This document shows, one piece after another, positions 1 to 64,000 of a stretch of 64,000 nt of DNA; the stretch's first letter is position 1, and each line of letters starts with the position of its first letter. The DNA lies in NCBI GenBank assembly GCA_012845835.1, contig JABAKD010000023.1, positions 15,124,702 to 15,188,701 on the forward strand, in the 5' to 3' direction. This DNA comes from Undaria pinnatifida (lineage: Eukaryota > Sar > Phaeophyceae > Laminariales > Alariaceae). Made by a program: the position numbers and the translations under genes. The notes under the pieces are model-generated. The model did not search any database. It was not told the origin of the DNA and saw only the letters and a program-made list of their open reading frames with translations.

Positions 1-526
1 CAAGGTGCCGAAGTCCGCCTCACAGGCGGGTCTTAGTAGGATGTTGCGCACCCTTCATTCGACTCGCCGGACACCTCATGACGCTTCGCGCTTGGTGCAC
101 GCGTTGTCTGCCTGATCGGTGAACACCCGACGTGCTCAGTGCCGGCATTGTATGGGTGCGAGGGTCTATGGTCCTACAATTACGGCTATGCATGAACTGA
201 GTACACCTCCCTCCTCCCCCTCCCGCGAAGGGATAGGTGGTCAACGGTCTAATGACTAAGGCAAGCAACGGATGAGTGCGCCCCCCCCCCCTCCGCCTCG
301 AAAGGCATGCGCGGTCACTGGTTGAAGGCTAGGGCTAGCACCAAATGGGTACGCCCCCCCTCTTCGCCCCTAGCCTTATGCATGCCTCATTTCAATTTCT
401 GGTATTTCTATTACCGTGTTAGGTACACAATGGTCGCTGGCAAGCCGCAAGCCGCCGTGCCGATGTCAGCAGCAGAAGCTGAGCGCTTGAAGCTGCTGGG
501 CCCACTTAGACAGGTGATGCCAATTT
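1..526. other. No gene recognised
   Basis: The stretch holds short open frames without recognisable domains and a few poly-C runs, for example near 280-292. I see no RNA gene or mobile element in it. Confidence 0.5.
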
Positions 527-966
<440 letters not shown>

Positions 967-1014
967 GCTGACGCTGACGCTAACGCTGACGCTGACGCTG
1001 ACCCTGACGCTGAC
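967..1014. repeat. (TGACGC)n hexanucleotide repeat
   Basis: About eight units of TGACGC with a few variants (TAACGC, TGACCC) directly follow the GTT tract. Confidence 0.85.
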
Positions 1015-1210
1015 TACATACGCTGTTGCCTCCGTTGCTATTTCTACGACCGCGTGTAGGTTGTGGCGAGGTGCGTGCGTGCCAAAGGCGACCCGACTTT
1101 TAAGCGCATCATCAGCCCTCCAGTAATGGGGTGAGTCAAATTTTATACTTGATTTGTCGGTTGATTGGTTGAAGCGTTGGTGGCATCATGGGTTGAACCA
1201 CTCAACGTAT

Positions 1211-1499
1211 AATTGCACGTACATGCAAGTTTTTTTAGGTTTTGGACGTAAATTCAGTGGCGATGTATGCCTGGCAGGACTGCACCTGCCCACCTCGAGC
1301 CGACAAAGCAGACCTCGAGCTGCCCAAAGGGTTGGGTTAGGGTTAGTGTTAGGGTCAGGGTTAGGGGCAGGTCTGGGATCGAGTTGGTCTGGGCACCACA
1401 AACGTCGTTTTGTGCGGACCTGCACATAGGGCACCGCGATACATGTATCGGTACTGCATTTACGTGCAAATCTAAAATACCTTGTACGTACGTGCAATT
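1211..1499. mobile_element. Foldback/MITE-like element with telomere-like core
   Basis: The first ~60 bases, starting AATTGCACGTAC, align with the reverse complement of the last ~60 (ending GTACGTGCAATT). Both arms share the order AATTGCACGTAC, a T-rich stretch, GACGTAAAT or CACGTAAAT, and CAGT. This gives terminal inverted repeats of about 75-80% identity around a ~170-bp core. The core carries degenerate TTAGGG repeats at 1331-1372. There is no coding capacity and no clear target duplication. Alternatively it is a chance long palindrome, which the length makes unlikely. Confidence 0.6.
1331..1372 (+). repeat. Interstitial telomere-like TTAGGG repeats
   Basis: Three exact TTAGGG units are mixed with GTTAGT, GTCAGG and similar variants on the + strand, in the middle of the foldback element. 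Confidence 0.7.
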
Positions 1500-3039
1500 T
1501 CACTGTAGCGGCGGTTGAATGGGTAGTCGGTGAGCCTGATTGATTGGACGAGTGGTGCAGTAGGCGACGAAATACAGTTTCCGCCTTGCGCTACATTTGT
1601 CATTGTCGAACCTCTTCACCTGAGGAAGTAGCCGGTAACAGTCCAGGCGTGCCTTCAGCCCTCTAGTCGCAGGTTGAGCGAAATATGGTAATATTTAGCA
1701 GTCATCCCACCACGGTACGGGTTGTACTTGTGGGGCCGAAACGGTTCTGATCGATCTGACCGATCTGATCTATCTGACCGGTTGAGGTCCTCAAGTGTGG
1801 AACTTTAAGGTCTGATAATGTCACGAGCATATTTGTTTTAGGACTATTAATAGTAGCACATGGAGTAGATTTGGTCGTTGGGTTTCGCGCACGAACGCCT
1901 TCGAAGTCCTGGTTCGGGTGATGATGGTGATGTTGATGTTGAGCTCCTCAGACGCTTGTTAGAATATGCTTCACCCTTAGCGTGGGGTGGGGTGTACTCG
2001 ATAGTCATGCACAGCCGTAGTCGTATGACCATAGAACCTCTAGCATGGGATGGCTCTCTGCACGTGTTGGCTTGTGATGAACCCTGTTGGGAGCCGCGTG
2101 TATACCGACGAAAAAACATCGACGACCGCGATCCAATCAAGCCCCCCCCCCCCCCCCCCCCCCGGGGAAGAGCATGTAGCAGTTACGAGTATTCCTCATG
2201 CTGCATACTTGTCTATTGGCTCCGTACAGTCCAGTTCAGCGGACACAATCTCCTACCCCAGCGGCAAGCTCAGATTGCCTCGTGTGTGGCCGATTCTAGA
2301 ATCGTCAGTTTTCTTTGTTGTTTTTTCACAGTTTTCTCTCCGACTTCCTGAAAGGGGTTGTTAATAGCAGTTGGTTGATTTGGTTTACTGGACAGCACAG
2401 GACAGTCTCCAGTCGCTGTCGAGCGAAAGTGGAAGAATGCCCAAAGAACGCAAAAAAAAAAACTTCACAGAATACCTGCACCAAGGAACACAAAAAAAAA
2501 GGTATACTTCATCGGGCACCTGCAAGTACTGCTGCCTCCAAGAGGGGAACGTCTTGTGCGAAAATTATGCCGTCAGACGTGGCATCATATCATAGTATCT
2601 CGCACGCTGTTAGCGGCGGTTTAACGTGGAGAATCGATACACAAAATAACGGGTACTGCTGTACCAGGTGTCTGGTGTGCCCTTTTTTATTTTTATTTTC
2701 ATCATCCCATTTATTATCCTCGCACCACTACTACTCTTGCGCTCCCGCCCAGTAGTAACGCAGATCTAGGGTCACATAGCGGGCCCTCCTTCCCCCTCGC
2801 CATTACGGTGCGTGCCTGTAGTTATACGGCCTAGAATAATTAAGCATTTTCTTCCCTCGTCGGCTTGCGTCGAATTGCACTGTTTTTTTTTAATGTAATC
2901 TCATCATTCCGACAATGTGCGGTACATTGGAGGTGGGTGGGATGCCTGCTTAGTGACCCCGGGGTCTGAGCTACGTCTAGGGAGGGAGCAGGAGAGAAGA
3001 CAAGTGCGAATGTAACAGAAGGGATCAGCAAAAAGAGGT
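1500..3039. other. No gene recognised
   Basis: There are only short frames without known domains. The stretch holds a poly-C run at 2142-2163, A-runs near 2452-2500, and at 1736-1845 a copy of a dispersed repeat also present near 30690-30800. Confidence 0.5.
1736..1845 (+). repeat. Dispersed repeat, copy 1
   Basis: This shares the series CTGATCGATCTGAC, GGTTGAGGTCCTC, GTGTGGAACTTT and CACGAGCATATTT with 30690-30800 in the same orientation. It is probably an end fragment of an unidentified transposon. Confidence 0.5.
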
Positions 3040-3145
3040 TCTACAGTGGGGTACCCGATATAAAAGCCCCTCGGATCAGACAAGTTACATTTTCCGCTCT
3101 TGAACCAGTACCGGTCTTATCTCGAATTGCGTATCATAACATGTT
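3040..3145 (+). repeat. Solitary unit of the 126-bp satellite
   Basis: The marker series GGTACCCG, GCCCCTCGGATCAGACAAG, CCGCTCTT, TACCGGTCTTATCTC and GCGTATCAT is in the same order as in the array at 4888-5266 and 11679-12345. One diverged unit lies about 1.8 kb from the array. Confidence 0.75.
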
Positions 3146-4476
3146 TTAAAACAAGGATACTAGTTGCGCAAGACGGACGTGACTAAGAGGAGGGGAAGGT
3201 AATGGGCCATACCAAGAGGTTGAGGTGCTACATGTATTTTTGAAAGTTATGCCATCGAAAATTGTGGGTTTTGTCGGGACAGGTTTTGCGCACAAGCATA
3301 TGTGAAGGTAGGTGTTGGTGCACTGCATAGAGGAATTGGAAACACGAAATATAACGCAAATATGGAGGTTGCGTATAGTAGGGAGAACTGTGGTGTTGTG
3401 GATAGTCGAAAAATAGACGGGAAGAGAATGAACAGAAAACCGCGGTTGAAAAAAAAAATCCGTGGATGAAACGTAGTCTATGTAATAAGGAAAGGTCAAT
3501 TGGAAAAGGTAGTAGCCAGAAATTAGCTGATTCCGGAGAAGGAGTCGGACGGCATGGCATGCGCCGCGAGCGCTCAAGGGTGGGAAGCGAATTCTGTTTG
3601 TTTATGAAGTGGATAAAATCCTACCGCAACTGCAGGAAAATAACACAACGTCAACTAGAGCAGTCAGACCAAGTCCCTGACACTAAGTACGCGAAAAAAG
3701 CAAAACCCACGCCGGTAGTCAGACCATTAACCTACTATAGCAGTTGCCGCGGCGGGGGCAGAGGCGGCCGATGGCCCATCGAGGAATTGGGGCACAATAG
3801 CAGTAGTGTCTACAGCAGCAGCCGTCTGGCAAGGGGGAGGGGGCACACACACTGGCTCGGCGAGCTCAAGACCACAGACAGCCAATTTTTTTCATTTTTT
3901 GAAACGTACGCACAGGAGACACCAACAGCGGCAGCAGCAGCACAGCAGCTACACTACACAAAAGACACGATTATCTAAGAATATGTGACAAACGCCAACT
4001 GTGAGTACGAACGATTGAATGGTTGAAACTCAACTTTGCAAGCTGCGTGGCGCATGGTTATAAAACAAACACAACAAAAGACGGAAAACAATACTAAAAA
4101 CTCCACATATCCACAGACATCTGGCTATTTTCCCAGCTATGGCATGCAAAAAAACTTGTAGGGCTCAGTACAGGAAACGTGAGAGTTGTGAAAAGTCCAC
4201 GCACGGCATAGATCAGCACAACAAACACAGCACACTTTAGAAACATGCACAAAAGAGAGTGGGAGCAGCACCAGCAGCAGCAATACACAGCGGAGGCGGC
4301 GGCGGGCGCAGAGGCGGGCGATAGCCCGGCAATGAATTGCACAGCAGCAGTAGCGTCTACAGCAGCGGCCACCCGGCAGGAGGCGGAATGCATAGAGCAT
4401 TGGCAATGACTAGGCGAGGTCATGACCACAGAAAGCCGATTTTTGATTTTTAGAAACAAACGCAGTAGTCACCAGT

Positions 4477-4507
<31 letters not shown>

Positions 4508-4887
4508 GCAGCGGCAGCGGCGGCACTGCCACAGCAGTACAACAGCAGTGGAGCAGTGCGTACCGACCAATCCACAACGGAAGCACAGCAGTACGGCAGG
4601 AGCTGGGTGGGATTTGCACTTTGTTACGATTCCCCACCTTTCGGGGGAGAGCGCGAGTCGTCCCTGGGAGAGGCTTTTCATGCCCCCCGCTTGCGGAGCT
4701 GGGACTCTTCGGCCGTTGTGTTGCCGGGGACACCGAGGGTTGATGTGTGGGGCGGGCGGGCGTGGCACGGGCGTGCGGTGGCTAGGGGCGAGGTGGCAAG
4801 CGGTAGAGCGGAGAGTTGTAAGTGTGCTGTTTTGAGAGTATCGTGAATTGTTCCGCTTGCACGGGAGCGTTCACACGTCATATTAGT
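3146..4887. other. No gene; diverged internal duplication and CAG tract
   Basis: No coding region is recognised. A segment near 3735-3960 recurs, diverged, about 550 bp on (4285-4500). Shared strings include GAGGCGG(C/G)CGAT and GTCTACAGCAGC, and both copies end in CAG-rich sequence. Confidence 0.5.
4474..4524. repeat. (CAG)n / (CGG)n trinucleotide repeat
   Basis: About 17 triplets, mostly AGC with interspersed GGC, at the end of the second copy of the 550-bp-spaced duplication. Confidence 0.9.
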
Positions 4888-5266
4888 TGGGCATTTAGCC
4901 GTCACAAGAAGTGACAGCCTATTCGGTACATGGCTTAAGAGCCACTCGGAACAGGCAAGTGTTACCGCTCTTATCTCGGTGCTGGTCTTATCTCGGAATG
5001 GGTATCGTATAGGTTTTAGTATGGACGCCACAAGAAGTAATAAAACCAGTTCGGAACCCGGTTTAAGAGCCCCTCACAACAGATAAGTGTTACCGCTCTT
5101 CAACCGGCACCGGTTTTATCTCCGACACCGTTTTTATCTCGGATTGCGTATCATATAGGTTTTTGATAGGCGTCACAAGAAGTGACAAGTCAATTCGGTA
5201 CACGGTTCAAGAGCCCCTCGGATCAGAGAAGTGTTACCGCTTTTCTCTCGCACTGGGTATGGTATC
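4888..5266 (+). repeat. 126-bp satellite, left part
   Basis: About three diverged units, anchored on GTCACAAGAAGTGAC-like starts at 4901, 5027 and 5172. Each unit runs through AATTCGGTAC, GGTTTAAGAGCCCCTC, AACAGACAAGTGTTACCGCTCTT and TATCTCGG to GGTATCATATAGGTTTT. The array stops exactly at the first base of the Copia LTR and resumes on the other side of the element. Confidence 0.85.
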
Positions 5267-5796
5267 TGTTGGTAAATCAGTGGCTTCTGGAGAAAGGTAT
5301 TATATTAGAGAGACCAATGTCTGGAGAGAGGTCAGAAAGTGGAGTGGGTCATGTGGGCCAACTCTCCACAGCCCAGTAACAACCGCTCGTAGTCGAATAC
5401 CTAAACCTCCTCGCATAGTGCCTACTCGTACATACCCGTGGGACTGCTCGTGGGTGATACCACGAGACGATCCCTGTAACTTACCTCCGTGACACAACGT
5501 ATGTAACTGTAACTTATTGCTAGGCTGTTCGTTGAGACAAGCTATATCGTGTTAGCAACACTACAGGAATGTTCCTACTCGTCAATATGTCCAACGTACC
5601 GACATACCAACGTACCGTACACACCACTACGGTCCGATGTATAACTCGTGCACATGTACAATCTACCGAAGTACCGTAGCACCACAAGAAGAGTATTCTG
5701 GTACAACAACATACAATCAACAGTTCTGCTATTCAAACCAACCAATCAGAGTTTCACCGCAGTATAGTTGATACATACATGCCGCTATCACGAACA
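5267..5796 (-). repeat. 3' LTR of the young Copia
   Basis: 530 bp with TG...CA ends, matching 11147-11678 almost base for base. On the minus strand it is preceded by the purine-rich string CCCCTAGGGAGGG, a plausible polypurine tract. Confidence 0.95.
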
Positions 5797-5871
5797 CCCT
5801 CCCTAGGGGCTGTTGTATCTACCAGACCAAATACATATCAAACAAAAACAAAAACAAAACGACTCAGACTT

Positions 5872-8800
5872 CTACTTCTTGATACCAAGTGCAAAGTCGC
5901 GGTGAACTTCAAAAAGATCTCTCGGCAACGCCTTCGTGAGGATGTCCGCGTGTTGTTTCTCGCTGGGGACGTGGGTGACTTCGATCACACCCTCCTCGGT
6001 CAGATTCCTAAGAAAGTGGTGCCTCACATCGATGTGCTTACTCCTACTCGAGCTCAGCGGGTTCTCTGCGAGCGCAGTCGCCCCCTCGTTGTCTTCAAGG
6101 ACATCTATCTTACGAGGCTTCGCACTAGGCCTCAGGAACTGAAGCATTCCGTTTACAAACAGAGCCTCCTTTACACCATCTCCCATCGCAAGATACTCTG
6201 CTTCTGAAGTTGACTGTGAAACGCATTTCTGCGTCCTAGAAATCCAAACTACAAGCATCGCCGCCACGAAAACCATCGCACCCGAAACTGATCTACGGTC
6301 AGTGGCCCTACTTGCAAAGTCAGCATCTACATACACCAACGTGCCTGCGTCTACCGAACTATCCTGCTTGAACTTCAAAGTCAGATGCGCCGTTTCCAGA
6401 AGATAATTGAGAATCTTCTGAGCTGCCTTCCAGTGGCTCCTCTTTGGTTCGTGAGAGTGCCTCGCCACCGCCCGCACAGCATTCGCGATGTCGGGCCTTG
6501 TCTGGCTGGCGATCCACATCAGGCTCCCCACCACCTCTCTGAACGGCACATCTCCTGCCCCCTCATCCTCCATCACGGACGTGTTATCATTGGCAAGGGA
6601 AGCAGGGATCGAGCCGGTGCGACATATATTGAATCTCTCGAGAACACTCCTGATATAACTTTCCTGAGAAATCTCAATCGTACCAGCCTCACGGTCGCGA
6701 ATATATTCACAACCTAGAAAGAACTTGACCTCCCCCAAGTCCTTCGTAGGAAGAGAGTCACCTAGTGCTGCCACAACCACCTTGGCAAGGCTCTTACTTC
6801 CTGCATACAGAATGTCATCCACGTGGATCGCGACCATCCCCAATACCTCGTCTCCCATCATGAAACGCAGGACACAGGGGTCAGACATTGACTGCTCGAA
6901 ACCAATTCTCTTCAGTTCCGACACCAGCCTCTTGTAAAATGTCCTAGAAGCCTGCTTCAATCCGTACAAACTCTTGTTCAAACGGACAACCTTTCCTGTC
7001 ATCGACCCGCAGCCAGGAGGCAACTTCATGAACACCTCGTGATCCAATTCGGACTGAACAAATGCTTGCTCAATATCCCAGTGGAGTAATTTCAATTTGT
7101 ACAAACACGCCAACACTATCAGCAATCGTAAAGATGCAGCATTTGCGGTAGGCGAGAATGTCTCAAGATAATCCACACCATACTTCTGTTTGAAGCCCTT
7201 CGCTACAAGCCTAGCCTTGGCCTTCACTATCTTTCCTGTTTCGTCTGCTTTCCACTTGAAAACCCATCTAGCATCAATCACATTACAGCTTATCGGGACT
7301 TTTACTGCCAACGTGAACGTTCCTGCTCTTATCAAGCCTTCAATTTCGGCAGACCTGGCTCCTTCCCAAATCTTAGCGTACTTCGAACGCTGGGCTTCCT
7401 GATAACTACCAGGCTCCGATTCTACATCCTGAACCAGTTCTTCCGGCAATTCCGTCTCATCACCTGCTCTCTGCTCCGACAACAATGAGTACACGACCTC
7501 TGTCGCGAAGATGGGTCCTAGGGTGGCCATGAGGCCGGGTACACTCTGCTGGTTGACTGCACGAGTTTGCGCGCGAGTCCTACCTTCTCTCACTTCATCA
7601 TTTTCACGCGCGGAAGTATTAATGTCAGCAAGCTCGGCCACATGCCGCGGACGACGAGCGGCTGGAGGGGATGCCTCCGCCTCTATCAGTCCTCCCGACC
7701 CAATCGACTCTTCATCATCATGCCCTCGCTGCCCCATCGATTCTACCTCATCATCCCCTCCCAGATCCCCCATCTCTACCTCTCCTGATTCCTGCCCTCC
7801 CTGGCCCTCCCCGTCATTCACAGGCGAAGACACAGAAGGAGCTACACTACCAGAAGAAATGTTCACGGGGGCAGACGGTTCAGCAGGGGAAGATGGAACA
7901 GAAAAGAACGAGCCTATACTACCTGCGCCAACACTCTCAACCTCCTCGACTCCCGCACCAGAGGGCACGGCATCACGTTTCAAAAGTGTGTGAGCGACTC
8001 CTCTTCCCACAAGCGGCCATATCTCGGTTTCAACATCGTCGTCACTATCCTCCCCTCCCTCCTCTGCTACCTCTATCGGCAAAGAAGGTTGCAGCGGGGG
8101 GAGCTGTGACGGCAGCACCTCCCACGTCACATCCCTCGTTTCTTGAATAGTACCAGCCCTCGTAAGTACTCTATGACAATCACGCGGGTGGTCTCTCGAA
8201 GGACCGACATAGAAACAACTTTCACCCTTCGGCAGCAGCTTTGACGGTCGCTGCCACCTACAGTATGCGGGCTTCAAAAACGGATACGGTCTAGCGGGAC
8301 GAGGTTCACCATACCACATTTCATACGGCGATTTGAATTCAGGGTTAGCAGAACACGCAGTGTGGTTCATCGCTTCGCAAGCCCAGTGCATAGCCTCAGC
8401 CCAGAGTTTATCAGTCTTAGGTAACTGTACATGCCCAAAAAGAACTTTAGCTTGAATACGAGCCGCTATCGCGGCCTCCTCTATCAATCCCAGCCCACGC
8501 TCTGCAACACCATTATATTGCGGACTATAAGCCGGTGTGAACTCTTGTTTGATCAAAAGCTCGTTGCACACAGATGCAAACTCCCCCCCGAAAAACTCCC
8601 CACCATTGTCAGACCTAACGATCTCAACCAATGACGGGACACCATCAGCACGCACACTCGCAAGAAAACTCCGGAAAGCACTGCCAGCGTCTGATTTATT
8701 TTTCAGGAAATACAGCCATGCACGTCTCGTGAAGTCATCCTTCACAATCATGGGGTAATGTTTTCCCCCTACGGACGCAATGTCCTTCCTTCCTCCCAGG

Positions 8801-11058
8801 TCAACAAAAACTCTGCCCAACTTTTTATCCGATCGAGTTTTAGTTTCCCGAACGATTCCTTTCCGAATAGCCTTCGACATCGAACACCCTGAACAAGCAT
8901 GTATGTCACCAACCAACTTGGTATCTAATCGCTTTGCAGTAGTGCGAAGCAGACCCTCGTGCGAATGTGCATAAATATTGTGAAAATCGTTGATATCCAT
9001 CGTAGTTTCATGCTTGGGGTTGGCGGGAGTGAGAGCAGCCAACACCGTACCAACAGAGGCTTCTCCTAGGCGATACGCAGACGCAATCAGCATGCCATCG
9101 AAGTTCTGAAAAGTTACTTGTCCATTGAATGCAGTCATAACACCATTAGGACCACCAAGACCATTCCATGACTCACCGTCAAACTCTGCACTCGGAGAAA
9201 ACAGATTATACCCCAAGTTGGGAGAGTACAATACGTTCTTCAATTCCACGGAGAACTCACTGTCAGCAGTCACAAATATCAAGTCTAGCGTTCCGGAGTA
9301 AGCTACTTCACAAGACACGCCACCAATTCCATTCACACTTTTGTGGCAAGGCTTCAAGTCTCTCATGCAAGACAGGGAATCAGTCATGTGATATGAAGTG
9401 CCTGTGTCAGCATACCAATCCTCGACATATCTAGCCGTGTTTACAGCTTTCAGGATCATATCATTACTGACGGCGCTCATAATCAAATCATCACGGGACA
9501 TCATCAGACACTTCAGACCAGAGACATCATACCACATCCTACTCAAATCATCACACGCCTTCAAGACCACTTCCTTACGACATGCTGCAAGCAACACTTT
9601 TTGGCAGTCATCACTCATGCGGTAACTACCATTTCTGCACACCAGATCCGAATCAGGAATAGCACACTGCTCACCGTTCTCATTCTCGTCGGCCTCGGGC
9701 TTTCCAGTCTGGGAAGGATGAGGGATGATGCGAGCCTTGCAGTCGAGCTTCATGTGACCCACCTTCCCACACTTGTAACACCTCCCCTGAAAAGACTTCT
9801 TCAAGGAATCAGATTCAGAGTTAGACTTCTGCTTGTTGTGCTTCTTGAAGTTACTCTTTTTCTTCGCAGGCCTAGACACCAGAGCAACACTATTCTGCTT
9901 CTTAGAACCACCCTGTGCTTGCAAGTCTAGGTACCGCTCACGCACTTTGGTCTCGATGAAAGAGGGGTCATTCGAACAGAACACCACAAGAGTCTCACGT
10001 AACGTCTTGTTCTCGGGGGACAGTCCTTCCAGCAAGAGATTGCACACTTCTCGATCATCCTTCGTTATTTCAAGCATGGTCATTACACCAAGCGTCTCTC
10101 TGGTGGATGAAAAGAAAGTTGTGGGATTCTCGTGGGGACGCATGCGCAGAGACTTCAGTTTTTCTTCCTGCACTCGAATTTGACTCTGACTCAACGGTAG
10201 AAAGTGATCCTTGAGCGCGCGAAAAGCCTTATACGGGGAACCAGCTTGCCTTGCCATGTTTTTGTGGCTGTCTTTCTTCAAGCAGTCGAACAGAAACCAC
10301 CAAGCAATCTCATGCTGACGCAGTACACCAACGCTGTATCCCTTCTCTACCCAAGGGGTCAAGTCGAAATCAACGTCGGCGATTTTAATGTTGATATCAC
10401 GGGTGAACGGCTCGCTCAGATTGTAGTGACGAGCTTTGAGCAGAAAATTCTGCGACCATGAAGGATACGATACATCAGTACCGATAAATTCAGGAGCCTT
10501 GGGAACTTTCTTGAAAAGACCCCCACCCAAGCTCTCCCCCGAACTACTGTCAGCCGCTGGGATCAGTGTGTTCCCACTAGCGACTTTTGCCCACCACTCA
10601 CTTGCTGAGGTAGTGGGCGGAACAGAGGACTGGCAACCTAAAGCCCCACCAACAGTCCCGTCAACCGAACCAAAGTTTACTGCAGGAACAGAGGAACGAT
10701 TCTCATCAGAAACACGCGGGTTCAAGCCTGGGTCTACAACACCCCTACTCCCAACCCTCATGTCGGACACGCCAAAGCCTAGGGTATCGCCTCCCGTACT
10801 CCCCGCGGTCCTACCGGCGGCACCCGATTGGTGCACATCAGACTCTAGTTCGATGCCTCGCGGCGCAGCACGCGAACTAGAGGACTCCACATTCTCCGTC
10901 TGGTGTGTCTCAACAACTGTCTGGAGCATCTGCTGCTGGTTAGAAAACATATCCAGCATTTGAGACACTCGAGGCTCTAAGGAATCCATTCTCTCACCAA
11001 AGCCCTGCGGGTCACCCTGTTGGTTTGCCGCTGGGTCACCTCCCTCCTGTTCAGCCAT
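5872..11058 (-). CDS. Copia gag-pol polyprotein
   Basis: One open frame of 1728 codons encodes the full Copia order. Gag occupies about residues 1-425, followed by a CCHC knuckle at about 427-440 (CYKCGKVGHMKLDC). An aspartic protease with DTG lies at about 548-560. The integrase at about 690-900 has D, D and E in FVDLGG, RSDNGGEF and VAERGL. Reverse transcriptase at about 1240-1480 has IHVDDIL as its catalytic box, and RNase H lies at about 1560-1700 (YVDADFA, STSEAEY, SKHIDVRHHF). Integrase before RT is diagnostic of Copia. The protein is longer than most Copia polyproteins, mainly through a Ser/Gly-rich gag N-terminus and an acidic linker between integrase and RT. The start chosen is the first Met after the 5' LTR. 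It would act in cytoplasmic particles and then integrate in the nucleus. Confidence 0.95.
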   Translation of the reverse strand: MAEQEGGDPAANQQGDPQGFGERMDSLEPRVSQMLDMFSNQQQMLQTVVETHQTENVESSSSRAAPRGIELESDVHQSGAAGRTAGSTGGDTLGFGVSDMRVGSRGVVDPGLNPRVSDENRSSVPAVNFGSVDGTVGGALGCQSSVPPTTSASEWWAKVASGNTLIPAADSSSGESLGGGLFKKVPKAPEFIGTDVSYPSWSQNFLLKARHYNLSEPFTRDINIKIADVDFDLTPWVEKGYSVGVLRQHEIAWWFLFDCLKKDSHKNMARQAGSPYKAFRALKDHFLPLSQSQIRVQEEKLKSLRMRPHENPTTFFSSTRETLGVMTMLEITKDDREVCNLLLEGLSPENKTLRETLVVFCSNDPSFIETKVRERYLDLQAQGGSKKQNSVALVSRPAKKKSNFKKHNKQKSNSESDSLKKSFQGRCYKCGKVGHMKLDCKARIIPHPSQTGKPEADENENGEQCAIPDSDLVCRNGSYRMSDDCQKVLLAACRKEVVLKACDDLSRMWYDVSGLKCLMMSRDDLIMSAVSNDMILKAVNTARYVEDWYADTGTSYHMTDSLSCMRDLKPCHKSVNGIGGVSCEVAYSGTLDLIFVTADSEFSVELKNVLYSPNLGYNLFSPSAEFDGESWNGLGGPNGVMTAFNGQVTFQNFDGMLIASAYRLGEASVGTVLAALTPANPKHETTMDINDFHNIYAHSHEGLLRTTAKRLDTKLVGDIHACSGCSMSKAIRKGIVRETKTRSDKKLGRVFVDLGGRKDIASVGGKHYPMIVKDDFTRRAWLYFLKNKSDAGSAFRSFLASVRADGVPSLVEIVRSDNGGEFFGGEFASVCNELLIKQEFTPAYSPQYNGVAERGLGLIEEAAIAARIQAKVLFGHVQLPKTDKLWAEAMHWACEAMNHTACSANPEFKSPYEMWYGEPRPARPYPFLKPAYCRWQRPSKLLPKGESCFYVGPSRDHPRDCHRVLTRAGTIQETRDVTWEVLPSQLPPLQPSLPIEVAEEGGEDSDDDVETEIWPLVGRGVAHTLLKRDAVPSGAGVEEVESVGAGSIGSFFSVPSSPAEPSAPVNISSGSVAPSVSSPVNDGEGQGGQESGEVEMGDLGGDDEVESMGQRGHDDEESIGSGGLIEAEASPPAARRPRHVAELADINTSARENDEVREGRTRAQTRAVNQQSVPGLMATLGPIFATEVVYSLLSEQRAGDETELPEELVQDVESEPGSYQEAQRSKYAKIWEGARSAEIEGLIRAGTFTLAVKVPISCNVIDARWVFKWKADETGKIVKAKARLVAKGFKQKYGVDYLETFSPTANAASLRLLIVLACLYKLKLLHWDIEQAFVQSELDHEVFMKLPPGCGSMTGKVVRLNKSLYGLKQASRTFYKRLVSELKRIGFEQSMSDPCVLRFMMGDEVLGMVAIHVDDILYAGSKSLAKVVVAALGDSLPTKDLGEVKFFLGCEYIRDREAGTIEISQESYIRSVLERFNICRTGSIPASLANDNTSVMEDEGAGDVPFREVVGSLMWIASQTRPDIANAVRAVARHSHEPKRSHWKAAQKILNYLLETAHLTLKFKQDSSVDAGTLVYVDADFASRATDRRSVSGAMVFVAAMLVVWISRTQKCVSQSTSEAEYLAMGDGVKEALFVNGMLQFLRPSAKPRKIDVLEDNEGATALAENPLSSSRSKHIDVRHHFLRNLTEEGVIEVTHVPSEKQHADILTKALPRDLFEVHRDFALGIKK

Positions 11059-11146
11059 GACGAGGCCGGTTGATCAAGCCGCCCTCACAGTCTCGTCGAA
11101 CACAGTCCAGGGGGACGTACAGCAGTCGACCGATAGCGCTATAGCG

Positions 11147-11678
11147 TGTTGGTAAATCAGTGGCTTCTGGAGAAAGGTATTATATTAGAGAGACCAATGT
11201 CTGGAGAGACAGGTCAGAAAGTGGAGTGGGTCATGTGGGCCAACTCTCCACAGCCCAGTAACAACCGCTCGTAGTCGAATACCTAAACCTCCTCGCATAG
11301 TGCCTACTCGTACATACCCGTGGGACTGCTCGTGGGTGATACCACGAGACGATCCCTGTAACTTACCTCCGTGACACAACGTATGTAACTGTAACTTATT
11401 GCTAGGCTGTTCGTTGAGACAAGCTATATCGTGTTAGCAACACTACAGGAATGTTCCTACTCGTCAATATGTCCAATGTACCGACATACCAACGTACCGT
11501 ACACACCACTACGGTCCGATGTATAACTCGTGCACATGTACAATCTACCGAAGTACCGTAGCACCACAAGAAGAGTATTCTGGTACAACAACATACAATC
11601 AACAGTTCTGCTATTCAAACCAACCAATCAGAGTTTCACCGCAGTACAGTTGATACATACATGCCGCTATCACGAACA
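11147..11678 (-). repeat. 5' LTR of the young Copia
   Basis: 532 bp, the upstream LTR for the minus-strand element. Directly inside it on the minus strand is CGCTATAGCG, a string also found directly inside the LTR of the second Copia and sitting where a primer-binding site is expected. Confidence 0.95.
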
Positions 11679-12345
11679 ATACCTGTTTCAGTGTAGGCAC
11701 CACAAGCAGTGATGAAAGCCAATTCGGTATCCGGTTTAAGTGCCCCGTGGAACAGGAAAGTTTTACCGCTCTTATCTCGGTACCGCCCTTATGTCGGATT
11801 GGGTACCATATAGGTTCTAGAATAGGCATCACAAAGAAAGATAAATCCAATTCGGTGCCCGGTTTAAGAGACCGTCGGAACAAACAAGTGTTACCGTTCT
11901 TGTATCAGATCGGTATTATATATTTTTTAGTATACGCGTCACAAGACGTGAAAAAGCCGGTTGGATACCCTGTTTAGCCCAAGGAGCAGACAGGTGTTAC
12001 CGCTCTTTTCCCGGTGCCGGTGTTACATCAGATTTGGTATCATATAGGTTTTCAGACTAGGCTTCACAAGAAGCGACAAAGCCAATTCGACACCCGGTTT
12101 AAGAACCCCTCGGAACAGACAATTACAAATACCGCTCTTATCTCCGTACGGATCTTATCTCGATTGCGTACCATATAGGTTTCAGTATAGGTGTGACGAG
12201 AAGTGGCAACGCCCATTCAATAAGGTCTAAGAGCCCCTCTGAACAGGCAACTGTTACCGCTCTTATCTCGGTACCGCTCTTATCTCGGATTGGATACCAA
12301 ATAGGTTTTAGTATAGGCGTGACACGAAGAGACAAAGGCAATTCG
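11679..12345 (+). repeat. 126-bp satellite, right part
   Basis: About five further units, with anchors at 11699, 11828, 11938, 12063, 12193 and a last partial at 12319. Spacings are 110-130 bp. The array ends in a truncated unit near 12345. There is no open frame. Confidence 0.85.
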
Positions 12346-13998
12346 ACGGCTCTGAAACCTTTTGGGGCCCATGTGCAGCGGACAAAACAAAGTATAAGCG
12401 CAGTCTTATCTTGGCGCGATTATGCAGCGCACGGCAGAGCAAGCTACGCGCGTGTCTTGCAGGTACATGCGTTGGAGTTCGACGGGAAAATCGTCACCCG
12501 CTAGTCTAGCAGCCCGGGTTTCTTCCTGGTGCAATATGCCGCAATTGTCCAAAGATTGATTCGTCATTTTTTCCCTCTGAAGCCCCAAAAGGGATGCAAC
12601 TTATTTACGGTTTTTATTGCTGTGGACGCTCTTAAACAAACCAAGTACCCCACTGTGTAAACAAAAGGTGGTACAATGCACTGAATGCCTCTACCCTCGC
12701 ACAATCCATTCTCCTCCCCGGTGTCGAGAGTTTTGTTGCTGGAATAGTTATTTTGTCGGTTGCGTTGTTGGTATTATGGGTTAGCTTGTTGTGGTTTGGG
12801 TGTTGGGCTGGTTGTTTACCTGTTTCTTTGTGTGGGCAATAGGTTAGGTCGGGTTGGAACATGCATCAGTTCGTTGCTTGTGAGGTTACTCCTTAGCAAA
12901 GACCCCAGGAGACAGTCAACCAAGGGAAAACGTCCAGCCAGTATAAAACCGATCGTTCCGCACCAAAACCTAGTAGTTTGGGTCAGTCAAGGTAAATAAA
13001 TTAGCTAAATTGCCGTCGGTCGTTGCCGTCGGCCAAGGGGTCAAAGTGCCGTCTCCTGACATCATTATTGCTTTTTTCTAGAACAGATTTGAGTGTTTTA
13101 CTACATTATGTGTCAGCTTTAGTTGGGCAGGAAATCATTTAACAATAGTATTGGAACCGACGAACGCCATGTCGGGAAACTTGGCAGTGTTGCAACAGAT
13201 CATGCTGTAGCTAGCGCTGAGCAGAGGTTGGGGTAGAGCAAAAACAGAGTGAAATGATCTCTCACAGCACAGGCGTCGAAGCTGCCTGTACTGACGGTTT
13301 CGTATCCTCCTAAACCGCCTTTCCATATAGTACAAAACCCAAATATCCTATTGAGTAGTTCTTGCACTACAAATATCCTGACACGCCATAGTGACCCTAA
13401 GGCAACGAGTCATCCAACGCTAGGAGTGCAGCAGGTTCTATGTATTTCTGAGCTGCTAACATGAAGATAGCCTGATATGTCACCCGACACTTGACTTGGA
13501 TGGCCCCTTCTCGTTCCCGCAACCTGACCAACGTTTCCTGCGCTAGTCCTAAAACAAACTTGATCGTAAAAATTATCGTGCTCACCGATGGTTCCTCACT
13601 TGAGTCCTGAGCTCAACCGGTCAGGTCGGTCAGAAACGTTCTCCCCGAAAAGTGCGATACCTACCTTGGCGGGATGACTCCACGACCCAACCCACAAAAA
13701 AATGACCGAAAATAAGCCAGCATGGCAATCCTAGCCTGTGTTTCCATGGATTGGGTTGGTCTTGGGTGAGTATATGACCCTCGTTGGTTTGGACCCTGTT
13801 TTTCTATTTTTTTCGGCCCAACTAAATCGCGTACACCCTGTTGAGGGGTTGAGTCCTTGGGCGGTTGGCAGGTCGAATATTGTGACCGGTTGGTTCATGT
13901 ATCGGTGTTGTTGGTTGGTGGGTATATTATAGAGGTGTGGCCCGCCGGGTACCTGCGTTAGAAATGCGTCCCCCATCATTTTTTTGGGGAAAAGAAAA
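12346..13998. other. No gene recognised
   Basis: There are only short frames with no family resemblance. AG/GT signals occur by chance. Exons of the N-terminal half of the transporter at 14.7-19.2 kb could be here, but I could not identify them. Confidence 0.4.
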
Positions 13999-14412
13999 TG
14001 CCCGGGTACATACTCGCGAATACTTACCGCTATTTTGGCGCGGTACCTGTGTACCCGGGACAATACTGATCCATCCGGTTTATTCCTTAAACGAACACGG
14101 CCCAGGGGATGTGATTTAGGGGATGATACGTCATCACGACGGAGATGCCAAGGTAAATCAATGGGTAATCGGGTGCCCGTTTAAATTTTATATTTGGAAG
14201 AGGGTTTCCAGGAGACTGGGTATGGAATACAGCCTAGGGACGTGATTGAGGAGGTGATAACTCGCCATCAAACGAGTTTCCAAGGTAAATCAACGGATAA
14301 ACCATGTACCCGGGTACCCGGGGTCTGCTTACTCAGCGGGTATGAAGTGCTGCTCGCCCCCGTGACGGGTATTTGCAAGCCGGGGAATACTCGCGAGTAC
14401 CCGGGTATTCGA
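13999..14412. mobile_element. Element with CCCGGGTA inverted ends
   Basis: The left end reads CCCGGGTA, then CTCGCGAATACT. The right end, reverse-complemented, reads CCCGGGTACTCGCGAGTATT. The interior holds two diverged copies of a ~131-bp unit (near 14100 and 14233) sharing CCAAGGTAAATCAA and a GTGATT(T/G)AGG motif. Non-coding; probably a non-autonomous DNA transposon. Confidence 0.45.
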
Positions 14413-14501
14413 CAAAGGGCACACACCTCCTAGTATATTGAAGCACTGAATTGCTTTTTTTTCCCGAACTGCTCGGCTATTCGGTTGATTGGCTGGCAGG
14501 C

Positions 14502-14532
14502 TTGTTGGTTGGTTGGTTGGTTGGTTGGTTGA
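14502..14532. repeat. (GGTT)n tetranucleotide repeat
   Basis: About seven units of GGTT between the CCCGGGTA element and the transporter gene. Confidence 0.85.
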
Positions 14533-14738
14533 TCGGTATGTTTTCGAATCGCTTGACCCGTTGGTTGATTTTACTTGTAGCTTTGTACACCTGAGGTAAA
14601 TACCTGTTCCACGACAACCCGCGACCAGTATATCCGAGCATCCTATTATACGAGTAAGCGTTTACAGCTTACGGAGAATCCAACGCTCGATGCAGCATTT
14701 TATGTTTTTCATTTTTTTCCTCCGCGCATGGGGAAAAG

Positions 14739-17700
14739 TGAAGCTCAAGCTCACCGCACTTCCGCGTTTTTTCAAGCGCATCGTTCGTCAATTTAACTCA
14801 ATTGTATTGACAATCCGGCGTTTGCTGGCGTATGCTTCAGTTGCCGTGGTAATGACAGCGCTGTTTGTTTTGTTGGTAGGCTGGTTGGTTTGCAGGTTTG
14901 TAGGTTTTGGTTCATTGCTCAGTTAGGTCGACTGATGGAGTTATCGTTTTTTTTTAAATATATCTGGTAATTTATTATTGGCTTCACACACTGTGTAGAT
15001 CGTTGTGTTATCTGATTGATTAATTGATCGGTCGGTCACGTGGTTGTTCGGGTGGTCGACTGCAATTCGTTTCTCCACCACCACCATCACCACCACCACC
15101 ACCACCGCCGCCGCCGCCGCCGCCACCACCACCACCACCACTACCACTTACACCACCATCACCACCGCCGCCGCCAACACCACCACCAGCAGCAGCAGCA
15201 ACAAAACCACAAACACATTTGTTTCTCTTGTTGCACGTCGTATTTTGGAATATTTCAGGTGCATTGCGGGCATGATTGTCGGCTTACTTCCGTTTGGGAG
15301 AGCGCTCCTTTTGGGGAGGTCTGCACCTCTCTCCCCCCTATTCGACGCACTTAAGGTATGCACTTGGAGTCTTAGGTATTCAGGTATTTCCTAAACGAGC
15401 TAAAATACCCAGCCAGGGTGGTGTAAAACTGTTGGATACCAGGTACGTAAGACACCCGGATAATCGACTCACTCCCGCTATTCGACGCGAGGCCGAAATG
15501 AGCTACACGTCTGGCCGGGGTGGTTGGAAACTATCACGTTACCTATAGCGATTCAATATTCGACCCCACTCAAGGCTGGCGCGGCTGTAACGTGCCTGGT
15601 ATGCCGTGTACTTTAAGTATGCACACCTCAGGCAGACAGTGTTCTGGATAATCACGGTGCTGGCATGATCGTCGAGCTACTTCCGTGGAGGAGAGCGCCC
15701 TCCTTCCTGGGGGATGTCGGCGTCCCTGCCCCCCATTTTGAAACATTTACTAATAGAGTGTGTACAAGGACATACGCGACGATAAGTGAGTGCACCGAAG
15801 GTTTTTGAGACTTCGTGTTCACTTGGGAGACTCTACAATTCACCCTTTGTTTCTTCTCGTTCTCCTTCCTCCCCACTTATCTCACGCCCCCCCGCCCCCC
15901 GTTCGCCTTCCTCCCCTTCTCTTCGTCCCCCCTCTCCCCCCACCTCCACCCTGCCCTCTCCCCCCGCGTCTCCCCTCCCCCCTCTCTTCGCCCACCCCCG
16001 GCTCCCTGTCCCCCCCTTACGCTCTACCCCCCCATCCTCCCCCCCCCCCCCCCCCCGCCCCCCCCCCCCCCCCCCCGGCTACTTCCCCTTTACCACGGCA
16101 GAGCTTAGGCAACGCTTACCTCCCGGCTGCGATTCTCGTCCTTGCGGGATCCCTCGCAAGACCCGTTTCGACCAAACCTGCCCCCCCCGCCACTACCACC
16201 ATTGACAAGGCTACTGTTCCTGGTGTTCATGCTATTGGTGGTGGTAGTGGTGGTGGTGTTGCTGCTGCTACTGCCACTGCTGCTGCTGTCACTGTTGCTG
16301 CTCCTGCTGCTGCCACTGCTGTTGCTGCTACCGCTACTGCTACTGATTCGCCGACGGAGACTAAAGTTGCTTTCTCCAAGAAGGTGAATTTTTCATTGTT
16401 GCGTGGTATTGCTTGATGGTTCGATCGGTAGTTTTTGACGCACGCTATCGACAGTATCCCCCGACGGTGGTGGTGGTGGTGGTGGTGGTGGTGGTATTGC
16501 TGCTGTTACTGCTGTTACTGCTACAGCTACTGTTGTTGCTGTTATTGCTGCTACTGCTGCTAATGCTTCGCATTCACCAGCAGAAAGTAAATATGCGTTT
16601 TCCAAGGTGGATTTCACCCTTTTCGCAGGATCGCTTGATTGCCCAACCGCTAGTTTTTGGCACACCAACATCTCCTCCCTTTCTCCCGCTCTAGTCTTCC
16701 CTCTCACCCCTCCGCTCCTCGCCTCACCCCGCCTCCCCGCCTCTCCCTCTCCGCGCCACGCCACCCTCCTCCTTTTCGTCCTCCCCCTTCCAGCCGTTTT
16801 CCTCGCCCCTTTTCCCCGCATCCCCTCCTCCCTTCCTCCTCCTCGTCCTCCCCCCTCCAACCGAGATCCCCTCCCTTCCTTCCGCTCTAGTTCTCTCCCC
16901 CCCCCCCCGCTCCTCGCCTCACCCCGCCTCCCCGCCCCTCCCTCTCCTCGCCAAGTCACCCTCCTCCTCTTCATCCTCCCCCCTACTGCCGTTCTCCTCC
17001 CTCCTTCCCCCCGCATCCCCTCCTCCCTTCCACCTCCTCGTCCTCCCCCCCTCCTGCCGTTCCCCTCCCGCTTTCTACTCGCACCCCCTCTTCTCTTCCT
17101 CCTCCTCGTCAACCCCTCTCCCCTTTCGCCCCTTCCCCCTTCTACCCTTCCGGTCTTCTCTTCCCGCCTCTTCTCCACTGTTTTTTTTGCTGACCTTATT
17201 ACTGCTACAATCATGACTTCGAGGATGCTAGTCATACCCATCGTTACTGCGGGCATGCTGTTGCCCCTCCCCCGCACAGCCCGTCCCCCCCTCATCCCCG
17301 TCCCCCCCTCCCTCCTCTTCCCTCCCTCCTCCCTCGCCCCCCCTCCCCCCTCGCCCCCCTTCCCCGCCTTCCCCCCTCCGCCCCCCCCCCCCCCCCCCCC
17401 CCCCCCCTCTCACGTTCGCCCCTCCCCTCCACTTGCCTCCCCCTAACCTCCCCGCCTCCCTTCCCTTACGCTCCCCTTTGCTTCTTCAATGTTTTTTTTT
17501 GTTTGCGGACCTCGCAGATAGTTGCAATCATGGCGTCTAGGTTCCTCGTCATGCCCGTCGTTGCTGCGGGCATGCTGTTGTCGGGGTCAAGAATGAAAGT
17601 AATACCCACCGACAAGCTCATCTGGTTCGTCCTTCTAATGGAAGGGTGAGTTGTTTATCGGCATCATTGTTTGTACCGTCATCGGTATCGGCATCGGCAT

Positions 17701-19188
17701 AATGATAATAGTCGATATCGATAGCATTGTGATAATCGCTATTGGAATCGCTATCGGCATTGTTATCGTTTTCATTATCGTTTCCTCTATCAGTATCGGT
17801 ATCGGTATCCGTATGTCGTTGATGCTGTTGTCGGGGTCAATACTGAAGCTGATACCTACCGATAACCTGATCTGGTTCTTTGTTCTTCTGAAAGGGTGAG
17901 TTGTTGCTTGTCGATGTTGGTATCGGTATAGGCATCGGTGTTGCTATCGTTCGTTACGTTTATCGTTATGGTTTCCGGTATCATTATCGTTGTCGAAAAG
18001 GGGTTTACGAACTGATCGCACTGATTTACCGACTTACCGTAGGAGTTGGTCTACCTGCAACAATTCGCAGTAAAGCAGCTGGGGGATATAGGCCTCGGCC
18101 TCGAGCTTACCGGTACTGACATCGTTATTTGCATCTGTAGAGTACGGGTAGACATGATGGGTGCCGGAATCGATACCGTTACGTCTATACGTGTGGGTAT
18201 TGGTATCGGTTTGGGCGCCGGTAACGGTATTGCTGTCGATATCGGTCCATCGGTGTCGGTAACGGTGCTGATTCGCTGTTGTCGGCATGGTTTCAGTTAT
18301 GATTATGGTGATCGTTTTCGCTATCTATACCGTTTTTGGTTTTATTTCTGTGGACATGTCGTTGCCGGGGTCAAGGACGAAATTCACAAACTCCGGCAAT
18401 CTGGTTCGTTCTTCCCTTCCGAGGAAGAGCGACTTGGTGATATGATTGTCGCAACTATTATCAGCCCGGCATCGATATCGTTGCAGTCGTCGCTATCGTT
18501 GCTGATATTGTTATGATTATCGGCATCGGTATCGTTGTCGTTACCGTTATCGTTATCGTTATCGTTATCGTAATCAAAACGTGACATGCTGCAGTGGTCC
18601 CCGAATAAGGCGGCATCATTAAACCCCTTTAGAGCCCCAAACTTCCTCCCTATACTTTTTCCACGCCTTGTCCCCCAAAACGGGTTTACGTCAGTTAAGA
18701 CGTTAAGGCGGTGTCTCTCTCAAAAACGCGGTCACGATCTCCTTGCTCGACTGAAACCTGCGACACGGCAGAGACCACCTTAGTCACGGCTGATCCCTCA
18801 ACAGAGCGGCCTACCGCTCTAGGCCAGTTCAAGCCTCCACGTTTGTACCAACACCCTCACACTGTAACTAACACACCCATTACATCCGCCGTATTGGCGA
18901 ATAAGGCGGTTGAGGTTTCCCCCTATAAGGTGATAGCAGGGGTCTCGTGCGCACACCACCGCCTTAGTGGAGACCACTACTGCATGCCAACAGGCAATTT
19001 TAATTTGCCGCTGCTACTCTCGAAACAGGTGCATGCCGTCGGCCCAGAACAGCGTGGTGATCCTCCAGATGGAGAAGAAGCCGGACTTGGCCGCGTCGAT
19101 GGCGAAGACCCTCACCGTGGTGTATCTCCTGTCTGCGGTGCCCATCGCATTCCTCCTCTCGGCAATACTTCAGTTCGTGCAGCTATGA
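14739..19188 (+). CDS. PILS / Mem_trans (auxin efflux carrier-like) transporter, C-terminal half
   Basis: This is a spliced host gene for a multi-pass membrane transporter of the PIN-LIKES / Mem_trans family. Land-plant members sit in the ER and move auxin; the substrate here is unknown. Exons run near 14739-14829, then 15259-15355, 16102-16383, 17518-17645 and 19029-19188 (TGA). The phases agree and introns start GTATGC, GTATGC, GTGAAT and GTGAGT and end in AG. Family signatures appear in order: GMIVGLLPFGRALLLG, APLSPLFDALK, SLGNAYLPAAILVLAGSLA, a Thr/Ala-rich loop, RFLVMPVVAAGMLL, IPTDKLIWFVLLMEG, CMPSAQNSVVILQM and a last membrane helix ending LQFVQL. The first listed exon is the least certain. 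Its phase fits (GC joined to G), but its 5' edge is a guess. The N-terminal membrane helices are not found and may lie upstream. Several exons have degenerate neighbouring copies, so alternative exons are possible. Confidence 0.8.
15075..15205. repeat. (CAC)n / (CCG)n intronic microsatellite
   Basis: CAC and CCG triplets lie in the intron between the first two recognised transporter exons. Three frames stay open by composition, giving apparent poly-Pro, poly-His or poly-Thr. Confidence 0.9.
15655..15755 (+). pseudogene. Degenerate copy of transporter exon 15259-15355
   Basis: GCTGGCATGATCGTCG, CTACTTCCGT and GGAGAGCGC follow the order of the upstream exon (GCGGGCATGATTGTCG, TTACTTCCGT, GGGAGAGCGC). 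The copy has drifted, lacks the exon's donor site and lies in the next intron. It most likely arose by local tandem duplication. Confidence 0.6.
15860..16080. repeat. Polypyrimidine and poly-C tract
   Basis: A nearly pure C/T strand with long C runs, directly upstream of the acceptor at 16101. It could serve as an unusually long polypyrimidine tract. Confidence 0.8.
16466..16665 (+). pseudogene. Partial copy of the 3' part of exon 16102-16383
   Basis: The GCT/ACT-rich stretch, then GCAGAAAGTAAATATGC, TTTTCCAAGGTG and GCTTGATTG, then CTAGTTTTTGGCAC, repeats the end of the exon and its intron start (TTCTCCAAGAAGGTG, GCTTGATGG, GTAGTTTTTGACGC) about 228 bp downstream. Confidence 0.55.
16666..17480. 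repeat. Polypyrimidine tract with ~197-bp internal duplication
   Basis: The strand is almost purely C and T. The string CGCTCCTCGCCTCACCCC occurs near 16712 and again near 16909, with flanking sequence also repeated. Long open frames here (Pro/Ser-rich on +, Gly/Arg/Glu-rich on -) reflect composition. Confidence 0.75.
17186..17270 (+). pseudogene. Upstream partial copy of transporter exon 17518-17645
   Basis: Contains ATCATGACTTCGAGGATGCT, CCCATCGTTACTGCGGGC and ATGCTGTTG. These match the true exon (ATCATGGCGTCTAGGTTCCT, CCCGTCGTTGCTGCGGGC, ATGCTGTTG). The copy includes the T-rich intron end, then breaks into the C-rich tract. Confidence 0.6.
17817..17894 (+). pseudogene. Downstream copy of transporter exon 17518-17645 (possible alternative exon)
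   Basis: Reads in frame SLMLLSGSILKLIPTDNLI then WFFVLLKG and keeps the GG/GTGAGTTG donor. The true exon gives AGMLLSGSRMKVIPTDKLI and WFVLLMEG at the same spacing. Its upstream half is replaced by the ATCGGT tract, which stays open and reads as an Ile-Gly run. It could be a dead copy or a mutually exclusive exon. Confidence 0.6.
18353..18420 (+). pseudogene. Third, degraded copy of transporter exon 17518-17645
   Basis: GACATGTCGTTGCCGGGGTCA, then AATCTGGTTCGTTCTTCC, keeps the order of the exon (ATGCTGTTGTCGGGGTCA, ATCTGGTTCGTCCTTC) but neither its frame nor its donor. Confidence 0.5.
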
Positions 19189-20202
19189 TTGGGTAGGTTT
19201 CGGTAGCGCTGTTCTTGTAAATGCTAGGTACGGTTCATACCGATCAACGAGTTCATGCAGGCGAACCCGTGCATGCAAAATAATCCTTCAGTTCATATAG
19301 ATGCCCCAGCTAATACTAATCCTTCGGTTCCCACAAATCCTTTGTTTCATACGGAACTATGCGTTCGTACAAATCAACTAGTTTTAACTAAATATTCAGT
19401 TCATACAGATTCTCCAGTCCATCCAACTCCCTCATTTCAAAACGGTATTTTCAGGTCATCCAAGTCCTTTAGTTCATGCTAATAATACCAAACGGGAAGG
19501 AACGAAAAAAAGGTTTACCTGATCGCGTTTGACTCGAAAAAAGGTAGAGCCCCGCAGTTATATAAACGTACAAGGTACACCATGCGGAGCATGCGATTGA
19601 CCCAGAAGACATCATACTTGTGTATTAGGGGTAGTGGGCTATATACATCTGCATATGGTTGGTATGCCAGGATTTATTTTGATTAGGGTCAGTATTTTTA
19701 ATCTTGATAACTTGCAAATGTTTCGCGTCATTCATTTGTTTTTCCAGCAGCCTCATTGGCTATTAGTTCTTTTTTCTGTTTCTGCTTCTTCTCACTACTC
19801 AACCATTTATTACGGGTATTTAATGATAATACTGCTGTAGGGGAACGTGAATCATCAGTTAAAACAATGGAGTGAGCGATGAATGCGCCGCAAACTCAAG
19901 AAATCAGGGGGGCTCTGTAGGCGTGTGGGTTTTAGGCAGTCGTATTGCTCGTGGATCGAGTTTTTTACTTGGTCTCAGGCTGTACCCAACTTCGACTCCA
20001 AACGGCACATTTGAACGTTGTTTCGGCTATTGCTCACACAAGAAATACACATCCTTCAATTTGTGCAGCTCTGGTAAGTGCCGCTCGCCGTCCTGCTCTC
20101 TCTCTCGCATGCCATCTCGATAACGCAAATCGTTCGGTTTTACCCTGTTCATATAAGAGTTTCAGTCTATGCAGCTCTGAGTGAGAACGTAATGCCTTTC
20201 AA

Positions 20203-20300
20203 TGATAAACACGCTGAAAGTGGTCTATCTAGTGCCCGCGATGCCTATCGCCCGCTTCCCTTCTGGATTCCTTCAGTTCGTGCAGCTCCGATTCAGTAAC
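20203..20300 (+). pseudogene. Copy of the last transporter exon, 3' part
   Basis: Reads TLKVVYLVPAMPIARF then FLQFVQL, against TLTVVYLLSAVPIAFLL and LQFVQL in the exon. It is the best preserved of several such tails in the minisatellite field. Confidence 0.65.
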
Positions 20301-20361
20301 TTGATACCGCTATCCTGGCAATCACGCAGTTCATACAGACCCTTCAAGTATACAGACGTTA

Positions 20362-20683
20362 CAGTTCATACAAATCGTTCAGTTCATGCGAATCATTCAG
20401 TTCCTATCAGTCGATCGGTTCATTCAAATCAGTCGGTACAAACGAATATCGAGTCCATACAGATCCGATTGTTCACACTAAGCAATAAGTTCATACAAAT
20501 CGTTCAATTCATACAAATACTGCAGTTCATACAAATCGTTCAGTTCATGCGAATCATTCAGTTCCTATAAGTCGATCGGTCCATTCAAATCAGTCGGTAC
20601 AAACGAATATCGAGTCCATACAGATCCGACTGTTCACACTAAGCAATAAGTTCATACAAATCGTTCAATTCATACAAATACTG
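20362..20683. repeat. Near-perfect 161-bp tandem duplication
   Basis: 20362-20522 and 20523-20683 differ at about three bases. Each contains several 18-bp units. This is a recent higher-order duplication within the minisatellite. Confidence 0.9.
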
Positions 20684-21204
20684 CAGTTCATACAAATTGT
20701 GCAGTTCCAACAATTCCTTCAGTTCATACAATTCCTTGCATTCATTCGAATCAATCACACAAAACTTCAGTTCACACAGATCCTGCAGTTCATACAAGTC
20801 CTTTGGTTCAGACAAATGCCCCAGTCCATACAAATCCTTCGGTTCACACAGTCCCATCAGTTCGTAAAACTTCGAGCATATACAGATCCTTCAGCTCATT
20901 CATCTCCAGATGAAACATACAGATCAGCTGTTATAATACTTTAGTTAATCCAAATATGTCAGTTCTTACAAATTCTTCAGTTCGAGTAGCTCCGATTGAG
21001 TGAATACATCTACGGTTACCGTGTTCCGTCTTCGGTCCGTCTACTCCATCGCCTTCCTCCTCTCAGGAACCCTTCAGTTCGTGCAGCTTCGATTCACTGC
21101 ACACTTCTAACAGATCCCTCAGCTCGTGCAATTCGTTCGGATCCTTGGCTTTACACGAATCTGTCACTTCATGCAAATCGTCCAGTTTGTGCAGCTCTGG
21201 CACA

Positions 21205-21453
21205 TGCTACATTAGAGGTGACATCACCTTTTTTTTTGTTTTTTCCGAGACTTGCTCACTCGGGGAGCTCCATACCATGCAAAACGATTTTGATTAAGCT
21301 GAAAACTGCGACCGGATGAACAAACCTCATGGCCTAGGTACACAAAAACGTTTTTTTTTTTTTTTTTCGAAACAAGAATGGCACTTCGGACAGTAGCCCC
21401 AACAGACAGAACATATTGTAGCCACAAAGTGGTATACCTTAATACCTCTATCG
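21205..21453. mobile_element. TGCTACGATAGAGGT-family MITE
   Basis: The left end TGCTACATTAGAGGT pairs with a right end ACCTCTATCG. The interior has the family string GGATGAACAAACCTCATGGCCTAGGTACAC and an A/T-rich TTTTTTCGAAAC region. Non-coding. Confidence 0.55.
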
Positions 21454-21816
21454 AAAAGGATGAACAAACCCCATGGCCTAGGTCAGAGGAACACGCAATA
21501 AAGAAAAAACGGAGCCACACCCCTAAAAAGGTCGAATCGAAATAAAGATCGGAGCGTTGTGATTTCTGCGCGAATCAAGAAAATGGCGTCCCCCCCCTCT
21601 ATTTTTTTGTACTTGGTTTTAGTACCCCCTACCCCGTTTCTGGCTCCTTTTTTAACAAAAAGCGTGTTTTGTTTTTGAGAGCACCCCTGCCTACGTACAC
21701 AAACACGTTTTTTGCAAAACAAAAATGGCACTTCGGATGGTTGTGGGTCAAGTAGCCCTATCTTTAAGAACATGTTTCAGCCGAAAAGAGGTATACCATA
21801 TACCTCTATCGTAGCA
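21454..21816. mobile_element. Second, composite copy of the TGCTACGATAGAGGT MITE
   Basis: It begins with the family's internal GATGAACAAACCCCATGGCC string and ends with ACCTCTATCGTAGCA at 21816. It probably represents one copy nested against another. Confidence 0.45.
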
Positions 21817-22662
21817 CGTTTTCCAACTCCTAAACTTTTTCTAGTCTAACTCCATGTGTGTTTTCCCAGGTCGGGAGTGCGGTGCTATTAAATAGAAGGG
21901 TTAAGTAAATATGAGTACGTAGCGCCGTAGACAACGGTCTACCTCCTGTCCGCCGTGACAATCGCCCCACCCGCTCTCGATAAGCCTTCGGTTCGTGCAG
22001 ATCTAGTCCAGTAAGTACTACGTCTACGTCGCCGCGTTCATAAATCCTTGAGCTCATAGGAACCCTTCAGTTCGTGGAGCTTTGATTGAGTTAAGTACGT
22101 TTCGCCGTCCTATTCTCTAGTCCTACTCGTTTTCGCGAACCCCTCAGTTCCTACAAATCATTCAGTTCCACCAGCTCTGCTTGAGAGATTACCACAGTAC
22201 GTACCGCCGCCCTGCTCCCTCTATGCTGTACCACCTCGTTCATACAAAACTGTTATTTATAGTTTGTATAAAGACTTTCTATCCATAACCCCCTCACAGT
22301 CATCATACAAGTTCTTCAGTTCGCACAGATTCTTCAGTTGGTGCAGTTCTATTTTTATTTCACTAAAGGTATACAGTACATTATACCAGCCTGCTCTCTT
22401 TCATGCCGCCTCGTCCATGCGAATCGTTTAGAAGCGTAAGGGTCTGAGTGAGTACGTCCTTTACGGACATCCTGCTCCCTATGCGCCAACTCTCCCAGTG
22501 GCCTGGTTCATACAAATCCTTCAGCTCATACAACTCTGATCGAGTAAGTACATAGCGACGCCCCGTTATGATACCCGTGCCGCCCCCTGGGTATCGGCCT
22601 CTTCCAAGCAGTTCTTTACAGAATCGTTGCACAGCTATCCTTCCACGATATTATAAAACTCA

Positions 22663-23340
22663 AATACACTCCAGCTGTGAGATCGAATATTTTGTCGAAA
22701 CTCATCTTTGCAAGCTGTGTGTGATACTCCGATCGCGCGTATTACGGGTTGAGTGTCCTCATTAAGGATATAGGTCGGCGACTCCCCTTGCAACTACAGT
22801 GTAGCTATCAGGGTCAACAGGATGATGTTAGGCAGTCTGTGCGCGGAAACTATAAAACCCGTTTCTGAGGGGGACAAAATCTGACAGCTGTGGAAGGAAA
22901 TGCATCAGTTTATCAAGTGAATCCTGTAAGTCGAGTATCCGGTGAGGGGAGGTCGGAGTTTTCAAGGACGTGGGGGCCTGATTTTGATCAAAAGGGGGGC
23001 GGGAGGGGGGAAGGGGGGGGAGGGAACGGATGGGGCAGGTCAATTTGTGCGTGGAAACTATAAATATTTCTTGTGGGGGAGGGGGGGGGAATGTGGCGGG
23101 GGGGGCCGGGGGCGGGGGGGGAGGGTTTTAGGTCGCATAGATGTAGGGGTTTGCTTTACGCGTGGTGCTAGGTTTAGGCGATGGTGTGGGTGGTGGGGAA
23201 GGAGGGGGCGTTGGGGACGGGGGTGGGTGGGAATTGCAGCAGCGGCATGGACGGCTCTGAAACGATTACCAGGCGATATCCAGGGCGTGGAAGTGTTTAA
23301 TACTCTGGCGGATTTCGATAGTAGGTGGGGCGTTTAAGCT
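22663..23340 (+). repeat. Dispersed repeat, copy 1 (G-rich core)
   Basis: Nearly identical to 61086-61570. Shared landmarks are CTCCAGCTGTGAGATCGAAT, ACTCATCTTTGCAAGCTGTG, CGATCGCGCGTATTACGGG, a G-rich core and a right part ending TAGGTGGGGCGTTTAAGC. The copy at 22.7 kb has a ~190-bp longer G-rich middle. No coding domain; probably a non-autonomous transposon. Confidence 0.75.
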
Positions 23341-23870
23341 AAAGAAAGCGGGGAAAAAAAAAAAAAAAAAAAAGCGCGGGGGGGGTTGGGGGGGGGGGGG
23401 GAAGGGTTTCAAGAGGTTTAGGTCACATATAATATTAAAGTCAAGGATTTGGTCGACACTGATGTTCGCAACATTGTGTGTGATCCTCCGATCGCGCGTA
23501 GCGTAGGAATCATATATGTAGGGGCCTACTATACGCGCGGTGCTGGGTCTAGGCGATCGTGCGGGGGGGAAGGAGGGGGCGTTGGAGGGGGGGAGGGGAG
23601 ATGAATGAAAGCTACGTCATAGATGGCTAGAAAGATAATGACGTGATATCAATGGCTTATTAGTGTTTATTACTCTGGCCGATTTCGATTGAAAGTGGGG
23701 CGTTTGAACGAACTGGGCGGAGAACAAAGGGGGGGGGGAGAGATGAGTTGGAGCTACGGCATGGATGGCTAGATGGATAATGAGATTATATCAGCTGGCT
23801 GGTAGTGTTTACTACTCTGGCAGATTATAACAGGAGGGATCGGGGTGATGGTCATGCAATGTCACCGCCA
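23341..23870 (+). repeat. Two truncated copies of the same dispersed repeat
   Basis: Near 23480-23710 and 23745-23830 the right-end landmarks recur (GATCGCGCG, ATGGCTAGA, AGTGTTTA(T/C)TACTCTGGC, GTGGGGCGTTTGAAC), with poly-A and poly-G runs between. Confidence 0.6.
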
Positions 23871-24570
23871 TTGAGAACGACAGGGAGTGATGCGAATCGT
23901 TATTGTTTTGAAAGGAACGCTTAGTATACACGCGCTCAATTTCGTTATTTCGTTAATCATACTTCGCTTGGCATAGGTTGGGAGGCGATCCACGATATTC
24001 TGACACAACTGTCGCATTCAATGTATTAACCTCTCAAGAGGGTATATATTTACACCCGCGTCGTGCCAAGCCTAAGTGTATTAAGATGATACACCAGCGT
24101 CCTGCAAACCCTTAGTATATGAAAAGAATAAACACACCAGCGTCCTATTCTTTATTACGCCTGCTGTATCGCTTTCCTGCCTGAATTCCCGAACGTCTTC
24201 ACCTTCCCTGCCCTTGCTAAGCTCGACTGCTTTTTATTTCATGCCCTAGGTGCGGGAGTGTTTCAATTCGCTCAGCTCTGGGGGAAGAGAAGATAGCACG
24301 TTTGCCGAGGCGGCCCCAGTTTAGCCTTCCGGAGGGGCCGAGGGACTGCACAAGAGGTGTCTTGCCCAAGGCTATGGTTAGGGGGGATGTCAATACATGT
24401 TGGTACATGTGATTACCCTCTTTCCACAATACTCGCCCAAGTTACTCCATGCCTCACTGAAAACAAAAAGTTTCATGCTAATTGTTTGGTGCGGCGTAGC
24501 TAATCATTATTCCATGACGGCTTCATCCTGGTAAAAAAACGGCACGAAGGCTTGAGAACTGCAAAGGAAC
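23871..24570. other. No gene recognised
   Basis: Only short frames. A weak direct repeat surrounds the phrase ACACCAGCGTCCT (near 24090 and 24135). Confidence 0.5.
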
Positions 24571-24601
24571 AGGGGGGAGGTCACTCGCGTGAGTGTCCCC
24601 C
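24571..24601. repeat. Palindrome GGTCACTCGCGTGAGTG
   Basis: An inverted repeat around CACTCGCGTGAGTG flanked by G and C runs. It belongs to a set of similar palindromes at 25405, 25641 and 29815. Confidence 0.6.
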
Positions 24602-25203
24602 AAGCCATTGCGAAAAAGTCCCTAAACGGTAAGCCCCGTTTTACCGTAGCCGTGGTATCTTCATGCTTTTAGGGACCGGCCCGGCCGGGATGACGCTTTG
24701 CTACGGCGTAGGGAAAGCGCCACATTGGTTTTCGGCTCCTTCATCTTTTTGCGGATCTATCTGTACCGAGCGCCCATCATCGACGGAGTGAAGCAACACA
24801 CGCTACGGTAGATTTTTGTCACGTTTTTATTTGATTTTATTCAAAGAGGCTTGCTTCCCTTACTGGAGGAGCTCTTATATACCCCGCACCGAAAAGCTGA
24901 TTGATTTTTTGGCGGTAAAGTGTTTTACTGCGCTTCTTATGTTGGAAGGTCAAAAGCTTCCGCGGCGCATATCTTTTCTTTTCTTTTTTTCTCACATTTC
25001 TACTTTCCAGTTTCTGGACAAGCCGTGGTCACAGGTGTCGTCCCTTCTTTCCCCCGGTTCTTGCCTTCAATTCTTTTTGCGCATAGGGTTCAGCAATCCC
25101 ACTGCTCGTCGATTTTTTATCGAGTGTTGCCAACTCACGCTCTCGCGCTTTCCGCAAGTCATTTTGTGCACGAGAAAAATTCCCAACGAATTTGTACGGG
25201 TAT

Positions 25204-25282
25204 GCACTCGGCGGGGCTCGAACTCACGAAACTGACCTATACCAGGCTCGAGGATAACCTGATACGCCACCGGGGCGACCGC
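25204..25282 (-). ncRNA. tRNA-like Pol III promoter, possible SINE head
   Basis: On the minus strand TGGCGTATCAGG (25258-25269) fits a tRNA A box. AGTTCGAGCCC (25214-25224) fits a B box 35 nt downstream, the spacing of a tRNA. The T arm pairs at four of five positions, but the D and acceptor stems are poor and no anticodon arm forms. A functional tRNA is therefore unlikely, and a tRNA-derived SINE or pseudo-tRNA is more plausible. Confidence 0.35.
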
Positions 25283-25404
25283 ATTTATTGTGGGGTGGCT
25301 CAGCGGTGGCCAAAGAGGGCCATGCACCTCTATCGTAGCACAGACGAACGCTGCCGTACCCTAGTGGGGTGTCCCTTTTGGGGGGCCTTTTCCCGCAGTG
25401 GCTC

Positions 25405-25428
25405 GGGGTCACTAACGCGAGTGACCCC
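25405..25428. repeat. Perfect hairpin GGGGTCACT/AGTGACCCC
   Basis: A 9-bp perfect stem with the loop AACGCG inside the dispersed repeat. Confidence 0.75.
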
Positions 25429-25640
25429 CCCGCCCCCCCCCCCCCCCCCTCCGTTTCTTTGCGGTCTTAAGCTTCCGAGCTGTTACAGTTTTGCGATATT
25501 AGTCCCCCCCCCCCCTCTGTTTCGTTGCCGTCTTAAGCTTCCGAGCTGTTACAGTTTTGCGATATGAATCCGCGATGGAATGGTAGGCTACGCTGCGCGA
25601 AAACAATTTGCCTATCGTCTTCTTCCCATGAGATACTACA

Positions 25641-25663
25641 GAGTCACTCGACAGGAGTGACTC
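25641..25663. repeat. Perfect hairpin GAGTCACTC/GAGTGACTC
   Basis: A 9-bp perfect stem with loop GACAG near the end of the dispersed repeat. Confidence 0.75.
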
Positions 25664-25701
25664 AAACCCGCAAGTGAAAGTAGGTGATTGTTTCGGACGC
25701 A

Positions 25702-25932
25702 TGCCTTGATAGAGGTATCATTCCCTTTTCCTATGAAAAGTTTTCAGAATGACTCGGCTTCGGATTTTGGCCATTTTGTTTTTGCACGATTCCTGTTGTG
25801 TACCTGGGCGTTATGATTTTTCATCCGGTAGCAGTGTTACTTTCACCTCCAAATCAGTTCTTGGGAAAGGTCTCAAGCTCCCCAATTAAGAAAACCTCAG
25901 AAAAATAGTGGTGCACCTTTTTCGTAGTAGCA
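25702..25932. mobile_element. TGCTACGATAGAGGT-family MITE
   Basis: The left end TGCCTTGATAGAGGT and the degenerate right end TTCGTAGTAGCA frame an interior close to the copy at 28614-28857 (CCATTTTGTTTTTGCACGATT, TTCATCCGGTAGCAG, GGAAAGGTCTCAAGCTCCC). Confidence 0.6.
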
Positions 25933-26301
25933 CGCGTCGTCAGTCAGCCCCCTCACCCTACGTAGCCTTGGTCCATGCGTCGAATTTTTGTGACGTTTTT
26001 CGGACTCGAGGTACTGATACGGAATCCCCAGGGACGATTAGCTGGTACCAGGGTGTCTACCTAAAAAATCACATTTGAACAGCATCGCAAAGTACACTCA
26101 TCGGGTTAAACGACGTTGGAGGTCTCCTCGATCGAGGGTTGGAGATTGAGAGGCTCCGTGTCGGTGATGAAATGGTTGGGCGGTCGAAACAGTTGCAATC
26201 CCTACGTACTGTCGCGGTGCTCCCCACCTAGCTTTGGAGAGGGCCGGCACTGGGGTCATGTGTGTGCGTGTGATTTTTTTTTGTGACCATTCACAGATTT
26301 G

Positions 26302-26323
26302 GAAAAAGCGTCACGGCTTTTTC
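26302..26323. repeat. Hairpin GAAAAAGC/GCTTTTTC, copy 1
   Basis: An 8-bp stem with a 6-nt loop. The diverged second copy of the segment, about 247 bp downstream, forms the equivalent GAAAAGC/GCTTTTC stem at 26550-26570, with both arms shortened by one base. Confidence 0.55.
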
Positions 26324-26925
26324 AACGAAACGTTGGGTGGTTCCTGAGTTGCACGAATTTTATTTTAGCCAAAACATGGTGCCCCTATCGTCGTATCACC
26401 GCGTCTGTCTTCATGCATGCTAGTAAATGCTAGTAATGGATTCTATCGGGGGCCGCGGTAGCATTGCGAAGGGGAGGCCGTAGTGCCTGCCGCGAGCATT
26501 GTGACGCCGGGGTCTCGTGAATTTTCGTTGTGGCCACTCGAACATTTCGGAAAAGCGGCGACGGCTTTTCAACGAGACATTGGGTCAGTCGGCCCCCTCA
26601 TTTCGTGAGCGTCGTGAGACAGAAACACGTTCGGTCTAAACGTGCTCCATCTCCACAGAGTCGTATGGGCGTCCGTGTTCCTTCTCTTGCGGTGCCACGG
26701 GGTAGCTCTGAGAACGGAAGGCGGTGACACCTGTCTGTCGCAACAGCGTTCAATGTAATGTACTACGAGCGGTGGTCGTTGAGCTTTTGGAGCGGGCGGT
26801 ACTTGGTTCTGTGGTGTTTTGCGGCCTTTCGACTTTTTGAATGGGGAGGGCGAGCCCGAGTAATCCCACGCTAGGGGTGCAGCATATTCTAAGATTTTTC
26901 TGAGCTCCTACTATGAGGAGCGATG

Positions 26926-27037
26926 TATCAACATCATCATCATAACATCGTCAACATAATCAACATCACCAACACATCATCAACGTCATCAACACATCAT
27001 CAACATCATCAACACATCATCTACATCAACATCATCA
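26926..27037. repeat. ATC / ATCAAC microsatellite
   Basis: Interrupted CATCAT and ATCAACACATC units over about 110 bp. Confidence 0.85.
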
Positions 27038-28059
27038 CCCGAAACACGACTTTTGAAGGCATTCGATCGGGCAGCCTGACCACAATTTATATGCGCTAAG
27101 TCCTGAAAAGAACGTACTCGTGAAATTATAATGTACTTAGGGATAGCTCGTGACTCCGAGCTACTGCAAACAAAAGGCCCCTCAAAAGGGATCCCACGAC
27201 CGTAGTAGCCTGGTAACCGTCGGACGTGCTTATCGGGGTAGCTCCTCGGTTCACGAGCGACGCACGGTACAAGACCGGGGTGCAGTACTACCCGTCTTAG
27301 GGGTGAAGAAGCGCAGGCAGGTAAGCGTCAAGGACCTGGAATGATTGAAGACCCGTCTTCGTCCTATTGTCCTATCAATAGTGAGACACGATGTGCTACG
27401 ATAAATAGGGGTACAACTACAGCTGTGAGTCGGCAGGATTTGGCGACGGCATCTAAAATATTGGTCCCGGTATTCAACCGGGTCACTTCGATCGACAATT
27501 CGGTTAGCAAGACCAGCTGATGGTAAGCCGACTTTCGAACTTACATCAGGAGGGCGAAGCGAGCGAAATCAGCCCGCCCCCCGACCGAGGGGGAGGCTCC
27601 CGGAAACGAACAACATCGGACTCCGCATTTAACGGTTCTTCCTACGAGTATGGAAACCCAATAAGTCGGATAGTCGGCGCCTCCGCAGATCGACTGACTA
27701 GACGCCTGCTAGAGCAGTGGTAGCCCTTTTTGGCTACTCTTTTTCTTTGATGATGGGGCTCCTTAACCCACGGTCGTCGGAACGTGGCGTCATTCTTTTT
27801 TTGCGATATGATTTGTTTTTGTATACTGTACAGTTACTTGGGCCATGGCATAGGTCAGTTCATTGGGTTGCGCTTTCAGTTCACTCGTGCCCCACAATCG
27901 GTATTGGAGTAGCGCATATAGAGCTCCTCTATTGGTTACGGGCCTCATAATCACAATGGTTGGTGCACCTAATGTACCGTAGCATGTAGCATGTGTCACT
28001 GCTGGTCACTGTTTGTCACTGTTAGTCACTGTTACTCCGGACCATGGCTACGGTAGTAT

Positions 28060-28310
28060 TGTGTTATACCCCCATTTTGACCACGGAGGTTTTACCACTC
28101 GCACGGCTGACTCTTCTGTTTCTCGCGGACTAATCGACTTTATCCAGTTCGTTCGGGGCGCAGTAGCTCGCTATTCCACTGCGGATTTATATCGCAAAAT
28201 TCCAACAGCAGGAAAGCCAAAGACGGCGACGGAACGAGTGACCCGGAGCCATAGCAAACACAGGCCCCAAAGCGACCTCCCCACTACACCATAGCCTTGG
28301 TCTCCGAGTA
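28060..28310 (-). repeat. Dispersed repeat (inverted copy of 25375-25680)
   Basis: Reverse-complemented it reads TTTGGGGCCTG, GGCTCCGGGTCACTCG and TTTTGCGATATAAATCCGCAGTGG, the landmark order of the copies at 25375 and 29780. Confidence 0.55.
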
Positions 28311-28613
28311 GGAACTGCTAACTAGTACCGTTACTAATAAATTAATATATTTATAGTTGGTGACTTCGCCCGAGCCGACTCACGACTCTATAGACGAGGT
28401 ATAGCAGGTTTTCCCAAATACGTCTATTCTGACTAACGAGGAACCATAGGCCAGGAAGCTTGATACTTTTCAAGATCGCTGGAACGTCTGAATTATGCTT
28501 GGCGTGTCCTACGATAGGGGGCTACAGAGTCATCTCATAATCTCATCACCCCACGGCAGGGCTTGCAGCTTTTTGGCCAAACAATGGTTGTGACCGGCCT
28601 GACCAGTCACTCT

Positions 28614-28857
28614 TGCTATGCTAGAGGTGGCACTTTTCGTTTGAAATGGTTGACTGAATGACGGGGCTCCTTAACCCAAAATCGTCAGCAAATGGCATTT
28701 TTTTTTGCATGATTCTCATTGTGTACCCAGGCCATGGGAGTTTTCATCCCCGGTATCATAGCAGTTGTATTTTCCCCCAACTCAATTTTTGGGAGAGGTC
28801 TCAACCTCCCAAGTTGAGGAATATCAGAAAAACAAGTGGCGCGCCTCTATCGTAGCA
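28614..28857. mobile_element. TGCTACGATAGAGGT-family MITE
   Basis: 244 bp from TGCTATGCTAGAGGT to ACCTCTATCGTAGCA-type ends (right end GCCTCTATCGTAGCA). The interior is shared with 25702-25932 and, inverted, with 29155-29391. Confidence 0.7.
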
Positions 28858-29154
28858 CGCGTTTTTAGAAACCGTTAGTTCCTCAAGTGTGTAATATTGG
28901 TTTTAATGGTATGATACATTTACCAACACTTATGTTTTAGGAACACGCATCGAAAGTGTTGGTCGGGTTTTCGCGAAATATTGTCTTCGGAGTCATGCTT
29001 CGAGTTGTGAGGTAGTGGGCCTCCTCTTGTTTGGGAGGTAAAAGCTTCTTAGAATCTGCGGCACCCGACGTGGGATGGCTCTATTCTTTACCTTAAGTTT
29101 TCTGGAGCTCCTCACCGAGCTTTGTACCTTACCCTTAAGCAGACACTTGACGCG

Positions 29155-29391
29155 TGCTACGATAGAGGTGCGCCACGTTTTTCACGAGGTTCCTCAATTT
29201 GGGAGCTTAAGAATTCTCCCAAAATCTGATTTGGAGAGAAGTAAAACTTCTACCGGATGAAAAATCCCATGGCCTAGGTACACAACGAGATTTTTGCAAA
29301 GACAAAATGGCCTATTTCCGACGATTTTGGGTGAAGGAGCACCGTCGTTTAGAAACCATTTCAGCCGAAAAATGGTACCTCTATCGTAGCA
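29155..29391. mobile_element. TGCTACGATAGAGGT-family MITE, best-defined copy
   Basis: 237 bp with exact 15-bp terminal inverted repeats TGCTACGATAGAGGT / ACCTCTATCGTAGCA. It is non-coding and lies in the opposite orientation to 28614-28857. No certain target duplication is seen. Confidence 0.75.
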
Positions 29392-29779
29392 TGTGTTGCT
29401 TGACAAACGATGTGAACTCAATCCGATGAACCATCCCATAGCAACAAACTATACTCTGGACTCAAAACCCGAGCGAGACTCAAAACAGAATGGTTCGTGA
29501 GTTGAGTAGCCCGTCAAAACTCGGAAAATATATCGCCCGAGAATATATTTTGTAAACATCAACACCGTATAGAGCATGCTACGTTTTTTGTTCTATACCC
29601 ACTTAGGAGGTCTGTTAGACTTTACAGTGGGCTGCTCTTTCGTCTTGTCTCGGAAGATTAGGTTACTACCTGCTACTGTACCCCTTACCCCTTATGCCTG
29701 TCGTAGCTCTGCTGACCTTTCTTGGTCTCGAACGATCGCGCTCAAAAGGTGCAATCCGGCCAAGATTATGGTAAGTAAA

Positions 29780-30030
29780 GGGGTCACTTTTGGGGCCTCC
29801 TTTTTTATGTGGCTCGGGGTGTTACTCGCGGCACGAGTGATCCCCCTGTTTTTTTTTAGGTCCTAGAACTCTTCGTGCAGTTTTTTTTTTTTTGCGATAT
29901 GAATCCGCAGTGGAGTGGCAGGCGACGCTTCGTCAAATATACTGTCTGGAGGTTTTTGTCAGTGAGGTAGGGAGTCACGAGTGCGAGTGAGTCAGACCCG
30001 GTATCTTGACAATGGGCGTATTCCCCCTAC
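29780..30030 (+). repeat. Dispersed repeat (third copy of 25375-25680)
   Basis: GGGTCACTTTTGGGGCCT, GGCTCGGGGTGTTACTCGCG, a T-run, then TTTGCGATATGAATCCGCAG and GGAGTCACGAGTGCGAGTGA follow the order of the copy at 25375. Confidence 0.6.
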
Positions 30031-30418
30031 CGTAGCCTTAGGAATGCCTACCATAGCAGAGACAGGTAACTTAGGGAGGGGTAGTGTTGGTGGTTGTAAT
30101 GACGGTTTCACCCGTAGTGTTTATTTTTAGGTTCCTCCAACTTTGGAAGAGGGTTGGGGAATTGTAGGTCTTGGAGGTCATCAAGACTACTACCCGGTGC
30201 AGAGATGTGCATGATTGATTGCTGTAGTTTTTTCTTTTTTAACTACATCTTCCAACATTGGCAAGGAGTGGCGACTTTCGAAAAAACGGAAGGGACAGTG
30301 GTGGTGGTAGTGGGGGGGTGTTGTACTCTACAGTTTTTTGTGAGGTTAAATCAGGTATGATAATGGGTGGCGATAATGTCCTTAATTTTTTTAATACGGC
30401 TTCAACTTTTGAGAACGG

Positions 30419-30545
30419 ATGATGCTGGTGGTGGTAGCGGTGGTGGTGGTGGAGGTTGTGATGGTGGTGGTGGTGGTTGTGGTGGAGGTCGTGGTGGTCG
30501 TGGTGGTTGTCGTTGTTCTGGAGGTAAGGACGGGGAGGACGGTGG
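30419..30545. repeat. (GGT/GGA)n-rich tract
   Basis: Interrupted GGTGGT, GGAGGT and CGTGGT triplets. The Gly-rich frame on + and the Pro-rich frame on - reflect composition. Confidence 0.8.
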
Positions 30546-30689
30546 CTGCGCCATCTGCAGTATTTCGCTAGAGCAATCCATTGTTAGGAAGCGACGAACT
30601 TTGCACACGTCGGGCAGATCACCGATCCCCAGTTGCACGATGATTTGCTGTAGTTGTTTCAGGAGTCATCCCTCGATAGGGGTTCCGGC

Positions 30690-30800
30690 TTTTGGGCCAA
30701 AACGTTCCTCACGGATCTGATCGGTTGAGATCCTCGAGGGTTGAGTGTGGAACTTTCGGTTCGGATACTAATTTTCACGAGTATGTTTTGAGAGTATGAA
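30690..30800 (+). repeat. Dispersed repeat, copy 2 (see 1736-1845)
   Basis: Shares GATCTGATCGGTTGAGATCCTC, GTGTGGAACTTT and CACGAGTATGTTT with 1736-1845 in the same order. Confidence 0.5.
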
Positions 30801-30868
30801 CCTTGGATTCAAATCTAAGTTAATGCGCAGTCTATTCGAGCAGGTTTTTCGCACGAATAAGATATGCA

Positions 30869-30922
30869 GTTGAATCTTACGTTGAATTTTACGTTGAATC
30901 TTCCGTTGAATCTTCAGTGGAA
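30869..30922. repeat. Short tandem repeat TGAATCTTACGT
   Basis: Four imperfect ~14-bp units of the type GTTGAATCTTACG. Confidence 0.7.
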
Positions 30923-31269
30923 CTTAGAGGTAAACGTAGATTTGAGTATGTTAAGGTTGTCGCGTTGTCCCGGTATTCTACCGGACTACGGACATTGTTC
31001 CGTGATGATCAAGTGGTGATGCAACCCACCATGATCACTCTCCCTACTTTCTCTTCTCTTCTTCTTCCTCCCTTTGGCCTCAAGCGCCCTTTCCAAACTA
31101 TACCTTTTCTTTCTTATCACGAGTGATCTCAACAGGCACTTCGGTGCCACCTCTGCATCTCTTCGCATTGAAGACAGACCCTCCACACAACCATTGTGTT
31201 CACAGGCTATTCACAGGTTATGAGCCTTCGATCTTCGATATAAACATCGATCGGCGCCGAGCGACATAT

Positions 31270-33350
31270 CATTGAAGTTTGTCGCATCTTACCGGCATCA
31301 GCATCAGCATCAGCATCAGCATCAGCATCAGCATCAGCATCAGCATCAGCATCAGCATCAGCGAGCAGCATTAGCACCAGCGAGCAGCAGCAGCATTAGC
31401 ATCAGCCATCAGCATCAGCGAGCAGCATCAGCATCAGCGATCAGCGTCAGCATCAGCATCAGCATCACCACGGGAGAGTCCACGAAAGCAGGTGATGCGG
31501 CAGACAAGCTCGTTAGAGCTCTCAACGGCAAATTTAATGGGCTGAAGTTCGACGTATGGAAACGCACAGCTCAGTCTGTGATTAAGTATGCGTCGCGCGG
31601 GGATCTATGATATCCTGAAAGGGCGTCCTTGCCCCGAGCCCAAAATAATTAGCCCTCGTCCATCTTCTACAATAAGTAGGCCTTCACGAGCTGTAACTCG
31701 CAGCCAGGCCGCTGACCAAGGACACTCAGTCAGGGGAAACACCCCCGGCTGGAACCGCAGAAAATGTACAGCCGGACGCAGGGAGTACTCCGGTGGACAC
31801 GGCGCATCTGCTACCATCATCTTCAGGATATTCTACGCTCCCAGCCGCAACATCAATTTTATGGGCCACGGATCACAACATCCCGAATTTGGAAGACGTC
31901 AGGCACTGGCACCGTAATAACCGTCTTCTGTTCGACTTCTTGTTCCTTTTCACATCGGGAGCTGCGGCCAGCTTTCGTCTACAATTCAAGCCGAAACGAG
32001 GTGAACTTGCGAATGGGAAGGCTGGTTGGGATGAAATGGTTAGAAAATATCAAAATTCCACCCGCCAACGTAGACGTGTGCTCAAACAACAACTGGACTA
32101 ACTAATATGGTCATGACGGATGCGCAAGATCCAGACATATTTATTTATTAATGTTGGACGTGGGACATGGGAGAGGTATTCAACGATGGCAGCATATGGG
32201 ACATAGTGCTGGAAGGACTCACGGATGAATACCTGGAAATAAAATATTGCGCCAAAGCAGATGATGACTTTACACTCGACCGAGCTGTGATAACAATGTG
32301 CAATATGTACGCAAATAGAGCTATGCGAAACGGGCCTTTGCGAAAAGCGAAGGGGCGTGAATCTGCTATGGTAGTCACGCCAACACCCTCAGCAGTAGTG
32401 ACCCCCACACTGCAAAAAGCCAGGCCATCGATTCCAAAATTGCTTTAAACGCATGGGAAAGATGTCGGGGAAAGAACCTCCCCCAAGACTTGAAAAAAGT
32501 TCGTGGTGTAGCCTGCACAATACCGATCGCCACGATAATGGCGACTGTCGATCTCAAAATGCGGGACGACAACATAACCCGTCGCCCTCGTCCTGGTCAA
32601 CAAGATGGCCGACAAAATATCAACCACAGTGCTCACGCCATCACCGCCACAACTCCAACTTCAACAACGCAAAATGAAGCTTACGTCCCAGTGACACATG
32701 CTCCATCGACTACTGCGGCTGCGACTACAGCAGCTACTTCTACGTCTTTCGCGACTCCTCCCTGTCCGTCCTCACCTCCAGCTGGTATAGGTTAATCTTT
32801 CATCGCCGCACCTCAGATCAACATCGCCGCACAGCCGGTTCGAATTCTCCATGGCAGCGAACAGCTGAGCTTCTAGCCACTTCATCGACAATCAGGTTCT
32901 ACCTGGCATCGAACACATATCCGAAACAACAGTTCGGGACCGTTTCGCAGTACACCAGGGCTGTTGGAATGGACAAAATAAACCGTCCGGTATCTATTTC
33001 GGTACCCAACTCTTACGCGCAACCTATGGCCTCACCACAAGCGGAAGAATGCAAACCTTCAGCGACCTCTGCTCGAAGATCAACGACTTCAGCACGGAAA
33101 ACTCCTTCAAAGCTCCAACACCTTGGAATCGCAACTACAGCTCTGGCTCGCAAGACCGCGTTCAACCATCGCGACTGCCTTGTAAATTATCTCAGGCAAC
33201 CTCCGGTATGCTTGCGACAGCCGTATTTTCTGTCTGTCGTATGTACAGCAGTTTGGTACGTTGGTTCATTTTCAATCAACCACTTTTTCCTCACCCACCA
33301 AAGAGGGGAGGGATTGAGAACGAATTTGCCATCTCCGAAAGATAACATTT
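31270..33350 (+). mobile_element. Copia-type gag region, fossil
   Basis: Forward frames show a UBN2-like Copia gag: KLVRALNGKFNGLKFDVWK early, then EGLTDEYLEIKYCAKADDDF. Next comes a knuckle-like WCSLHNTDRHDNGDCRSQ. It is broken in several places, has no LTRs that I can see, and integrase, RT and RNase H are not recognised. It appears old. A CATCAG microsatellite lies at its 5' edge. The alternative, a lone captured gag gene, is less likely given its decay. Confidence 0.6.
31294..31470. repeat. (CATCAG)n microsatellite
   Basis: About eleven clean CATCAG hexamers (31294-31361) followed by interrupted units with CGAGCAG. Confidence 0.9.
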
Positions 33351-34099
33351 GATTTCGGTCGTGTGCCGGGTATTTTCCTAACAAAATTCCGGGTACGATA
33401 TCTACGTCATCCGGTTTTACAGATAAATTGGTGACGGCCGAAGGCTGTAGGGGTATGGTTAGTACCTGTAGTATTATATTTAAGGTACGCCCGCGAAATG
33501 ATGACGGGTATTGATAGTACCAGTAGTATTTTATTTTGGGTACGCACGAGAGATGATGACAACACACGTGGTAGTTTGGTGTCTTATACAATGCGGGTTA
33601 CTTCCAGAATAGCTGGTTGTCAACCTCAATAGTGATCTAGCATAGTGCGATACACGAGATGAAGAAACCGGTAGTGAGGAAATATAGTATTACTCACGTG
33701 TTATGATGCAATATGTGGTGGAAATATCGGGATGTGTGTTTTCTCGTTAAACTGAATATTACACCCTGATTTTGTCTCGGTTATGCCTACTGTATTATGA
33801 ATATGATATTCTAGTCTGACATGCTTTGCTTGACAATGATTGATGATAGGATTTTGATTATGTTCAAGCCTCCTTTGTTAGGTCGCCCCCTCAACTTCCC
33901 CCGCCCTTATCATGCGCGTGTGCAGAGTGTTATGATAAGCGGTACCTGCTGTATGCCGGACCAACAATAATGAGCAGGGGGAACGGGGTAGATTATAATG
34001 TTCTTATAGTCTACAGTTAGGTGCTCAAACATTTTATGTACGTAGTATACTAGCATTTTGAGCACAGACGAAAATAGTCAACATTCCTGCATTTGTCAC
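33351..34099. other. No gene; 55-bp tandem pair
   Basis: No coding signal. Near 33450-33560 a 55-bp unit (TAGTACC.GTAGTATT to GATGATGAC) occurs twice in tandem. Confidence 0.5.
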
Positions 34100-35185
34100 A
34101 CGTAGGACAATACGATTTTGAAGATGCATGTTGACCGGTCAGTATGTGCGCTATTTTTGAATCGATTGGTATTGACAACATCAGCACTGTGCCGAACAAC
34201 ATATCGATACGAATTGGTGGACGCAATACTTTACGCCACCCAAATATCAATATGCATAGCAATTGCCAATATTCTTACCACACGGGTCTTGATATCTCTT
34301 GATGCGCGCAATGCCATGAACGACCGAATATCTATATGAATTGATCAAACCAACATTTTTGCGGTGGACCTATCGATATGATATTGGTGTTACAATACGC
34401 TTCAGGGTCAAATATCGGTATGCATTGTCATCATCAAAGTCTGCGTTTCGTGCGTATCGATACGTGTTGTTTCGCCTAGTTAGCAATGATGCATATTGGC
34501 CGTTTCAATATGTTGACAGCCCACGTTTCGATATGTATCCAATATGTGAATTTCTTTCGCCAAGTGTACCGTTGTTTTTGATGCATGTTCTCTCTTGCAG
34601 CACATATTTTTAGCGCCTCGATATGTGGTGATCTGTTCCTAAAAATCGGCAACCTGACGTCATTATGTACTTCGTTGGCACGTGAGTTTTGATGGCGTGG
34701 CACACAACAAGTGTGGACATGTTGTGAAGCCGAAGAAGTCCGACAAGCGCTTGCAAGGAGAAAGGCGAAGGGTTCAACGCTGTAGACAGCACAGCGGTAT
34801 CACGGTGCCAAAAATTTGGTGACGCACCTGAACAGCCTTCGACGACAAAAAAATTAAAACATACAACAAACGCTGGGCGGTCGGCGCCAAACCACAGCTT
34901 TCCTCGTGACGTCAATGTCGAATGCACAAGCTCAGGCCAGCCGCCCCTTTTCCTTCCCCTCCCTGCGGAACGACAAGCGCTGAGCCGTGGACCAAGAAAA
35001 ACGGATTATCAGCGGCCGCCCGCAACGAAGAGAAGCACGCTCCCCGTACTCTTGAAAGCTGACACACGATGAGCGGGGTGTGGTGCTGGGCTACCGCCCT
35101 GACGTACGCCGCTTGAAAACATAGTATTAATTCTTCGGAAAACATATCTACCTCGGCACTGAAACACCTACACCCTTAAAAAATA

Positions 35186-35447
35186 TCATGGAAAATCTCC
35201 AAGTGAATCCCCCCCCTCGTGCCCTGAACATCGGGACTGCGGGTCGGCAGCTACCCACGCAGGGTCGACCGTATCGTCGTCTCCGTCGGAGTGCTGTTCC
35301 TCCGCGTAGTCTAAAACCTGAACCTCGCGCAGCAGTGCCGGGTCCATGAACCGTTCCGGGAGGGCATTCTGCACAGCGTCATCGGCGAGTTGGGGGATGT
35401 CGGGTGGGATGCTGTCGTACTGCGCCTGCAAAAAGAGAAACATCTCC
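35186..35447 (-). CDS. hAT-like protein, C-terminal tail (beyond the Copia insertion)
   Basis: This minus-strand frame continues the hAT C-terminal region from 41860 onward once a single copy of the TCTCC target duplication is counted: the codons at the junction read PARLEM then FLFLQAQYD. The tail is acidic (EEQHSDGDDDTVDPAW) and ends in a stop at 35186. An intron acceptor (TTTCTCTTTTTGCAG) is also possible just inside it. Function beyond the hAT association is unknown. Confidence 0.5.
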
Positions 35448-35959
35448 TGTTGGTAAACTCGTGGCTTCTGGGGAAAAGATGTTGTATTTTTGAACAATTG
35501 CCCTTCTGAGACAGGTAGGCAAGGTGGAGTAAGCAGGGTGGGGGCGCTCGTGGGCGCGCACAACCTCACCCTCAGGATCACGCTATGCAACTACCCGATC
35601 ACGCATAACACAGAACACGGCCTAATGCACTTTCAGACGTGCCACAAAACCCTCGGGTTGTTGCCCGTATCACAAACAACACCCCTAACAGGACAATAAC
35701 CCGATAGTCAGACCTACAGCAACAATGCCTGAACCTTCCTACTGGATAAGTGTCCAATGTACCAGATACCAATGTACCGACACACACACCTACGGTCCAT
35801 GGTATAGCTCGTACTTGTGTACAACCTACCGAAGTACCACAAAGAGTATTCCCAGAATACCCAGCATCAACTTACTACAATTGACAAATCAATATTCAAA
35901 CTATCCGATCAGATGATCTACAGCAGCTCGGCGGATACACACTGCCTCTATCACCAACA
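35448..35959 (-). repeat. 3' LTR of the nested Copia
   Basis: 512 bp with TG...CA ends. On the minus strand it is preceded by the purine tract GGGGAGGG. Confidence 0.95.
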
Positions 35960-38900
35960 CCCTCCCCAGGGGCTGTTGTATCTACCAGACCCACAACATG
36001 CAGTATAACAGACAAAAATAAATCAAACTCCTACTTCCTAGAGCCCAATGCAAAGTCACGGTGAACTTCAAAAGTACTTCTCGGCAGAGCCTTCGTGAGG
36101 ATGTCCGCATGTTGTTTTCCGCTGGGAACATGCGTGATCTCGATCACACCCTCCTCGGTCAGATTTCTAAGAAAGTGGTGCCTCACGTCGATGTGCGTAC
36201 TCCTGCTCGAGCTAAGCGGATTCTCTGCAAGCGCAATCGCTCCCTCGCTGTCGTCAAATACGCCAATTTCACGAGGCTCTACACTAGGCCTTAAGGACTG
36301 AAGCATTCCGTTCACAAACAGAGACTTCTTCACACCGTCGCCCATCGCAAGATACTCTGCCTCAGAAGTCGACTGCGAAACGCATTTCTGCGTCCAAGAA
36401 AGCCAAGCTACAAGACATGCAGCCACAATAACTAGTGCTCCCAAAACTGATCTACGGTCAGTGGCATTGCTGGCAAAGTCTGCATCTACGTACACCAACG
36501 TGCCTACGTCATCAACCGTACTGTCTCTCTTGTACTTCAGAGTTAGATGTGCCGTTTCCAGAAGATAGTTCAGAATCTTCTGAGCTGCCTTCCAGTCTCT
36601 CTTTTTTGGCTCGTGAGAGTGCCTCGCCACCGCCCGCACAGCATTCGAGATGTCGGGCCTCGTCCCATTGGCGACCCACATCAGGCACCCCACCACCTCT
36701 CGGAACGGCACATCTCCTGCCTCCTCATCCTCCATCACGGACCTGTTATCGTTAGCAGGGGAAGCAGGGATCGAGCTGGTGCGACAATTCTTGAATCTCA
36801 AGCACACTCCTGATGTAACTCTCCTGAGAAATCTCAATCATGCCAGCCTCGCGGTCGCGAATAAATGCGCAACCAAGAAATAACTTGACCTCACCCAAAT
36901 TCTTCGTAGGAAGAGAATCGCCTAGAGCTGCTACAACCACCTTGGCAAGACTCTTAGTTCCTGCATACAGAATGTCATCCACGTGAATCGCGACCATCCC
37001 TATCACCTCGTCTCCCATCATGAAACGCAGCACACAGGGGTCACACAGAGACTGTCCGAAACCAATCCCCTTTAGATCCGATACTAGCCTCTTGTGAAAT
37101 GTTCTAGATGCCTGCTTCAATCCGTACAAACTCTTGTTCAGACGGACAACCTTTCCTGACATAGAACCACATCCAGGAGGCAACTTCATGAACACCTCGT
37201 GATCCAACTTCGACTGAACAAACGCCTGCTCAATGTCGCAGTGGAGTAATTCCAAATCATAGTTGCACGCCAATGCTACCAACAATCGAATTGATGCAGG
37301 ATTTGCAGTAGGCGAGAAAGTGTCAAGATAGTCTACACCATACTTCTGCCTGAAGTCCTTCGCGACAAGCCTAGCCTTGGCCTTCACTAGCTTTCCTGTT
37401 TCGTCTGCTTTCCATTTGAAAACCCATCTAGCATCTATCACGTCACAGCCTATTGGGATTTTTACCGCTAACGTGAACGTTCCTGCCCTGATCAAGCCTT
37501 CAACTTCTGCAGACAGAGTTCCATCCCAAATCGTGGCGTACTTCGATTGCCGGGCTTCTTGATAGCTATCAGGCTCAGACTCTACGTCCTGCATTAGTTC
37601 TTTCGGCAATTCCACTGCGTCACCTTCTGCTCCGCCAGCAGCGCATATATTATCTCTGTTGCGCAGACGGGCCCTAGAGTGGCCACAAGGCCAGATACAT
37701 TCTGCTGGTTAACTGCACGGGTTTGCGCGCGATTTCTACCTTCTCTTACTTCATCATTCTCACGCGCAGAGTTGTTGAAATCAGCTAGCTCAGCTACATG
37801 CCGCGGACGACGAGCAACTGGAGGAGATGCCTCTGCCTCTGCCTCCTGCCCTCCCGGCCCTACAGACTCTGTATCCTGCTCTTCAGGACCCACCGACTCT
37901 AGTTCCCCCACATCTTGCCCTCCCTGCCCCTCACCATCGGTGAACTCAGGTGCTGGAGACGACACAGAGGGATGGGGCGAAGATGGCACAGAGGGGGCAA
38001 ACGGCGATCGACCTACACTCTCTGCGTCAACACTTTCAACCACATCGACTGCTTCACCAGGGGGGATCACTACCTCGTTCCTTGCTGCACCAGAGGGGAC
38101 CACTGCCGCGTTATTTCGCAACAGTGTGTGGGCAACTCCCCTCCCTACAAGCGGCCATACCTCGGCTTCTACATCGTTGTCACTTTCCTCCCCCCCCTCC
38201 TCCGCGATCTCTATCGGCAACGGAGGTTGCGGTGGAGGGAGTTGTGACGGCAACGCCTCCCACGTTACATCCCTCGTTTCTTGAATAGTCCCAGCCCTCG
38301 TAAGTACTCTATGACAATCACGCGGGTGGTCTCTCGAAGGACCGACATAAAAGCAACTCTCACCCTTCGGAAACAGCTTCGACGGTCGCTGCCACTTACA
38401 GTACGCCGGTTTCAAAAATTGATAAGGTTTAGCAGGACGAGCTTCCCCATACCACATTTCATACGGCGACTTGGAATCGGGGTTAGCAGAACAAGCCGTG
38501 TGATTAAGTGCCTCGCAAGCCCAGTGCATTGCCTCAGCCCAGAGTCTGTCAGTTTTACGTAACTGTACATGCTCAAAAAGAACTTTCGCCTGAACACGAG
38601 CCGCCATTGCGGCCTCCTCGATCGATCCCAAGCCACGCTCTGCAACACCGTTGTATTGAGGACTGTAAGCTGGGGTGAACTCTTGCTTAATCAAGAGCTC
38701 ATTGCACACAGACGCAAATTCTCCACCGAAAAACTCACCTCCATTGTCAGATCTAACAATCTCAACCAATGATGGGATTCCATCAGCACGCAAACTATCA
38801 AGAAAACTCCGGAAAGCACTCGCAGCGTCTGATTTACTTCTCAGGAAATAGATCCATGCACGCCTTGTGAAATCATCCTTCACAATCATGAGGTAATACC

Positions 38901-41347
38901 TTCCCCCTATGGACACAACGGCCTTCTTCCCTCCCAGGTCAACATAAACTCTCCCTAACTTTTTATCTGATTTACATTTAGTTTCACGAGCAATTCCTTT
39001 TCTAATTGCCTTCGACATCGAACATCCCGTACAAGCATCTAGGCTACCAGTCAACTTGATACCCAGTCGCTTTGCAGTAGTACAAAGCAATCCTTCATGT
39101 GAGTGAGCATAAATGTTATGAAAGTCATTCACACCCATACTCGTTTCGTGCTTGGGGTCTGAAGGAGTGAGGGCAGCCAACACGGATCCAATAGAGTCAT
39201 CACCCACACGATACGCAGTCGCAACAAGCATGCCATCGAAATTCTCAAAAGTCGCATGTCCGTGGAAAGCAGTCATCACACCACGAGGACCACCAAGACC
39301 ATTCCATGACTCGCCATCAAATTCTGCGCTGGGGGAAAAAGGTTGTACCCCAATTTAGGACAGTACAGCACATTCTTCAACTCTACCAAAAACTCGTTGT
39401 CAGCAGACACGAACACCAATTCCAGAGTTCCTGAAAGAGCTACCTCACAAGTCACGCCACCAATTCCCTTTACATTCTTGTGGCAAGGCTTCACATCCTT
39501 CATACACGAGAGAGAATCTGTCATGTGGAAAGCGGTACCTGTGTCTGCATACCAATCTTCGAAACGCCTCTTCTTGGTGAGAGTGGCATATTCACGAATA
39601 GAATCACGAATAACACGATCACTACCGACATAGTTCCTTATCCTGTCCGCCACTTCACTATACAACGTTGGAATATCAGCACCATAAGAATTTACCCAAT
39701 TCACCAGTACAGAGTCATACCACGATGCAAGATACGTGTCATCACTCCAATCGTTTGAGAGATTTTGGGACAAAACACCATGGTATCATTCCAGGTATCC
39801 CTCAGGTCCGAGTCAGTTTGGGACAGAAGCACTAACAACTCAGATATCTCACCGTTTTCATCCTTGGCGTCCTTGGATGATCCGGTCTGGGAGGGATGAG
39901 CGATCACACGAGCCAGGCAATCCTTCTTCACGTGACCGACCTCCCCACACTTGAAACACTTCCCTTGAAACGCCGTTTTCTTAGATGAATCAGACTCGGA
40001 GTTAGACCTTGACTTGTAGTTCTGCTTCTTCGCATTCTTGTTCTCTGGCCTAGACATCAGAGCAACACTGTGTTTCTTCGGACCACCTTGAGTCTGCAAG
40101 TCGAGGTACCGTTCACGCACTTTAGTCTCTATGAACGACGGGTCATTTGGGCAGAACACCACCAGAGTTTCACGCAGAGTCTTATATTCATGCGACAGCC
40201 CCTCGAGCATCAGGTTGCACACCTCTCTGTCATCTTTCTTGACTTCCAGCATTTGAAGCACACCAAGCGTCTCTCTCACAGATGCAAAGAAGATCGAGGG
40301 ATTCTCATTCGAACGCATGCGCAGTGATTTGAGTTTCTCCTCCTGCACACGAATCTGACTCTGGCTCAACGGCAGAAAATGATCTTTCAGCACTCGAAAA
40401 CCCTTGCTGGAAGAACCAGCGTGGCGAACCATAGTTTTCAGACTATCCTTCTTCAAGCAGTCGAACAGAAACCACCATGCCATCTCAGCCTGACGCAGCA
40501 CACCCACACTGAATCCTTTCTCTACCCAGGGGGTCGAGTCGAAACCACTGTCAGCAATCGGAATCTCAGTCTCGGAAACAAACGCCTCATACAGATTGTT
40601 GTGCCGGGCACTTAGCACAAATTCTGCGACCATGAGGGGTAAGACACGTCTGTCCCATCGAAAACAGGAGCCTTGGGAACTTTGAAAGGACCCCCACCCA
40701 ACTTCTCTCCTGTATCAGTAATGCCAGCCCCACGAATCAGATTGTTTCTACTGGCGACAATTTCCCACCACCTGCTCGACGGAGTAGGTTCGCGAGGAAC
40801 AGAGGACTGGCTTCCGAGAGCCCTACCTAGAGTCCTGGGAACGAAAGACTGGCTACCTACAGCCCCATTTCCAATCCCAATCGAACCAAAGCTTGCAGCA
40901 CCAGCAGAGGAACGACTAACAGCGAATACATTAGGGTTCAAGCCTGAGCCAGCAAGGCTACTACTCCCAACCCCCATGCTGGACACGTCAAGGCCTTGGG
41001 CATCGCCGCCCGTACCTCCCGCGGTCCTGCCAGTATCATCATCGGTAGAATGCGTACCACCCGCATACTCTGTTCCGCCGCCTCCCGGTGCGACAGCAGA
41101 CACAGAGGACTCCACTTGCTCCTTCTGTTGATCAACAAGCGACGTGACTAGAGTCGTAAGTTGGGACCACTGCGTCTCTAGGGAAACCATCATCTCACCA
41201 ACTTCCTGCGGATTACTCTGAATTCGGCCACCCGCAGGTGTCCCCGGTTCAGCCATGATGAGACAGGTTGATCAGGCCTCTCTCGTACAGCAGTCTAGTG
41301 TAGTCCAAGGGGACGACGAAGCAGTAGACACCTTTGACGCTATAGCG

Positions 41348-41859
41348 TGTTGGTAAACTCGTGGCTTCTGGGGAAAATATGTTGTATCATTGAACAATTG
41401 CCCTTCTGAGACAGGTAGGCAAGGTGGAGTAAGCAGGGTGGGGGCGCTCGTGGGCGCGCACAACCTCACCCTCAGGATCACGCTATGCAACTACCCGATC
41501 ACGCATAACACAGAACACGGCCTAATGTACTTTCAGACGTGCCACAAAACCCTCGGGTTGTTGCCCGTACCACAAAAAATACCCCTAACATGACAATAAC
41601 CCGATAGTCAGACCTACAGCAACAATGCCTGAACCTTCCTACTGGATAAGAGTCCAATGTACCAGATACCAATGTACCGACACACACACCTACGGTCCAT
41701 GGTATAGCTCGTACTTGTGTACAACCTACCGAAGTACCACAAAGAGTATTCCCAGAATATCCAGCATAAACTTACTACAATTGACAATTCAATATTCAAA
41801 CTATCCGATCAGATGATCTACAGCAGCTCGGCGGATACACACTGCCTCTATCACCAACA
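41348..41859 (-). repeat. 5' LTR of the nested Copia
   Basis: 512 bp. Inside it on the minus strand is CGCTATAGCG, as in the younger Copia. Outside it is the TCTCC target duplication. Confidence 0.95.
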
Positions 41860-42110
41860 TCTCCAACCGAGCGGGGTCGAGGGAGCCGCGTTTGTGGGGC
41901 ATGAAAAAGTCCGCGATGCAGAAGTTTCGCTCCATGACACCCGTGGAGGCCGGCACACCGTAGATGGCCTGCGCGACGGCTCGAAGGGCAACAGGGCGTC
42001 GTTTGCCGTGAAACCGCCAGTACTCAGCGCCGTCCATCTCCCTTTGCTCCTTAGTGAACTGCACGCCCCAGCGGACACGGAGGACAAGGGATGACGCAAC
42101 AAGGAAGAAT
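41860..42110 (-). CDS. hAT transposase dimerisation domain (hATC)
   Basis: The minus-strand frame reads YWRFHGKRRPVALRAVAQAIYG, then VPASTGVMERNFCIADFF and KRGSLDPARLE. This matches the hAT C-terminal dimerisation signature (W, then the VPAS...ER.F block, then KR..L.P...E). In active hAT transposases this region mediates dimerisation and contributes the catalytic Glu. It runs straight into the Copia insertion. An exon boundary probably lies upstream near 42110, because the piece at 42118-42903 is in another frame. Confidence 0.75.
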
Positions 42111-42117
42111 GCCAGCG

Positions 42118-42903
42118 CTATACATGGATCAGAAAGAAGAGCAGGCCAACCGAATCCAACGTGGAGGGTTCAGTGTACATGATCACAACGCACCGATCGC
42201 TCTTGCAAATCCCACTGATCAAGTCGGCAACGGCTGACCTCCGCGCAGCAAGAAGACACGAGTTCGGCCTTCGACAAGACCGGAAACGGACCAAACTGCC
42301 TTGTTCATTCACCTTCATTTCCATCCAGTCATTGAGAAGGAAGTTCGCTTCCTCCTTGGCGTCGCGGTCGACGGTGGGGAAAGGCTCCTGGTCGTCGCCG
42401 CTGTCGTCCCAGAAACCAGCACCATGCAGCGTTTTAGTGGTGCGGTGGCTTGAGACGGAGCCACCCCCCCCCGTAGCAGAGCCACCCCCGTTCGTAGCAG
42501 AGCCACCCCCTTCCGTGGCAGAGCCACCCCCGTCCGTGGCAGAGCCACCCCCCTCCGTAGCAGAGCCACTCCCCGCAATAGTTCTTGCCCGCTTCGCCGC
42601 CGGTGTGTCGACGATGGCAGTGGCAGCCTCTGCCGCCTTCTTGTCCCGGACTCTCTTCTCCTTCACAGCGTCAGTCAGGAGGCTGTAAACTTCGGCTCTT
42701 ATCTTCGTCTTGATTTCGGAAGCGTAAGCCAGGGAAACGCCAACAGCGGCGGTAGAGGCAAGCAGCGAATCGACGTACTTCAACCTTCGCGAGCCCGGAC
42801 ACAGAAACATCGTTCGATCGACATGGGAGCGGTTCACCAGGTTCTTCCCGTAGCGCGGCAGGAATCGCGTCGCGAATGCGACTCCGAACGCATCGCCCCA
42901 CAA
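42118..42903 (-). CDS. hAT transposase, middle region with 7-residue repeats
   Basis: The frame contains MFLCPGSRRLKYVDSLL, comparable with the hAT block usually reading fLDPRfK.l.fl, followed by a helical KIRAEVYSLLTDAVKEKRV segment. A Ser/Gly-rich stretch is made of 7-residue repeats (GSATEGG, GSATDGG, GSATNGG), and an acidic EPFPTVDRDAKEEANFLLND piece lies just before the dimerisation domain. The repeats come from 21-bp DNA units at 42467-42570. The start Met is arbitrary, because a splice acceptor may be upstream. Confidence 0.55.
   Translation of the reverse strand: MWGDAFGVAFATRFLPRYGKNLVNRSHVDRTMFLCPGSRRLKYVDSLLASTAAVGVSLAYASEIKTKIRAEVYSLLTDAVKEKRVRDKKAAEAATAIVDTPAAKRARTIAGSGSATEGGGSATDGGGSATEGGGSATNGGGSATGGGGSVSSHRTTKTLHGAGFWDDSGDDQEPFPTVDRDAKEEANFLLNDWMEMKVNEQGSLVRFRSCRRPNSCLLAARRSAVADLISGICKSDRCVVIMYTEPSTLDSVGLLFFLIHV
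42467..42570. repeat. 21-bp coding tandem repeat in the hAT gene
   Basis: Five units of AGAGCCACCCCCNTCCGTNGC, each in frame (7 codons). The third-base differences are mostly silent or change Glu, Asp or Asn. Confidence 0.85.
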
Positions 42904-43505
42904 AAAACATCACGAAACACATCCCGAATCAAATGCAGAATCAAAAACAAACAAAAACAATCAAGACCAGAAACAAAAAGAAAAAGAGAAAAACGCACAT
43001 CTCGCTCTCTCACCTTGTAAATCCTCCCTTCACAAAACAACACTACGGCACACTGCAAGCCATTTGTGTACTCCAGTGAGTGTTGCCGTGTTTTTTTTTT
43101 CGGATTTCATAATGAAAAACACACACGCACAAGGAAGCTAGAGCGACAAGTCTCGACGTGCCACCTCAACATATCGGCGACACCCAATGTGTACTGATAG
43201 TTGCAAGCATTACCGTGTTGGCAATCGCAATACGTATGGATGACTCAGTTGACGTTGTATTGTGGCCAGTAAAATATTTCGAATGCCGCAATACTGTACA
43301 TATTATTCCAACAATATGAATTGGCATCTGATTCCTTTCACATATTGAGAAACCAGTATCGTATTGGAATATTGATTGAAACATACTGACACGAACGATG
43401 CATGCACAATGCATACCAAGCAGAAAATATTCATAAACCAATACACACCGGCGATATTGGTCATACTGTTGGCGTTACCACAATTCATATTGATACTCCT
43501 CGGAC

Positions 43506-43856
43506 TCAGCGGCTGTTGGTGGCAATACGTATCGAACCATTCATTTTACACATATTGACGTGTCCAATATCATATTGGTGTAGATATTGTCCAGGGTTTA
43601 AGGAGGTGAGAAAGGAAAGGGTGTATGCCAGCCGACTCTCAGCCACCCAACTTATGGCTTTATTGTTGAGCTTCTGCACTTGGAGTTTGTCGGCAGGCGC
43701 GACGACACCGAGGGTGTGGCCCGTGTACTTGTCGTCGAAGAGGCTGAACGTAAGAGCGTGGCGAATGATGGAGCTCTTCACAAAGCTGAGCGCGTTCCAA
43801 CGCGTCGGATCCGACTGGTAAAGCTGGCTCTGCTTCACCTGCTGCACACTTTCCAC
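43506..43856 (-). CDS. hAT transposase, central piece
   Basis: The frame reads YQSDPTRWNALSFVKSSIIRHA, resembling the hAT motif D.pTRWNs....l.R. This supports one more exon of the same minus-strand gene. Its N- and C-terminal limits are uncertain. The last part (after about residue 95) runs into the CAATA-rich sequence and is probably intron. Confidence 0.5.
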   Translation of the reverse strand: MESVQQVKQSQLYQSDPTRWNALSFVKSSIIRHALTFSLFDDKYTGHTLGVVAPADKLQVQKLNNKAISWVAESRLAYTLSFLTSLNPGQYLHQYDIGHVNMCKMNGSIRIATNSR

Positions 43857-44184
43857 CGCCGCTTGCTTCCTGTTATTTCAATCAAATACACCGACAGGGA
43901 CAGCAGTGCGGCACAAACTAACCTCAGTACAGCAGTTGGAACCACATGCATGCATGAACATGTGTGACATGCATGATGAACGGCACAATTTCTAACAAAG
44001 TACGGAGTACGTTGCAAGCACAAAAAACATCATACTACCGATGTGCTTTTGGGCGTCCAGGACGACACAGGAAGAGGAGGAACACACACTCTAACCCCAA
44101 ACAAAAAAAGACCACGCACAGGTATGTGCTGCACTCACTTCCGCTGCTGCGCGCCGCTGATCTCAGACGTGATGGAGTGCTCTT

Positions 44185-44649
44185 ACTTGAGGTGGTTCGT
44201 CGCACCCGTTGTAGAATTCGAGGAAATTTTCAAGGTTTTCGCCGTGGTGCGGCATCCCTGGCTTGCGAGGCAGGCGTACACCTGCTCCGTAACTGGTTCC
44301 AACTCTTTCCGTCCTCGGGCTTGTACTCCAGCCTCACTTCGTAGAAAGCTGTGAAGCTAGGCTTTCCTTTCACGTTGGGTATTTCCGCGATCATTAAACC
44401 TTGTGGAGGAGCGTAGCGGAGAACGGCGTCCTTCACGTCCGCCGGAACGCTGGTCGGGAAGTTCAGCTTTGCTGCAATCCGATTTCTTGGCCCCTCAGAA
44501 ACCTCACCATCACCCTGGCTAACAAAGCCGGACTGCGTTGTCTGCTGGGTGGATGCCGGCGCGCTGCCACCGCTGCTGCTGCCACCTCCCGCCGATTGTC
44601 CGTCGTTGGCGCAGTTGCTCATGATCGCCTTGTGGTGGTTTGTTGGCAC
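44185..44649 (-). CDS. hAT-like protein, N-terminal region with possible BED-type finger
   Basis: The first part (Met at 44649) is Ser/Gly/Gln-rich and then reads ADVKDAVLRYAPPQG. In a second minus-strand frame, 44340-44185 reads ELEPVTEQVYACLASQGC, ending in NSTTGATNHL, and meets a GTAAGA donor. The C..C...ST...HL spacing recalls a BED finger, which hAT transposases carry N-terminally, though the cysteine spacing is unusual. An intron ending TTCACAG near 44346 could link the two frames. This assignment is tentative. Confidence 0.4.
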
Positions 44650-45789
44650 CAGGATCTTGTGCGGGGGAAAGATCTACAAGCAAAACGCTGCTGCATCCCA
44701 AGGTGGGGTGCCTTTTCGACCTTGTGTATTTGCGCGAGTTCCTTTCAACATGCAAACGTGTTCCGACTATTGGCTGATTGTGGTGGAATGCAAAGTGCAT
44801 TATGAGATATAACACGTGATATCCAATATCCAATGACACCAAAATTATTCCACATGTGTGGTGGCATCATACTGAATCTCACGAAAGACATGCAGCAGCA
44901 GTATTGCTTCGTGCAATATGCGTTGAAGTGACAACATATTTTCCAAATCTCATATCGATTGGTACAGGGGTGGTCAATACTGTTCAACCATTCAATATCG
45001 ATTACTATTACTCAGACAATATTAGAGATTTTGCATCTATCAATACGTATTGCCGTTATCAATATGGATACAACAAAATATGCAATACTGGTTGATATTC
45101 CAATATGCTATCGAACGAACTTATTGGTATGACTTGCGACGTCAATGCCAATTGAGGTACTCATTCTGATAAGTGTTGTTTCCGCCGATATGTCAGCAAC
45201 TGTTGACTTGAGATGTATTGCTCCGCACAGTATGTCTGCAGAAGCGCTATCAATACCTATTGGGGCGGCCAATACGGCGGACACGGCAATAGGTTCGTAT
45301 GCGTATTGCAATATGATATTGCATATCATCCAGGGTGTGGCCATTTGTTATGGAGTTTACCTGATACCGTATCCTATATACGCGTTTTTAATCAAGGTTG
45401 CGAAACAGTTTAAAGGGTCGTTATTTTTTTTTTGTGGTATCTTATCATATAGCAGCATGGACTAACGCTCTTGCAGCACTATGATACTACCGGTCGCTAT
45501 TCCGGGAAGGAACATGCGGAATATCTTGACCCTCGGTATAACAAGCTCGTCACGTGTAGCGAGGCGTTTGCGCTCTGATCTGTCGGTACTCTGAAACAGA
45601 AAGGAACACGCGGTTGAATTCGTGCTATACCGGCATCAAACAGTTGTCGAGTCAACTCTGAAATATAGTGACATATGGCGGGATGTTGATATGTTTTCGC
45701 GGGGCTTGCGGTTAGTGGTGATATATGCGTTAGTTCGGGTAAGACAAACCCGCTCGAGGAAGGTCTCAAACAGACTGACCTTTCCGTAA

Positions 45790-46442
45790 ACTGGTAGGGT
45801 GCTTTACGTGGCTTGCCAATCAGACACGTCCGGATATTGCGAACACAGTGAGAGAGGTAGCCAGGTACACCAACTCGCCCACGGCGATACACTGGAAGAC
45901 GGCGGTTGGAATTTTAGAGTATGTTTTTTTCACGAGTGATTTTGGCATTACTTTTCAGAGAGGCAGTGGACTGGAGCTGGTTGCGTATGCGGATGCAGAC
46001 TACGCTAGCAATGCCACTGATAGGAGGTCGGTTTCCGGTGGGGCTGTCATGTGCGCAGGAGCATGCGTGTGCTGGTTTTCGAGAACTCTAAAGTGCGTTA
46101 CGCTTTCGACCACAGAAGCCGAGTACGTAGCACCGGCAGACACCATCAAGCAGGTTATTTTCTTGCGGTACGTGTGGAGGTTTATTTCGCCTGGCCTTGG
46201 TTCTGCATGCATAACGGTTTTTGAGGACAACAAGGCGGCAAGGCACCTGGCTCATGACCCGTTGTGCGCGTCGAATTCGAAAAACATCGACATTGGGCAC
46301 CACTTCTTCCGAGAGCTTGTATTCAGGGGAAAGTTTGACATTCACGCCGTATAGTCTGAGCAGCAACACGCAGACTTCCTGACGAAGGGACTTGCCGATC
46401 CAGTTTTTCGTTTTCACTGGGATTTTGTGTTGAATATTTGAT
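45790..46442 (+). mobile_element. Copia RNase H fragment, fossil
   Basis: The + strand carries the end of a Copia pol: NQTRPDIANTVREVARYTNS, YADADYASNATDRRSVSGG, LSTTEAEYVA, FEDNKAARHLA and NIDIGHHFFRE. Only the last part of RT and the RNase H domain are present, without LTRs. It is from a different Copia lineage than the two full elements (different spacing and codons) and is broken at least once. Confidence 0.85.
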
Positions 46443-46540
46443 TTTGGGAGAACGGTAGAATATGTCATGATTTAGTACGCTAGGTTCGCTGTTTCTACTG
46501 TTTAACAATGATATTTGAGCAGGGAATTTGGGATTTTTGG

Positions 46541-46795
46541 GACTTGGGGACGGCAACAATTTTTGGTAAACTCCCCGGGGTCATCCCTGCGTAATCAGTG
46601 TACGGTTTTCTCAACTAGCCCCGTAATGAGACCCAGCTAAGCCAAACCGTTTAGTTTACATATTTTGGGACTTAAGGACGGCAACGTTTTTTTGGTAAAC
46701 TACCCGGGGTCATCCCTGCGTAATTAGTCCATGGTTTTTTCAACTAGCCTTGTAAGGAGACTCAGCTGAGCCAAACCGCTTGGTTTTCATCCTGC
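46541..46795 (+). repeat. 128-bp tandem pair
   Basis: GACTTGGGGACGGCAAC at 46541 and GACTTAAGGACGGCAAC at 46669 begin two copies sharing GGGGTCATCCCTGCGTAAT and GAGCCAAACCG / AAGCCAAACCG. No coding sense. Confidence 0.85.
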
Positions 46796-48545
46796 AAGGA
46801 GGGTTCACGCCCACCTGTTACCGCTTGTGCGGGGAAGGATTCGCTTGCCCACTTGAGAGGATTATGGCTCGTTAAGTAGGAAAATGGTCTCAAACTCGAC
46901 AAGTTCGATATGTCTGAGAGGGTGACTAACTTTTTCGCGAGCTGATTTGAATTGTTTCTTGACGGATTATTCTGTATATATATTAGCTGGAATTTAGTAC
47001 TTATATGAGTGCATGGTAGAGAGGGAGGCAAGTAACTGTTTCTTGACTTTTGAAAAATTACTTATTCACGATTGCGTTGTCCAGCATGACCTGGTTTTGC
47101 CTTTGATTTGAGCATTTGGAATCTGAACGGATTTTTAGTATGTACCCAGCCGGGAGGCGTTTGTCTAATTCGAAAGTGAATTTTGAGACTGCTGTCCGAT
47201 CACGCTTGTTGGCACCCCTGTTCTATGGAGCTGACAACCGTTTTATAAGGAAGGCTGAGTTTTTGGATTTTTGGAATTTGAATTTTAGATTTGAGTTTTC
47301 GGTCCATGAATTTCGGATTTGAGCTTTTGTTTTTGGACTTGAGATTTTACGACTTAGATCTTAGGTTCGTGAAGATTGATGTTGGATACTGTCCCTGAAT
47401 TGTATCTCTACATTTATATAGTGCTTTTCAAGGACTATGGTGCTGCAATCTTTCTTTTTTGTCACAGTAGTACTGGGAGGATATCAATTGGCCGTGTTTT
47501 CGATGAAATCGTTTTACCCTGAGGATATGGCAACATAGCATCATACCGTATCATTTACGAAGCTGGGAGACTGTTGATTGTATGCTTGGATATGATGCCG
47601 ATATGATGACGGTTGAGTATTGTGTAGGGGTTTCCAGTGATAAGTTGGCTACATCGTAACGGTATATCGGGGTGGTGGAATGATTTTAGGTATTTCGCCG
47701 CCACTCCTCGTTGTGCTTCTTCTACCGAGTGAACCTTCTCCTTTCCACGCTGCGCCTTGGCTAGGAGCAACTATATATCTATTTGTACGTCTTATACTTG
47801 TCTTCATACCGATGACTCCACTACCCCACTGTTGTCAGCTCGACGGGTAAGCCCTGTACGCTTCGTAGGGATCAACAAACAGAAATCCAGTAAATATGGT
47901 CGATGTTTCGATCCAACAGTCTATACACACAGGAACGCAGTATTCCAAGGACTATCAAACCTACAAGACTATGGAGGTAAACACACATTCAGGCGAGGCA
48001 CACGAGTGCATTTTGGTTGTCGGCTGACTTACAGCAGCAGCTGTATGTAGTGTAATACCTGGAACGTACGAGTCCAGTGACATTGAGCGCTGTAAAAAGA
48101 GTAGGTACGCGCTGTCACAGATCGACCTCAAAACACATACCAGGTATGTTACTCCGCACAAAGGCACTACAGCAGTGCTGTTAGCTACGTGGTGAGCTCA
48201 CATGGCATAACCACGTGGTTACTGTGAGGAAAGAGCGTCAGGGCCGGCAACAGCCAGCGCGCACAGCGTGGCAGTGTGAAATTAAGGATGGGAGGACACA
48301 GAGTGCCCCCTGCAGGTCTGCCAATTGAGCAGGTCTTCGGAGAGTACTCACTTTCGTTCCTTCGTAGAGATGTAGCTTTATTCGTTTCCACCAGAGCCCG
48401 GGATAGCTTCTGAGATCGGAGGCGCGTGCCTCCGATCTAATTCTTAACTTCCCCGAATAGAAACCGCCAACCTTATCATACGAAACCCATTCAAATGATC
48501 TCAAATTCGGATACCTACAGGCCTTTCGAGGCCGTATCTTAACAC
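46796..48545. other. No gene recognised
   Basis: Short frames only. Near 47255-47370 lies a degenerate TTTGGATTTTGGAATTTGAG-type simple repeat. Near 48395-48440 GAGGCGCGTGCCTC forms a short perfect palindrome. Confidence 0.5.
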
Positions 48546-48690
48546 TAGCCCACCCTGATGAGTCGCATATGCAGAAATATGGGATTTCGGGGAAACTCCG
48601 GTTCTACGAACTAAACCATGAGTCGAAGATGCGGCTCCTCAAACCCCACTCCCACACCTCTAACCGTCTGGCTATGGAGCCAGGAACACG
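48546..48690 (+). repeat. Short dispersed repeat shared with 62180-62330
   Basis: Both places share TAACA(C/T)TAGCCCACCCTGA, AGTCG(C/T)A(T/G)ATGCAG and TCGAAGATGCGGCT in the same order. Confidence 0.5.
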
Positions 48691-48756
48691 CGAAGAAAAG
48701 CAGTAGAAAGAAAAGCATGCCCTACAGCAAGGCAATAGTCACCCATCAAAAACCTA

Positions 48757-48846
48757 CCGCATGCCGCCGGGGTGGCGGGGGGGGCAGAAAAGGCTCTAGA
48801 ACCTGCCGCATGCCGCCGGTGTGGCGGGGGGGGCAGGAAAGGCTCT
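48757..48846 (+). repeat. 45-bp tandem pair
   Basis: CCGCATGCCGCCGG.GTGGCGGGG to AGGCTCT occurs twice in tandem. Confidence 0.8.
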
Positions 48847-49399
48847 GCGGTAAACCAACCACAGAAAAAGTACTATGGCGCGAGCCCTCGTCGATATGGA
48901 GGGGAACGCAGGCGCTAACACAAGGGAGAAGTCATGCGAAAAACCTCCCGCGGGCCATTGGCAAGGCGGGGGGTTAGACGAGGAAACGACGAATACCCGG
49001 GATGGAAGTTGTCGACACATACTGCCCCGCTAGGGGAGGGAGTATTTAGACGACAAAAAAAAAACAAAGCAGAACAAATACAACACACAAAACATAAAAG
49101 AAGACACACAGACCCGTACACTGGTCGCCCCCCGGCTCTGGGCTGAGGAGGGCGTCGGCAGGGCGAATTTGAACTATGACAAAAAGACGGCAACCCTGCG
49201 CCTCAGATAGCGGCGTTTTTCCCGAACCCTGACCCGGCACTGAGCAGGGGGTTCTGCAGGACAGAAAAAAAATGGAAAGAACCGCCCCAAAACTCGATGA
49301 AGACCCTCAGGACACTACAAACGACCCAAAGACAAAGACGCAAAACTCATACCTCAAAAAAATGAAGAACTATCGAGAAGCGGTGGTGGCTTGGAAGTC
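48847..49399. other. No gene recognised
   Basis: Short frames and an A-run. This is the presumed downstream flank of the Ty3 element; I could not find an LTR here. Confidence 0.4.
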
Positions 49400-51886
49400 A
49401 ACTGGCCACGGCCGCGCCTCGAGATTCGTCTACGTTACGTTGGATTCCCCGAGGAAACGCACTGGCGATGTGAACTTGCCAGCACCAAGAACCTCGTACG
49501 GCTCCCGTTGAAGTCGTGTAGCGCGCCGGGGGAAGAGGGAGTTTAATCGGTCCCGGGTCGTCCAGAAAGCGGACCAGGTATACCTTGTCCTCGGTAGTGC
49601 TCGCGATGATTTTTCCTAGCCACCATAAACCATCGTCTCCCTTGCACCAAAAGTGGGCTCCCTTAGGAAGTATGGTGTCGTGGTAGCGACGGAGCTAATC
49701 GGTGCGGGAAACACAGGCGTAGCCCGGCGCTAGGAAACGTTCCCCGTTGTTGCGGGAGAGCTCACGCTGTGCCGCCCCGATCCGCATTCGGCGGTAAAGA
49801 CGGTTGGTTTGGCGGTGCTGGTCCGGGGTTCCGGCCCAATAACGCAAGATATGGAAGCGGGAGAGGTGAAGGTTCATTTCCCGCTCCCAGGACGGTTCGG
49901 AGAGTCCCGCCCAATGCGTCTTGTATAGCACCGCGATGACGCCACCTCGCCCCCGTACCGACTGATGACCAGTGATCTGCTCCACCTCCAGCCGTTGGAG
50001 GGGAGTCGAAACGTCGTCTTGAGTGACGTGGTACGGCGGGGACTTCTTAGAAAATTTGCTGAGCACATACTGTGTCAGCCCCGCCGGTAGGTGTTTGGGC
50101 ATGTCCCCGCTGTCGTGGGGGTTGGCACAGGGTTTGCAGCGCTCAATAGCCACACGCCGACGAGCGTCCGAACCAGGCAGGTCGGAAGGGAGATCCAAAT
50201 AAAGGAGGTTGCTCCCGAGCGGCGAGCCGTCCGGGGTCTCGGCGGCGGAGCAGGGACCGACGGCCAGGACCTTGTATGGGCCCGTCCAGTTAAGCGCGAG
50301 TTTGGCCTTGAGTACCTTGGCGTCGGTATTCGCTTTCACACCCTGGCGGATGGTAGAGGCAGAATTGTATACCCATGCCCAACCACCCACAGTGAAGTTA
50401 GGTGCTGGACGCAGCGCGTCGGCGAGGGCGGAGTTTCTGCGGTTAACACGGGAAACGGTGAGGGCGTGGTGTGCGCGGACAATGTCGTTCGCGCGCTTTT
50501 GCCGGTCGGTGGCCAAATCGCAATAGGCCAGGTGGTCACGGGCCAGACTCTGGTATCCCACGACACCTTTGCGGTCGAAAATCGTCAGGGGGAGCCGTGG
50601 GAGTCTGCCCATGTGGACCTCGTTGGGCGCCAAACCCGTCGCCGCGCTGACAGAGTTGTTGTAAGCGAATTCGACGTGGGGCAGATGCAAGTCCCAGTCG
50701 TCTTGTCGCTCGTTGACAACCATAGCCAGCATTTGTGCAATAGTGTGATTTACCCGCTCAACGCCCCCGTTACAGTTGGGATGGTAGGAGCTTGTAGCAA
50801 GCTTGTGTACACCTAACAGCTGATATACAGCTTGTGAAAGCTTGGAGCAGAACTGCAGTCCGTTGTCCGAGAGTATGGTGCGCGGGCACCCCCACAAGGG
50901 GATGTATTGGTTCACCAGGATATTGGCTGTACCTTCCGCGGTGAACTCAGCGGCAGTGACTGGGAACATGTCGGCCCGACGACTGAAGCGATCGGTGAAC
51001 AGCAGGATGTAGGTGTTGCCTCGTGGTGTGACCGGAAGGGGGCCGGAGTAGTCAACACTGACGGCGATACCTGGACCTTCCGGCAGAGGCATTGTGATGA
51101 TGGGCCAGCGGACAGTCAGCCGTGGGGTTTTCCGCGCTTGGCACTTCAAGCAGTGGCGAAGCCACCACCGGGTGCACACACTCATGTCAATCCACCAATA
51201 AAATGCTCCAGCATGCGCAACGTGCGCGTGGTGCCAAGGTGGCGGGAGGCCGTCGAATGGCAAGCTTGCATGATCCAAGGGCGCATGAGCAGGGGAACGT
51301 AGATGCGAACTGGCTCGTCGTTTAGCAAGCAAGCAGCTCGCCCCACAGAGTTCGGTTTGTCAGAGCTTGTTGGCGGGAGTGTCGGGTTACGGACGAGTAG
51401 GACAAAGTCGTCGTCGGTTGTATGTAGTCGACCCTTACCCGCCAGCTCCTGGATGTCTGAGAGGGAGGGACGCTTGTGCGAGAGGTAGCACGCCAAAAAG
51501 TCGGGCGGCAGGACCGATGGCCGGCCGATAGAAACGTAACGCATCATGGCGTGGCACGTCGGCTCAGCGTGCTGCTCTCGCTTCCAATCGCCATGTGAGT
51601 AACGTGCGGCGGAATCAGCGAAACGCAATTCATCAGCGTTGCGAAGGGCGTTCGCCCTTGTATATGCGGTCGGCGTGCCACCAGGAGAAGGCGTGAGCCG
51701 TAAGAGAGGAGTTCCCATATAGGCTCTGCGTGGTCGCGGTCGGACGGTAGTGGCACCGTGCGGACCGGCGAGTCGACAAGAGCAGGGGTCGCGGCGGCGA
51801 CGGGATCGGCTGCGGCCGTGGAACTCGCGACGGGGTTGTACTTCGTCCGCGAGATGGCCGAGGGGCCCCGCCGGGCCCGAATCCAT
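49400..51886 (-). CDS. Ty3 integrase with chromodomain and Tudor-like tail
   Basis: Part of the broken Ty3 element. An HHCC zinc-binding module (CHSTASRHLGTTRTLRML, then CLKCQARK) precedes the catalytic core (VSVDYSGPL, ILSDNGLQFCS, NGGVERVN). The GPY-type region (LNWTGPYKVLAVGPCS) is followed by a chromodomain (RLEVEQITGHQ, YKTHWAGLSEPSWEREMNL). A further module follows with GLWWLGKI and VYLVRFLDDPGPIKLPL, which has the W..GKI....Y.VRFLDD pattern of Tudor-like folds. Chromodomains in chromoviruses steer integration to marked chromatin; the second module may do the same. Confidence 0.85.
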
Positions 51887-52297
51887 AATCTACAGCGGGG
51901 GTGAATTACCCGTTGTTATCGCTGTTCGTCGGCGCGTTGTCGACGACGGAGGGGCTGGAGTGCCAAGCATGGCGGAGACGGACACAGTCGAACCGGTGGT
52001 CGCGGCGGGGGCCGTCTCCTGTAAAGAACTCCGGGATAGATAAGTCGGCTGTGCGATGGGCGTCGCTGCAGCCAGGGCTTCTGCGGAGCCCGTGCCGCCC
52101 TCGATGGGTATGGCAAAAACCGAAGCAAAAACAGTATCGGCGGCAGGTGAAATCGACCCGCGGCCGGTACAGCCTTCGGTAGTGGCGACGGAGGCAGAAA
52201 TACGAGCGACGAATCTCCCCGGGGAAACAGAAAGGCCGTCAATTCTTATACGTGGCTCGTGTGTGCGAAAATCGTGAAACGCGGTAGAGGTGAGAGG

Positions 52298-52425
52298 GAG
52301 CCCACCCAAGGCAGCATGTTCAGTGCGGGGCACGAGCCCACCCAAGACAGTGCTTTCGGTGTGGGGCACGAGCCCACCCAAGACAGTGCTTTTGGCGAGG
52401 GGCGCGAGTCCACCCGAACCGACTC
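52298..52425 (-). repeat. 36-bp tandem repeat in the Ty3 spacer
   Basis: Four units starting at 52298, 52334, 52370 and 52406 (GAGCCCACCCAAG...), exactly 12 codons each. They lie between the RNase H and integrase parts and read as STVLGGLVP-type repeats on the minus strand. Confidence 0.85.
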
Positions 52426-52589
52426 CTGGGATCGGCGAGGGGGGAGCGCGCAGCCCGCGGGTCCGTTGGAGGTAGATACCGCTATCTCCAACGGGGTTGG
52501 GGCTTGTCAACCCCACGAGGTTGAATTTTTTTCAAGCCACTGCGGTCGTACTCCATAGCAGGCTCTGGAAAACGGGCCGGAAAAATCGG

Positions 52590-52975
52590 CGATGCCCTTG
52601 TCGCTGCCTTTGCGGTACTCGAGTGTGCAATCGAACGCGGTGACGAACTCAAGCTACCGCTGGGCTCGTGCATTGAGGGTCCCCACTTTGCCAATGCTCC
52701 CCTATGTATTGTGGCCGGAGGATATGTGGAACTTTGTTCCCCTCAGTATCCTCGGAGGCGTTTGGGAACCCAAGCAATGCTGCAGGTCCCCAAATCTAGA
52801 GGAGTCCAGTGCCTCTCCGAGTCGAGCGTTGCTCGACTGATATACGCGATTTTCATAGTGAACGAAACGTCGTCCAGCGTCACAGTACCCTCGACGAAAC
52901 AGGGGCAGTGTTCTGACATCGCAAGGTCAGGGCCGACGCTAGAAGCTATTTCCACAACTTCACGGCTTTTCATTG
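52590..52975 (-). CDS. Ty3 RNase H part
   Basis: Part of the broken Ty3 element. The minus strand reads IAYISRATLDSERHWTPLDL, SIAWVPKRLRGYLWG and later LEYRKGSDKGIAD. These correspond to the Ty3 RNase H blocks I.YASR.L...E..Y, W....R.YL.G and I.YR.G..N..AD. Confidence 0.7.
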
Positions 52976-54001
52976 GCCAACGCGCCCGAGAAATAGGTCG
53001 GAAACGCCGAAGGGGAAGCTTTGCGAGCGCTGGCCGCTGTGAACGGTCCGGTTGCGGCGCGGACGAGATTTCTTGGTTCGTGCGCTCGCAGTGCAGGTGC
53101 GGAACCGACTAGGGGAGGCCGGGTGCGCCGACCCGGTCTCATTGTCGCAAATAGCTGCGCGAACGGCAGAAAGTGCCTCACTGAGCAAGTTTTTTCCTCC
53201 CCCCTGGCATGGGTTGTTGGCCCTGGGACCATCCGCCCGGAGACCCATGCCCCACACTGGGTTCAGAGGGCTGGATACAGCCAGAAGCTTGTTGTCAGAG
53301 CTCAAAAGGTGATTTTTTTTTATGGCTGGATTCTGCGTGAATTTGGCGTAGGTGCCAGGTGACACGGCGTTTTGCTCCTCCCTGTCCCCAACAGCGGAGT
53401 CAAAGTTGCGCACGCCTCGACCGATGCGTTTGCGTGTGCTTGGACGAGGCGACGACATAATGAGCCCCACTGCTCGATGGTCTTGCAAAAACTTGGTCTT
53501 TTCGGCCATCATGTACTGCTCCGCGCAAGAATATGGTACGTCGTCCACGGCAAACGACGAAGGAGACCACGGTGGGAAATAGGATGGGGGCTGCCAGAAT
53601 AACACCACTTTAGCTGTGGAGTATTCGAGAGAAGGGTCAAAATCCGTGTTGAAATTTGGGCCTGCAATGTCCCCGTCCAGGAGCATCAGGTCTCGGGAGC
53701 ACGACGCGAATACGAACCCGTGGTATTTCGCCTCGGGTCTTTTTTTCGCTCGTTGGCGGAAAAGCGCGAGAATACGCTCTAACTGCGCCCGAAAAATGGC
53801 CAAAACCGACGGTGCCAACCCGTCGGTAGCCTCGTTGGACATTTGTGGGTCTGCATCTGTCCTCGGCTCTTTGGGCCTGTAGTGTCCCCTTGCGGGAGCA
53901 CCAGGCGACGGGAGCAAGATGCGAGTCCGAATCTGGGGTTTCTCGCCTCGGGTCCTCTTCACTCGCTGGCGGAAACTCGTAAAAAGCCGCCCTCGCTGCA
54001 C
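52970..54001 (-). CDS. NADAR-domain protein lying between Ty3 gag and RNase H
   Basis: A 343-codon minus-strand frame carries a NADAR domain at about residues 133-295 (about 53117-53605). It opens with VVLFWQPPSYFPPW then SPSSFAVDDVPYSC. Next come AEQYMMAEKTKFLQD, KRIGRGVRNFD and YAKFTQNPAIKKNHLL. The end reads SPLNPVWGMGLRADGP then GKNLLSEALSAVR. NADAR (YbiA-like) proteins cleave N-glycosidic bonds of ribose derivatives, including ADP-ribose adducts on nucleobases in some members. The fold order is complete, but some usually conserved positions differ, so activity cannot be assumed. The first ~130 residues are built from a ~225-bp tandem repeat. The domain occupies the place where the Ty3 reverse transcriptase is expected. 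It may be a captured host gene, a separate insertion or a passenger from a large DNA virus. Met at 54001 is the first in frame, and the true start is unknown. Confidence 0.8.
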   Translation of the reverse strand: MQRGRLFTSFRQRVKRTRGEKPQIRTRILLPSPGAPARGHYRPKEPRTDADPQMSNEATDGLAPSVLAIFRAQLERILALFRQRAKKRPEAKYHGFVFASCSRDLMLLDGDIAGPNFNTDFDPSLEYSTAKVVLFWQPPSYFPPWSPSSFAVDDVPYSCAEQYMMAEKTKFLQDHRAVGLIMSSPRPSTRKRIGRGVRNFDSAVGDREEQNAVSPGTYAKFTQNPAIKKNHLLSSDNKLLAVSSPLNPVWGMGLRADGPRANNPCQGGGKNLLSEALSAVRAAICDNETGSAHPASPSRFRTCTASARTKKSRPRRNRTVHSGQRSQSFPFGVSDLFLGRVGQ

Positions 54002-54260
54002 CCGAAAAAGAGTCCAACACCGACGGTGCCAACCCGTCGGTAGCCTCGTTGGGCATTTGGGTCTGCAATGTCCCCCTCTGGGAACACCAGTCCTCGGCCC
54101 TTTGGGCCTGTAGTGTCCCCCTCAGGAACACCAGGCCTCGGGAGCACGACGCGAGTCCGAACTCACGGTTTCTCGCGCCGTGGCCTCTTCGCTCTTTGGC
54201 GTATAATCGCAAGAAAACTGCTCTAACTGCACCCGAAGGGGCAGGGGCTCTGAGCTGTTT
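53662..54260 (-). repeat. 217-231-bp tandem repeat upstream of NADAR
   Basis: About 2.6 units start at 53662, 53879 and 54110 (GTGTCCCC...), sharing CGGGAGCA(C/A)GACGCGA, CGACGGTGCCAACCCGTCGG and GTAGCCTCGTTGG. They code in different frames in successive copies. CGACGGTGCCAACCCGTCGG is itself a near-palindrome (CCGACGG / CCGTCGG type). Confidence 0.8.
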
Positions 54261-54289
54261 CTGCTTGACGAGAGGCACGATTCTTCCGT

Positions 54290-55190
54290 AAAATTACGGG
54301 AATAGCGTCCAGCTGATCAGGCTGGAGGCCGTGGAGTCACCACTGGCCCGTCGCGCAGTGTCGGATCTTCTTCCTGTGCCACTGGGGCAGACGTAGCCTG
54401 AAATACGTGGGTTAGCGTGTTAAAAGACGAAGCAGGGTCTGTAAACCCTGTGGGCGTCTTCTGGAGCGGGGCTCGGGCAAGGCAATATTATTTTTACCCG
54501 AGGAGGCTCTCTTCCGTTATGTCTCTTGGAGGAGAGAGACGAGGTAGCTAAGCTTGTCGGCTCCTTCTTGATGGGAAAAAGGATAGAGCGCCCGCTACTA
54601 TCGCGAGGAGACACCGACTCAAATCTTGGAAAAGATCTCGGTGCATATGGGTTGGCTTTCCCACACCTCAAGCCAACCGCCGCTTTACGGTCAGGAAGAG
54701 GTGGAGACGAACCCGCTCGCGTATGGGGGCGACGCGTCGTCGCCGCAGTTTTCTTGCTGCGCGACGCGTGCCTGAGGGGAGCGTGCAAGGTGCAGGCTCC
54801 TGAGTCATGGTTAAGGGGGGCAGCGTTAGGGGCGCGTGCCTCCGTTGTCGAGCTTGAGCCACGGCAGGGGTTAACGGCGTCGGAAGCACTGGTCCCCATT
54901 GCCGAACTCGGACCATGATCGAGGGGGGCGTCACTGTGGGCGCGCACCCCCTTCGTAGAAAATGTAACCTGGCTGGGGGGGGGCATACTGGGAGCCCTGG
55001 TCCCCACCGCCGGCACTGCGCCGTGAAAGTCATCAGGCGACGTAGGAGCCCTTGGGCTCTTGACAGAAGTAATTTGTGCCGCGCCACGTGTAAGGCGAAC
55101 GACAGGCACACGAGCATCTTGTGAAATCAAAGGAAGTGTCCCCGACAGTGCCGTCGGCGTACGGGTCGGGTGTGCCGTACCGCCGTCGCC
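54290..55190 (-). other. Spacer between gag and the NADAR segment
   Basis: A Pro/Ser/Ala-rich minus-strand frame (54420-55130) without recognised domains. It may be the gag-pol linker of the Ty3 element. I see no protease motif. Confidence 0.5.
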
Positions 55191-55530
55191 CTGTCAGTTG
55201 CCAGTGCGAAAGGTACCTGGTTGGCGCGCGTTGGGGTTTCCGCTCGGATTGTGGGTTGCCCCGAAACGTTTCCCCGGAGCAGACACGGAAGCCGAGGAGG
55301 CTGGCGAGGGCGGGACAGCACCTTGTTGGCCAGGCGTGTATGTGCTGTTGTTGTTACCGCTGTGGCTGTTTGTCTGTCCCTGATCCCGTGGGTACCCTCG
55401 TGATTGTTTTGAACGATTTCGGCGATTTTTGTTGTACGTTTGCGAGCGAGAAGAGCGTCCGTCGCGGCGGTAGCTAACCATACGTGCTTGCCACCGTCGG
55501 AAAACGTCATCATCGCCAAGTTGGCCAAGT

Positions 55531-58272
55531 TCAGGGTTTATAACAGCCGCTGGCGTTGATAAAGGGATGCCTACAGTTGCGTAAGGAATGAGTGTCTTCG
55601 TGACAGTTGAGGCAATGACCCCTGTTTTCTCGGAGAGCCGCGGCGCGGGCAGAGGGCGTGAGGAGGCCGCTCCAGAGGGGAGGGTCGTCGGTCTTAAACG
55701 AGGCACTAACAGCGAAAACTTCTGCATAGTGTTGTTCTTCTAGGGGCCAGCAGTTGGACATTTTGTCGAGCCAGGGGTCGGTGGAAGCAACAATCGGCAT
55801 GACAATCGGATTATTGCTCGAACCCGTCTGCCAAGAAGGCGACTGGGACAGCACTCGGCCCTGGCCGCGCCCATGAATGGCGGGCCGGGGCCCCGACGGG
55901 GCGGATGACCGCGATCCCGTCGAAGAAACAGGTAGAGAAAAATGTTTTTCGCCGTTGACGGCAGGTGTCTTATTGTGCGCCAAGTCACTGAACGCTTTCC
56001 ACATGGCATCTAACGAGGCGTATGGCCGTGGGTCCGTAGCCTTCGAGCCAGGGTATAACGTAGGCATGAGCGTCGGAAACTGCTCGTTGACCGCCATCCT
56101 AACCACCTCCAGCACGACATCCGTCCCCGGGGACAAAACACGATCACTCCCCGTGACTGCCGATACTAGCACACGGAACTCCCGACTGAAATCAGAAAAA
56201 GGCGTGCCATTACACACTCCAAAAGTATGCAACTTAGTGTAGCCTTCGCCCGTGTCGACCCGGTCAAAATGCGTCACGAGCAGGCGTAGCAGGAGGGTGA
56301 AAGCCTCGGGCCCAGATGCTCCTCCGTCCAACGCTCTTGACACCTGTCCAAAACAATCGTCGATCAAGGTGGTCATGCGAGCGGTCGTGGGCCTGTCAGG
56401 TGTTATGGCACGGTTGAATGCCAGGCGGAGGGGGCGGATCCAACCGGGAACCCACGTGGGGGCACGTACACCCTCTTGGCAACGGTCGTCACAGCGCATG
56501 AGTATGTCAGTCATGGCAAACCGAACCGAACGTGTGAGTTGCTGTGTGCCGTCAGACTTGTTCAAAGAGGCGGGGAACGGTAGCACAGAAATGCGTGATA
56601 CGTCCTTGTGGGAGAGCTTAACATAGGCGCGCCTAACCGAGTCATCAAGCGTGGATTTAGCTAGAGCCGCGGCGGTAGCAAGTTCGGCGGTACGCTCGCG
56701 AGCCAAATCCGAAGAAACAGGCTTGGTGTGGTCACCCGACACAGTTAGTTTGCTCAGCCGGTCGGCGGACGAGGCAATATCCACCAGGGAAGGAGTTACT
56801 TGCCTCCTGCCAGCTACCACGGTCACCTCGCCGTGGTCCGTGTTCGAGCTCGAAGACGAGCGGGAGGACGTTGACGACTCGTCCCACGCTGAGGGCCCTC
56901 GTGTGCTGTTTTGCCGTCCTCCGGTGCCTCCTCCCGAGCTGCGACGGCCGCCCCGGTTGGTTCGGGCCTGGTTGCTCCCTTGGCGGCGCTGTGGGCCACC
57001 ACCCGTACCCGACGCTCCTCCCGCGCTTCCGCCACCGTTGCCACCACCGCGGCGGTTGTGGTGGCCACCACTCCCACCGTTTTCCCCGTTTCCCCCACTC
57101 TGGCCGCCACCACCCCCGGAGTTGCCACCTCCACGGTTGCGGTCCCCCCGATCACGGCTGCCACCGCGCCGCTGTTTGGTGGAGCGCCTTCCTCCCAGCG
57201 CTTCCTTTGGAGTCGGCCACAGGACTGGGTCAGGGGCGTCGTCGTGGGCCAATCTTAAGGCTTTGACCAAAGCGAGGGTAGGTGCTCGCCTCATCTGCCC
57301 GAAGGCGGACGAGTTGTCCCGGCGAGCCCAGACTGCTCCGACCGAAAGGTCTTCCGCCTTGAACGACGACCGTCGCTCTGAAGATAGAAGGGCCTTGGCC
57401 GCTGCTATCACCGCCTCCGCCAGATGCGCCGAGAACTCGACCCTCGGCGTGGTAGCCATGTACTGGACGCTGCCAGACATGAAAACGTCGTCCCGGGGTC
57501 GTGTATCTTGGGAGGCAACACTCAGCGGGCGCGCCGAGGAAGGGGCAGCTCTCGCCGGAGTCGATGTAGCTGAGAGGGCAACGGCTTGGCGTGCCCTCTC
57601 GACCGCGCGGGATGCCTCACGAGCAGCGGTCCTCGCCTGGTCGATGGCGTGATCCTCACGGCGTCGACGTTCGTCATCTAGCCGTTTGCGTTCCTCTCTT
57701 CGAAGCAGGGTCGCGTTGGCTTCGTCGAGAGCTCTTTGGGCCCGAGAAATTTCAGACTCTGAGTCTGAGGGGCCAGCATGGGAGCGCTGGTCTCCGTAGC
57801 TCTGGGGAAGGCGCTCTGTCGAGCGCGGAGAGGTCAGATGTCGACGGTGGTGCTCTGAGGACAGCTGGAGATGCTCCCTCGAGGCTGGGGATATTTGTCG
57901 TCGTGATGTCTCCGCGCCCGGTAGGAGTTTTTCCGCCTCGTCGACCGGCGAGTCGGGGTGGTCAGACGGTGTGCCGTGTTGTTGACTCGTGTTGGAGTCA
58001 CTATCGTCGTCCAGGTTTTCGGCGCGTCCTCCTCGTCTCGATTCGCGGGACCTCGAGCGTTCCCGTCCTTCTCCCTGGGCCTCCTGGATGGGGCGCGTGG
58101 AGGACCGCAGCCTGCCCGAGTAGCCCCCATCGTCACTGGTGGACATGGTGCCTAGGTGTAGTGAAGGGGGGGGGGTAGGAACGACGCGTGAAGAAGCTAT
58201 TGAGACAGATGAATTGTTGTGGTGTTCCTGCTCCAAGGAGCGGTATATCTGTGTTTCAGCAAACAGCAACAA
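55531..58272 (-). CDS. Ty3 gag-like protein
   Basis: A long minus-strand frame upstream of the pol parts. The N-terminus is Arg/Ser/Glu-rich, and a Met at about 58147 (MSTSDDGGYSG) is a likelier start than the first Met at 58272. A Gly-rich, RGG-like stretch lies in the middle (NRGGGNSGGG, HHNRRGGGNGGG). A gag-type helical region follows (FGQVSRALDGG, LLRLLVTHFDRVDTGEGYTK). The C-terminal knuckle is CLNCHEDTHSLRNC. It is larger than typical Ty3 gags because of the RGG-like and charged regions. Confidence 0.7.
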   Translation of the reverse strand: MLLFAETQIYRSLEQEHHNNSSVSIASSRVVPTPPPSLHLGTMSTSDDGGYSGRLRSSTRPIQEAQGEGRERSRSRESRRGGRAENLDDDSDSNTSQQHGTPSDHPDSPVDEAEKLLPGAETSRRQISPASREHLQLSSEHHRRHLTSPRSTERLPQSYGDQRSHAGPSDSESEISRAQRALDEANATLLRREERKRLDDERRRREDHAIDQARTAAREASRAVERARQAVALSATSTPARAAPSSARPLSVASQDTRPRDDVFMSGSVQYMATTPRVEFSAHLAEAVIAAAKALLSSERRSSFKAEDLSVGAVWARRDNSSAFGQMRRAPTLALVKALRLAHDDAPDPVLWPTPKEALGGRRSTKQRRGGSRDRGDRNRGGGNSGGGGGQSGGNGENGGSGGHHNRRGGGNGGGSAGGASGTGGGPQRRQGSNQARTNRGGRRSSGGGTGGRQNSTRGPSAWDESSTSSRSSSSSNTDHGEVTVVAGRRQVTPSLVDIASSADRLSKLTVSGDHTKPVSSDLARERTAELATAAALAKSTLDDSVRRAYVKLSHKDVSRISVLPFPASLNKSDGTQQLTRSVRFAMTDILMRCDDRCQEGVRAPTWVPGWIRPLRLAFNRAITPDRPTTARMTTLIDDCFGQVSRALDGGASGPEAFTLLLRLLVTHFDRVDTGEGYTKLHTFGVCNGTPFSDFSREFRVLVSAVTGSDRVLSPGTDVVLEVVRMAVNEQFPTLMPTLYPGSKATDPRPYASLDAMWKAFSDLAHNKTPAVNGEKHFSLPVSSTGSRSSAPSGPRPAIHGRGQGRVLSQSPSWQTGSSNNPIVMPIVASTDPWLDKMSNCWPLEEQHYAEVFAVSASFKTDDPPLWSGLLTPSARAAALRENRGHCLNCHEDTHSLRNCRHPFINASGCYKP

Positions 58273-58329
58273 TATGGGCCTTAACGCCGTCCAGCCTTAG
58301 TGATGGTAGCAGCCACGTCAACTAGCCGT

Positions 58330-59260
58330 ATAAGAGGAGTACAGCAGTAACAAGGTACCAATCATCATAACCGCAACATAAGAGCAGCGCCCAGTCTGAC
58401 CGTAGGGTATATGGGTAACGCCCGCACGAACCGCAGTACAAGGAGCCAAAACTGGGCATCACTGACTCCAACCGCAGTGCAGGGGGTGCAACACAGTAAG
58501 GGTACGTCTGCAGCCATCGCACTAAAACAGGCATCATTCGACCTAGGCGGGGGGAGGTAGCACAGGAGAGCGTCGCCCAAAACGCCCACGCTCATCGGAC
58601 CAAAACGGGCAGCATTTACCCTAGGTGTAGTGTAGGGGTTGTCACAAAAAAGGTTCGCCGAACACGCCGACGCTCATCGCACCAAAACAGGCAGCATTTA
58701 CCCTAGGTGTAGTGTAGGGGTGGAGCACAGTGTAAGCTCGTCCAACACGCTGACACTCAGCGCACCAAAACGGGCAGCACTTAACCTAGGTGTAGTGTAG
58801 GGGGGGAGCACAGTGAAAGGTCACCCAACACGCTGACACTCGTCGCACCAAAACAGGCAGCATTCAACCTAGGTGTAGTGTGGGGGTGGAAGCACAGTGT
58901 AAGATCGCCCAACACGCTGACACTCATCGCACCAAAACGGGCAGCATTTACCCTAGGTGTAGTGCAGGGGTGGAAGCACAGTGTAAGATCGCCCAACACG
59001 CTGACACTCATCGCACCAAAACGGGCAACATTTACCCTAGGTGTAGTGTAGGGGGGGGAGCACAGTGAAAAGTCACCCAACACGCTGACACTCGTCGCAC
59101 CAAAACGGGCAGCATTTACCCTAGGTGTAGTGTAGAGGGGGAGCACAGTGAAAGATCGCGCAGCCAACCGTGTAAAAATGGGCAGCATCTGCCCCCACAG
59201 CAGTAGTGTGGTGGGGGGTAGGACAGTATACGTTCGCGCACCAACCGTATATAAAAAAAA
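58330..59260 (-). repeat. 83-bp tandem array upstream of gag
   Basis: About ten units anchored on (G)CACCAAAAC at 58521, 58599, 58681, 58764, 58847, 58931, 59015 and 59099, with weaker units at both ends. Spacing is 78-84 bp, tightest in the middle. Each holds CCCTAGGTGTAGTG and CAACACGCTGACACTC. A fragment of the unit (GCCTAGGTGTAGTG) also sits at the likely gag start near 58151, linking the array to the element's leader. Apparent long frames here are repeat artefacts. Confidence 0.85.
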
Positions 59261-61085
59261 AAAAAAAAACAGCAACGCACCAACCGCCAGCGGAAGAAAT
59301 CCCACCGCGTTTTAGGGGCTGTCAGCACCTTTCCCCGAGGTAAAGGAGATATATTAGCGCTCTTTGATTCGAATACCCTCGGTGTAATGCAGGAACTACA
59401 CAACCACACGGTCGTCACAATGGCATTCCCCGATTTCCATACTTTTGATATTCACATCAACCGACCGATGTGGCGTCGGAGGGCTTAGATTTATATAGGT
59501 CAGCTATTTCCACTTGGCACAAAAATATGAGCAAATCATGCCCGCAAGAGGTTGGCAAGCTTGACGGAGGTGGACCCGGCAAGAGGTGATCCCCTCGAAC
59601 CGGGGGGGGGGTAGAATGACGATATAACTGGATTAGGCCGCGTACCCGGGTAGTAACGGATAGGAACTTTGGGATAAAAGAGAGGGGGAGTTTGGATATA
59701 GTCCAAAAACTCTTAGGAAGTTGTGTGCTTTGATAAAAATAATCACGCATCTAGTCTATAGCAACAAGGAGGGAGACAGACAGGAGCCCAATCTGCATGG
59801 TGGGTAGACAATAAGTGACGCTAAAACATTGAGAGCCATGGCCGGTACCTGATCGGCGGGTATCGACACATTATGAGAATTTGTTCTGCATAGATTGGCG
59901 GATGCCCCAAAAACGCCCTTTCCCTGCCCGCCGTGCACGAAACGTGTTCATAATGGGCATCATCAAGGAAAGGCAATGCTTTTGTAGTAAGCTGGGGGAA
60001 TTTATAATCGTGTAAGTGGCAACACGACCCTAACGTCTTGGAGAAGCTGAGTTGGAGAGGTGAGACACAGCCTGAATATGACCCTAGTTAAGCAAACGGG
60101 TTCGTTTAGCGGGTGCGTAGTTTTCTAACGGCAGGTGGAGACCTACCGTCGAAAAACTCAAAAATGTACAGGCGCAAGCAAATCCCGCACTATCCAAGTC
60201 AAAGACAGAACAAAAAGAGCTGTCGATTACAGGATGGCTATCTCATTTTCTTGGCCGAACCTTATACAGTTCGGCCAAAGAAGGCCGGCAAGTCCAAGGT
60301 GTTCACTAGACCGCAGGGGCGAGGTTAACACCAAGTCTGTGTTTTGCAGATGGATAAAAACTGGTACACAAACGAAAGTTTATGGAGGTCAAGCTTTTTT
60401 ACCCGGATCACCAGGAAGATCTAAAAAACAAATAAATAATAATAATCCTAGATAATCAGGTCTAGATAATAGCCTAGAAGGCGGCTCAACATAGGAGCGA
60501 AATGTTCCAGGAAAAAAGTTATTTTGAAAAATAATATTCAGGCGTCGTGAGTACCATCTACCGAGTGGAAAAGTCTACTGGGATGGATGGCCAAACCGCC
60601 TCGGTTGAATTTGCGATGCACGCGGTGTATCTTCTCTACCTCGTGGTTTGTGGCCGCAGAGCCTTAATGTCCTAGTCTCCTGCTCAGATAAGGCATCGGC
60701 ACGGACATTGATGGGGTGTGCTATGGGCGTCAACGAGTGGGAAGAACACACGCCAAGCGCTCGCTCGTACCATGTTCCGTTTGCGTATAGTATATCGACC
60801 CTCTCTTCTCTAAAACATACTTAAAATCCGACTATATTATCGGCTAGATCCTTCTTATTATGGCGCGGTGATAAGGTATTATATATAGTCTATATGATCG
60901 TTCTTTCTTTTTGGATTCGGTCAGGAGTTGTTTTCGTCTCGACCTCAGCATGGGTTGCTCGGAACTGGATTTCTCGGCCAAATCGCTTCGTTCAAGCGCC
61001 GTCTTCGGGGGGCGGCTCCAACGCCCCTCGCCCTGCCTTATCCGTCGCGGTGAGAAGGTATTATATATTATAAAAAATTAACATA
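59261..61085. other. No gene recognised
   Basis: A frame at 60113-60455 has no recognisable domain. A hairpin lies at 60251-60278. Two copies of a CGCGGTGA(T/G)AAGGTATTATATAT motif occur near 60863 and 61047. Confidence 0.5.
60251..60278. repeat. Perfect hairpin TTGGCCGAAC/GTTCGGCCAA
   Basis: A 10-bp stem with loop CTTATACA, extendable by three pairs past one bulged A (TTC...GAA). Confidence 0.8.
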
Positions 61086-61570
61086 CACTCCAGCTGTGAG
61101 ATCGAATACTTTGTCGAAACTCATCTTTGCAAGCTGTGTGTGATACTCCGATCGCGCGTATTACGGGTTGTGTGTCCTCATTAAGGATATAGGTCGGCGA
61201 CTCCCCTTGCAACTACAGTGTAGCTATCAGGGCCAACAGGGTGATGTTAGTCAGTCTGTGCGCGGAAACTATAAAGCCCGTTTCTGAGGGGGACAAAATC
61301 TGACAGCCGTGGAAGGAAATGCATCAGCTTATCAAGTGATACTGTAAGCCGACTAACCGGTGAGGGGAGGGCGGAGGTTTTAAGGACGTGGGGGCCTGAT
61401 TTTGATCAAAAGGGGGGCGGGAGGGCGGGAGGGGGGGAGGGGGGGGGGAGGGGGTGGGTGGGAATTGCAGCAGCGGCATGGACGGCTCTGAAACGATAAC
61501 GAGGCGATATCCAGGGCGTGGAAGTGTTTATTACTCTGGCGGATTTCGATAGTAGGTGGGGCGTTTAAGC
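61086..61570 (+). repeat. Dispersed repeat, copy 2 (see 22663-23340)
   Basis: Matches copy 1 nearly base for base over its first ~330 bp and its last ~115 bp, with a shorter G-rich middle. Confidence 0.75.
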
Positions 61571-61842
61571 AAGAGAGGGCAAGGAGAAAAAAAAATGTAT
61601 ATATATAATATGTGGTGGTACTCCGAGTGGGGGATGCGTGGTTGGTCGGTGTTGGGAAGCGTGCTCCTCATGGGTTCCGGTGCCCTTGTTTGGTCTCTCC
61701 TCATGGCTCGCTGGATAGACTCAAAAGCTTATACATTATTTCCTCTACATGGAACTCTGAAAGACAGACAACACAGGCCCTTGGCACACGGTAGTGCAGG
61801 GCAGAATAAGTAGAGCTGATAGAGCTGGTAGAGCAGGTAGTG

Positions 61843-61904
61843 AGAGCACGGGGGTGGGGTGAAGCTCACAGAGTTCGCTTCACCCCAGCATTGCTACTGT
61901 GCTC
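61843..61904. repeat. Two-step hairpin
   Basis: An inner stem GGGGTGAAGC/GCTTCACCCC (61856-61865 with 61877-61886, 11-nt loop) and an outer stem GAGAGCAC/GTGCTCTC, separated by unpaired sides. Confidence 0.75.
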
Positions 61905-62179
61905 TCTTCCGGACCTTTACCTATGGAACGTACAAGGAACGTTCTCCTGGATGTCCTAATGTTCCCATGAGCGCTTAACGCGCTTACTTCTATCTATCTT
62001 GTCCAGAGGAGGAACGTTCCATTTCCGAGAACGCTCTTGTGGTACAAACTAGCTAGATTCTACGGGTTATCCGCTCACTCAGAATGTTCCGTTTAAGAGA
62101 ACCTTCTTGTGGCCAATAGACCATGAATCTGCGGACTATCCTACCGAATCTATTGCCAGCTATACTGACACTCTATAAC

Positions 62180-62330
62180 ATTAGCCCACCCTGAATAGTC
62201 GTAGATGCAGATCACCTGCCCATTAAATGATGTCAACAAAACATCAAAAATTGGGAGGGGGATCGAAGATGCGGCTATTCGAAACAAACGAAAATGAGGC
62301 TATAGATTCCCCCACACCTCGTAATAATGA
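62180..62330 (+). repeat. Short dispersed repeat shared with 48546-48690
   Basis: Contains TAACATTAGCCCACCCTGA, AGTCGTAGATGCAG and TCGAAGATGCGGCT in the order seen at 48546. Confidence 0.5.
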
Positions 62331-62640
62331 GGCTTAAACGCCTCATTGCAAGATATACAACCCTATGATGGAGCTCACAACCGTGAGAGCTCGAAAAAGG
62401 GTATGTACCTACGGTATACCAGTAGCAATCGGCCTACGAAAACACGAAGGGCGTGGCCACTGAGCGCAAGGATGCGAAGGGGGCCAAAGAAGAAGGTATA
62501 GACGCGGAAATCAAGTCAGAAGAGAAGAAGGGAACACGTGTCGCGCTGTGGAGGCCAGACGAGTTTACGGCCTGAAGCGTAGTGCCGAAGGGGCGGGCGG
62601 TCGGTCCATTTGCCGGAAGACAAGAGAGAAATAAAGGAAC

Positions 62641-64000
62641 ACTGCCTAACAGAACATCAGAGTCCGCTACGTTGGACATGGACACCTGACGTGGGGCCAT
62701 CGCTTGGACGGTGAAAGAGAAACAACCAAGACGCGAAGAAGTACGCAAGCGTCGGGCCATTAATCGAAAGGCAGAAGAGAAAGAGCCTGAAGCAAGAGAA
62801 AACAAAAAACAGTGCCTAAAATAATGCCAGGGTCCGCAAGGTTGGACCTGGGAGGCTGACGTGGGACCATTGGTCGAAAGGCAAAACTATCAATAACCAG
62901 TACGCTGATGTGTAACGGAAGCACAGGGGCCGTAATGTGGGACCTAGGAGGCTAGCATAAGGCCCTTGGTCGAACTGTAGAACGGGAAACCGAGGCTACC
63001 AAAACAAATCGCGAAAACGCAGTGAAAGACAACACCGTAGTGAAATACAACACCTAAACAGTGGCACAGACAACACCAAAATGATGGTACTGGAGGCGTG
63101 TGTGATACGCCGGAAAGCTTAACCGGGGGGCAACAGTGGAGTACCCTTGAAAGCTATCTGGGTACAGTGCCATGAAAACGGGAAGAAATATGTGGTGAAG
63201 TCACCTAGCCAAAGCTATGCGCAAACAAGGACGAAACTGAAACGTAGACACCAGAAAGACGGAAGGCACTATCGGAAGCCGGAAAGAGAGTCGACATATG
63301 ACACCTTGAGAGGGTAACTAATAACGGGAACAATGCCAGCAAACGTAGCGAGGCTATTCAACCATAACAAAGCAAGCCAAAAACGGGGTCAACACGAGGA
63401 TACTCGTTCAGCTCGAAGCAGCGCTGAAAGTGTCTAGATCCAAAAAGAATGCAGGGAACAGAGAAGACAATATGAAGAAAAGCCGCAGCTGGGTACTATA
63501 CGTCGGGAACGCGGGGTCGCTAACGTGGAGCAACCCTAAAAAGGTAACCGAGAAAAATGCAGGGAAAAACAGGAAATAGGCAAATCGTGTCATAGCAACG
63601 TGCTGCAGCCTGACAAAAAGAAGGGTCCATAGCAAAGGACCTTGAAAGGCTACTTTCAGAAAACGAGCAACACTAGGTACGTAGCGAAGGTATACCTCCG
63701 AAAGCGATTTCGCCGGAAAAAAAAAAACAACACGAAAGGGGGTCAACAGGGAACGACCTATATGGGCTGCGAAGCCAAACTGGAGTCGAAACGTGGGCCC
63801 GATGCGACAAGTACGCCAACAAGCCAAGAGCAAAACGGGGGCCAAGAGGGGATGACCTGTGGACTGCACAGTCAGGACGGGCTGTAAACCCATGATTAAG
63901 GCCGGTGTAGTTGAACCCTATTGGCAGGTATGCCGAAAAGAAACAAGAAAAAGTGGTCGAGAGAAACAAAACCTGTTGGCTGCAAAGCCAGGACGGGGGT
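62641..64000. repeat. Degenerate long-period repeats
   Basis: Phrases like GTCCGC(A/T)A(G/C)GTTGGAC, GGGAGGCTGACGTGGGACCAT and GGTCGAAAGGCA recur near 62655, 62825 and 62925. Near 63840 and 63965 the phrase ACCTGT(T/G)G(G/A)CTGCA(A/C)AGCCAGGACGGG type recurs. The sequence is A/G-rich on + and has no convincing gene. It runs to the window edge. Confidence 0.5.

What the first reader, a model, noticed from the sequence alone, without database searches (positions are those of the whole stretch)
52970..54290. NADAR domain embedded between gag and RNase H of a Ty3/gypsy element
A complete-looking NADAR fold (AEQYMMAEK, GRGVRNFD, KFTQNP, VWGMGL, GKNLLSEAL) lies in the same orientation as the flanking Ty3 gag and RNase H, where reverse transcriptase would be expected. 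NADAR enzymes act on ADP-ribose and related N-glycosides. I do not recall a Ty3 element carrying one. It may be cargo of a retroelement lineage, a gene dropped into it, or a relic from a large DNA virus.
Basis: partly seen in the sequence, partly recalled or inferred. Interest (0 to 1): 0.85.

Follow-up and report, generated by a model that had tools for sequence, protein, structure and literature searches.

The report
ADP-ribose enzyme inside kelp retrotransposon
A jumping gene of a farmed kelp carries, as a built-in part of its own protein, an enzyme domain of a kind that strips ADP-ribose off DNA or RNA; this architecture was published in 2025 for another brown alga, and the copy in this window is a shortened one whose enzyme looks dead.

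Summary
The NADAR domain is real (window 53150-53599, minus; E 3.4e-30). It belongs to a Ty3/gypsy lineage. In autonomous copies of two subfamilies the order is Gag - UGA - [NADAR - protease - RT - RNase H - integrase], so NADAR precedes the protease; it does not replace RT. The genome is almost certainly Undaria pinnatifida. The architecture is already published for Ectocarpus (PMC12477816). Added here: (1) the window copy is a mosaic from an RT-less derivative whose deletion junction is shared by 39 other scored places; its NADAR has W89G, R93E, E125V and D130N. (2) The best-scoring autonomous copies keep the YbiA-type active site (27 of 30, plus the second subfamily). (3) One RT-less copy has 98.9% identical LTRs and a 4-bp target-site repeat, so such copies moved in trans. 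(4) Gag and Pol share one frame across a single UGA. Most likely work: an ADP-ribosyl-hydrolase made with Gag-Pol that clears ADP-ribose from the element's nucleic acid. That function is inferred, not shown.

The parts
48275..48544 (-). 3' LTR of the RT-less family (TG...CA); no second LTR of this type found in the window
   Evidence: blastn match to both LTRs of RT-less copy L069 (96.3-96.5%), ends read; no repeat of it in window 54001-64000
49695..51359 (-). integrase frame: part of H2C2 zinc finger, rve core, weak C-terminal chromodomain-like match
   Evidence: Pfam rve E 2.1e-7 (31.5 bits, cut-off 32.6), H2C2 E 0.0052; Chromo E 0.014, under its cut-off
51182..51889 (-). frame with the first half of the integrase H2C2 finger (in another frame than the rest)
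   Evidence: Pfam E 0.04
52371..52850 (-). stretch from inside RNase H onward, 71% identical to L033 7168-7622
   Evidence: blastn; RNase H of L033 by Pfam
52850..52856 (-). junction where protease, RT and first part of RNase H are missing (L033 5081-7167)
   Evidence: blastn; a query across it matches 40 of 40 scored places, this one included, over its full length
53150..53599 (-). NADAR domain, open frame, active site damaged (W89G, R93E, E125V, D130N)
   Evidence: Pfam PF08719 105.9 bits; residue table
52970..54121 (-). 383-codon frame that holds the NADAR domain
53655..54237 (-). three diverged copies of the Pol linker upstream of NADAR (53655-53793, 53795-54006, 54008-54237)
   Evidence: blastn of L031, L033 and L068
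54420..55193 (-). N-terminal part of the Pol frame, no Pfam match
   Evidence: same start as Pol of L031-L034
55194..55196 (-). single in-frame UGA between Gag and Pol
   Evidence: same site and context in L031-L034; a UGA at the corresponding place in L035 and L036
55531..58296 (-). Gag-like frame with zinc knuckle CX2CX4HX4C (read by eye); its C-terminal end continues in another frame, 55194-55739
   Evidence: 96% identical to L031 over 54008-58851; no Pfam match
58573..59159 (-). 84-bp tandem array (7 copies) on the 5' side
   Evidence: TRF; similar arrays in L031 and L033

Best explanation
A Ty3/gypsy lineage of brown algae took up a bacterial-type (YbiA-subfamily) NADAR domain and keeps it as the first recognisable domain of Pol, ahead of the protease. 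Gag and Pol lie in one frame across a single UGA, so NADAR is probably made as part of a low-abundance Gag-Pol readthrough protein, packaged in the particle and perhaps cut free by the neighbouring protease. There it most likely removes ADP-ribose from guanine bases (or a similar N-glycosidic ADP-ribose adduct) on the element's RNA or cDNA, protecting it from a host ADP-ribosyltransferase. The window copy is not a working example: it is a mosaic member of an RT-less derivative whose NADAR is dead and which moves with proteins supplied by autonomous copies. Shown: architecture, copy numbers as lower bounds, active-site conservation in the copies examined, its loss in the RT-less copies examined. 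Inferred: readthrough, packaging, hydrolase activity, protection, supply in trans.
For: Architecture: Pfam on pieces of Pol of two subfamilies, frames up to 2473 codons, protease motif ALLDTGSPQ after NADAR. Linkage: NADAR-RT offset 1968 in 31 and 2037 in 10 of the 59 paired copies. Constraint: Pol similarity between subfamilies starts at NADAR, the roughly 400 residues before it do not align; NADAR dN 0.535 with synonymous sites saturated. Active site: E43, K50, R79, W89, E125, D130, W133 (numbering of PMC11543638, passages read) are kept in L033 and L036; with K75 added, 27 of the 30 top-scoring copies, all of the L033 subfamily, keep all eight. Fold: AlphaFold2 pLDDT 94; best PDB match is the ADP-ribose-bound NADAR 8bau, TMq 0.85. 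Activity by homology: NADARs tested in PMC11543638 and PMC11125620 remove ADP-ribose from guanine (passages read). Readthrough: same-frame Gag-UGA-Pol in both subfamilies. RT-less family: junction query matches 40 of 40 scored places, full length, 97-100%; L069 has LTRs 98.9% identical with the 4-bp repeat CATA at both ends (read by eye).
Against: No biochemistry. The host enzyme that would attach ADP-ribose is not identified: DarT (PF14487) has 0 matches in the genome, and the PARP and macro-domain searches did not complete. NADARs from outside DarT operons tested in PMC11125620 hydrolyse guanine-ADP-ribose in vitro but do not protect cells efficiently from DarT1, so the true substrate may differ. 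RT-less copies moved without an own working NADAR, so it is not needed in cis. Among young copies of the L033 subfamily changes in NADAR are near neutral (17 synonymous, 29 replacement, 2 stops against 12.6, 33.5 and 1.8 expected under a rough model), so recent selection is not shown. The 30 copies in the residue table are the best profile scorers, which favours intact sites. NADAR differs more between subfamilies than RT does (dN 0.535 against 0.165). The retro NADARs form one group in only 50% of bootstrap trees, so two acquisitions are not excluded.
Confidence: 0.55

Rival explanations
1. NADAR processes the element's RNA in another way (RNA ends, RNA repair), as Dinatale et al. suggest for the Ectocarpus and oyster elements.
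For: Their stated suggestion (PMC12477816); NADARs accompany RNA-repair systems in viruses (PMC9503650, passages).
Against: Pfam at E up to 0.1 showed no RNA ligase, KptA-type or other repair domain in the Pol pieces scanned (the C-terminal ends of both Pol frames were not in hand); the active-site set is that of tested ADP-ribosyl-hydrolases.
Confidence: 0.2
2. NADAR degrades a soluble ADP-ribose or cyclic ADP-ribose signal of a host immune response, acting on the cell rather than on the element's nucleic acid.
For: Proposed for phage NADARs (PMC9503650, passages); action in trans fits RT-less copies with dead NADAR.
Against: Position inside Gag-Pol suggests delivery to the particle; the same paper prefers macromolecular targets for versions embedded in polyproteins of eukaryotic RNA viruses.
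Confidence: 0.15
3. The domain binds ADP-ribose or nucleic acid structurally and catalysis is irrelevant.
For: Young copies drift nearly neutrally.
Against: The catalytic residues are kept in two subfamilies whose NADARs are 49% identical.
Confidence: 0.08
4. One-off insertion of a host or giant-virus NADAR gene into a Ty3 element at this locus.
For: Only the look of the window itself.
Against: Many copies with near-fixed position in long open Pol frames, two subfamilies; junction shared by 39 other scored places.
Confidence: 0.01

Closest known systems
Gypsy-12_Ec32 and its lineage in Ectocarpus (Dinatale et al. 2025, PMC12477816)
   Same: [quoted passage not shown] bacterial affinity of the domain; putative C-terminal chromodomain on integrase (only weak matches here)
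   Different: Another alga. Here an RT-less derivative with a dead NADAR and a Gag-UGA-Pol junction are described; I saw neither in the parts read, and 'readthrough', 'stop codon' and 'Undaria' do not occur in its main text. Its sequences and supplements could not be compared.
Tx1 LINE ORF1 proteins of Crassostrea gigas
   Same: Retrotransposon with an apparent YbiA-family NADAR (as stated in PMC12477816)
   Different: LINE, domain in ORF1, called divergent there; not compared here
Phytophthora nicotianae NADAR (8bau) and E. coli YbiA (2b3w)
   Same: Fold (TMq 0.85 and 0.79); active-site residues of 8bau
   Different: Not part of a Pol protein; 28% and 25% identical in the structural alignment
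NADARs in polyproteins of animal RNA viruses (PMC9503650)
   Same: ADP-ribose-processing domain embedded in a polyprotein of an RNA-based replicator
   Different: Positive-strand RNA viruses, not retroelements; no sequence comparison made here

Membership tests
Ty3/gypsy LTR retrotransposon | Pol order PR-RT-RNase H-INT | tested here: met
   Autonomous relatives L033, L036; protease by motif, plus a weak Pfam match in L036 (E 0.072). In the window copy PR and RT are deleted.
Ty3/gypsy LTR retrotransposon | Paired LTRs and target-site duplication | tested here: inconclusive
   Met for RT-less copy L069 (269 bp, 98.9% identical, CATA on both sides). The window copy has one LTR of this type. LTRs of autonomous copies were not delimited.
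Ty3/gypsy LTR retrotransposon | RT phylogeny within Metaviridae | not tested
   Pfam RVT_1 only; no RT tree built.
NADAR superfamily, YbiA subfamily | NADAR profile and fold | tested here: met
NADAR superfamily, YbiA subfamily | Glutamate at the E125 position (aspartate in BC4488 type, histidine in phage type) | tested here: met
   E in L033, L036 and 29 of 30 top copies; V in the window copy
NADAR superfamily, YbiA subfamily | Guanine-ADP-ribose hydrolase activity | not testable with these tools
   Needs a bench assay
Dinatale et al. NADAR Gypsy lineage | NADAR at N-terminal region of Pol | tested here: met
Dinatale et al. NADAR Gypsy lineage | C-terminal chromodomain on integrase | tested here: inconclusive
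   PF00385 E 0.014 (window) and 0.029 (L069), both under the cut-off; no match in the L068 frame scanned (2 of 3).
Dinatale et al. NADAR Gypsy lineage | RT groups with Gypsy-12_Ec32 | not tested
   Ectocarpus sequences not held

The most novel reading that the evidence does not exclude
A retroelement-borne counter-defence enzyme: the packaged NADAR removes ADP-ribose that an unidentified host transferase puts on guanines of retroelement RNA or cDNA, so brown algae restrict retroelements by nucleic-acid ADP-ribosylation. RT-less derivatives with dead NADAR free-ride on the packaged enzyme of their autonomous relatives, which makes the enzyme a shared good in trans.
Probability: 0.3. Interest if true: 0.85.

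Novelty: new member of a known kind. Interest (0 to 1): 0.5.

Why it matters
What NADARs do across eukaryotes is an open question (stated in PMC11125620). A retrotransposon lineage that keeps an intact NADAR site in Pol in two diverged subfamilies, beside a derivative that lost it together with RT, gives a natural comparison for asking whether eukaryotic hosts use ADP-ribosylation against retroelements. The finding itself is ordinary in one respect: the architecture was reported in 2025 for Ectocarpus.

Tried and rejected
Rejected: NADAR in RT's place (RT is deleted in this copy). Rejected: one-off insertion. Not supported: a NADAR-free form of the family; of the 27 unpaired RT rows I fetched the 10 with frames of 1300 codons or more, tblastn (E 1e-5) found NADAR in 0 of 10, and each breaks off from the autonomous sequence at its own point; the other 17 were not examined. 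Not supported: a working NADAR in RT-less copies; judged by tblastn pieces, only the window's NADAR of 20 copies is open over its whole length, and of the 42 residues in which window and L033 differ 20 can be assigned, all 20 to the window side.

Led nowhere: SSU rRNA search for the species (RF01960, never answered); PARP (PF00644) and macro-domain (PF01661) searches of the genome (not completed); recent-selection test on young copies (near neutral); folding after the UGA (no control, not used); paper search on RT-less gypsy elements (listing only).

Full report
WHAT IS THERE. The frame 52970-54121 (minus) holds a NADAR domain at window 53150-53599: PF08719, 105.9 bits, E 3.4e-30. Upstream on the same strand lie Gag-like frames (55194-58296) and downstream integrase frames (49695-51889). 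Protease, RT and the first part of RNase H are absent: the blastn matches to L033 end at 5080 and resume at 7168, 6 bases apart in the window.

WHICH GENOME. The window lies in an assembly of 511,146,479 bases in 68 contigs. Contig C34 is 16,510,065 bases long, exactly the scaffold N50 printed in Table 1 of the Undaria pinnatifida genome paper (PMC7058681, passages read; scaffold total there 511,280,173). I take the species as Undaria pinnatifida; the rRNA check could not be run.

THE ELEMENT ELSEWHERE. The NADAR profile has 1454 candidate places in this genome; the 150 scored are all above the family cut-off, 22 of them in frames of over 2000 codons. Pfam on pieces of two Pol frames (L033, L036) gives NADAR, RVT_1, RNase H, H2C2 and rve in this order, with a protease-like ALLDTGSPQ motif after NADAR. 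The C-terminal ends of these two Pol frames (about 180 and 430 codons) were not in hand. The Gag frames of L031 and L036 have no Pfam match at E up to 0.1. An RT search gave 150 scored of 1637 candidates. I compared 86 of the 150 RT rows with 100 of the 150 NADAR rows: 59 RT rows have a NADAR 1.6-2.2 kb upstream on the same strand, at modal offsets 1968 (31 copies) and 2037 (10); of these 86 rows, all 22 RTs in frames of 2200 codons or more are paired, and 26 of 27 in frames of 1900 or more. Of the 27 unpaired rows I fetched the 10 with frames of 1300 codons or more: NADAR in 0 of 10, and each matches its own subfamily at 96-100% only up to a break point of its own, so they look truncated or rearranged. 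Copies are young: L031 and L032 are 99.9% identical over 7.5 kb.

GAG-POL JUNCTION. In L031-L034 and in L035-L036 Pol follows Gag in the same frame after a single UGA; the window has the same UGA at 55194-55196. This suggests stop-codon readthrough; it is an inference from the frame, and internal initiation is not excluded.

THE WINDOW COPY. It is a mosaic. Window 54008-58851 is 96% identical to the autonomous L031. Window 48275-54697 is 96.5% identical to RT-less copy L069, and 49835-54697 is 97-98% identical to L068. Its NADAR stretch is 77% identical to L033. The linker before NADAR is present in three diverged repeats. A query across the deletion junction matches 40 of 40 scored places (of 1064 candidates) over its full length at 97-100% (one is the window itself). 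So an RT-less derivative has spread. L069 shows that such copies are integrated elements: LTRs of 269 bp, in a blastn pair 98.9% identical, TG...CA ends and the 4-bp repeat CATA on both sides, read by eye. The window has one LTR of this type, 48275-48544.

NADAR IS DEAD IN THE RT-LESS COPIES EXAMINED. In the 19 other RT-less copies examined (L049-L067, 19 of the 39 places) the tblastn pieces show stops, frame changes or a short match in every one; the window's NADAR is the only one of 20 open over its whole length. I used the positions that contact or act on ADP-ribose in the P. nicotianae NADAR (E43, K50, R79, W89, R93, E125, D130, W133, with K75 near the site; PMC11543638, passages), placed on the 8bau letters by shifting the chain numbers by two, which fits all nine letters. 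The window has W89G, R93E, E125V and D130N, and all 6 RT-less rows aligned (window included, 6 of 20) have W89G. L033 and L036 keep E43, K50, K75, R79, W89, E125, D130 and W133 (R93 is K in L033, R in L036). Of the 30 best-scoring copies, all of the L033 subfamily, 27 keep these eight, L025, L027 and L029 have one change each, and L017 and L024 carry a stop inside the domain. These 30 were chosen by score, which favours intact sites. Of 42 residues that differ between window and L033, 20 can be assigned with L036 and two bacterial rows, all 20 to the window side; of 70 residues invariant in those three rows L033 keeps 58 and the window 44. dN/dS of window against L033 NADAR is 0.33, so part of the divergence may predate the loss.

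CONSTRAINT IN AUTONOMOUS COPIES. Between the subfamilies Pol similarity begins at NADAR; the roughly 400 residues before it do not align. NADAR is 49% identical, dN 0.535 with synonymous sites saturated; RT dN is 0.165. Within the L033 subfamily, distinct changes among 29 copies compared with a thirtieth are near a rough neutral expectation in NADAR and in its neighbours, as expected for drift after insertion; this does not support recent selection.

FOLD AND ORIGIN. AlphaFold2 on an alignment of 34 rows gives pLDDT 94; the best PDB matches are 8bau (TMq 0.85) and YbiA 2b3w (0.79), the only two with E under 0.001. In a tree of 75 rows (5 retro, 62 of the 80 bacterial loci, 6 of the 7 viral-contig loci, 2 PDB; 18 bacterial and 1 viral locus were not given), the retro NADARs fall in a branch (support 98/97) with Myxococcota, Planctomycetota, two Bacteroidota rows, one Hyphomonadaceae row and 5 of the 6 viral rows, away from the oomycete protein, whose branch is long; one origin for the retro rows is found in 50% of bootstrap trees. 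The best bacterial rows, Nannocystis and others, are 59-60% identical. Eukaryotic and giant-virus NADARs were not sought, apart from 8bau.

MECHANISM. NADARs tested in PMC11543638 and PMC11125620 hydrolyse guanine-linked ADP-ribose (passages). An intact YbiA-type site placed in Pol next to the protease fits an enzyme carried in the particle that cleans the element's RNA or cDNA. PMC9503650 makes a like case for macro and NADAR domains embedded in RNA-virus polyproteins (passages). A host transferase is not known: DarT gives 0 matches, PARP could not be searched. RT-less copies with dead NADAR, one of them with near-identical LTRs, imply that the activity, if needed, is supplied in trans.

RELATION TO WHAT IS KNOWN. 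PMC12477816 (abstract, passages and part 1 of 2 of section 5 read; [quoted passage not shown] The architecture is therefore known. In the listings of the searches made (NADAR with retrotransposon, 20 of 104 listed; NADAR with brown alga, 10 of 80 listed; NADAR domain with transpos, 4 of 4) I saw no other paper, by title or start of abstract, on NADAR in retrotransposons; the term 'nadar' matches word starts, so many of those hits may have nothing to do with the domain. The library holds open-licence papers only, and supplements could not be read. So that the RT-less derivative, its dead NADAR and the Gag-UGA-Pol arrangement are unreported is likely but not shown.

Noticed in passing
window 5872-11073 (-): Ty1/copia element with one 1733-codon frame: zinc knuckle, Pol_BBD, rve, RVT_2.
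   Followed up: partly
window 36031-40714 (-): Second copia element in several frames (zinc knuckle, rve, RVT_2).
   Followed up: partly
window 58573-59159: Seven copies of an 84-bp tandem repeat on the 5' side of the Ty3 element, also present in L031 and L033.
   Followed up: no
L038, L043: Two copies 98-99% identical to the autonomous sequence that break off about 520 bases downstream of NADAR, 8 bases apart (L033 5321 and 5313); deletions, insertions of something else, or assembly joins.
   Followed up: no
L070-L076 (viral contigs of 22-462 kb): NADARs 46-51% identical to the kelp element's domain; the surroundings of L072 and L075 look phage-like by eye.
   Followed up: partly
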